A stretch of 34,039 nucleotides of DNA from the IMG/VR virus record IMGVR_UViG_3300032117_001064, positions 1-34,039 of that record, one strand, 5' to 3'. Source of the stretch: a virus. Every line of letters starts with the position of its first letter. Positions within the stretch are counted from its first letter, which is position 1. A program made the translations under genes and the position numbers. Shown piece after piece: positions 1-34,039 of the stretch. The notes beneath the pieces are model-generated. The model did not search any database. It saw only the letters and a program-made list of their open reading frames with translations, and had not been told where the DNA came from.

Positions 1-37
1 AAAGAAATAGCACAGAAACGCAGTAAAAGACGTAGTA

Positions 38-610
38 TTACGCTTGTTCGCAAAGTAAGTTAAGATTCACCACTACCAATTGACTATAAGCGATCGCATG
101 AGCGGCCTTAAATGCGTACTCACCATCAACCTTATCCCAAACAGTTTTAGCAATCTCTTTCCAAGTCTTGCCTATTAGGTGTCTCTTTGCGGGTCTGATC
201 ACTGCTAGGAACATGGCCAGTCTAGGAATCGTATCCACAGGCTCTGGCATTTTAAGCAAGGTATCATAATGATTATTAATATGGATTAACTGCGCACATA
301 TTGATGGATCATAGAGTTTAGTCCAATCAGGAGCCTGCATTAATTTTACTAAGTGCTCTTCACTCTTGACCTGTTTGTAGACATGTACGTTAAGCAAGTC
401 TAGTTTCATATAGCCACGATCCTCAGCAACTTCATAGTCTAAACTAGCTGATCCTGAGAATGGATCTACAGGTATATCAGTAGCATAAACACCTGTGTTA
501 TGACGAACTAATTTACCATCACGCAAGATACTAGCTGGCGTGACATCTAACAAGTTCAATACCTGTTCACGATCCGCAAAGTCTATATCAATGTCTGATT
601 TAAATTTCAT
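38..610 (-). CDS. Miniature DnaE-like (C-family polymerase palm) protein
   Basis: 190 aa. The protein reads as a condensed bacterial DNA polymerase III alpha subunit. Residues 6-11 are DIDIDF, matching the DxDxDF palm motif with two catalytic Asp. HNTGVY at 37-42 matches the HAGGVV segment. MKLDLLN at 68-74 matches VKFDFLGL, which carries the third catalytic Asp. IPRLAMFLAVIRP at 128-140 resembles the ALxALFRPGP segment, and YAFKAAHAIAY at 165-175 resembles YGFNKSHAAAY. DnaE itself is about 1,160 aa, so the PHP domain and most linking structure are absent. The start overlaps the preceding stop as ATGA. I recall similar short proteins in marine T4-like phages, usually unnamed. The motif likeness is seen; polymerase activity is not implied and a regulatory or decoy role is possible. 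Confidence 0.7.
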   Translation of the reverse strand: MKFKSDIDIDFADREQVLNLLDVTPASILRDGKLVRHNTGVYATDIPVDPFSGSASLDYEVAEDRGYMKLDLLNVHVYKQVKSEEHLVKLMQAPDWTKLYDPSICAQLIHINNHYDTLLKMPEPVDTIPRLAMFLAVIRPAKRHLIGKTWKEIAKTVWDKVDGEYAFKAAHAIAYSQLVVVNLNLLCEQA

Positions 611-816
611 AGGTATTCTGGCGGAATGAAATCTGGACCAGGAGTGCCTGGTGCTATGCCTATACTTTCTTGTGGTTGTTGTAGAGATATTTCAATCCTA
701 TCTATTTGTTCTCTCAACCTAGAGACATCATGACTGATCAGCGTGACTTCATTGCGTAACAACAGCAATTCACCTTTGATTTCATCAAACAATATTCTTA
801 ATTCGTCAGCTATCAT
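607..816 (-). CDS. Small coiled-coil protein
   Basis: 69 aa, not recognised. Residues 1-47 are rich in Leu, Ile, Glu and Arg with heptad-like spacing (for example LRNEVTLISHDVSRLREQ), which suggests a helical coiled coil. The last 20 residues are Pro/Gly-rich and probably flexible. No signal peptide or membrane segment is seen. The start overlaps the upstream stop by four bases and the stop overlaps the next start in the same way, so it is translationally coupled inside the unit led by the uvsW region. No function is assigned. Confidence 0.6.
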   Translation of the reverse strand: MIADELRILFDEIKGELLLLRNEVTLISHDVSRLREQIDRIEISLQQPQESIGIAPGTPGPDFIPPEYL

Positions 817-1868
817 AATTGATAATTTCCAAAAATTTTGATGATTTCTTCAAGTTCTTGTTTCATGATTGAGTTAACATTTAGCAACATAGCTTTATTA
901 TGATACGCTATCTGTTGACATTTGTCAAGCTCATTTTGCGTCCAGGGCATGGAATTTATATGATTAAGTATGTCAGCAACGGCCTGCATCCTTTCATGCA
1001 TGTCAGCGATATCATCGTAGTCTTCTGGCCAAAGATCGCTGTAGGTTTTAAATCCTAGGGTCTTGAGATTTTTTACATAATGATAAGAACCAAAAACAAC
1101 AAATGGTATGCCTGTCAACAATGCTTTGATGGTTTTTTCTGTCAAGTGGAATTCATCATGATCGTAAGCCATAGTTTCGCTGACCAACAATATCCGTGAT
1201 GCATTGTAGATGTTAATTGGTATGCTGGTACTAATGGTATAGAATTGTTTGATTGGAATCCATGGATTAAAATTATCAAAATTAATCTTTATATCTAATT
1301 CTCTACTGGGTTGGCCCAATTCTCGACCGTCAAAGTTTAATATATAGTTGTCAAATGTAACTGTGTCTTGTATGATCCTAACTAGATCTGTGCGCCAATT
1401 CCTGTCATTTGCAGTGCCAACGAATGCACAAAACGTCATGGGTTTATCTAAACTAAAAATATAATCTTTGTCTTGGAAATAGTCTATTAGATTATGCGCT
1501 GTTGCACGTTTGGTGTAGTCATATAAGAAGTAACTATAATGTAATATCTTATACTCGATACCAAAATCAAATTTTGATTGATTCCAGGTACCGTTAGAAA
1601 CAAAGACATATTTCTTATCTCGTGGGTAATTGTAAAAGTTGAAAGATACGTGAAATCCTTCTGTAGGCATTTCAATGAATATGGTCTTGTCTGGAGATTT
1701 ACGTATGGCCTCTAGATCATAGTAAGGAATCATAGCCACACCATTGGGATCAGCAACAAAAGGATTGGCCACTATTTTACCTGTGGTTAATGATTGATAT
1801 TGGCAGTAAGCATCTAATGCCAATATGATTTCGTTGAATACATTGTTATTACAGTTGATAGGGATCAT
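813..1868 (-). CDS. Putative glycosyltransferase-like protein
   Basis: 351 aa from the ATG at 1868. An open frame continues to 1922, but that part overlaps the preceding gene and adds no conserved-looking sequence. The C-terminal half carries TEKTIKALLTGIPFVVFGS followed by LKTLGFKTYSDLW. This pattern resembles the donor-binding region of GT10-like (fucosyltransferase-type) enzymes, where a Glu-Lys pair and a Gly-x-Pro turn precede the last helices. The protein at 32370-33371 has the same arrangement (TEKTIKNLYIGKPFLVMSG, then LRSFGFKTFGSW), so the two are paralogues. The truncated gene just upstream copies its C-terminal 100 residues. A role in glycan synthesis is inferred; family membership needs a profile search. 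Confidence 0.55.
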   Translation of the reverse strand: MIPINCNNNVFNEIILALDAYCQYQSLTTGKIVANPFVADPNGVAMIPYYDLEAIRKSPDKTIFIEMPTEGFHVSFNFYNYPRDKKYVFVSNGTWNQSKFDFGIEYKILHYSYFLYDYTKRATAHNLIDYFQDKDYIFSLDKPMTFCAFVGTANDRNWRTDLVRIIQDTVTFDNYILNFDGRELGQPSRELDIKINFDNFNPWIPIKQFYTISTSIPINIYNASRILLVSETMAYDHDEFHLTEKTIKALLTGIPFVVFGSYHYVKNLKTLGFKTYSDLWPEDYDDIADMHERMQAVADILNHINSMPWTQNELDKCQQIAYHNKAMLLNVNSIMKQELEEIIKIFGNYQL

Positions 1869-2190
1869 AATCTTTAAATTGTCTAATAATATCGTCCATC
1901 TGTGATCTAGCCACATCACCAATATTTAACAGTCTTGTTTGGTTATGGTAAGCGATTTGTTGGCTCTGATCAAATATGGTTTGATCCCAGGTCATGGAAT
2001 TTATATTGTTTAATAATTCTACTATGGCTAATTGTCTTTGTTTAACGTCCATGATAGTATCATACGCTTCTGACCATAGACTGTCATAGGTCTTAAATCC
2101 CAAGTCTTTTAGATTTTTATATACAGTATATTGAGACAGCGTATCTACCATGGTCTCAAAAGCAAAGGTCTGATTTGTAAACTGAATCAC
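1849..2190 (-). CDS. C-terminal fragment paralogue of the adjacent glycosyltransferase-like gene
   Basis: 113 aa. From about residue 22 it matches the C-terminus of the next gene: YKNLKDLGFKTYDSLW against VKNLKTLGFKTYSDLW, NNINSMTWDQ against NHINSMPWTQ, and QQIAYHNQTRLLN against QQIAYHNKAMLLN. Both end in YQL. The N-terminal part, where the TEKT and GxP motifs would be, is missing, so this is a partial tandem duplicate and unlikely to be a complete enzyme. The first codon is GTG at 2190, overlapping the upstream TGA; an ATG at 2151 is the alternative. It overlaps the full-length copy by 20 bases. It could be a decaying remnant or a retained small protein. Confidence 0.6.
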   Translation of the reverse strand: MIQFTNQTFAFETMVDTLSQYTVYKNLKDLGFKTYDSLWSEAYDTIMDVKQRQLAIVELLNNINSMTWDQTIFDQSQQIAYHNQTRLLNIGDVARSQMDDIIRQFKDYDPYQL

Positions 2191-2933
2191 AATCTAGCTT
2201 CTTTTAAAATACTTTTGATCCATTCAGTATCTGCTACATAGTCTTGGAAACGTCGTTGCCAAAATTCTGGATCTATCCAAGGTAGTATCAATCCAATCTG
2301 TTCGTCATTGAGTTGTTCAAGAAACTCCACACCCGTAGCACAATTAAATACAATCCAAGGACTAACGCGGCCATTGGCAATATGATGACAAATCCTATTT
2401 GGATTACCGTATCTAAAATAGTCTCTAAACCCGTTAGCAAACTCTTCATGTTCATCTGCATAATCCTGCATCTCCTTTAGTGCTCGTTCTAGTGCATCTT
2501 GTACTGCTTCTTTACGCATATAGCCTCGTAGATATTCTAAGTAGACCTTTTCATGGCACCAATGATCGAGTTTTTTGTTTTCTTTGATAACCCAATCAAT
2601 GAACATCTTGGGATTGACTGCACGTATATTGACCATGTGACGACCAAATTTGACAAAGGCTTTGTAGTAAGGACTGGCCACAAAATCAGCATATGACTTC
2701 ATCTTAGCTGAACCTTGTGTCATTTCATAGAAACGCAAGTATGCCTGTAAGCCAAACTGTACACCAGTTTCTTTTTCTTCCTGCCAGCGTCGTTTTACTT
2801 CACAGAGATGCACCGCAAGGCTAGATTCTTTGCGGAACTCTTTTTCACAATATCTACACTTATAGCTCGGACTTGATTGTTTTGTCGTCGTATCCGAGAC
2901 TGCGTGCATATTCTGCAATAGCTCGTTTGTCAT
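2187..2933 (-). CDS. Zinc-finger phage protein of unknown function
   Basis: 248 aa. Residues 24-43 form a single zinc-finger-like element, CxxC-x12-HxC (YKCRYCEKEF, then AVHLCEVKRR), a variant of the C2H2 finger with Cys as fourth ligand. The rest is a charged, mostly helical domain rich in aromatic residues (HWCHEKVYLEYLRGYMRKE). Proteins with a finger followed by this type of domain are, from memory, common but unnamed in marine T4-like phages. Nucleic-acid binding is inferred from the finger only. The first 74 bases overlap the preceding gene; ATG at 2909 is a possible later start that keeps the finger. Neither start has a clear Shine-Dalgarno sequence. Confidence 0.65.
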   Translation of the reverse strand: MTNELLQNMHAVSDTTTKQSSPSYKCRYCEKEFRKESSLAVHLCEVKRRWQEEKETGVQFGLQAYLRFYEMTQGSAKMKSYADFVASPYYKAFVKFGRHMVNIRAVNPKMFIDWVIKENKKLDHWCHEKVYLEYLRGYMRKEAVQDALERALKEMQDYADEHEEFANGFRDYFRYGNPNRICHHIANGRVSPWIVFNCATGVEFLEQLNDEQIGLILPWIDPEFWQRRFQDYVADTEWIKSILKEARL

Positions 2934-3327
2934 TGATTTTTGCCAATAGATCTATTTCATCTGTTTTCATATTAGGAAATAATTTAGCCAAGAACTTTTG
3001 ACTTTTGTTATCTCCTTCTTTCTTTTTACTCTTTAGCCAATAGTGGAATTGATTTCCCATCTGTGGGCTGACTGTAGTACAGGCCAACCATTGTAATTTA
3101 GGATGCCTATTCAATTCAAAGAAATGTTTATTTACATTTTCGTTGGTAGCCATTAGATAATAGGCCTGCATGTCAGCACTGCCTGACACATTAGCACCAT
3201 ATTTTAACATGAGATATGTTGAAAACTGTTTTTTCTGTTCATCGGTAAACTTGTCATAGTACGCACGATCCTTGCGATCAAATGCTGCCATTTCATTACC
3301 AATGTATAATGGATCTGGATTACTCAT
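2860..3327 (-). CDS. Hypothetical protein, possible clamp-loader small subunit (gp62-like)
   Basis: 155 aa, soluble and helical. An acidic or polar N-terminus (DRKDRAYYDKFTDEQKK) is followed by a region with YYLMATNENVNKHFFELNRH, then a basic stretch HYWLKSKKKEGDNKSQKF, and a C-terminus FPNMKTDEIDLLAKINDKRA. The arrangement reminds me of proteins annotated as T4 gp62-type small clamp-loader subunits in marine myoviruses (T4 gp62 is 187 aa), but I see no diagnostic motif. The partner gp44 is not in this window. The start overlaps the preceding stop as ATGA. Treat gp62 as a hypothesis for profile or structure comparison. Confidence 0.4.
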   Translation of the reverse strand: MSNPDPLYIGNEMAAFDRKDRAYYDKFTDEQKKQFSTYLMLKYGANVSGSADMQAYYLMATNENVNKHFFELNRHPKLQWLACTTVSPQMGNQFHYWLKSKKKEGDNKSQKFLAKLFPNMKTDEIDLLAKINDKRAIAEYARSLGYDDKTIKSEL

Positions 3328-3560
3328 CTTTTATTATTAAGTGAATGGCCGATGATATTAACTAAACTTTCTAGCTGATCGATCCTAGCACGCAATCTAT
3401 CGATGATATCCTGTTGACGGTGTACACGATCTTGTAATTCAGAGAATGCGGCTGCGCTTTCCTTTAATTTCTTTTCATGGCTGAACAAGTTTGGACGGAC
3501 GATATTTGGGTCCATTACTCGTTTCTTTTTCTGTTTAAATTGTTTTGGGTTAAACATCAT
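3324..3560 (-). CDS. Small coiled-coil protein
   Basis: 78 aa, not recognised. A strongly basic N-terminus (NPKQFKQKKKRV, residues 3-14) precedes a long predicted coiled coil from about residue 28 to the end, with repeated Leu/Ile heptads (LQDRVHRQQDIIDRLRARID). Two adjacent ATG codons, 3560 and 3557, lie 5-8 bases behind GAGGA, so either may be used. It overlaps the preceding gene by 11 bases. A scaffold or adaptor role is possible but there is no direct evidence. Confidence 0.6.
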   Translation of the reverse strand: MMFNPKQFKQKKKRVMDPNIVRPNLFSHEKKLKESAAAFSELQDRVHRQQDIIDRLRARIDQLESLVNIIGHSLNNKR

Positions 3561-3804
3561 TATGTTCCTCAGAGAGCTTATATATAATTATACATTTTTC
3601 TACAGCTTCTGTCAAGGCTGGATTTAGGTTACGTTTTGAATATATTTCATTCCACATGCGTTGTTCGATCCGTTCTCTGGCCTGCCAACTCTGCCCAATC
3701 ATCACACGAGATTCGATCGGTGCACCAGCTTCACGAGCATAGACAGTATCTCCACCATCTGGGCTTTCGTATATATAGGTCGCGCCTGGTTTCAGATTAC
3801 CCAT
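3550..3804 (-). CDS. Hypothetical protein
   Basis: 84 aa from the ATG at 3804; the two further upstream codons would need a TTG start. The TAA of the upstream gene shares its last A with this ATG (TAATG), so translation is coupled. The N-terminus MGNLKPGATYIYESPDGGD looks like a short beta-rich segment, followed by a helical, charged C-terminus (RERIEQRMWNEIYSKRN). I have a vague recollection of similar short proteins in T4-like marine phages, but no function is known to me. Confidence 0.55.
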   Translation of the reverse strand: MGNLKPGATYIYESPDGGDTVYAREAGAPIESRVMIGQSWQARERIEQRMWNEIYSKRNLNPALTEAVEKCIIIYKLSEEHNDV

Positions 3805-3968
3805 TACCAATGCCTTATGACACCTGCTATGATAAACAGGTTAGTGATGATATAAAACAACACGATCATGGTACGTATAAAAGCGATACGATCAGCTTCT
3901 TGATCTGTGCGTCCTTCTTTTTGTCCTAGGGCTTTAGCCCAAATGCGCCAAGCGTGATTCTTTACCAT
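3804..3968 (-). CDS. Small single-pass membrane protein
   Basis: 54 aa from the ATG at 3968, overlapping the preceding stop by seven bases. A longer frame to 4028 lies entirely inside the upstream gene and is less likely. Residues 1-30 are charged (KNHAWRIWAKALGQKEGR and after). Residues 31-50 are hydrophobic (TMIVLFYIITNLFIIAGVI), a good transmembrane helix with the basic part probably cytoplasmic. No holin or spanin signature is recognised. Function unknown. Confidence 0.6.
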   Translation of the reverse strand: MVKNHAWRIWAKALGQKEGRTDQEADRIAFIRTMIVLFYIITNLFIIAGVIRHW

Positions 3969-4426
3969 ATTTTGCTGTAGTCTACTACTTCGCTCTGACG
4001 GCTGATATCCTTGACAAAGAATGCACACATCGGATGATCACCTTCTGTGATAGGAACAGCCAACATCTGCCCAGGTTTGAGTTTTGGAAAGTACCATTTA
4101 ACGTCTTGATAGATGTCTACTATTTCGATTGGGTGGAACTCAGGTTTAAAACTACCTAATGGATTGAATGTGAATACGTTAAATCCTCGATCATTGATTG
4201 ATGTTAAAGGTATGACTTCTAGGTCACCAAAGTCTGGTTCACCGATCAGTATCTGCCAATCCACAGGCATCTTGACTAGGTTACCACCAATGTTCAATAC
4301 CAACGCTGGACTGTTGAAACTTTCTAAGAAGATCAGTGGGATAAAGAAGTAGTCAGGGTTCTTTGGATCGCTGTTATCTAATATAGCGAATCGTAGATCC
4401 TCGACTTCATCTGGAATCTCATTCAT
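3962..4426 (-). CDS. Conserved-looking phage hypothetical protein, probably with an upstream non-ATG start
   Basis: 154 aa from the first ATG (4426). That ATG has no ribosome binding site. The same frame stays open upstream to a TAA at 4475-4477 and encodes protein-like sequence (IYILTLENTAYEM) reaching an AAGGAG at 4470-4475. Seven bases after that site is an ATT codon at 4460-4462. The true product is therefore probably about 166 aa, starting at ATT. The body is beta-rich with motifs IPLIFLESF, LKPGQMLAVPIT and MCAFFVKDI. It lies just downstream of uvsW. Function not recognised. Confidence 0.6.
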   Translation of the reverse strand: MNEIPDEVEDLRFAILDNSDPKNPDYFFIPLIFLESFNSPALVLNIGGNLVKMPVDWQILIGEPDFGDLEVIPLTSINDRGFNVFTFNPLGSFKPEFHPIEIVDIYQDVKWYFPKLKPGQMLAVPITEGDHPMCAFFVKDISRQSEVVDYSKIW

Positions 4427-4479
4427 TTCATATGCGGTGTTTTCTAGTGTTAATATGTAAATTTTAATGCTCCTTTAAA

Positions 4480-5943
4480 TTACTTTGATTGCCAATCTGC
4501 TTTTTCTACTAAAAAAGGATATGAGGCATCTTTATAAAATTGTTTACGTTTAGTTAAATGCCGTTTGGCAAACTTACATGTTGATGTTATGTCCCAGATC
4601 TGGACGAAATCCTTGTCTTCAGCCTTACGTATGCCACGCCCAATTGACTGGATAACTCGAACGAAACTCTTACCAGGCTCCACAAGCACAAGATTAAAAA
4701 TTCTAGGGATATTAATACCAACAGCAGCAACACCATAGGTAGCGACAATAACTTTGTCATCCATGCTTGCAACGTCATCATAATGTTCTTTTCTATCATC
4801 TGCTTTAGTGCCTCCTGACACAAATACACTATCTTTGATACGATCTACTAGAGCTTTACCTGGTGCTAGTCTATCTACCAGCACGAGAGTGTTACCTGAC
4901 TTACGTATCGTTTCTACTAATTGGGCGATGTAGTCTAATCGTCCTTCTGTTTCAAGTAAGTATCTCAACTCACTTTGATAATCTCGATATTCTACATGGT
5001 CAACTAATTGTAGAACGTTTACATGACATTGAGCTAGTACGCCCTGCTCTTGTAATTCACTGGCACTTAATCGGCCGATAACGTCACCTATTGAGCACTT
5101 TAAGCTAACAAATTCGTAATCTTCTTTAGGAATCGTACCGGTTAACCCCCACCTGATAGGTATATGTGCCATTACACCAGTAAGCAGAGTTTTAAGTGCA
5201 TCTGCTTTGGCCATATGTACTTCGTCAACCATAACACAGACAACATCCTGTAGGAACTCACCGATGGTGATATCTACTTCATGATTGCGTGATCCTTTAA
5301 GTAGGATATTCAAGCTCTGCCAAGTGCAGATAGTATGTGTACGACCAAACTCTTTACGGTCTCCAAAGTACACTCCGACATCCAGGCCCATGTTCTTATA
5401 GTCAGCTTCTGTTTGTGTCACTAAACTCTTGTTTGGAACTATAACGATAGTACGTCCATGTGGTTCACAACAATGACTCAGTGCCGCAGTGATCAGTGTT
5501 TTACCTGCACCTGTTGCTACTTCCTGTAGACATTGTGGGTTGGCTAAGAACTTGTTGATGATCTCAACTTGATAATCTCTAAGAACGATTGGTTCACCGG
5601 CCATTGGGTGCTTGGCTGGCCAAGTGATATGTTTAAATGTTTCTTCTGTTACCTGTTCAAAGTCATACTGAGTTTTATATTCACGCAGATCTTCTACTTC
5701 TAAACTATAACCCTGCTTGTCTAAGTATGCTATGACTTCTGGTAATAGATTGATGTAAGTGCTACCACCCAATTGGAAGAATGCCACTTTACCGTCCCAA
5801 CGTCCTAGACGGACTGCTGGTAAGTAACGTGCACCTGGGATCTCAAACTTAAACATGTTTGAAAGTTCTTTGCGTTCATGTAAATCTAGGCCTTCTATCT
5901 TTACATTAACTTCATCTCGGATTATTAATCTAGCTACAGCCAT
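4480..5943 (-). CDS. uvsW: UvsW-type RNA-DNA/DNA helicase (SF2)
   Basis: 487 aa from the ATG at 5943, which overlaps the preceding TGA as TGATG; a TTG one codon earlier is ignored. Superfamily 2 helicase motifs occur in order: Walker A ATGAGKT near residue 143, DEVH near 240, GLTGT near 266, and QSIGRGIRK near 432 (motif VI). The N-terminal 100 residues, before motif Q/I, match the position of the small UvsW N-terminal domain. T4 UvsW (502 aa) unwinds R-loops and branched DNA, shuts off origin initiation and supports recombination-dependent replication. Length and motif order agree. It follows the HARP-like gene directly and is served by the promoter at 7065-7093. Confidence 0.92.
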   Translation of the reverse strand: MAVARLIIRDEVNVKIEGLDLHERKELSNMFKFEIPGARYLPAVRLGRWDGKVAFFQLGGSTYINLLPEVIAYLDKQGYSLEVEDLREYKTQYDFEQVTEETFKHITWPAKHPMAGEPIVLRDYQVEIINKFLANPQCLQEVATGAGKTLITAALSHCCEPHGRTIVIVPNKSLVTQTEADYKNMGLDVGVYFGDRKEFGRTHTICTWQSLNILLKGSRNHEVDITIGEFLQDVVCVMVDEVHMAKADALKTLLTGVMAHIPIRWGLTGTIPKEDYEFVSLKCSIGDVIGRLSASELQEQGVLAQCHVNVLQLVDHVEYRDYQSELRYLLETEGRLDYIAQLVETIRKSGNTLVLVDRLAPGKALVDRIKDSVFVSGGTKADDRKEHYDDVASMDDKVIVATYGVAAVGINIPRIFNLVLVEPGKSFVRVIQSIGRGIRKAEDKDFVQIWDITSTCKFAKRHLTKRKQFYKDASYPFLVEKADWQSK

Positions 5944-7058
5944 CAATCTTCTCTTAATTGGCTCGCGCCATAGTAAATTATTTTTTCTGCTCTACGGGTC
6001 CAGTCCATCTTCTTACCACCAAACATCATTTCAAATGTTGTGACCATCAATGGTACAGGCCAGTCCCAAGTTTTTGGAATCTTCTGAGCATATACTACTT
6101 TAACACGATATGGATCATAATCGCTAGTCTTAGTCTTACCGTTTCTGTCAAAACGCACTATGTCAGATTCATCAAAGCGACTCAAATCTATTTCCATCAT
6201 GGTAGGATTGTAAATACAAACAGGATATCGATCAGTCTGTTCGGCATAATCAAATATCATGTTAAGATTATCTGCGCTTGGTTGTAGGTGTACTGCGTGC
6301 TTGGTACTGATATTACGCAAAGGTTCAGCACAAGTAACTAAAATACTGTCGTCTATAGCGTAGCCACCTAGTCCTGAATAATCAACTAATCGAATCTTAT
6401 TGTCTAGACTAAAGCCGCCTAAGTGTTCATTTATGTAACTTATTAAACTGTCAGCAGCATTAACTATTGTATATTGATCATCTTGTTGGACCAGTTTAAT
6501 CTCATATAGTTGCTGTTCACTGACTAGTATTTTGTCAAATAATTCTTTGACAGCTGGTGATATATCAAATGCAGCCAATTCACCCCAGGTATAGATCCAA
6601 TTGACATTAGATTCAGTTATAGCCATGTACCACTGTTTAGCGTCACGATCATATCTGACAGAGCCTTGGCTTTCTTCTTTATAATGATGTAGTTCTTTAA
6701 TCAACATGTCATTATAAGGGAACTTGACAATAATACGTCCATCTTCTATCCAAATGGCTTTGGTAGTGTCTAGTTTACGTACAGGTATACGGAATTGTGG
6801 ATTCTCAACTGGACTAACGTCAATGCCCAACTTGGCAAACTGACGACGGTACTTTAATACCAATTTACAAGCTAAGACAGCTTGTTTTTCAGTAAGCCCT
6901 GTGCCAAAGCTGGTGGTATTGGCCATGCTGTTGACTATCTGTATATCATAACGTGCCAGACTTATCTTGGTTACGTTAGGCATGATCAGGGCAGTAATGC
7001 CCACTTCATAGCCAGCTAGGTATTCGAGATAGTCTTCCACATGGGTATAGGTTATCAT
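5943..7058 (-). CDS. HARP-like / degenerate helicase-associated protein next to UvsW
   Basis: 371 aa. Residues 120-160 contain a segment (VRYDRDAKQWYMAITE, then WIYTW) that resembles the HARP/SMARCAL1 accessory fold, in which a W-x-hydrophobic pattern follows a charged strand. The C-terminal 60 residues (VPLMVTTFEMMFGG, then AEKIIYYGAS) resemble the end of an SF2 helicase RecA-like domain. No Walker A or DExH motif is present, so the protein is not an ATPase by itself. The distance to uvsW is negative (TGATG), so the two are coupled. A role as UvsW partner, or as half of a split annealing helicase, is inferred. The sigma-70 promoter places +1 on the start codon itself. Confidence 0.55.
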   Translation of the reverse strand: MITYTHVEDYLEYLAGYEVGITALIMPNVTKISLARYDIQIVNSMANTTSFGTGLTEKQAVLACKLVLKYRRQFAKLGIDVSPVENPQFRIPVRKLDTTKAIWIEDGRIIVKFPYNDMLIKELHHYKEESQGSVRYDRDAKQWYMAITESNVNWIYTWGELAAFDISPAVKELFDKILVSEQQLYEIKLVQQDDQYTIVNAADSLISYINEHLGGFSLDNKIRLVDYSGLGGYAIDDSILVTCAEPLRNISTKHAVHLQPSADNLNMIFDYAEQTDRYPVCIYNPTMMEIDLSRFDESDIVRFDRNGKTKTSDYDPYRVKVVYAQKIPKTWDWPVPLMVTTFEMMFGGKKMDWTRRAEKIIYYGASQLRED

Positions 7059-7064
7059 ACTATT

Positions 7065-7093
7065 ATTATACCTTAGTTAAATGTGATTGTCAA
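7065..7093 (-). promoter_or_regulatory. Consensus sigma-70 promoter for the uvsW unit
   Basis: On the minus strand, TTGACA (7088-7093), a 17-base spacer and TATAAT (7065-7070) form a perfect consensus promoter. Counting seven bases past the -10 puts +1 at 7058, the A of the ATG of the HARP-like gene, so the message would be leaderless. It starts a few bases after the U-tract of the terminator at 7103-7130. Confidence 0.88.
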
Positions 7094-7102
7094 CTGAAAA
7101 AG

Positions 7103-7130
7103 AAGCCCAATGTAGTTGTACACTGGGCTT
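7103..7130 (-). terminator. Rho-independent terminator
   Basis: A 12-base stem (7103-7114 with 7119-7130, one mismatch) closes a 4-base loop. Read on the minus strand it is followed by CTTTTT. It ends the unit with the AAA ATPase and the two small membrane proteins, and lies directly upstream of the next promoter. Confidence 0.85.
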
Positions 7131-7220
7131 TGAGGCCACTGCACCAGGAGCTAGACAATAGGAGGTGCGATGGAAACTTGTTACATTATATGTATATATT
7201 CATACGACTGTAGGATGGTG

Positions 7221-7370
7221 CTAATCTTGAAATAGCCTAAAACCAATTTCAGCGATGGCCCAGCCTACAGTAAAGCTACCTAAAATACCTTTGACAGCCT
7301 GTGGTAGTAGTGTATAAGCTGCTAATGCTAATGCGATAAATCCCACACGTTTTACATAGACGTTTGACAT
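7221..7370 (-). CDS. Small hydrophobic membrane protein
   Basis: 49 aa, short and easily missed. It starts at the ATG at 7370, which shares its A with the TAA of the upstream gene (TAATG), and ends at TAG 7221-7223. A basic N-terminus (MSNVYVKRVG) is followed by a hydrophobic helix (FIALALAAYTLLP, residues 11-23) and a second, weaker hydrophobic stretch (GILGSFTVGWAIAEIGF). The upstream neighbour is also a small two-helix membrane protein, so the pair may work together, but no family is recognised. The coupled start and the terminator just downstream support it as a real gene. Confidence 0.6.
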   Translation of the reverse strand: MSNVYVKRVGFIALALAAYTLLPQAVKGILGSFTVGWAIAEIGFRLFQD

Positions 7371-7573
7371 TATTTTTTACTCCTATAATTATTACCAGTG
7401 AAAAACATACCTAATACGACCACAGCTAACCAACTGTTGAAAGTCAGTTCAATGGTATGTACAGCACCAAACAAGGTATTCCATGCCCAGATGGTTGCTA
7501 TGGGTCCAAAGATCACTAATAACACTACCAAAACTACGATACCTACTATGCCTAGGGTTTCTGCAAAATCCAT
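7370..7573 (-). CDS. Small two-helix membrane protein
   Basis: 67 aa. Two hydrophobic segments, residues 7-30 (LGIVGIVVLVVLLVIFGPIA) and about 44-58 (FNSWLAVVVLGMFF), are joined by a short loop, with a basic C-terminal tail (YRSKK). GGGAG lies seven bases before the ATG, inside the end of the AAA ATPase gene, one base from whose stop it begins. The size and topology would fit a class II holin or another small inner-membrane protein. It is, however, transcribed with an early-type AAA ATPase rather than with the hydrolase gene, so no lysis role is claimed. Confidence 0.6.
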   Translation of the reverse strand: MDFAETLGIVGIVVLVVLLVIFGPIATIWAWNTLFGAVHTIELTFNSWLAVVVLGMFFTGNNYRSKK

Positions 7574-7574
7574 A

Positions 7575-8576
7575 TTATACTCCCTTCATACAAGTTGTTG
7601 ATGCCAATGCCGTCCATTTTAATGGAAAGCTCTTCTTAAGTTGTGCGATTTTAATCGCCATACGTAAACTGACTTCACGTAGACGATTTTGATTTTCATT
7701 CATAAAGTCAATGATTAACTCTTCATCAAATTTATCAAAACCAAAGTCACTGAACAATTCACCTGTACGTGCGATCTGTTTGATACGCAAGACTTTATCA
7801 CGCAAAGTATCCAACGTCAAGTCCAGATAGTGACAACGTGATTGGATAGCATCCAAGTGGTCACGTGTCTTTTGGCTTTTCATCTGATCAAACTTAAGAT
7901 TGGTAATAAAGATCACACCACCCTTGAAATCAAATTGGTCTGGAATACCTTCATTACGTAGGCTGTGGCTATCTGCTAACCATGAGATACGACGTTTCTT
8001 ACCTGAGTCAAGTGCGCCTTTAAGCAAGTTCAAACATACGTCATCAAGTAAGATGCTGTCACAGTCGTCAAACACCACTACTGAGTTTTCGTCACTGTAT
8101 TTGTAAAGTGCTTTATATAAGCCTAATGGACTAGCAGTACCTTTGATCATTTCACTTTTAACTCTACGACCTGAGATCTGATCGAACAAGTTAGCACGAT
8201 CAAGCTCTGCTTCAATACCAAAACTTTTACCTACACCCGGAGGGCCTGCTACGATCATAGCACGGATATCTCCGTTTAATACTGCCTTGGTCATGTCATG
8301 CAAGATGTCAAACCGTTCTGCGATTTCTGAGATACGTTGTTCGTCATCTTCTGCATTAGGCACTATTGGTGCATCAACAGCTTCAACCAGTTCGTAGTCC
8401 GTAGGTGTTGCTACTGAAACACGGATCTTGTCCTTACCAAAACGACCAGTACCATCAACGGTCACATAACCGCCTTTGCTACCCAATTGGAATTGTTTGA
8501 TGAGTGGAAACACTTCATCTTTTACTTCTTGATTACGGTATGACCCGTTTTTAATTTTTATGAATCCTGTTGTCAT
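7575..8576 (-). CDS. AAA-family ATPase
   Basis: 333 aa. Walker A GPPGVGKS is at 111-118, Walker B VVVFDDCD at about 166-173, and a sensor-1-like ITN near residue 225 follows a beta strand. The N-terminal 90 residues, with an acidic linker (NAEDDEQR), precede the AAA core, and the C-terminal helical part (LREVSLRMAIKIAQLKK) looks like an AAA lid. It is not a clear gp44 clamp loader: the expected zinc or arginine-finger context is not evident. From memory, ATPases of this type are widespread but unnamed in marine T4-like phages. It has its own promoter and an AAGGAG six bases before the ATG. Confidence 0.75.
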   Translation of the reverse strand: MTTGFIKIKNGSYRNQEVKDEVFPLIKQFQLGSKGGYVTVDGTGRFGKDKIRVSVATPTDYELVEAVDAPIVPNAEDDEQRISEIAERFDILHDMTKAVLNGDIRAMIVAGPPGVGKSFGIEAELDRANLFDQISGRRVKSEMIKGTASPLGLYKALYKYSDENSVVVFDDCDSILLDDVCLNLLKGALDSGKKRRISWLADSHSLRNEGIPDQFDFKGGVIFITNLKFDQMKSQKTRDHLDAIQSRCHYLDLTLDTLRDKVLRIKQIARTGELFSDFGFDKFDEELIIDFMNENQNRLREVSLRMAIKIAQLKKSFPLKWTALASTTCMKGV

Positions 8577-8640
8577 TGTTGCTCCTTAAAAGTTTATAGA
8601 CTTGTGAAACCTGTAGCGGTTTTCTTATTGTTATAATAGT

Positions 8641-8669
8641 ATAATAGCACGTTTTTGGCCGTTTGTCAA
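8641..8669 (-). promoter_or_regulatory. Sigma-70 promoter for the AAA ATPase unit
   Basis: Minus-strand TTGACA (8664-8669), 17 bases, TATTAT (8641-8646). Predicted +1 is near 8634, giving a leader of about 58 bases that holds AAGGAG before the ATG at 8576. Confidence 0.78.
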
Positions 8670-8702
8670 CCAGATTTTGGGTGCTGTAAGTCATTGATTT
8701 TA

Positions 8703-8912
8703 TTATACGAAATCGTAGGCAAATTCGCCTGTATCACCAATAGGATGCACTTCTACTTTACCCAAGCCCAATGTCTTGCTTAATGCATGGAACACTCTAC
8801 GGGCTTGATCTTCCGTAATTGTGCTGACAAACAAGGTACCGTGCCAAAACTCCATAGTCACGGACTTGTCAAGGGTAATTGTTACTAGTTGTTTTATTGT
8901 AGTTTCAAACAT
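8703..8912 (-). CDS. Small hypothetical protein
   Basis: 69 aa, alone in its transcription unit. It shows an alternating strand-helix pattern: beta strands TIKQLVTITLD and VTMEFWHGTLFVSTI, a helix EDQARRVFHALSKTLG, and a final strand KVEVHPI. This is a compact alpha/beta protein without membrane segments or cysteines. AAAAGGAG stands seven bases before the ATG and the promoter at 8945-8973 lies just upstream. A short early protein of host take-over type is a reasonable guess from the strong promoter, but there is no homologue I recognise. Confidence 0.65.
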   Translation of the reverse strand: MFETTIKQLVTITLDKSVTMEFWHGTLFVSTITEDQARRVFHALSKTLGLGKVEVHPIGDTGEFAYDFV

Positions 8913-8944
8913 TTTAGCTCCTTTTCTTATTGTCTATGTGTAAC

Positions 8945-8973
8945 ATTATACACTAAAACAACCAAAAAGTCAA
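8945..8973 (-). promoter_or_regulatory. Sigma-70 promoter for the 69-aa gene
   Basis: Minus-strand TTGACT (8968-8973), 17 bases, TATAAT (8945-8950). Predicted +1 is near 8938 with a 26-base leader carrying AAAAGGAG. The -35 box lies seven bases past the stop codon of the upstream glycosyltransferase-like gene. Confidence 0.85.
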
Positions 8974-8979
8974 CCAAAA

Positions 8980-10065
8980 TTATGTGCGGAAATACTTGAA
9001 AAACCACTCGGGTGGATGTGCTTCTGCACCACCAAAATGTATGCCAAAACAGGATATCGGCAATCTTGATAGATTTAAATAGGCTGTGTTTCTGGCTGAA
9101 TTCATGGCCTGCGTGTTATAGTTAGGTGCTATAGCTGTTTCTGTGATCCTGCTCTTCCAAAACAAAGGAATATCTTCAGGAACGAATCTATAGTCAGCAC
9201 CTTCGGGATCTGCATTATAAAGATTCATAGTAGGATTACAGTTGGTCCAAAGATTGTCTCGATCTGTGAATCCAAAACGTACTTTCATATTGCCATCTAA
9301 GAAACCTGGGGGAATAAACAAAGGTGGAGCAGTGTTACGCACAACATCACCGGTATGTATGTATCCATCATAATGGCGTACCATTTCACGTATAGGTGCA
9401 TAGTAAGTAGCTGGTAATGTATAATGCCAATGATTGTATAAATCATCTGGACGGAACACTAGTTCATCACCATAGTCAGCATCAAACCAATATCTTCGCA
9501 TGCGTGCGGCTTTGAACATGTGGATGCCATCAAAATTATCCCAATGGAATTTAACAAAATTACCATCTTCAGTCAATTGACCATTGAAATGACGACTCAT
9601 ACGCATCTGTTCTGGCCAATGGCTATAGTAGACTACAGCATGAGGGTCTGGATCTGCTTGTAGATTTTTAATACCAGCCGCAACCATGTCTAGATCATAG
9701 TCGATGAATATGTGATCATCATTACCACCAAACCATATGACTTCATTGTCATCAGACAATATTTCATCACAGGTCTTGCGCCAATCTCTAGTATGATTAT
9801 TACGATAGTGATGTAGATCTAATTTGTCGCTAGGGAACAGCTCTTTACAATATGCTTCTAATTCCTGTTCACGGCCAGCATACTCAGGACCTAGAGCGAT
9901 ATAGAAATGGAATTTCTTGACCAATGGCGCCAGCACAGCATAGCTGGCTAGGCAGTATTTGAATATATCAAATCTATTAGATCTTGGTTGCCATGGTCCA
10001 CGCCCATTGTCATAGGGATAACCTATACGATGATCTGTGATTTTAACGTTAAGGACTACTATCAT
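8980..10065 (-). CDS. Putative glycosyltransferase, last gene of the sugar-activation module
   Basis: 361 aa. The N-terminal half has an alpha/beta pattern of GT-A type: a first strand MIVVLNVKIT, then FDIFKYCLASYAVLAPLVKK, a strand FHFYIALGP, and VIWFGGNDDHIFIDYD near residues 108-123, where Asp-Asp-His could be a metal-binding DxD-like motif. The C-terminal half is rich in Trp, Tyr, His and Pro, typical of acceptor-binding regions. The ATG shares its A with the TAA of the aldolase-like gene, so the protein belongs to that operon and would transfer the activated sugar. The family is not identified with certainty. Confidence 0.5.
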   Translation of the reverse strand: MIVVLNVKITDHRIGYPYDNGRGPWQPRSNRFDIFKYCLASYAVLAPLVKKFHFYIALGPEYAGREQELEAYCKELFPSDKLDLHHYRNNHTRDWRKTCDEILSDDNEVIWFGGNDDHIFIDYDLDMVAAGIKNLQADPDPHAVVYYSHWPEQMRMSRHFNGQLTEDGNFVKFHWDNFDGIHMFKAARMRRYWFDADYGDELVFRPDDLYNHWHYTLPATYYAPIREMVRHYDGYIHTGDVVRNTAPPLFIPPGFLDGNMKVRFGFTDRDNLWTNCNPTMNLYNADPEGADYRFVPEDIPLFWKSRITETAIAPNYNTQAMNSARNTAYLNLSRLPISCFGIHFGGAEAHPPEWFFKYFRT

Positions 10066-11045
10066 TAGATATTGTTTGCGTAAGTATCTAAAACTTGATA
10101 AATTTCGTGTGCCACTTCCATATCCCAGAAGCAGTGTTGATTTAATGCATCAATCAATGATTGGTATTCTGGAGTTGCAAAACAGTAGTGACCTGCTACT
10201 GTGATCTTTTGTTGGTCTTCTTGGCTAGCTGTCCATTTCTTCCAACGACCACTGTCTAATACTCGTTGAGCGAATGGAATCCATAGATTATCAAGTTTGT
10301 ATTGTTTGGCTAAACGTTCTAGTAATTTAGTTTGAACTACCCCTAGTTGTGGAGCGATATTCATAGCATGTACACCTACTGATTTACGTAGTTGTACTTG
10401 TTCAGCTGTCAAATAGTCAGCATTGTGTTCTTTAAGACCTACACCATTAGCATTGGCCACTTCGACCAGTTCTTTTACCGTGTCAGCATAAAATCCACCA
10501 GCTTGATGATCTTCAAAACACAAACTGCCTGTTTGCGCTACTACGAATTTCATGTTAGGGAAGTTCTTAGCAAAGGCCACGTCATTTTTATATTTGATCG
10601 CACCTGCTGCTACACCTACATTTTCTTCCGTGCCAAATTCAAAGCGGATATTGGGATTGAGATCTAAACAGAATTTAATCAGTTCTTCAGCGATACCATA
10701 TGTATCATCAACACGGCTAGTATCGATGTGTATTAGATCAAAACCCTGTTCAATATCATAGGCGATGGTTTTTTTAGTGGCGTCAACTGCATCACGTAAT
10801 GGCAGTGATTTTTCAACGTCTAAGAAATATGGACCACAATGATCACGGCATACTAATAGATAGTCTGTGTTGTTTGTTTTTAATTGTTCACGCAGTTGTG
10901 GAGTCGTCATTACATATCCGCTTTCTGCGTCAATTTGATTACGGCTAGCGATCAACATCAAAGGATATTGCTTGTCGTGGCTGTAGTCGCACAATGTATT
11001 AATAACTTCACGGCTCATTGGCCCAAAACCTAATTTAGAATCCAT
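10065..11045 (-). CDS. GatZ/KbaZ-like sugar-phosphate aldolase subunit
   Basis: 326 aa from the ATG at 11045, preceded by GGGA; a longer frame to 11084 overlaps the phosphatase gene further. Residues 30-40 (LMLIASRNQID) and GYVMTT, then YLLVCRDHCGPYF, DAVDATKKTIAYDIEQGFD and LIHIDTSR follow the TIM-barrel pattern of the class II tagatose-bisphosphate aldolase non-catalytic subunit family. In that family, motifs of type SNQVN, GYTGMTP and GGDHLGP stand in the same order. Length is somewhat shorter than bacterial GatZ (about 420 aa). In this operon it more likely makes or cleaves an unusual sugar phosphate than degrades galactitol. Substrate unknown. Confidence 0.6.
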   Translation of the reverse strand: MDSKLGFGPMSREVINTLCDYSHDKQYPLMLIASRNQIDAESGYVMTTPQLREQLKTNNTDYLLVCRDHCGPYFLDVEKSLPLRDAVDATKKTIAYDIEQGFDLIHIDTSRVDDTYGIAEELIKFCLDLNPNIRFEFGTEENVGVAAGAIKYKNDVAFAKNFPNMKFVVAQTGSLCFEDHQAGGFYADTVKELVEVANANGVGLKEHNADYLTAEQVQLRKSVGVHAMNIAPQLGVVQTKLLERLAKQYKLDNLWIPFAQRVLDSGRWKKWTASQEDQQKITVAGHYCFATPEYQSLIDALNQHCFWDMEVAHEIYQVLDTYANNI

Positions 11046-11505
11046 GTTTAATTCCCATTTTATCCATAATATACACGCAGGCATCCATCACAGCACCCTT
11101 ACCGCCTTCGCGTGGTGTTACATAATTAGCAGCCTGTATAGCTGTTCTCCAACTTTGTGCTGGGGCAATACTCAATCCCACATGAGGAAAGATTTTTGCA
11201 TCATAAGGTCCGTCACCCATGAAGACTGTTTCACTGGGATCTCCTTTACTTAAGATCCAGTCCAATCTATCTGCTTCTTTAACCATGGTCACAGGAAACT
11301 TCATATGTTCAGTGACACGATTGTAGGTGATAGGCCAGCCATTTTCATCAGCACTGACAAACTCAATCTCAATATGGGCACGTAGCAATTTTAATCCATC
11401 GTGATCATAATTACCAAAGGCTTTGAATGGTTTCCCATCTTGACCCCAGTAGAGCATGCCATCATTTAGGACGCCATCAACGTCCATGATAAATCTTTTA
11501 TACAT
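11035..11505 (-). CDS. KdsC-like HAD phosphatase
   Basis: 156 aa. Residues 7-12 are MDVDGVLNDG, the HAD motif I DxDGV with the nucleophile Asp. VSADENGWP near 50 is the motif II region, and MGDGPYDAKIF near 97 is motif IV (GDxxxD). EGGKGAVMD near 134 matches the C-terminal EGGxGAVRE loop of 3-deoxy-manno-octulosonate-8-phosphate phosphatases (KdsC/YrbI), which lack a cap domain and have about this length. Expected role: dephosphorylation of a sugar phosphate in the pathway encoded by the neighbours. It overlaps the fusion kinase gene by eight bases and the aldolase-like gene by eleven. Confidence 0.82.
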   Translation of the reverse strand: MYKRFIMDVDGVLNDGMLYWGQDGKPFKAFGNYDHDGLKLLRAHIEIEFVSADENGWPITYNRVTEHMKFPVTMVKEADRLDWILSKGDPSETVFMGDGPYDAKIFPHVGLSIAPAQSWRTAIQAANYVTPREGGKGAVMDACVYIMDKMGIKHGF

Positions 11506-13084
11506 CTAATACCTTTGAAAAATGTAATTGTGCTAGTGCTACTAAGAACTTGTCAAATGGTGCTTCATGTAATGGGCTCATGTTTAAGTAGATGATTGGC
11601 ACTAAGGTTTTAACTTTACGCCAATCTAGTCCTCTTGATATGACCCAACGTTGCAACATGTCTTCGTAGACTTTGACATCTTCTACACTAGGAATTTCTA
11701 GTGTAACATAGTCATTCTTTTCTTTATAATTATAGTGTTCGTGTTTGATATCTTTATAACTTAAATGTAACCCGCCTAGCATTTTAGCCAGATCATAATA
11801 TTGATCGCCATATAATTCACCAGCAAAGTCAGTGCGCCAATCGATAGCAGTAAAACGATCTTGCTCATGTTCATACAAGTGCATGACGTCTAAACTGTGT
11901 AGATTCTGGCCGCGTTCATAGATAGTGTTATCAAAGTGCAGGTCACCGTGGATGAATTTCCATTCATAATTAGAGCATAGCATATCCCAATCAATCTTGT
12001 CAAGATATTGATCGATACTCAACACTTCTTTACCGTTTACCACACAGGGTTCTGACCAGTCGCTGTATTTGACACGGAACTGTTCTACACGTTCCATAGT
12101 TTTATCATGGTAGAATTTACGGCAACAGGCTTCTGCTTGATCATTAGCTGGTGCTGGTTTCCAAAGTACTTTTTCGCACCAATCAAGCATTTTTTCAAAT
12201 ATCTCTGGTGTGTATTGATTATATACGATATCACCATTAGCATAATCATGTACTAGGAAGTTACCTGCTACTTCTACATTGGCTGGCATGGCTTCTGTGT
12301 TACATTCAGCTCGTTTGACACGCATTTCTGCTTGTCGGGGATTGGTCCAAAATTTTATAATTTTACCATTATCATTGTAAAATAATTCATCTGGTTTAGG
12401 AAAACTAACATCAGTGAATTCACTTGATAGTTCTTCCCATTTTTCGTAAGTACCAAAGTCTTTCCAACTGCGGATGGTATGAGCTTTTAGGTCCATGCCC
12501 CTAAATCCTTCATAGGTTTCTTTCGCATGTCGAGCCTGCAGATTCTTTAGATACTCATCATCTTTTACATACATCAAACCAATAAAAGCGTCGACTGCTA
12601 TCTCACTGGATTTTTTATTGTGTACACTGACTATTTCATCACCTTCACGTTCGACCCAACAATAATCTTGAGCGATAGCTGAATCTACCGGATGTACTCC
12701 GATCCAGTTATGATCTAGTTTATCTTCAAAGTTAAAGTCAAATAATGTATCACAAGCTAACCACATGAATCCACCACGGATATATTTGCTGCACATCTGT
12801 ATAGTTGTTGCAGGTCCTGTGTCGCCTTCTGCATAATTGTCGATGTCTACGAATACAATATCTTTATCTTTATGTACAGTACTGACATAATCTTTAACAT
12901 GTTGCCCCATGTGGCCACAGGCAACAACAAAACGTGTCGTGTCATCAAATTTTTCCATGATATGGCTGATCAAGGGTTTGTTATTATAAGGAACTAGGGC
13001 TTTAGGGATCATGCGGCTAAATGGCCCCATACGACGACCATAACCGGCAGCAAGGATCAATACCGTGAGTTTAGTTTTGTTCAT
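11498..13084 (-). CDS. Sugar-1-phosphate nucleotidyltransferase / sugar kinase fusion
   Basis: 528 aa with two domains. Residues 1-240 form a nucleotidyltransferase: LAAGYGRRMGPF at 11-22 is the nucleotide-binding loop, PKALVP at 27-32 follows, and WLACDTLFDF near 108 gives the metal-binding Asp. Residues 260-528 form an aminoglycoside-phosphotransferase-like kinase: IHGDLHFDN at 378-386 is the catalytic Brenner motif and IDWR at 414-417 supplies the metal-binding Asp. Separate bacterial enzymes of this pairing include AmgK with MurU and LicA with LicC. The fused protein would phosphorylate a sugar or choline-like substrate at the anomeric or hydroxyl position and then activate it as a nucleotide derivative. 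Substrate not known. Overlaps the cupin gene by 14 bases. Confidence 0.8.
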   Translation of the reverse strand: MNKTKLTVLILAAGYGRRMGPFSRMIPKALVPYNNKPLISHIMEKFDDTTRFVVACGHMGQHVKDYVSTVHKDKDIVFVDIDNYAEGDTGPATTIQMCSKYIRGGFMWLACDTLFDFNFEDKLDHNWIGVHPVDSAIAQDYCWVEREGDEIVSVHNKKSSEIAVDAFIGLMYVKDDEYLKNLQARHAKETYEGFRGMDLKAHTIRSWKDFGTYEKWEELSSEFTDVSFPKPDELFYNDNGKIIKFWTNPRQAEMRVKRAECNTEAMPANVEVAGNFLVHDYANGDIVYNQYTPEIFEKMLDWCEKVLWKPAPANDQAEACCRKFYHDKTMERVEQFRVKYSDWSEPCVVNGKEVLSIDQYLDKIDWDMLCSNYEWKFIHGDLHFDNTIYERGQNLHSLDVMHLYEHEQDRFTAIDWRTDFAGELYGDQYYDLAKMLGGLHLSYKDIKHEHYNYKEKNDYVTLEIPSVEDVKVYEDMLQRWVISRGLDWRKVKTLVPIIYLNMSPLHEAPFDKFLVALAQLHFSKVLDV

Positions 13085-13544
13085 GTTCTGATGCTATCCT
13101 TCCGTGACCTCTATTGGCTGAATCTTCTAAACGAATCACGTCATCTAATTGAGTTGTACTTGCTTCTGTATAATGTAAATCATCATGAGCGATCATGCGA
13201 TGGATTGTACCAGGAGGTGTATGGAATACTGCACCAGGTTCTAGTTCTTGTACTATTAGTTCAGATTTGATTTGAGCTATTTCTTCTGTTGAATAACCGC
13301 CAGCTAGATAACGCTCACAGTCAAATGGTTTTGGATGATATGCTAGTGCACCTCTTCCAATGTGTAGATGTATTGTTTCTGATTTGTATTGATGTACCTG
13401 TAAGCTGGTTACGAAACCTGCTCTTAGGATTAGTTCTTTAAGTGCAAATGGGTAAACTTCATTACCACCTTGGAGCCATGTTTCTTGCCCCCAGGGTTTA
13501 TGTACTACGTGGCAGTCTTCAAGTTTATAGAATTCTACAGTCAT
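13071..13544 (-). CDS. Cupin (sugar-phosphate isomerase-like)
   Basis: 157 aa from the ATG at 13544. AAGGA lies six bases before it, making this start better than 13547 or the further upstream 13568. HKPWGQETWLQ near the start resembles the KPWG motif of type II phosphomannose isomerase cupins. SLQVHQYKSETIHLHIGRG and PGAVFHTPPGTIHRM are the two cupin boxes with the metal-binding His and Glu residues. First gene of a tightly overlapped five-gene operon. It could isomerise the sugar phosphate that the following kinase and nucleotidyltransferase activate, or act as a sugar sensor. The late-type promoter at 13578-13585 lies just upstream. Confidence 0.72.
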   Translation of the reverse strand: MTVEFYKLEDCHVVHKPWGQETWLQGGNEVYPFALKELILRAGFVTSLQVHQYKSETIHLHIGRGALAYHPKPFDCERYLAGGYSTEEIAQIKSELIVQELEPGAVFHTPPGTIHRMIAHDDLHYTEASTTQLDDVIRLEDSANRGHGRIASEHEQN

Positions 13545-13577
13545 CATTGATCCTTCATTGAACGGCAATATTTTAGA

Positions 13578-13585
13578 TATTTATC
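13578..13585 (-). promoter_or_regulatory. T4-like late promoter box
   Basis: Minus-strand GATAAATA, one base from the T4 late promoter TATAAATA. Predicted start of transcription is near 13572, leaving about 28 bases of leader with AAGGA before the cupin start. The same RATAAATA box stands before rfbB, the 481-aa gene and gp32. Confidence 0.6.
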
Positions 13586-13617
13586 AGGCCGACAATTTAG
13601 GATCTTAAAACTTGGTA

Positions 13618-13779
13618 TTAACAGCAGTCACTAAAACTATCAATCCAACGTTTAGTACAAGCCTTGTCATTTTCAGCACAAGGTGTGTCAGCTTGCTGTT
13701 GTGTTTGGACTGGTTTAGCAGGAATGCTTGCGACCATAGCTTGAGTCGCTAAGTCAGATAAATCTGCTTGGTTTTCCAT
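13618..13779 (-). CDS. Small Cys-rich hypothetical protein
   Basis: 53 aa from the ATG at 13779, with AAAGGAAG nine bases upstream; the frame extends to 13830 but would start before this site. The N-terminal part is polar and disordered-looking (PVQTQQQADTP), and the end holds four cysteines (PCAENDKACTKRWIDSFSDCC), which could form disulfides or bind metal. Not recognised. It follows the inverted repeat at 13814-13834. Confidence 0.5.
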   Translation of the reverse strand: MENQADLSDLATQAMVASIPAKPVQTQQQADTPCAENDKACTKRWIDSFSDCC

Positions 13780-13813
13780 GTTACTTCCTTTCGCCTTTTG
13801 GGCATGGTTAAAA

Positions 13814-13834
13814 TATAGTGATTGTGTCACTATA
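13814..13834. repeat. Perfect inverted repeat, operator-like or weak terminator
   Basis: TATAGTGA (13814-13821) and TCACTATA (13827-13834) are perfect complements around a 5-base spacer. Transcribed from the minus strand the hairpin is followed by TTTT. It may end the 93-aa gene whose stop is at 13846, or serve as a binding site in the leader of the 53-aa gene. Confidence 0.55.
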
Positions 13835-13845
13835 AGATTATTTAG

Positions 13846-14127
13846 TTAATGTGGCAGTTTTGGTGCGTGCATAGCGTCTAAAATGCTGTCTACAGCATCA
13901 TACCAACTTTGTGTAAAGTCGATACCAGAATATACCCAATCGCGTAAGTCCGGAACGAATGCTGTAAGTATCAGGAATGCACTGACAATCCAAAATATGG
14001 TTTCTAGAGTGACTGTGAGTTTTTTGGGTTTTAGTTCTTTGGGTCCATATAGGCAGTGACGGTAGTGATACCATTCTTCTCTATTTGGATTACCGTGTGT
14101 ACCCCAGTTGCTATCTCTATTATCCAT
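13846..14127 (-). CDS. Small membrane protein, leaderless start
   Basis: 93 aa from the ATG at 14127; a further upstream ATG (14142) would lie before the predicted transcription start. The N-terminal 30 residues are polar and aromatic (GNPNREEWYHYRHC). A hydrophobic helix at about 42-59 (LETIFWIVSAFLILTAFV) is followed by a 30-residue soluble tail with a predicted amphipathic helix. Single-pass topology. It lies directly downstream of the cell-wall hydrolase gene, so a holin or spanin-like role is possible, but it has its own sigma-70 promoter and no lysis motif is seen. Confidence 0.6.
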   Translation of the reverse strand: MDNRDSNWGTHGNPNREEWYHYRHCLYGPKELKPKKLTVTLETIFWIVSAFLILTAFVPDLRDWVYSGIDFTQSWYDAVDSILDAMHAPKLPH

Positions 14128-14133
14128 GCAAAT

Positions 14134-14162
14134 ATTATACATGAATAATAGAGAAAAGTCAA
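14134..14162 (-). promoter_or_regulatory. Sigma-70 promoter giving a leaderless message
   Basis: Minus-strand TTGACT (14157-14162), 17 bases, TATAAT (14134-14139). The expected +1 is 14127, exactly the A of the ATG of the 93-aa protein. The same geometry is seen at 7065-7093. Confidence 0.85.
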
Positions 14163-14169
14163 TGGGTTT

Positions 14170-14766
14170 TTATCGTTTGTAGAAAACGTGACTACCAATT
14201 TGGTCCACTACGTGATGTGGCCAACTTGGATCTATTTTGACATCATATCTATGAAAGTATAGTGTATCGTTACCCAACGCTTCTATCCGTCGGTTTTCCA
14301 GATATACCCTCCGAGCGGCAATGTAACTGATATTGTTTTGACTGATAACTCGAGTCTTATCTGTTTTACTATCGCACATCCAGCTGAACTGGCAGACTTT
14401 AGTTTTATCATCAGCTACTGTAGTCTGTGCTACTACAGCACATAAGTCACGTGGAAACAATCCACTACGGGCACGATTAACTGTCACCTGTGCTACTGCC
14501 ATCTGCCCTTCCATTGGTTCACCATTAGCTTCATAGAATACATTACGAGCAAGGCAACCAAGTTGTCTCTTGATACTAGCTTCTTGTTTCTTGAGCATGA
14601 CTGCTACTCGTTTGTTGAAACTTTTTGATTCTACTTCAGCACTACCTACTGCTGATGGTATTCCTGTTGTTGCTGTTACTGCTAAAATCGTTATGGACAT
14701 TTTTGCCCAGGTTACGAACTTTCTGTGGAACATCTCAAACTTCTCAAATCGTGAGATATCTCGCAT
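14170..14766 (-). CDS. SleB/CwlJ-type cell-wall hydrolase (endolysin candidate)
   Basis: 198 aa. Residues 71-93 (CLARNVFYEANGEPMEGQ and following) match the start of the SleB-like hydrolase domain, in which the Glu of FYEA (residue 79) is the likely catalytic acid. The downstream VTVNRARSGLFP, CAVVAQ and CQFSWMCD segments follow the family order. Residues 18-42 are hydrophobic and end in small residues (ILAVTATTGIPSAVGSAEV), so a signal peptide or signal anchor is likely and export could be Sec-dependent. These enzymes cleave peptidoglycan glycan strands. GGAGGG lies seven bases before the ATG. The most probable lysis enzyme in this window. Confidence 0.82.
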   Translation of the reverse strand: MRDISRFEKFEMFHRKFVTWAKMSITILAVTATTGIPSAVGSAEVESKSFNKRVAVMLKKQEASIKRQLGCLARNVFYEANGEPMEGQMAVAQVTVNRARSGLFPRDLCAVVAQTTVADDKTKVCQFSWMCDSKTDKTRVISQNNISYIAARRVYLENRRIEALGNDTLYFHRYDVKIDPSWPHHVVDQIGSHVFYKR

Positions 14767-14811
14767 TGGCTTCCCTCCTGTTTTAATTATTGTCTATAGG
14801 CTGTGATTACC

Positions 14812-15015
14812 TTAAGATTTTACACCAGTCGCGTTGTTGCGATCGATGTAGTGTTGACATGGTTTAGTTGGCGTTCTCAATGCCACTAAATCATAATCGT
14901 TAAATGGAGCTAAATTCACTCCTGTACTTGATGTGTGTCTATGACACTGTTCTCTCATTGTGCAATATCTCCCTGCGCAATAGTATCTTGATTCGGTTTC
15001 ATTGTTGTTACTCAT
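14812..15015 (-). CDS. Small Cys/His-rich protein
   Basis: 67 aa. A cluster YYCAGRYCTMREQCHRH (residues 11-27) plus PCQHYI near residue 53 gives four Cys and two His, a plausible zinc or iron-sulphur site. No hydrophobic segment. GGAGGATT precedes the ATG at a good distance. The upstream gap (15016-15102) contains a weak inverted repeat (TTATCTCA with TGAGAATAA) but no convincing promoter. Not recognised. Confidence 0.55.
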   Translation of the reverse strand: MSNNNETESRYYCAGRYCTMREQCHRHTSSTGVNLAPFNDYDLVALRTPTKPCQHYIDRNNATGVKS

Positions 15016-15102
15016 CCTGAATCCTCCGAACGTAGTATTATGTAGCCATATGAATCTGGACTTTTATGCGTACTTTATTCTCAACAGAATGAGATAATTA
15101 AT

Positions 15103-15936
15103 CTATTCCAGACCTAGGACCCCTTGATTTGACTGTAAGAACTTGTGTCTATAGAAATTCCATATGTCATATAATTCATCACTTTCGTAACGATTTATGG
15201 CCATTTTTAGGTCACTTAGAGCCATAATTTCATCAATATAGGGGTGGTATTTAATCGACACTGTATCAGGTGTATGTCGGTATCCTAGGCTGTTGATCCC
15301 TTCTAATTCAAGGTACGTTGGTATCAATCTTTCAATCAAAAAGGTAAAATTTGGTAAACTTCGATCATGTGCATAGTTGCTTAAACCTTCACCAAATACC
15401 TGATGTTTGAATTCAGGATCCTTATCTGCTTCAGTGAAAAGTTTGCGAGTGAAGGCCATGAACTTTTTCCAGAACGCTGCACTACCTACGATGTAGTTAG
15501 CAAACACAGTTCTGTCTTTATCTAAGACCATGGCTTTGACATCAACATCACCGTAACCAACTTTCTTTAAAAAGCTCGAGCCAATGGTTGATATATTCGG
15601 ATGATGGATGTCGCCTTGTTCCCAACTGTTGGCAAAACAGGCTTCATTTAGTATGCAGGGATTTAACAGATAAACATCATATCCAGGATTATCATTGATG
15701 AACTTAAATACCTGTTCACCTGACAAGTTGGTTTTCTCTTTAAACTTCCAGCTGACGAATCCCCAATAGTCTAATTTTTGTTTGACGATTTTGTTGTATT
15801 CACGATCCCAGACATCCCATTCACGTAATTCTGGTCGGGGATTAGTAGTGTTGTCTAAGGGTGTAAATGCTGGATCGCAATGTGCTTTAAGTTCTGGCTT
15901 AAAGTATATTTGAAAAATCTTCGTGTTGTTTGACAT
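15103..15936 (-). CDS. Hypothetical protein of the glycan cluster
   Basis: 277 aa, soluble. The N-terminus (KIFQIYFKPELKAHC) looks like a first beta strand followed by a loop. The middle contains NDNPGYDVYLLNPC, where a strand ends in polar residues as in GT-A nucleotide-sugar folds, and FANYIVGSAAFWKKFMAF. Position next to two glycosyltransferases and a 38-base overlap with the preceding one suggest a role in the same glycan pathway, possibly as another transferase. I recall related unnamed proteins in environmental phage and bacterial glycan loci. No catalytic residues can be assigned. Confidence 0.5.
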   Translation of the reverse strand: MSNNTKIFQIYFKPELKAHCDPAFTPLDNTTNPRPELREWDVWDREYNKIVKQKLDYWGFVSWKFKEKTNLSGEQVFKFINDNPGYDVYLLNPCILNEACFANSWEQGDIHHPNISTIGSSFLKKVGYGDVDVKAMVLDKDRTVFANYIVGSAAFWKKFMAFTRKLFTEADKDPEFKHQVFGEGLSNYAHDRSLPNFTFLIERLIPTYLELEGINSLGYRHTPDTVSIKYHPYIDEIMALSDLKMAINRYESDELYDIWNFYRHKFLQSNQGVLGLE

Positions 15937-16648
15937 ACTTTTCTATATCCTTTGAAATATCTCTTGATTGTGGTATAAAGTAATTTTCTAATTTCCACTC
16001 TAGTGTTTCTTTATTTGTGATATGATGGAATCCCCAATTACGCTGACGATCTATTAAAGGGATCTGTGTTTGTATTTGTAACTTGCGATCAATCTGTCCT
16101 TGATCAAATGGGCACCACCCATAATAGAATATCACTAATTCATCTGAGTTATAAGTTTCAAAATGCCTACCAGGTACTGGATATCCTGACCCATCACTGT
16201 GGATAGCTCTACCACGACGTTCTGGAAAGTTTTCGCGGAAGGTAAATCCATCAGTCTTTTGTTTATATAAAGGAAGATCATGGGTCACTGGGCGTTGTCT
16301 ATCACAGTCAACAAAAAACATAGTAGGTAATATTAGTTGTGTTGATCTATCATCTAATATACTGTAGTTGCCGATCATCAGCTCTGTGACATTAAGACAG
16401 ATTTTCCAACCTGGTATGCTTTTCTCAATGTCCATAACTTCATAGTCAATATTATCTGCTTGGAAGTCTAGATTACGACTGGTTATGATATCCCATGTAG
16501 GGCATAACTCTCGTATTATCTCAACACTGCGATCAGTCGAATGATAGTCAATCATCACTCCATGATCAAATATCTGCCGATGATGATTGAGAAACCATGG
16601 TAGCATATACTCTTCATTATAGAAGTGGCAGAGGATAGTTTTTTTCAT
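15899..16648 (-). CDS. Glycosyltransferase-like protein (GT2/GT92 type), copy 2
   Basis: 249 aa. It opens with KKTILCHFYNEEYMLPWFLNH, the pattern of GT2- and GT92-like transferases, where NEE and the following helix bind the nucleotide. HGVMIDYHSTDRSVEIIREL carries the DxxSxDxS-type loop after the second strand. The protein is a paralogue of the gene immediately upstream (16652-17515): both share FYNEE, IFDHG, DYHS-DRSVEIIRELCPTW and TSRN in register. It is about 40 residues shorter, mainly in the C-terminal half, so acceptor specificity may differ. It overlaps the next gene by 38 bases. Confidence 0.75.
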   Translation of the reverse strand: MKKTILCHFYNEEYMLPWFLNHHRQIFDHGVMIDYHSTDRSVEIIRELCPTWDIITSRNLDFQADNIDYEVMDIEKSIPGWKICLNVTELMIGNYSILDDRSTQLILPTMFFVDCDRQRPVTHDLPLYKQKTDGFTFRENFPERRGRAIHSDGSGYPVPGRHFETYNSDELVIFYYGWCPFDQGQIDRKLQIQTQIPLIDRQRNWGFHHITNKETLEWKLENYFIPQSRDISKDIEKYVKQHEDFSNIL

Positions 16649-16651
16649 CGT

Positions 16652-17515
16652 TTATTGATGTAGCCCTAGTGCAGTATTCAAGGCTGCGATAGCTGATTTG
16701 ATATGTTCATGTGTTTGGGGATGAACATTTTTCTTTCTAGCCAACCAAGCTTCGTGTGCGGCTACCACCGGTTGGATCGCAGGGCGCATGTCACGGCTTA
16801 TTGGCTGTTGCTCTTTCTTATAACGATCCATCAATTGATCAAATGTAAATTGATGATTGGTACCTGCACCACCACCTGGACATTGTGTTTGTATTTGCAT
16901 CTTGCGATTGATACTGGCTTCTTCTAAACTAGCATAACCATAGTAGAAAATAGCCAGATCAGGGTACGTTGGCGCAACACCAGGATAATGCCTGCCTGTA
17001 GCTGAATATTGTACTGGATGATTGTGTATACTTCTAGGTGCACGTGGTACACTGCCATAGGGTTGATTCTGTGCGAAATCATTTACTATACCATATCCCC
17101 ACCAACGTTGTTGATATAAAGGTCTATTGCTGTCTAAGAAGAAAGGTTCTTCACGACGTTCCATGTCTGTAAACATGTATTGACCAACATATATCTGTCT
17201 TGGATTCATGTCATCATTTAGATGATCATAATTACCGAACAAGAATTCTGTAGTATTTAAACAAACACGCCAACCCTGCAAGTCACGTTCTGCATCCATA
17301 ATTTCCGAATCAACAGCACCTGGGCTGAAATCACCATTGCGGCTGGTACGTACTTCCCAAGTTGGACAAAGTTCTCGGATTATTTCCACTGAACGATCAT
17401 TTGAATGATAATCGAATAGTATACCGTGATCAAATATCTCACGATGATGTTTCAACCAGAAAGGTAATAACCATTCTTCATTATAAAAGTGACTGAGTAT
17501 AGTTTTCTTTGCCAT
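16652..17515 (-). CDS. Glycosyltransferase-like protein (GT2/GT92 type), copy 1
   Basis: 287 aa. The N-terminal 70 residues, KKTILSHFYNEEWLLPFWLKH and HGILFDYHSNDRSVEIIREL, match the downstream paralogue almost position for position. VDSEIMDAERDLQGW then provides the acidic residues expected near the catalytic centre. Both copies also share a late FYYG-hydrophobic segment and RKMQIQTQ or RKLQIQTQ. The C-terminus has an extra helix (KSAIAALNTALGLHQ). Begins one base past the stop of the methyltransferase gene. Predicted cytoplasmic transferase building a phage-directed glycan; donor and acceptor unknown. Confidence 0.75.
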   Translation of the reverse strand: MAKKTILSHFYNEEWLLPFWLKHHREIFDHGILFDYHSNDRSVEIIRELCPTWEVRTSRNGDFSPGAVDSEIMDAERDLQGWRVCLNTTEFLFGNYDHLNDDMNPRQIYVGQYMFTDMERREEPFFLDSNRPLYQQRWWGYGIVNDFAQNQPYGSVPRAPRSIHNHPVQYSATGRHYPGVAPTYPDLAIFYYGYASLEEASINRKMQIQTQCPGGGAGTNHQFTFDQLMDRYKKEQQPISRDMRPAIQPVVAAHEAWLARKKNVHPQTHEHIKSAIAALNTALGLHQ

Positions 17516-17516
17516 A

Positions 17517-18725
17517 TTATTCTACGTTTATTTTTGGAAAATATCTAATAAAAACGTCACCATCTTGGTCACGTTTACCCTTGATTTTACTTTTAATTTC
17601 TGTGAAGAAATTCCAAGCCAATGGTACGAATACCACTTTAAGATCTTTACATTGATCTAATACATCGATCGATTCAACTGGTATGTTACTACCTGGAGCA
17701 AATAATCCCTGTTTAAGTGGATTGTCATCGATGATAAAATCTAGATACAGCTTACCAAAATTGATCAGAGTATTACCTTTGGCAGCTGCACCGTAACCAG
17801 CAAGTACATAACCTTGACCTCTATAGTCATCTAATACTGCTTTAAGATCTTCAACTACCTGTTGGCAACGTTCTGCATAGACTGTGTAGGTATTTAAATC
17901 TTGTAATCCTGCTTGCTGCTCTTCTGCCAACACTGCATCAACTTTGCTTGTATCTTCTGCTTTTTTCTTAAATACAAACATATAACTATTACCATGGATA
18001 GGTGTTTTACGAATATCGATCAAATATAGACCAGCACGACGAGCCAATGCGCTCATGCTACTGGCATTGAAGAAACTTAGGTGTTCATGATAGATAGTAT
18101 CAAATTCATTATTACGTACCATATCTGCTTGACTGGTTTGGATAAACAATACGCTGTCATCATGCATGATATCTCGACACTGTTGTAAGAATTCTAGCGG
18201 ATAGTCATTGTGCGCAAATACATTCTGCGCTGTGATGATATCTAACTGTTTCATCTTATAGTGGTAAACATACTTTTCTTTGAAGTAATCACAGACTACT
18301 TCATGATTGGCGTTGCTTAACTTGTGTAGATTTTCAGCAGGATCAATACCATAGGTCTTTAGGCCCAATGCCTTGAAACTATTCAACTGGCTACCATCAT
18401 TACAGGCGATGTCTAAAACTGTTTTGGCAGCTGGTGCATATATCAATGTTTCTTTGGCGAACCAATCAAAGTAATCACGCAGTGTTTGGCTTGTGCCAGA
18501 CACATACAAGTAGTTCTTAAATAGCAAATCTGGATTAACAGCATGACTTAATTGCAAGTGTGTACAGTCTGTACATAAATTTAATTTCAATGGAAATTGT
18601 GGTTCAGCTTCTTCTGCTGTTTTTTTGAAACTGTTAGCCAACGGTTGTTCATTTAAATCCAGTGCTAGTTTTAATCGTTCACTACCACAGCACAGACATT
18701 CTTTTAGTTCTTTTGCATTATCCAT
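17517..18725 (-). CDS. Deoxysugar C-methyltransferase (TylCIII/NovU type)
   Basis: 402 aa. An N-terminal zinc-binding element uses CLCC at 10-13 and CTDC at 51-54. The SAM-binding motif I, VLDIACNDGSQL near residue 121, is followed by TYGIDPAE. YHEHLSFF near 215 is the conserved segment with catalytic His/Tyr candidates, and AGYGAAAKGNTLINF near 320 starts the C-terminal Rossmann domain. This three-part layout is that of NDP-4-keto-deoxysugar C-3 methyltransferases such as TylCIII. Together with the dehydratase and epimerase upstream it would make a branched, C-methylated deoxysugar nucleotide. Eight-base overlap with the epimerase gene. Confidence 0.85.
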   Translation of the reverse strand: MDNAKELKECLCCGSERLKLALDLNEQPLANSFKKTAEEAEPQFPLKLNLCTDCTHLQLSHAVNPDLLFKNYLYVSGTSQTLRDYFDWFAKETLIYAPAAKTVLDIACNDGSQLNSFKALGLKTYGIDPAENLHKLSNANHEVVCDYFKEKYVYHYKMKQLDIITAQNVFAHNDYPLEFLQQCRDIMHDDSVLFIQTSQADMVRNNEFDTIYHEHLSFFNASSMSALARRAGLYLIDIRKTPIHGNSYMFVFKKKAEDTSKVDAVLAEEQQAGLQDLNTYTVYAERCQQVVEDLKAVLDDYRGQGYVLAGYGAAAKGNTLINFGKLYLDFIIDDNPLKQGLFAPGSNIPVESIDVLDQCKDLKVVFVPLAWNFFTEIKSKIKGKRDQDGDVFIRYFPKINVE

Positions 18726-19638
18726 TTATTGTTTTCCAATCATAATTTATATAATCATCTCTACGTTCTACACGAGAATGTGTGTATCCATTGATCAAAC
18801 TATCTACTATAGTAGCAGGAGTTTCTTTAAATGTAAATCCATAAGTTGTTTCAAACAAAGTCGTATCAAGTGCGAAGTCATAGACATTTGGTGTATTGCC
18901 TTTATCTACTATTGGCACTGCTAGTTTAGTACTTACTACTTCAGCGATCTCACCCACTGTAGTATTGAAACTGCTTAGGTTATAAATTCCTGCCTGTGGC
19001 TGTTCGATGATAGCTTCTATTGCTCGACATAGATCTTCTAATCCCAACAATGCTCTGTTGATATGTTTGTTGGTTATTACTATTTCATTCATAACGATAG
19101 CCGTGCTATACATGCTGTTAATCATGACATCAACACGTAGATTAGGACTCCAACCATTCACAGTGCCAAAACGTAAGCCAATGATATTACGTCCTTGTTC
19201 AATCAACGACTGTGCATGTAGATCTAACGTGTATTTGGTTAGATCATAATGATTGACTGGGATAAAGTGTTTGACCTGTTCTTTATGTACTTCTCCAGGT
19301 GCGCTGTTGCCATAAACTGAACTAGAACTAGCATAGATCACAGTAGTTGAGCTAGGCAACTTATCTAATAGTTCAGTGAAGTTCGTGACATTGTTTACCC
19401 AAGGACTTTTGACATCACCTAAACAGCTTTTAACACTGCTGTGACCAGCTAGGACCACAACGGTATCGTATTTAGATAATTCTTCTTGGGTAAGATCATG
19501 ATAGTCTTTGATCTTGGATCCGCTGTTGCTGTTATACCAACCAACATCAACTGAATCTACATTATAATTGTTGGCCAAGACTTGACGCAGTCTACTTCCG
19601 ATATAGCCATTACCACCTAATACCAGTATGTCTTTCAT
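18718..19638 (-). CDS. NAD-dependent nucleotide-sugar epimerase/reductase (SDR)
   Basis: 306 aa. GGNGYIGS at 8-15 is the Rossmann dinucleotide-binding loop, YASSSSVYG at 102-110 holds the active-site Ser, and YDLTK at 131-135 is the YxxxK catalytic pair. Extended short-chain dehydrogenase of the epimerase type. In a dehydratase, epimerase, methyltransferase order it probably reduces or epimerises the 4-keto intermediate. The exact reaction (4-ketoreductase or 3,5/4-epimerase) cannot be set from the sequence. Start and upstream stop share bases at 19638. Confidence 0.85.
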   Translation of the reverse strand: MKDILVLGGNGYIGSRLRQVLANNYNVDSVDVGWYNSNSGSKIKDYHDLTQEELSKYDTVVVLAGHSSVKSCLGDVKSPWVNNVTNFTELLDKLPSSTTVIYASSSSVYGNSAPGEVHKEQVKHFIPVNHYDLTKYTLDLHAQSLIEQGRNIIGLRFGTVNGWSPNLRVDVMINSMYSTAIVMNEIVITNKHINRALLGLEDLCRAIEAIIEQPQAGIYNLSSFNTTVGEIAEVVSTKLAVPIVDKGNTPNVYDFALDTTLFETTYGFTFKETPATIVDSLINGYTHSRVERRDDYINYDWKTING

Positions 19639-20399
19639 TAGTCAATGATCATCATTCCGTTAGGCGCGATATTACCTTGTAGGCCTACTGTTTCTAATTC
19701 GACTAACTTATCCTTGGGAAGGAACTTGGCCATAGCATGTTCATTATCGATGTATTTTCCTGCGTTGAACGTAGGAATCATGATGCCAAGGATGTCTTTG
19801 TATAGCGTCATAGTATCAATTAATAGGTCAGGAGTAAATGACCATAATCTTGTTTGATACAATTGATTGACCCCTGTAACTTCAGATGGGATCCAGCTTG
19901 GTTGTGGTTTCTTAAACACATATTTGTTTTTAGTATTGGCATTGCTAAAGTTTTTAATATCAAACTTGTCTGTTACCTGATAACGACCGCTGAGTTTAAA
20001 AATGCGATCTGCGTCGTCGATCTCTTTCATCATGTCTGCATCGTTGGCGATATATGTCAGAGCTTTGAGCATACCAAATGCTTCCATAGCATTCTTACCA
20101 ATGTCATAGTTAGTGACATTGTTGTGGAAGTATTTGATGTCTTCATCATCACTGTTGTCGATATAATAGTCAACGATATCAACGAGCTCTTCGAATTCAT
20201 CGCTGGTATCATTCTGCACATCAACTTTACTGTTGTCAACTAAGATGATAACTGCGCCTGGAATATATTTCTTAGCACTCTTAGCTGTTTCTAATGTTTG
20301 CTCAATACGTTGTTGTGGAGTATAGATTCCATAATTGCTGTAAACTGCTGATGTTAGCAATACAATATTTTTAGTTTTTGTTTTTGTTATTTTAGCCAT
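19638..20399 (-). CDS. Hypothetical glycosyltransferase-like protein
   Basis: 253 aa. A basic, Lys/Thr-rich start (AKITKTKTK) leads to a strand-helix pair (NIVLLTSAVYSN, then RIEQTLETAKSAKKYIPG) and a second strand AVIILVDNSK, the opening of a GT-A-like fold. IFKLSGRYQVTDKFDI in the middle resembles the segment after the DxD site in some phage transferases. IDNEHAMAKFLP near the end may hold an acidic catalytic residue. AAAGGAAA precedes the ATG. Function inferred mainly from place between dehydratase and epimerase genes. Confidence 0.5.
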   Translation of the reverse strand: MAKITKTKTKNIVLLTSAVYSNYGIYTPQQRIEQTLETAKSAKKYIPGAVIILVDNSKVDVQNDTSDEFEELVDIVDYYIDNSDDEDIKYFHNNVTNYDIGKNAMEAFGMLKALTYIANDADMMKEIDDADRIFKLSGRYQVTDKFDIKNFSNANTKNKYVFKKPQPSWIPSEVTGVNQLYQTRLWSFTPDLLIDTMTLYKDILGIMIPTFNAGKYIDNEHAMAKFLPKDKLVELETVGLQGNIAPNGMMIID

Positions 20400-20409
20400 T
20401 TATTTTCCT

Positions 20410-21441
20410 TTATTCGCAACGTAACCAGCGTTCATTTGCCAGTGTCCATTGTACTACTTCACCGATACGTTCTGTTAAACTAACCTTAGGTTCCCAACCT
20501 AAACTGCGCATGTAGTCACCACTCAGCGCATAACGCAAGTCATGTCCTGGGCGTGAGCTATGGAAGTCAACCATTTCGTACTTCAATTCTTTTCCTTGCG
20601 CATCAGCGATGATCTGTGCTAGTTGCAGATTGTTAATTTCTTGTTTACCTACTAGGTTAAACTTAGGACACTTAGCATCACCATAGTCTGGTTCTAGTTT
20701 AGTATCGTCTAGGCCCAGCAAGAACAACATAGCATCTGCTACATCTGCCGCATGTATATAGTAACGGCTACCTGGAATAGTTTTACTTGCATCACTGTGG
20801 ATAGTGATAGTGTCACCATCGTTTACCTTACGGATACACATGGGAATAAACTTTTCTGGGTGTTGTCTTTGACCAAACACGTTCATGGTGTGTGTGATGT
20901 AGATAGGCATCTTATAAGTGTTTTCAAATGCCACTGCTAGTTCTTCACCGCCAGCTTTGGTAGCTGAATATGGATTGCTTGAATTATATCTATCACGTTC
21001 ACCATAGTTAACACCGATTGGTGCTGGTCCAAATACTTCATCTGTTGAGAAATAGATGAAACGTTCTAGATTTTTAAGTTTGCGTGAAAACTCTAAGATA
21101 TGTCCTGTACCAACAACATTATCCATGACGAATTCCATTGGATATTCGATACTACGATCAACATGGCTACCTGCCGCTAGATGTAATACATAGTTTACAT
21201 CACCGATATCACGGGCTACCATTGGGTTAAGTTCTGCACGTAGATCATGGAATACTACCTTGACTCGTTTACGAGTTTCAGGATCTAGGTCCTGTGCCAT
21301 ATCATTTAAGCGATTAAGATTACCTGAGAAGTCCAAACGGTCTAGGCTGACCACATTCCAATCTGTTTCTCTTAGGATTTTTTCAATAACGTGATGTGCG
21401 ATAAAACCCGCACCGCCAGTCACTAAGACGGTTTTTGACAT
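20410..21441 (-). CDS. rfbB: NDP-glucose 4,6-dehydratase (RmlB/RfbB-like)
   Basis: 343 aa from the ATG at 21441 with GGAGAT just upstream; a TTG at 21453 is the only longer start. GGAGFIA at 9-15 binds NAD. STDEVFG at 132-138 carries the Thr-Asp-Glu catalytic set typical of dTDP-glucose dehydratases, and YSATK at 158-162 is the YxxxK motif. Length matches RmlB (about 350 aa). It converts NDP-glucose to NDP-4-keto-6-deoxyglucose, the branch point for deoxysugars, and is followed by the transferase, epimerase and C-methyltransferase genes. dTDP is the likely nucleotide, but RmlA is not obvious here. First gene of the cluster, behind a late-type promoter. Confidence 0.88.
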   Translation of the reverse strand: MSKTVLVTGGAGFIAHHVIEKILRETDWNVVSLDRLDFSGNLNRLNDMAQDLDPETRKRVKVVFHDLRAELNPMVARDIGDVNYVLHLAAGSHVDRSIEYPMEFVMDNVVGTGHILEFSRKLKNLERFIYFSTDEVFGPAPIGVNYGERDRYNSSNPYSATKAGGEELAVAFENTYKMPIYITHTMNVFGQRQHPEKFIPMCIRKVNDGDTITIHSDASKTIPGSRYYIHAADVADAMLFLLGLDDTKLEPDYGDAKCPKFNLVGKQEINNLQLAQIIADAQGKELKYEMVDFHSSRPGHDLRYALSGDYMRSLGWEPKVSLTERIGEVVQWTLANERWLRCE

Positions 21442-21479
21442 TGATATCTCCAAATATTGTTGAATTTACTGCTTTTTAG

Positions 21480-21487
21480 TATTTATT
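21480..21487 (-). promoter_or_regulatory. T4-like late promoter box for the glycan cluster
   Basis: Minus-strand AATAAATA followed by CT, with predicted start near 21474 and about 33 bases of leader that hold GGAGAT before the rfbB start. One of four RATAAATA boxes seen ahead of genes in this window. Confidence 0.5.
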
Positions 21488-21511
21488 TTACTAAATTGAG
21501 GCAGAAAAATA

Positions 21512-21673
21512 TTATTGTGCTACTGTATTTGCTACTTTAGCTTCTACGTATTCTTTGATAAAACGGATAGCTTTACGGCTGCTGTCAAAAACGTATTCTG
21601 TAGTTTCGTCATTTTGTACCAAAATGACGACGAATCCATTTGCTGCTTTTCTAATTTCAATTGAATCAAACAT
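21512..21673 (-). CDS. Small alpha/beta hypothetical protein
   Basis: 53 aa from the ATG at 21673, with GGAGTAA six to seven bases upstream; the longer frame to 21751 would start before the predicted transcription start and inside the terminator. Strands FDSIEIRKAANGFVVILVQ and TEYVFD are followed by a helix RKAIRFIKEYVEAKV. This is a compact fold without membrane segments. It is the only gene of a short unit between a terminator and the late promoter of the glycan cluster. Not recognised. Confidence 0.65.
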   Translation of the reverse strand: MFDSIEIRKAANGFVVILVQNDETTEYVFDSSRKAIRFIKEYVEAKVANTVAQ

Positions 21674-21709
21674 GTTTATTACTCCATAATTATAGATTGT
21701 TACTGTAAT

Positions 21710-21738
21710 ACTATAGCATGAAATCAAAATTCTGTCAA
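21710..21738 (-). promoter_or_regulatory. Sigma-70 promoter for the 53-aa gene
   Basis: Minus-strand TTGACA (21733-21738), 17 bases, TATAGT (21710-21715). Expected +1 near 21703, leader of 30 bases with GGAGTAA. It begins two bases after the U-tract of the terminator at 21741-21766. Confidence 0.82.
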
Positions 21739-21740
21739 CA

Positions 21741-21766
21741 AAAAAGCCCACCTTAGTGAGCTTTTT
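21741..21766 (-). terminator. Rho-independent terminator after the ahpC unit
   Basis: Arms 21741-21751 and 21756-21766 pair over 11 bases (with one G-U on the minus-strand RNA) around a 4-base loop; the minus-strand transcript ends in TTTTTT. Promoter -35 box follows directly. Confidence 0.85.
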
Positions 21767-21778
21767 GGTTAAACTAAA

Positions 21779-21853
21779 CTATCTACAAGGGCAATTATCA
21801 AAGCCACGACTTCTACAATAATCAGCATAGTCTTCAAACTCCCTGTTGGTCAT
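21779..21853 (-). CDS. Possible 24-residue ORF after ahpC
   Basis: A 24-codon frame starting two bases past the ahpC stop and ending just before the terminator: MTNREFEDYAD, then a Cys-containing end with CRSRGFDNCPCR. It fills exactly the space between stop and terminator and has three cysteines, which is suggestive next to a thiol peroxidase. It has no clear ribosome binding site and could be chance. Confidence 0.35.
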   Translation of the reverse strand: MTNREFEDYADYCRSRGFDNCPCR

Positions 21854-21855
21854 CG

Positions 21856-22419
21856 TTAGATCTTACCTACTAGATCTAGGCTTGGAGCGATAGTAGCTGC
21901 GCCTTCTTTCCATTTAGCTGGGCAAACTTGTCCATCGTTCTCTGCGACATATTTTGCTGCCTTTAATTTACGTAGTGTTTCATCAACATCACGTGCGATA
22001 GCATTGTCGTGGATTTCTGCTGTCTTGATCACGCCTTCTGGGTTGATGATAAATGTGCCACGTAGTGCTAGTCCTTCTTCTGGGATATGTACCCCAAACG
22101 CTGTAGTTAGGACATGTGCTGGGTCACCAACTAATGGGAATTCAGCTTTGCCTACCTTAGGACTGGTTTCGTGCCAAACTTTGTGTGCGAAGTGCGTGTC
22201 TGTGGTGACCACATATACTTCAGCACCAATCTTTTTAAATTCTGCGTAGTTGTCTGCTGCATCTTCAATTTCTGTTGGGCAGTTAAATGTAAATGCCGCT
22301 GGCATAAAGATAACTGCTGTCCAACGACCTTTCCAATCTTGTTCTGTTACTTCAACGAATTTACCATTGTGGAACGCTTGCGCCTTAAATGGTTGTACCT
22401 GTGTATTAATCAAAGACAT
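21856..22419 (-). CDS. ahpC: AhpC-type 2-Cys peroxiredoxin
   Basis: 187 aa, the full length of bacterial AhpC. FNCPTE at 45-50 places the peroxidatic Cys at 47, and VCPAKW at 165-170 the resolving Cys at 166, practically the positions in enterobacterial AhpC. GLALRGTFIINPEG near 116-129 and the C-terminal APSLDLVGKI are also characteristic. The segment before the catalytic Cys reads MPAAFTF where cellular enzymes usually have PADFTF. AhpC reduces hydrogen peroxide and organic peroxides and needs AhpF or a thioredoxin-like donor from the host. Strong AAGGAGGAAATT before the ATG and its own promoter. A rare gene in phages; probably acquired from a bacterium. Confidence 0.95.
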   Translation of the reverse strand: MSLINTQVQPFKAQAFHNGKFVEVTEQDWKGRWTAVIFMPAAFTFNCPTEIEDAADNYAEFKKIGAEVYVVTTDTHFAHKVWHETSPKVGKAEFPLVGDPAHVLTTAFGVHIPEEGLALRGTFIINPEGVIKTAEIHDNAIARDVDETLRKLKAAKYVAENDGQVCPAKWKEGAATIAPSLDLVGKI

Positions 22420-22452
22420 AATTTCCTCCTTTTAAATGTGTGTCTTACATAT

Positions 22453-22482
22453 ATTATATATGCAAAAAAACCTATTGGTCAA
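22453..22482 (-). promoter_or_regulatory. Sigma-70 promoter for ahpC, inside a terminator loop
   Basis: Minus-strand TTGACC (22477-22482), 18 bases, TATAAT (22453-22458). The -35 box occupies part of the 14-base loop of the hairpin at 22467-22500. Expected +1 near 22446, leader about 27 bases with AAGGAGG. Confidence 0.72.
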
Positions 22483-22500
22483 GTGGTTTTAATAGGTTTT
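22467..22500 (-). terminator. Second terminator upstream of ahpC
   Basis: Perfect 10-base arms, 22467-22476 and 22491-22500, around a 14-base loop; the minus-strand transcript continues with a T run of seven. It backs up the terminator at 22563-22591 and contains the ahpC -35 box. Confidence 0.75.
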
Positions 22501-22562
22501 GCTTATTGAATGATTTAATGGAGATAATAAGAAAAACTAATAAGCAGTAATGATGGGTCAAG

Positions 22563-22591
22563 AAAAAGCCCCACATAAAGTGAGGCTTTTT
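22563..22591 (-). terminator. Rho-independent terminator after ahcY
   Basis: Arms 22563-22574 and 22580-22591 pair over 12 positions (one G-U on the minus-strand RNA) around 5 bases, with A/T tracts on both sides, so it could work in both directions. It ends the omega/QueF-like/AhcY operon. The 168-base gap 22436-22603 otherwise holds only the second terminator and the ahpC promoter. Confidence 0.85.
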
Positions 22592-22603
22592 TGCTTTCTT
22601 TGA

Positions 22604-23890
22604 TTAATATCTATAAGTATCTGGTTTGAATGGGCCATCGACACCAACGCTGATGTATTTTGCTTGTTCATCAGTTAGTGTGGTCAGTCTCGCACCAATC
22701 TTATCTAAATGCAGTCTCGCTACCTTCTCATCTAGGTGTTTAGGTAATAGATATAGTTCACCAATCGTATAATCTTTATAGTTAGTGAATAGTTCTACCT
22801 GCGCTAATACCTGATTGGTAAAACTATTTGACATGACATAGCTAGGATGTCCTGTTGCACAACCCAAGTTAACTAGTCTGCCTTTGGCTAAGATGATCAG
22901 CTTGTGTCCACCTGGCATGGTCACATGATCTACCTGTGGTTTGATCTCGTCCCACTCACAGTCTTTTAAGCTAGCGATATCGATCTCACTGTCAAAGTGA
23001 CCGATGTTACAGATGATAGCATTGTCTTTCATACGTTCCATGTGTTCGTAGGTAATGACATCAATGTTACCTGTGGCAGTTACAAAGATATCTGCTTCAC
23101 TAGCAGCTTCATCCATGGTAACTACACGATAGCCTTCCATTGCTGCTTGCAGTGCGCAGATTGGATCAATTTCAGTTACCCACACTTGAGCTGATAGTGC
23201 TCGCAGTGCGGCCGCTGATCCTTTGCCTACATCACCGAAGCCTGCTACCACAGCGATCTTACCTGCAATCATAACATCTGTTGCACGTTTGATACCATCA
23301 ACTAATGATTCACGGCAACCATACAAGTTGTCAAACTTGCTTTTTGTCACTGAATCGTTGACATTGATAGCACGTAATTTAAATTTACCTGCTTCGATGG
23401 CTTCACGGATCTTATGGATACCTGTGGTCGTTTCTTCAGTAACTCCATAGATGCCATCTAATAGATGTGGATAGTTAGTATGAATACGACTGGTTAGATC
23501 ATGACCATCATCTAAGATCATGTTAGGTGTCCATCCATCTGGACCTGTGATTGTTTGATCAATACACCACCAATATTCTTCTTCTGTTTCACCTTTCCAA
23601 GCGTAGACTGGAATTCCTTGTTCTGCTAATGCCGCTGCCGCATGATCTTGCGTTGAGAAAATATTACAGCTTGACCAACGCACTTCTGCGCCTAAGGCTA
23701 CTAGTGTCTGTACCAACACCGCTGTCTGTATGGTCATGTGTAGACTACCAACGATACGTGCACCTTTAAGTGGTTGTTGATAGTAAAGCTCATCTTTGAT
23801 GGCCATCAATCCTGGCATTTCTGTTTCGGCTATGGCGATTTCTTTATGTCCCCACGCAGCTAAACTTATATCTTTTACTTTGTAATCCAT
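22604..23890 (-). CDS. ahcY: S-adenosylhomocysteinase
   Basis: 428 aa, complete. [11 protein letters not shown] near 206-216 is the NAD-binding loop. [13 protein letters not shown] near 176-188 holds the catalytic Lys/Asp set, ILDDGHDLT near 125 the substrate-site Asp, and the C-terminus ends in KPDTYRY, as in the family, where the last Lys and Tyr close the NAD site. It splits S-adenosylhomocysteine into homocysteine and adenosine, removing the product inhibitor of methyltransferases. It lacks the roughly 40-residue insert of long-form enzymes. Last gene of an early-type operon. The window has at least two SAM-dependent methyltransferases whose product it would clear. Rare in phages; bacterial origin inferred. 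Confidence 0.96.
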
Positions 23891-23891
23891 A

Positions 23892-24299
23892 TTATTCCTT
23901 GTGATGTTGCCAAATTTGATCAGTGCCGCCTAAGTGACCCCAATCACTGTCTACAGTCATTTTACTGCTGATACCGCCACGTGGTCGATATTCAATTTCT
24001 ATACGAATACGATCCGGAGCATATACTGCCTTGAGATCCTTATACATGACATCTAGTGCTCGCTCATAGCTAAGACGTGTGTCACGATATTGGAATATGT
24101 ATTGTTTAAGGCTTTTTAGTTCAATGGTCTTTTCATTACCATAAAACCAAATAGTGACATCACCAAAGTCTGGTTGGTTGGCACCACCTAAGAATGTAAA
24201 CTCAGGTATGTTGATACGTTGTTCATACCCTTTGGCTGCATTAGGTAGACTTTTTAGTATGCCACTGTCTATGCTGTCCCATAACTTCTTTTCACTCAT
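23892..24299 (-). CDS. QueF-like T-fold protein without the catalytic cysteine
   Basis: 135 aa. The unimodular QueF pattern (preQ0 reductase) is clear: [15 protein letters not shown] at 32-46, [15 protein letters not shown] at 58-72 with the substrate-binding Glu at 60, [10 protein letters not shown], and RPRGGIS near 105-111. In active QueF the first motif reads EFTSLCPKTGQPDF, and its Cys attacks the nitrile of preQ0. Here that position is Gly and the loop is one residue shorter. Asp 44 and Glu 60 are kept. Nitrile reduction by the known mechanism is therefore unlikely; binding of preQ0 or another purine/pterin, or a different reaction, is possible. ATGA overlap with the upstream gene; AhcY begins one base after its stop. 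Confidence 0.78.
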
Positions 24300-24490
24300 T
24301 CTGACGCTGGACCTTTAGGACCTTTTTGTGCTACTGCTGGGTCACTGAACTTGCGATTCTTACCATTAGCATAAGCTGCTTCTGCTTGAGTCATTAGCTT
24401 AGTGAACTCTCTGCGACGAGTAGGATTGTCGATGAATGATGCGAATCGTTTCGCTGTTTTTGAAAGATTAAAGTTACTGTTAGTTGCCAT
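24296..24490 (-). CDS. Small basic hypothetical protein
   Basis: 64 aa. Basic and helical in the first 40 residues (LSKTAKRFASFIDN, then RRREFTKLMTQAEAAY), and Gly/Pro/Lys-rich at the end (KGPKGPAS). No cysteines or membrane segment. Between the omega-like and QueF-like genes, with an ATGA overlap to the latter, so it is a constant part of this operon. Possibly nucleic-acid or RNA-polymerase binding, by charge only. Not recognised. Confidence 0.6.
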   Translation of the reverse strand: MATNSNFNLSKTAKRFASFIDNPTRRREFTKLMTQAEAAYANGKNRKFSDPAVAQKGPKGPASE

Positions 24491-24494
24491 CTGT

Positions 24495-24746
24495 TTATCC
24501 TTGTTTGATTTTGTTTAAGTATTCTGCGCCAAATATACCTTGGTCGATTTCAATCAGTGCTTCAACTGTAGGCTTATTTGCATAAGGTTTACGATTACCA
24601 TTTTTATCTGCGATAACACGTTTGCTTGCGATTTCTCTGGCTCGGATAGCCCCGGCTAGGATCATACGGAAACGATTACCCTCAAATGGTTTGATACAGT
24701 TATCAATGTTATAACGTTCAACGGTGTTGACTGCTTTGACTGTCAT
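24495..24746 (-). CDS. rpoZ: RNA polymerase omega-subunit-like protein
   Basis: 83 aa from the ATG at 24746 with GGAG seven bases upstream; the codon at 24758 would place the start before this site. NRFRMILAGAIRAREIAS matches the conserved omega helix (NRFxLVxxAxxRARQ). NKPTVEALIEIDQG then matches the KTTVIALREIEEG segment, and EYLNKI follows as in omega. Cellular omega (about 90 aa) chaperones the beta-prime subunit and stabilises core polymerase. A phage version may replace or modify the host subunit, for example for late transcription. First gene of its operon, behind a perfect consensus promoter, hence probably expressed early. Confidence 0.8.
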   Translation of the reverse strand: MTVKAVNTVERYNIDNCIKPFEGNRFRMILAGAIRAREIASKRVIADKNGNRKPYANKPTVEALIEIDQGIFGAEYLNKIKQG

Positions 24747-24775
24747 AGAATACTCCATGTGATTGAATATACTTA

Positions 24776-24804
24776 ATTATAACTGAATGTTAACAGAATG
24801 TCAA
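24776..24804 (-). promoter_or_regulatory. Consensus sigma-70 promoter for the omega/QueF-like/AhcY operon
   Basis: Minus-strand TTGACA (24799-24804), 17 bases, TATAAT (24776-24781). The TGA stop codon of the upstream gene (24801-24803) is part of the -35 box. Expected +1 near 24769, leader 23 bases with GGAG. Confidence 0.9.
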
Positions 24805-26246
24805 CGTTTTTGTCTGAGTTTTGTTGGTTTGTTGCGTTTATCTCTGGCGGGTGCTATTTCGATTGGTTCATGATGTTCTACTTTGGTCAGCAGTTCTAGC
24901 ATAGGGCCGGTTTCAAAAAAGTTTCTTGCGTATCCACCCATCAGTCCAGTTCTAAATTGGCAAAGTAAATTTGATCCTTTGGCGATCTTTTCACCTTCTT
25001 GTGGTTTAGTCCAAATTTGTATAGTACGACTGTTAGCACTTGATACTAATCTAGTGTCTAAATCCAAATGCTGCATGGCTTGATATAAGTTATCACTGAA
25101 ACGCAAAACCTTGTAACTACCTGTTGATACTTTATCATCGAGTTTAACTACTTCTACATTTTCTAATTTTTCACCGCGAGCAAAGAAGTTAGCCGCATCT
25201 GTCAGATGTTTGACAATTTTAGCTTCTACGTTTGGTTTTTGATTTTTAACTATCTTTTGAACTTGGGGGTATACTACCTTGTCATAGATTTCAGTTAATA
25301 GATTATCGTATATGGTCTTTTCGTCAAGTGGTGCATCTAGTAATTTACGATACTTGCTGATATCAATATCAAAACCAACTTGGAACCATTTTTGTAATGA
25401 AGGGAATTTTAATCCTGAGATCTGACCTAGAGTTTTTGAACTATAGGTTTTAAGACTTAGCAAATCAATTTTTTCGCCATCGATACTTAGGGTTAAGTCA
25501 GCTTTGGTTCCTCTCGCATCAGATGTGCCATCAGATATTACATTAATTTTATTAGTATTTTTGTCTTGGATCACACGCTCACATGAGGCCTTAACACTTC
25601 GTGATTCATTGATATACTTGACCGCACTGTTTAATACTGCGCTTAGGTCTGGTGCTAGACGATTAGTTTTTATCTGTTTGATAAATGATTCTGACGACTT
25701 TCCTGGCGCTAGTCCTGTAAACTCCAGTTGGTCATTCTTACCTATATTCTTATTGTATGTGATTGGACTTGATAGTTTAAAAAGATAATTCTTTCCTTGA
25801 GGTTGTGCGTCACTGGCTTTGATTACAGTTAACACCTGTGCTGATGTTATAGGGTTTCCAGCATTAAGGAATTTAGTTGACATACTAAACCCCATGAACA
25901 GTTCAGCTAGATGTCCAGCATTGTAAGTTTTTTGACCAGCTAGTTGTGTGAATTCTGTACCTTTATACAGCACGCCCCATGGTGCAGTTTGGCCATTTTT
26001 AAGTATGATATTTTTAGGCAAATAGGATTTAATGTCTTCAGGGTGTTTTAATGCCTGTTTTAATGGTTTAGACATAGCAGGATTAATCAACACTGACTTG
26101 CCAAATTTAGCCTGATATTCAGGTGATACAGCTACAGGTTTATTGTTGTCGATGTATTGTAGTAATATTCCTAGGTATTTGCCCTGATGTTTGGCCAACT
26201 CCTTGGGATTTAGAGATGCTTCTATTAGGTTGATTAAATCACGCAT
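24801..26246 (-). CDS. Hypothetical protein with a possible PD-(D/E)XK nuclease motif
   Basis: 481 aa. It starts MRDLINLIEASL, a type of N-terminus I recall from several late proteins of marine myoviruses. Near residues 240-262, DARGTKADLTLSIDG is followed by EKIDLLSLKTYSS; an Asp at a strand start and an S-L-K at the end of the next strand are the layout of the PD-(D/E)XK nuclease core (compare HaeIII-like enzymes). The C-terminus is very basic (RDKRNKPTKLRQKR), fitting DNA binding. No recognisable restriction or homing-endonuclease family. A late-type promoter box lies eight bases before the start and no Shine-Dalgarno sequence is seen. Confidence 0.5.
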   Translation of the reverse strand: MRDLINLIEASLNPKELAKHQGKYLGILLQYIDNNKPVAVSPEYQAKFGKSVLINPAMSKPLKQALKHPEDIKSYLPKNIILKNGQTAPWGVLYKGTEFTQLAGQKTYNAGHLAELFMGFSMSTKFLNAGNPITSAQVLTVIKASDAQPQGKNYLFKLSSPITYNKNIGKNDQLEFTGLAPGKSSESFIKQIKTNRLAPDLSAVLNSAVKYINESRSVKASCERVIQDKNTNKINVISDGTSDARGTKADLTLSIDGEKIDLLSLKTYSSKTLGQISGLKFPSLQKWFQVGFDIDISKYRKLLDAPLDEKTIYDNLLTEIYDKVVYPQVQKIVKNQKPNVEAKIVKHLTDAANFFARGEKLENVEVVKLDDKVSTGSYKVLRFSDNLYQAMQHLDLDTRLVSSANSRTIQIWTKPQEGEKIAKGSNLLCQFRTGLMGGYARNFFETGPMLELLTKVEHHEPIEIAPARDKRNKPTKLRQKR

Positions 26247-26253
26247 GATACAG

Positions 26254-26261
26254 TATTTATC
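26254..26261 (-). promoter_or_regulatory. T4-like late promoter box, near-leaderless
   Basis: Minus-strand GATAAATA followed by CTGTATC and the ATG at 26246. Predicted start of transcription is near 26248, so the message would have almost no leader. Confidence 0.6.
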
Positions 26262-27018
26262 TGCGTTCTATATCATCTTCTTCGCAGACTACACCATATT
26301 GTATTTCAACTATTTTACAGGGTCTATTGTAAGGATTGTACAATCTATGCCAGGATTCTTTGCTAATCCAATGATGGTAGAATGTATCTAGCTCATAGGT
26401 CCTATTGAGCTCTGGACTATCTTCCCATTCTGTTTCAACACAGCAACGTCCTTCCGCTATGAACCAAAACTCCCAACGATCCCAATGACGTTGCATGCTA
26501 AGACTTTGTCCAGGTTCTATGGTAAGTTCTTTAACTTTAACCGTTGGCATTTCATGTAATACACGCCAATAACCCCAGGGACGTATAGTTTTAGGGGCTT
26601 TCCATTCTTCTAATATCCAACTGCTTGAATTCTTTTTATCGTATCCGCCTACACCAAATTGGAATTCTACATCTTTAACTGACATTTCTGGAATGTTGTC
26701 TTGAGTGCGATCGCCACCATTGGCAAAGATAATCTGACTGTTGGGATATAAAGTTTTAACGTTGTGAATGGCTTCTATAGCAGTACCGTCTGTGTCATTA
26801 AACAGTATACAGTGATCTACCATCTTGAGATTTTCAATGATCCTGATACGTTCACTGCTAGGCATGAATTCACGACCTTTTTTCTTCCTTAACCAACTGT
26901 CACTGTTGACACCAACTACTAGTATATCTCCTAGGCGTTTTGCATGTTTGAAATAGTCTATGTGTCCTGAATGTAAAGGATCAAATCCACCAGTAACTAA
27001 TACCACACGATTAATCAT
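26257..27018 (-). CDS. Cytidylyltransferase-cupin fusion (HldE/TagD-like plus PMI-like)
   Basis: 253 aa with two domains. Residues 1-130: GGFDPLHSGHIDYF at 10-23 is the HxGH nucleotidyltransferase motif, and MPSSERIRII near 52 is the RxxxI-type second motif. The whole resembles the adenylyl/cytidylyl domain of HldE or TagD. Residues 140-253: KTIRPWGYWRVL starts a type II phosphomannose-isomerase cupin, with VKELTIEPGQSLSMQRHWDR and WHRLYNP as metal-binding boxes. It would activate a phosphorylated heptose- or polyol-like sugar while the cupin isomerises or senses it. ATGA overlap with the methyltransferase. Substrate unknown. Confidence 0.75.
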   Translation of the reverse strand: MINRVVLVTGGFDPLHSGHIDYFKHAKRLGDILVVGVNSDSWLRKKKGREFMPSSERIRIIENLKMVDHCILFNDTDGTAIEAIHNVKTLYPNSQIIFANGGDRTQDNIPEMSVKDVEFQFGVGGYDKKNSSSWILEEWKAPKTIRPWGYWRVLHEMPTVKVKELTIEPGQSLSMQRHWDRWEFWFIAEGRCCVETEWEDSPELNRTYELDTFYHHWISKESWHRLYNPYNRPCKIVEIQYGVVCEEDDIERR

Positions 27019-27917
27019 TTGTTTCTATAGCTTTTTCTAGTAGGAGGTAAGGGTTTAAGCAGTTGGGTGCCAGTGGTAATTACATTATTTTGGAATATAG
27101 TGTGAACATTTGAATGTTCTGTCGTGTTGAACACTCCTGTGGATTCTGTAACCGTTACTGGTGCGCCACGTAAAGGTTCCCATTGACTGATGTAGTCAAT
27201 AAAATATAACTCTTTATCTAACCATGGCATGACTATTTCTTCTTGTTTTAAATATCCGTTGGCCATAATGCTAGATACCATGCTAGGGTGTAATAGATTT
27301 TTATCAATTAAATCAAACCATGTGGTAGTTTTTGGATCCATTGGAGCGATGTCTGTTTTATATACAGCCATGTGGACCCACGGATCATTGAACCTTTTTA
27401 ATAGATATGCATCGCGACAATCAAATCCATTGACAGCTAACATGTAGATCAGCATTATTGGAGTATAATGATAGTAACACCCACTATGGCCCCTGCTGAA
27501 CTGTTTACTGTATTCTATACCAGTGTGTTGTGGAATAGTCAACAGTAACATGCCATTAACAGTCATCTGGTCATTCCAGTTTTTTAATGTGCTTAATGGA
27601 TCAGTGCTGCATTGTAAACAATCATGCGCCCACATCAAATCGATGTTAACAGGGAATATATGAGGTTCTGTAAAATCTCGTTGGATCTTTTTAATATTTG
27701 GTAGATCAGGAACTGCTGATAGCTTGGACCCATCTCTATCTACGGCAAAAGTATTAAAATTATAAGGTTCTGGAGGGTCATTGTAGTTTTCTAAGGTAGC
27801 CCACCATACAGTGTCTTCACCTGTGCCACAGCCCATGTCAGCTACATTCTTAAGACTTTCTAAGAAAGTATCATATTGACGTATAGTTTCTAATATATGT
27901 AGACTGTGTCTAGCCAA
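27015..27917 (-). CDS. Class I SAM-dependent methyltransferase
   Basis: 300 aa. VADMGCGTGEDTVWW at 25-39 is SAM motif I, and AVDRDG near 60 is motif II with the acidic residue that binds the ribose. MWAHDCLQCSTDPLSTLKNW and LLLTIPQHTG follow as motifs post-II and III of a methyltransferase 11/25-type fold. It has no DNA-methylase NPPY or PC motif, so a small molecule, sugar or peptide is the likely acceptor. Between UvsY-like and a sugar nucleotidyltransferase fusion, so modification of a glycan is plausible. The last 50 residues are probably disordered. Its SAH product would be a substrate for AhcY in the window. Confidence 0.78.
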   Translation of the reverse strand: MARHSLHILETIRQYDTFLESLKNVADMGCGTGEDTVWWATLENYNDPPEPYNFNTFAVDRDGSKLSAVPDLPNIKKIQRDFTEPHIFPVNIDLMWAHDCLQCSTDPLSTLKNWNDQMTVNGMLLLTIPQHTGIEYSKQFSRGHSGCYYHYTPIMLIYMLAVNGFDCRDAYLLKRFNDPWVHMAVYKTDIAPMDPKTTTWFDLIDKNLLHPSMVSSIMANGYLKQEEIVMPWLDKELYFIDYISQWEPLRGAPVTVTESTGVFNTTEHSNVHTIFQNNVITTGTQLLKPLPPTRKSYRNK

Positions 27918-28365
27918 TTGATGCGTCCTCCATACCTGCTGTTCTTAAACGAGTTACGTGTCCTAGCATGAAGTTCTTGCTTTCAAGCCCTTTCATGATA
28001 CCTAACCATTTATTTCGTAATAGTGCCACTTCATTGATGATGGTTTCAAAGTCGATTACTTCGTCCTCACCATCGACATACTTTTCTACATCTCGCGATG
28101 TAAGAGCTCGTTGATAGTTTTCTAGATATTTTTGGAAGTGTGTTCTACGTATCTTGCGTAGACGAATATTAAGATAATTGAGCACCGCTTCAATTTCTTG
28201 CAATTGATTAAAGCGACGCTCAGTTATACCGGGCAGGCCAGCTAGACTCTTTTCTATGTTACCATAGATTCCAACTTCTGTTTTAGCTTCATCTAACTCT
28301 CTTTCGTAATGTTCAATGAAGTCTGGAATTGCACCAAGACTAGCAACTATGCGACTATACCACAT
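27910..28365 (-). CDS. uvsY: UvsY-like recombination mediator
   Basis: 151 aa, helical and charged. It is close in length to T4 UvsY (137 aa) and encoded one gene after uvsX. Central helices RFNQLQEIEAVLNYLNIRLRK and LENYQRALTSRDVEKYVDGE are of the type found in UvsY proteins of marine T4-like phages, as I remember them. UvsY is a hexamer that helps UvsX displace gp32 from single-stranded DNA. The start overlaps the preceding stop as TAATG. Assignment rests on position, size and general likeness rather than on a catalytic motif. Confidence 0.7.
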   Translation of the reverse strand: MWYSRIVASLGAIPDFIEHYERELDEAKTEVGIYGNIEKSLAGLPGITERRFNQLQEIEAVLNYLNIRLRKIRRTHFQKYLENYQRALTSRDVEKYVDGEDEVIDFETIINEVALLRNKWLGIMKGLESKNFMLGHVTRLRTAGMEDASIG

Positions 28366-28610
28366 TAATAATCATCGTCCTCGTCATCATCGTAGTCTGA
28401 TTCTTCGACTTCATCTTCGCCGAGATATTCTTTAAGACTACGTTTGAGATAACTATCGGTACCTGCGAATGCTTTAAGATCACGTTCAGTTATGTTGTGA
28501 TCAGCTACGATTGCCAACACATGATCGGCAGCCGCTTGTCGATCCTTAGGAGCGATGTACTCTTTACAAGTTAACCAAACTTCACCTAATGCATCTAACT
28601 CAATGCTCAT
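28365..28610 (-). CDS. Small acidic protein between uvsX and uvsY
   Basis: 81 aa. The N-terminal 60 residues form a small helical domain (LGEVWLTCKEYIAPKDRQAAADH, read in two parts: LGEVWLTCKEY and IAPKDRQAAADH). The last 16 residues are almost all acidic (DEVEESDYDDDEDDDY). Such a tail could contact gp32-, UvsX- or UvsY-type proteins or mimic DNA. Overlaps uvsX as ATGA and the uvsY-like gene as TAATG. I recall similar proteins beside uvsX in cyanophages, without a known function. Confidence 0.65.
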   Translation of the reverse strand: MSIELDALGEVWLTCKEYIAPKDRQAAADHVLAIVADHNITERDLKAFAGTDSYLKRSLKEYLGEDEVEESDYDDDEDDDY

Positions 28611-29686
28611 TCTTCAACTCCTTCCTCTGGTGTTGTTTCAACTGCTGTCGTAGTTTCTAATAGTTTAGAATTGCTGGAAATATCTTTCATGACGATGTCT
28701 AAACAACCTTCTTCATTCGATTCCCATGCTTTGCGGAACTGTTTAATTTCTTTACCATCAGCTGATTTATAAGCAAGTCTATTACCGTCTTTAGCTAATA
28801 GACCTTTGGCTTCCATCATATCAGTTAATCCACTGTATGGATTCATGCCTGTTTCATACGGAATCTTAACTTGTACTGATTCAAATGGTTTAGCATATCG
28901 AGTTTTCATAACTTTACATGCTGCACGGATACCTTTGACTTCTGATATCTTGTTACCATCTTCGTCTTCTTTAAGTTTGAGTTTGCGCATAGCAACTACT
29001 ATACTTGAAGCGTAGATAAATCCCTGACCACCCGAAATCTTATCATCTGGGTCAAACATGTCTTGGCTAGCGTAGGTATGGTTAGTTGCCACTAGGCCAA
29101 CATTGTTACTGCCAAACATATTTACACAATTACGGACCAATGCTGTCAGTGCTTTAGGTTTACGACCCATGTCACCTTTTAAATCGCCCGCTTCAAATTG
29201 ATTGATGTCTGTTGGTGTTAATAACATACCTAAACTGTCAATAACGAATAAAACTTTTGGACGCTCTTCAGAAGGTAGTAGTTTATATTCTTTCATAAAC
29301 TCATGTATCGTTTTAGCCACGTCATCGATCATGGCCACATTTAATTTCAGCAACTTGCTTTCATCTGTGCTTACACCTAATGCGTGTAACCAACTTTCAT
29401 CTAGAGCATTTTCACTGTCGATCAAAATAACATAAATGCCTTGTTCTTGTGCATTTTTAATGATATTACCTGAACAGATATATGATTTACCTGCACCAGA
29501 TTCACCAGCAAACACTGTTACTTTGCCTAGTGGAATACCTTTATGGAAGTCACTGCTGATCAGATAATTTAAAGTATAATTACCTGTTGAGATCCAATCA
29601 GTTGGATCATTGAAACCGATACCTAAGCCATCGATGCTTTTGGTAATCGACTTTCTAAATTTACTAATGTCAAATGGTTTTGGCAT
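28607..29686 (-). CDS. uvsX: UvsX RecA-like recombinase
   Basis: 359 aa. Walker A GESGAGKS at 61-68, Walker B KVLFVIDS at 134-141 and the RecA-type TNHTYAS segment near 191-197 are present. The IPLGKVTVFAGE strand before the P-loop is typical of UvsX/RecA. T4 UvsX has 391 aa. The N-terminal domain is short, as in phage recombinases. It forms filaments on single-stranded DNA and performs strand exchange for recombination-dependent replication and repair. AAGGATG seven bases before the ATG. In the gp32-uvsX-uvsY block. Confidence 0.95.
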   Translation of the reverse strand: MPKPFDISKFRKSITKSIDGLGIGFNDPTDWISTGNYTLNYLISSDFHKGIPLGKVTVFAGESGAGKSYICSGNIIKNAQEQGIYVILIDSENALDESWLHALGVSTDESKLLKLNVAMIDDVAKTIHEFMKEYKLLPSEERPKVLFVIDSLGMLLTPTDINQFEAGDLKGDMGRKPKALTALVRNCVNMFGSNNVGLVATNHTYASQDMFDPDDKISGGQGFIYASSIVVAMRKLKLKEDEDGNKISEVKGIRAACKVMKTRYAKPFESVQVKIPYETGMNPYSGLTDMMEAKGLLAKDGNRLAYKSADGKEIKQFRKAWESNEEGCLDIVMKDISSNSKLLETTTAVETTPEEGVEE

Positions 29687-29690
29687 ACTA

Positions 29691-30503
29691 TTACATCCTT
29701 TTTAAATCGGCAACCAATGATTGATTGTTGCCTTGTAAAAAATTATTATCATACCAACGTAATTCTGTTGGATTCAATTCTAAATTAGCACAGGTATAGG
29801 CTATTACCGCGGCCTTTTCCCAGAACTCTAATTCTCCAAGATCAAACACTTCTTGTGCTATACAACCTTCACAGATAGCCTTTATATTTTCAAACCAATC
29901 TAGATATTTTTTATTGGCTTCTAACATATAATTATGGAACTCTAAACTTTTTTGATCATCCCAGGTCCAACCCATAGTAGTTTCTATAATAGATTTAACA
30001 TCTTTAACATCATGTTTGATCAGTGCTTCTAACGGAAACCAAACACTAGTAGGATATTTCTCTACTATAGATGTTACCATACTATAATATTTTAATGTCA
30101 ATGACTCTAAAAAGTCAATTGATGACTGTTCATAGGTGATATCAAAAAATTTATTAAAGTTATCTACTTTTGGAGTATCTTTATAGGCCTTGCCATATTC
30201 CATTTTCAAACGCAATAGATGATAAATGTCGTTGGGTTCCAATTGGACCAAACATACAGTATCGGTATCGTCTCTAGAATATTCATTAGCCACTTGTTTT
30301 GATACACCATAACTGTAATGGTCAGCACCAATGTTTAAGTGTTTGAATGAATCTAGATTAGCATGATAATAGTTATGACAATCACCAGTATCACTAAAGA
30401 TCGTCTTTATATCTGTGTTAATCTTACCACAAGAATAGAGGATATGGGCCATAAGTGTACAGCCCATACCTCCATGTGGATAATCAATGATATAAGTAGT
30501 CAA
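29691..30503 (-). CDS. P-loop/sulfotransferase-like hypothetical protein
   Basis: 270 aa. The N-terminus DYPHGGMGCTLMAHILYSCG has a Gly-rich loop after a first strand (PxGGxGxT), similar to the PAPS-binding loop of sulfotransferases or a modified P-loop. SVWFPLEALIKHDV near residue 150 is compatible with the second part of that fold. No full Walker A (GxxxxGK[ST]) is present. It is between gp32 and uvsX, separated by five bases from the latter. Sulfation of a glycan would fit the sugar genes around, but the position suggests a replication-region gene. Left as hypothetical. Confidence 0.45.
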   Translation of the reverse strand: MTTYIIDYPHGGMGCTLMAHILYSCGKINTDIKTIFSDTGDCHNYYHANLDSFKHLNIGADHYSYGVSKQVANEYSRDDTDTVCLVQLEPNDIYHLLRLKMEYGKAYKDTPKVDNFNKFFDITYEQSSIDFLESLTLKYYSMVTSIVEKYPTSVWFPLEALIKHDVKDVKSIIETTMGWTWDDQKSLEFHNYMLEANKKYLDWFENIKAICEGCIAQEVFDLGELEFWEKAAVIAYTCANLELNPTELRWYDNNFLQGNNQSLVADLKRM

Positions 30504-31523
30504 TTAAGACGCCTTTTGACGATTCCTAATCATTGCTAAGATGTCTTCAGCACGTGCTGTACCGCCAGCTGGAGGTGTTGCAACTGGTGCTGTAGGAGCC
30601 GCTGGTGCAGCCTCTGCAACTGGTGCTGGGGTTGATACTGGTGTATCTAATGTACCGTCATCTTCGTGAACTGCTGGTTCAGCTGAAGCTGCTGATGCAC
30701 TGTCAGTTGAAGCATTAGCTGTAACTACTGTAACACCTCTTGGTTTATAGTAATTGCCCCAACGATCAGCGTCATATGCTTCACCATTTACTGAAGCTTC
30801 AAACATTTCTTTGATTACTTTTAGTTCAACATCTGTTGGTTTCTTAGGTAAAAAGTCTGCTAAGTTATATAAACCAAACTGTTCAATCGCGCCAGCTTCT
30901 TCTGCTGTTAGTGCAGATTCTTTGCGTGACCATTTACTAGTGCTGTAGTCAGCATAACCACCTTTTGATGTTTTAGTAACTGTAAAGTCTAAACCACCTT
31001 GGTAGTCTGTTGGTAGATTTTCTAGTTCTGGATCAAGCAAGGCTGCTTTTACTAGATTGAAAATCTGTGGACTGATAATGAATCTACGAATTGGGTTTGC
31101 AGGTGTAACATCGTCTTTCAAAGGATTCTCACGCACAAAACCTTGGAACAAGTATGATCTTTTCTTCCAATATTTACGACCCATATCTTCTAAACTTGGA
31201 TCTTTGAACCAAGCACGTACTTCTGCTAAGATTGGGCATGCTTCACCCCACATCTCAACGCATGGTACTTGAACAGTAACTTGTTTACTATCTGCTTGAC
31301 CTTTAATGCCAGCAAATGGTAAATTGATCATTGCTCTTTCTACCCAGAAGAATGTATTTTTTGGATTTGCGTCTGGAAGGAATCTGATTCGAGCATTTTG
31401 CCCTTCTGCGATGTTCCAGTGTGCATAGATAGCGTTGTCGCCACCTTGTGATGAATTACTACCCGAACTGCGTGTTTCTTGTGCTTGTAATTTTGCACGG
31501 ATTTCTGCTAATGATGTTGCCAT
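30504..31523 (-). CDS. gp32-like single-stranded DNA-binding protein
   Basis: 339 aa. The N-terminus MATSLAEIRAKLQAQ corresponds to the basic LAST-type cooperative region. The OB-fold core contains VPCVEMWGEACPI at 86-98, with Cys 88 and Cys 96 as remnants or ligands of the gp32 zinc site. Residues 255-325 are an Ala/Pro/Thr-rich linker, and the tail EDILAMIRNRQKA follows, where T4 gp32 has an acidic partner-binding region. T4 gp32 is 301 aa. It coats single-stranded DNA and organises UvsX, UvsY and polymerase. AAGGAG nine bases before the ATG. First gene of the recombination block, behind both an early-like and a late-like promoter. Confidence 0.88.
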   Translation of the reverse strand: MATSLAEIRAKLQAQETRSSGSNSSQGGDNAIYAHWNIAEGQNARIRFLPDANPKNTFFWVERAMINLPFAGIKGQADSKQVTVQVPCVEMWGEACPILAEVRAWFKDPSLEDMGRKYWKKRSYLFQGFVRENPLKDDVTPANPIRRFIISPQIFNLVKAALLDPELENLPTDYQGGLDFTVTKTSKGGYADYSTSKWSRKESALTAEEAGAIEQFGLYNLADFLPKKPTDVELKVIKEMFEASVNGEAYDADRWGNYYKPRGVTVVTANASTDSASAASAEPAVHEDDGTLDTPVSTPAPVAEAAPAAPTAPVATPPAGGTARAEDILAMIRNRQKAS

Positions 31524-31580
31524 GTTATTTCTCCTTAAGTTGGTCTTAAAATATGCCTAAACGTATTAGTCATATAAAAC

Positions 31581-31609
31581 ATAATACGCTACTATTATTT
31601 ATTCCGCAA
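31581..31609 (-). promoter_or_regulatory. Possible dual promoter of the gp32 block
   Basis: Minus-strand TTGCGG (31604-31609), 17 bases, TATTAT (31581-31586) gives a moderate sigma-70 match. Within the spacer lies AATAAATA (31596-31603), a late-type box. The leader to the ATG at 31523 would be about 50-65 bases. Confidence 0.5.
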
Positions 31610-31618
31610 GTGATATTT

Positions 31619-32398
31619 TTAGAATTTTTTAACCAAAACATCTGTTAATCGTTGATATCCCTGTAGATCTGGATGAACTTCCTTCCAGTATTTACATATT
31701 AACATCAATTTATTCTCAGCGTCAATGGTCATCGGTTTGAATTCTTTGCCAAACTTCTGCATGAATCTAGGATTGTCAGCTAACTGTGTGTACCATTCTG
31801 CATCACTCATGTATACATCACGCTCAAGTTCTGGTATCAATAATTTAGTAGCACTGGTCGCTACATTGACTAAATTAGGATAATTTACAATACTAGGGTG
31901 TAGTTGGCTCCAACAGCCTAACATCAGCACTTTTTTGTGATAATATCCAATAAATCTATCCAATCTGGTATAAAATCTAGCAAAATAACTGTTAATATAT
32001 GCCTCTAAAGACTCGCAGTCTAATAGACTGTCTACAAACTTTTGTTCTAATATTTTATATCTATGATCAACATCATCAGGGTGTTGTTTGTCATAATAGT
32101 GACGTTCACGGAATATATCAGTCTGTAGGAATATTATATGATCCATTTTAGCTAGATCAAATTCTATGCGATCTCTAGGGTCAACACCAAATAAACATCT
32201 CTTGGTGTTATTCCAATTACCTTCAAGGCGATCTATCATCAGCCAATTACTGCCACCAGCTTTGCTGATATTATATACAGTATGTCCTTGGCTGGTTAAT
32301 ATAGATGCAATACCTTGGCCCGTGGGACCATATCCTTGCCCTTGATCAGCAAAGACCCCTATGCCCCAACTATCGCCCGCTAGTAATATATTTGCCAT
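31619..32398 (-). CDS. SGNH/GDSL-like hydrolase
   Basis: 259 aa. LLAGDSWGIG at 5-14 is SGNH block I with the nucleophile Ser (residue 10), SKAGGSNW near 45-52 supplies the Gly and Asn of blocks II and III, and EVHPDLQGY near 240-248 carries the block V His. The motif order fits an esterase or acetylesterase of the SGNH superfamily, often used to de-O-acetylate surface polysaccharide. No signal peptide. The gene overlaps the preceding glycosyltransferase-like gene by 29 bases, so it may trim or modify the glycan that enzyme makes. Substrate unknown. Confidence 0.72.
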   Translation of the reverse strand: MANILLAGDSWGIGVFADQGQGYGPTGQGIASILTSQGHTVYNISKAGGSNWLMIDRLEGNWNNTKRCLFGVDPRDRIEFDLAKMDHIIFLQTDIFRERHYYDKQHPDDVDHRYKILEQKFVDSLLDCESLEAYINSYFARFYTRLDRFIGYYHKKVLMLGCWSQLHPSIVNYPNLVNVATSATKLLIPELERDVYMSDAEWYTQLADNPRFMQKFGKEFKPMTIDAENKLMLICKYWKEVHPDLQGYQRLTDVLVKKF

Positions 32399-33371
32399 AG
32401 GTTTGTCTATTGTGTTCGAGTATAGGTAATAGCTCTTGGTACATCTGATTTACATCGATACCTGCTAGTCTATCTATTTCTCTTTTGATCGCCTCCAATC
32501 TCAGATGATTGTTATCGATAGTATCGTAGGTTTCATCGATCCAAGAACCAAATGTTTTAAATCCAAATGATCTAAGTTTTTCTAAAGTTCTAGCACCCGA
32601 CATTACCAAGAATGGTTTACCGATATAAAGATTCTTTATGGTCTTTTCTGTTATCCACCCTGTGGTCAATGAATCTGTTTCTACTATGATTTCCATAAAA
32701 TAATCATTATAAGGTTTACGATCACCTACTATTTGTTCATAGGTATAACTGCGATTTGGAAATATCTCATCATATACTATAGGTGTATTGGCACTGGCCC
32801 AGGCGATCTCATGTTCAAAATACTGCTCGAATCTTGGGTGCCTCAGCATACCAGATTCTTGATATGATATATAACTGTCATCGGCATGATTAGTTTGTAA
32901 ATGTTCTGCTAACATGGTCCTATAGAACGTGCCTCTATTAAACCAAACAGCAAAACGTTTGCTAAAAGGTCCTTGTGGGATGTCAAAGCCTTTGATATAG
33001 GGATATAATTGTCGAGCCCATAATTCTATGCTGTCTTCATATATAACAGTTACACCGGGAAAGTTTATCGGTTCTCGGCAGAACACAGCACAACTGTCAC
33101 TATTTAGATTAAATGTTTTGATAATGTTTTTAATTATTTCTACAGCATTAGTCATTCTTAACAGTACGCCATCATCGAATACAAATAAGAATCGTTTACC
33201 TTGTCCTAGTTTATGTAGTTGATATATCAATTGATCGGCAGCTGATATACTGTAATCTCTTTCAAATAGTAAAATAAAGTTAACAACCAAAGTATTGTTA
33301 ACTTCTACTATAACTGATGATTTTTGATCTGCTGTAAGGTTTAGATAGATATCATAAAAAAAGTTTCTCAT
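32370..33371 (-). CDS. Putative glycosyltransferase-like protein, paralogue of 813-1868
   Basis: 333 aa. TEKTIKNLYIGKPFLVMSG in the last third, followed by LRSFGFKTFGSW and ETYDTID, repeats the arrangement of the protein at 813-1868 and of its truncated copy. The N-terminal half has an alpha/beta pattern (KRFLFVFDDGVLL, then GVTVIYED) as in GT-B folds. The region FAVWFNRGTFYRTMLAEHL suits an acceptor-binding helix. No signal peptide. Role in phage glycan synthesis inferred. No Shine-Dalgarno is seen before the ATG; a GATAAGTA sequence 13 bases upstream may be a degenerate late promoter. Confidence 0.55.
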   Translation of the reverse strand: MRNFFYDIYLNLTADQKSSVIVEVNNTLVVNFILLFERDYSISAADQLIYQLHKLGQGKRFLFVFDDGVLLRMTNAVEIIKNIIKTFNLNSDSCAVFCREPINFPGVTVIYEDSIELWARQLYPYIKGFDIPQGPFSKRFAVWFNRGTFYRTMLAEHLQTNHADDSYISYQESGMLRHPRFEQYFEHEIAWASANTPIVYDEIFPNRSYTYEQIVGDRKPYNDYFMEIIVETDSLTTGWITEKTIKNLYIGKPFLVMSGARTLEKLRSFGFKTFGSWIDETYDTIDNNHLRLEAIKREIDRLAGIDVNQMYQELLPILEHNRQTYGKYITSGR

Positions 33372-33394
33372 GCATGTACTTATCAGCCAACAAA

Positions 33395-33417
33395 AAAGGC
33401 ACTATAAAAGTGCCTTT
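33395..33417 (-). terminator. Rho-independent terminator
   Basis: Perfect 9-base arms, 33395-33403 and 33409-33417, around a 5-base loop; the minus-strand transcript continues TTTTTTG. It ends the unit entering from the right edge. Confidence 0.88.
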
Positions 33418-33442
33418 GGTGCTGCCTTCCCATCCCGGGGAA

Positions 33443-34039
33443 TTATTTTAAGCCTGATAATCTTTTGAGTTGTTCTCTTTCTCTTTCGTATTGATCTTTT
33501 CTCTTATAAGCTGGTTCGTCTGTGTTTACTCCAGTCCAACCAGATTTTTTAGGTAATTCTTTTGGATTGTTTCTTTGGAATGTTGGTTTGTCATATTTGC
33601 TATAATCAGGGTTGTCTGGCATGGTAATAGCTTCGTCAACTGGTTTGACTTCTTGCATTCTGTATGAATATGTTTCACCGTCGTCACCTTTGATAAAGTA
33701 ATACCCATCACCATCTCCGGTAACTGTGCCTATTTTTCCATCTGGACATTTGACTTTATCTCCAGGGTTAAATCTGCCTTCGGTTAATGCTTGTTCAAAT
33801 GCCTCGTGTAGGTCACTGTGTTCTTGTTCAATGCCAGCGTTGCGTTCAATCATACGAACCCAACCACTGACATCACTGCTACCAATTTCTTCAACAGGTG
33901 CAGCGAAATCTGCTATTTCACGAGCCGCATCCATAACACCTTGTGGGCCTAATTTCATTAATAAGTCATGATGTTTGCCATGTATGATTCTCCGAATGAT
34001 AGCTGACTGGATCGCTTCAAAGCCACCGTCATCTTCTTC
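33443..34039 (-). CDS. C-terminal part of a phage protein, cut by the window edge
   Basis: The frame is open from the right edge (EEDDGGFEAIQSAI and on) through an internal Met at 33958 to the stop at 33443, so the gene begins outside the window and the Met is probably not the start. VEEIGSSDVSGWVRMIER recalls a segment common in proteins of marine T4-like phages. The following FNPGDKVKCPDGKIGTVTGDG is an SH3/KOW-like strand set, and the tail is charged and probably disordered. Virion or morphogenesis protein is a guess. Followed by a strong terminator. Confidence 0.6.
   Translation of the reverse strand, partial: EEDDGGFEAIQSAIIRRIIHGKHHDLLMKLGPQGVMDAAREIADFAAPVEEIGSSDVSGWVRMIERNAGIEQEHSDLHEAFEQALTEGRFNPGDKVKCPDGKIGTVTGDGDGYYFIKGDDGETYSYRMQEVKPVDEAITMPDNPDYSKYDKPTFQRNNPKELPKKSGWTGVNTDEPAYKRKDQYEREREQLKRLSGLK

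Follow-up and report, generated by a model that had tools for sequence, protein, structure and literature searches.

A split, minimal form of the DNA polymerase III alpha subunit was predicted for group 2.2 jumbo phages, and forms of this kind were proposed as models for ancestral DNA polymerase III (Iyer et al. 2021, Viruses 13:63, PMC7824862). A truncated Pol III alpha had already been noted in the genome papers of phages CBB and Atu_ph07, and both halves are labelled 'DNA polymerase' in PHROGs and RefSeq (phrog_11778 for the C-terminal half, phrog_11127 for the N-terminal half). Searches of the open-access literature yielded no experimental or biochemical test of the split polymerase. Other phages (for example Bas100, Riggi and mycobacteriophage Asterius) also carry C-family polymerases, but as single chains of about 965–1131 aa. 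In cyanobacteria (Synechocystis), DnaE is encoded by two distant genes split near the KSHAAAY region, and the halves are ligated by an intein. The gene described here lies in a window of 34,039 bases of viral DNA, the whole stretch that was analysed, and encodes alphaC, the C-terminal half of a minimal, DnaE-like polymerase of the C family that is split in two. It is a further environmental representative of the split Pol III alpha already described and is not new in principle; with the description in PMC7824862 it has in common the C half and T4-type recombination genes, and its large relatives also have in common a distant N half (alphaN) and a B-family polymerase.

The alphaC gene occupies 38..610 on the minus strand, starts with an ATG at 610 and encodes 190 aa; its assignment was made by profile and structure model. 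Five segments in DnaE order had been read from the sequence in the initial annotation, and all were found at the residues given there: DIDIDF (residues 6–11, codons 578..595, minus strand; counterpart of E. coli DnaE DFDVDF 401–406), HNTGVY (37–42), MKLDLLN (68–74, codons 389..409, minus strand; counterpart of the K553-F-D555 strand), LAMFLAVIRP (131–140) and YAFKAAHAIAY (165–175, codons 86..118, minus strand; counterpart of the K758/H760/Y764 finger motif). Directly upstream, a 69-aa ORF (607..816, minus strand) ends in a stop codon that overlaps the alphaC start (ATGA), which suggests translational coupling of the two genes; an identical 4-base overlap is present at the alphaC start in Phosso. 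The small product of this ORF is coiled-coil-like, and small genes occupy the equivalent place in other relatives.

Nothing relevant was returned by a Pfam scan with the single alphaC sequence, and a HMMER search of PDB sequences with the alphaC profile gave no matches, so that profile–profile or structure comparison was needed. A cadherin match in the single-sequence Pfam scan was rejected as chance and is superseded by the profile–profile and fold comparisons. In PHROGs, alphaC matched phrog_11778 ('DNA polymerase') over residues 2–189 with E 9.7e-59, and the full-length DnaE family phrog_405 was matched weakly (E 0.0017). When a profile of 64 alphaC sequences was aligned with ten DnaE proteins by hhalign, a score of 82.1 (P 3.3e-10) was obtained, well above the best of 15 column-shuffled controls (28.6, P 0.01) and the reversed control (21.3). 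Judged from these profiles, the five-segment likeness to DnaE is not due to chance. Full-length alphaC homologs were found in 63 phage records in GenBank, mostly of jumbo phages (among them RaK2, PA5oct, GAP32, 121Q, CBB, Atu_ph07, Phosso, XacN1 and SCTP-2), several of them labelled 'DNA polymerase' or 'DnaE-like DNA polymerase III alpha', and IMG/VR holds at least 392 further homologs; the alphaC of the window shares 34–52% identity with ten named-phage representatives. A search for further fragments with the DnaE fingers model PF17657 gave only alphaC, from two phages, above the cut-off, and the weaker matches were nearly all alphaC too.

The AlphaFold2 model of alphaC (mean pLDDT 91.8, pTM 0.81) places DIDIDF on a strand at residues 7–11 and KLDLL on a strand at 70–74, and fits the palm and fingers of DnaE and PolC over nearly its full length. 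This fit agrees with a convergence of the three catalytic Asp, the point for which the initial annotation had proposed such a model. In VIA-align the first 14 rows were all C-family polymerases (Z 9.3 to 6.2; 176–186 of 190 residues superposed, rmsd 3.4–4.7), with Z 9.3 against both 2hnh and 3f2b (176–185 residues, rmsd 3.5–4.0), and the first unrelated fold followed at Z 3.5. The matched range of E. coli DnaE was 399–779. On PolC (3f2b), alphaC residue 1 falls on 968, which would put D6 and D8 on 973 and 975 if the alignment is ungapped; these two residues we take to be the PolC catalytic pair. Foldseek gave no E below 0.008 with alphaC or with alphaN, and the top rows were nearly all DnaE or PolC.

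Residue by residue, alphaC D6, D8 and D10 align with D401, D403 and D405 of E. coli DnaE (P400-D401-F402-D403-V404-D405), H37 with H511, K69 and D71 with K553 and D555, the RP pair with its DnaE counterpart, and K168, H171 and Y175 with K758, H760 and Y764. The three palm aspartates claimed earlier are thus retained, but their assignment to D8, D10 and D71 was displaced by one position within motif 1; the alignment points to D6, D8 and D71 (D401, D403 and D555 in E. coli) as the catalytic triad. D6, D8, D10, D71, H37, G40, K69, R139, P140, K142, H171 and Y175 are invariant in 64/64 alphaC relatives, and selection on the gene is strongly purifying, with a median dN/dS of 0.09 against 43 close relatives, a value to which related contigs contribute identical sequences more than once. 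The invariant residues bear on the idea that alphaC does no catalysis and serves the phage replisome as a structural or regulatory subunit, with the DnaE palm surface as its scaffold. Its small size and its place alongside replication genes would suit such a role, but metal ligands are normally lost in derivatives of this kind, and here the three aspartates, H37, K69, R139, H171 and Y175 are all kept, which makes this reading very improbable. The GRGS motif of the N-terminal palm is absent from alphaC and is carried in relatives by alphaN.

When nine named complete jumbo phages were searched with PF07733, a second small, distant ORF, alphaN, scored above the cut-off in all nine. It is about 170–180 aa long; the RaK2 copy, ORF162, has 172 aa and is separated by 34 kb from ORF124, which encodes alphaC. 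All nine proteins match PF07733 and phrog_11127 ('DNA polymerase'). The alphaN profile matched E. coli DnaE in the PDB with E 3.6e-5 and DnaE in hhalign with P 3e-12, and the alphaN model (isolated chain; pLDDT 90.4, pTM 0.64) superposes on E. coli DnaE 279–393; among C-family chains the highest Z was 12.6. Since alphaN corresponds to DnaE 279–393 and alphaC to 399–779, the halves abut. GRGS is contained in the alphaN frames and invariant in 56 alphaN sequences; the frames stop at EFLK or only a few residues away from it, and alphaC begins at TDIDIDF. We weighed an intein-mediated split and discarded it, since alphaN frames end and alphaC frames start at the split site. In common with the cyanobacterial DnaE the phage polymerase has two distant genes; it differs in that the split precedes the DIDIDF strand and that the frames leave no room for intein sequence.

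Both halves were single-copy and co-occurred in every record of at least 200 kb, namely 9/9 named phages and 8/8 IMG/VR genomes with at least one of the halves; in the latter, part of a set of 15 IMG/VR records, they also lay far apart, and in the shorter records one half or the other was missing, as expected for fragments. Neither a fused alphaN–alphaC ORF nor an adjacent pair was present among 268 loci, and none of 92 alphaN and 165 alphaC frames was fused. The PF07733 search found no alphaN in the window, a fragment of 34 kb, and the pair is accordingly inferred from relatives. The proposal of a miniature C-family core therefore holds for the homology of alphaC to the DnaE palm and fingers and fails for its being self-contained, since the N-terminal palm with GRGS is a separate gene in these 9/9 and 8/8 genomes. 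In IMGVR_UViG_3300027804_000045 (150 kb), an unsplit, PHP-less mini DnaE of 559 aa with palm and fingers motifs was seen at 1507–3186, a third DnaE-like protein besides the alphaN and alphaC of that record.

Palm and fingers motifs, catalytic aspartates and fold are common to the phage pair and to bacterial DnaE and PolC, but the pair amounts to about 360 aa in two chains compared with about 1000–1200 in one, and is always divided between FLN and DIDIDF; no PHP domain or thumb was detected in it, nor any clamp-binding, OB or tau region. PHP (PF02811) and HHH_6 (PF14579) were found in 0/17 genomes, the same searches being positive in 14/14 and 13/14 controls. A thumb cannot be fitted into the alignment of alphaC with DnaE, and the match of the model stops at E. 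coli 779, ahead of the clamp-binding, OB and tau-binding regions. A partner of the DnaQ-like exonuclease type is not constant, being above the cut-off in 9/17 genomes. A decoy for the host replisome had also been raised in the initial annotation. AlphaC would then be a piece of DnaE that acts as decoy or inhibitor by sequestering clamp, epsilon, tau or primer–template, and its small size and its resemblance to a fragment of host DnaE are in favour of this. The idea is left unsupported and we regard it as highly doubtful: the regions that bind clamp and tau are those beyond the end of the match, a second half that fits alphaC is conserved along with it, no catalytic residue varies among relatives with very diverse hosts, the dN/dS is low as given above, and relatives keep the same gene order in phages whose hosts are unrelated.

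Processive polymerases do not usually lack the thumb, and template-directed synthesis of DNA by the pair is therefore not assured. The pair might instead be an active nucleotidyltransferase that does not copy a template (a terminal transferase, or an end-healing or nucleotide-modifying enzyme) and has lost its DNA-gripping domains. The missing thumb, the 0/17 result for PHP and HHH_6 and the pol-beta nucleotidyltransferase fold of the C-family palm (PMC7824862) are in its favour; the RP and KxxHxxxY motifs of the fingers, which place template and incoming nucleotide, are nevertheless invariant as well, and the gene is located among replication and recombination genes, so that we consider this reading unlikely.

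A B-family polymerase, the gp43 that the initial annotation had expected of such a phage, was found in the genomes of relatives (9/9 named phages and 8/8 IMG/VR genomes of at least 200 kb) but was absent from the 34 kb of the window; its DTDS motif is kept in the polymerase of 8/9 named phages (frame inspected). Because gp43 accompanies the alphaN/alphaC pair, the split polymerase is an extra enzyme. In PA5oct (NC_071039.1, about 217618–221395), B-family matches were seen in two open frames of 825 and 379 aa, and gp43 itself may be split or interrupted there.

We consider it likely that alphaC is one half of a two-subunit minimal C-family DNA polymerase, with alphaN as its partner, and that this enzyme is accessory to the B-family gp43. 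In this proposal alphaN would supply the N-terminal palm, whose GRGS motif would bind the triphosphate. From alphaC would come the two-metal aspartates D6, D8 and D71, the strands with HxxG and KxD, and a shortened fingers region that carries RP and KxxHxxxY. The two chains would dock without an intein, rebuilding a C-family palm active site at which nucleotides would be added, and the enzyme would work beside gp43; its probable role is in gap filling, in repair or in replication that depends on recombination. The pair has no counterpart of the thumb or of the PHP, clamp-binding and OB regions, and the grip on DNA would therefore have to come from partners, plausibly gp43 and the primase–helicase or a co-inherited C2H2-like protein.

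The neighbourhood of alphaC is one of replication and recombination. The window encodes a UvsW-like helicase (4480..5946, minus strand), the T4-type recombination proteins UvsY (27910..28365) and UvsX (28607..29686) and a gp32-like SSB (30504..31523), and in the neighbourhood with relatives included, UvsX/UvsW and primase gp61/helicase gp41 are found. Between UvsY/UvsX and UvsW, at 8980..27018 (minus strand), lies a long block of apparent sugar and small-molecule genes, with a GatZ/KbaZ-like protein (10065..11084), an NTP transferase (11498..13084) and, assigned by eye, an apparent sugar epimerase/dehydratase (20410..21453), peroxiredoxin (21856..22419) and SAH hydrolase (22604..23890), all on the minus strand. 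A similar C-terminal stretch (LGFKTY/SFGFKTF...) was seen in three minus-strand ORFs (813..1922, 1849..2190 and 32370..33371), of which 1849..2190 resembles a truncated duplicate beside 813..1922.

The C2H2-like protein is encoded at 2187..2933 (minus strand), is a 248-aa homolog of phrog_11058 and has a weak C2H2 zinc-finger match at residues 24–44. Homologs are present in 17/17 large genomes carrying the polymerase halves, near alphaC in most of them, the exceptions being XacN1, CM1 and one IMG/VR genome. GenBank has 61 records with a homolog, compared with 63 for alphaC. As these phages are all related, a shared complex is weakly supported by such co-inheritance. No mention of this companion was found in the passages of PMC7824862 that were searched. 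It is the best candidate to replace the missing DNA-binding parts. A bolder extension, which we think rather improbable, is that alphaN, alphaC and the phrog_11058 protein form a three-part C-family polymerase without thumb or PHP, in which the zinc-finger-like protein replaces the DNA-gripping domains; if true, no smaller C-family polymerase would be known, and a B-family replisome would contain a second polymerase.

If alphaN and alphaC form a working enzyme, the minimum for C-family polymerisation would be about 360 residues, a polymerase palm would be divisible inside its active site, and bacterial-type and B-family polymerases would operate within one phage replisome. Such an enzyme would bear directly on the proposal of Iyer et al. 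(PMC7824862) for the ancestral DNA polymerase III.
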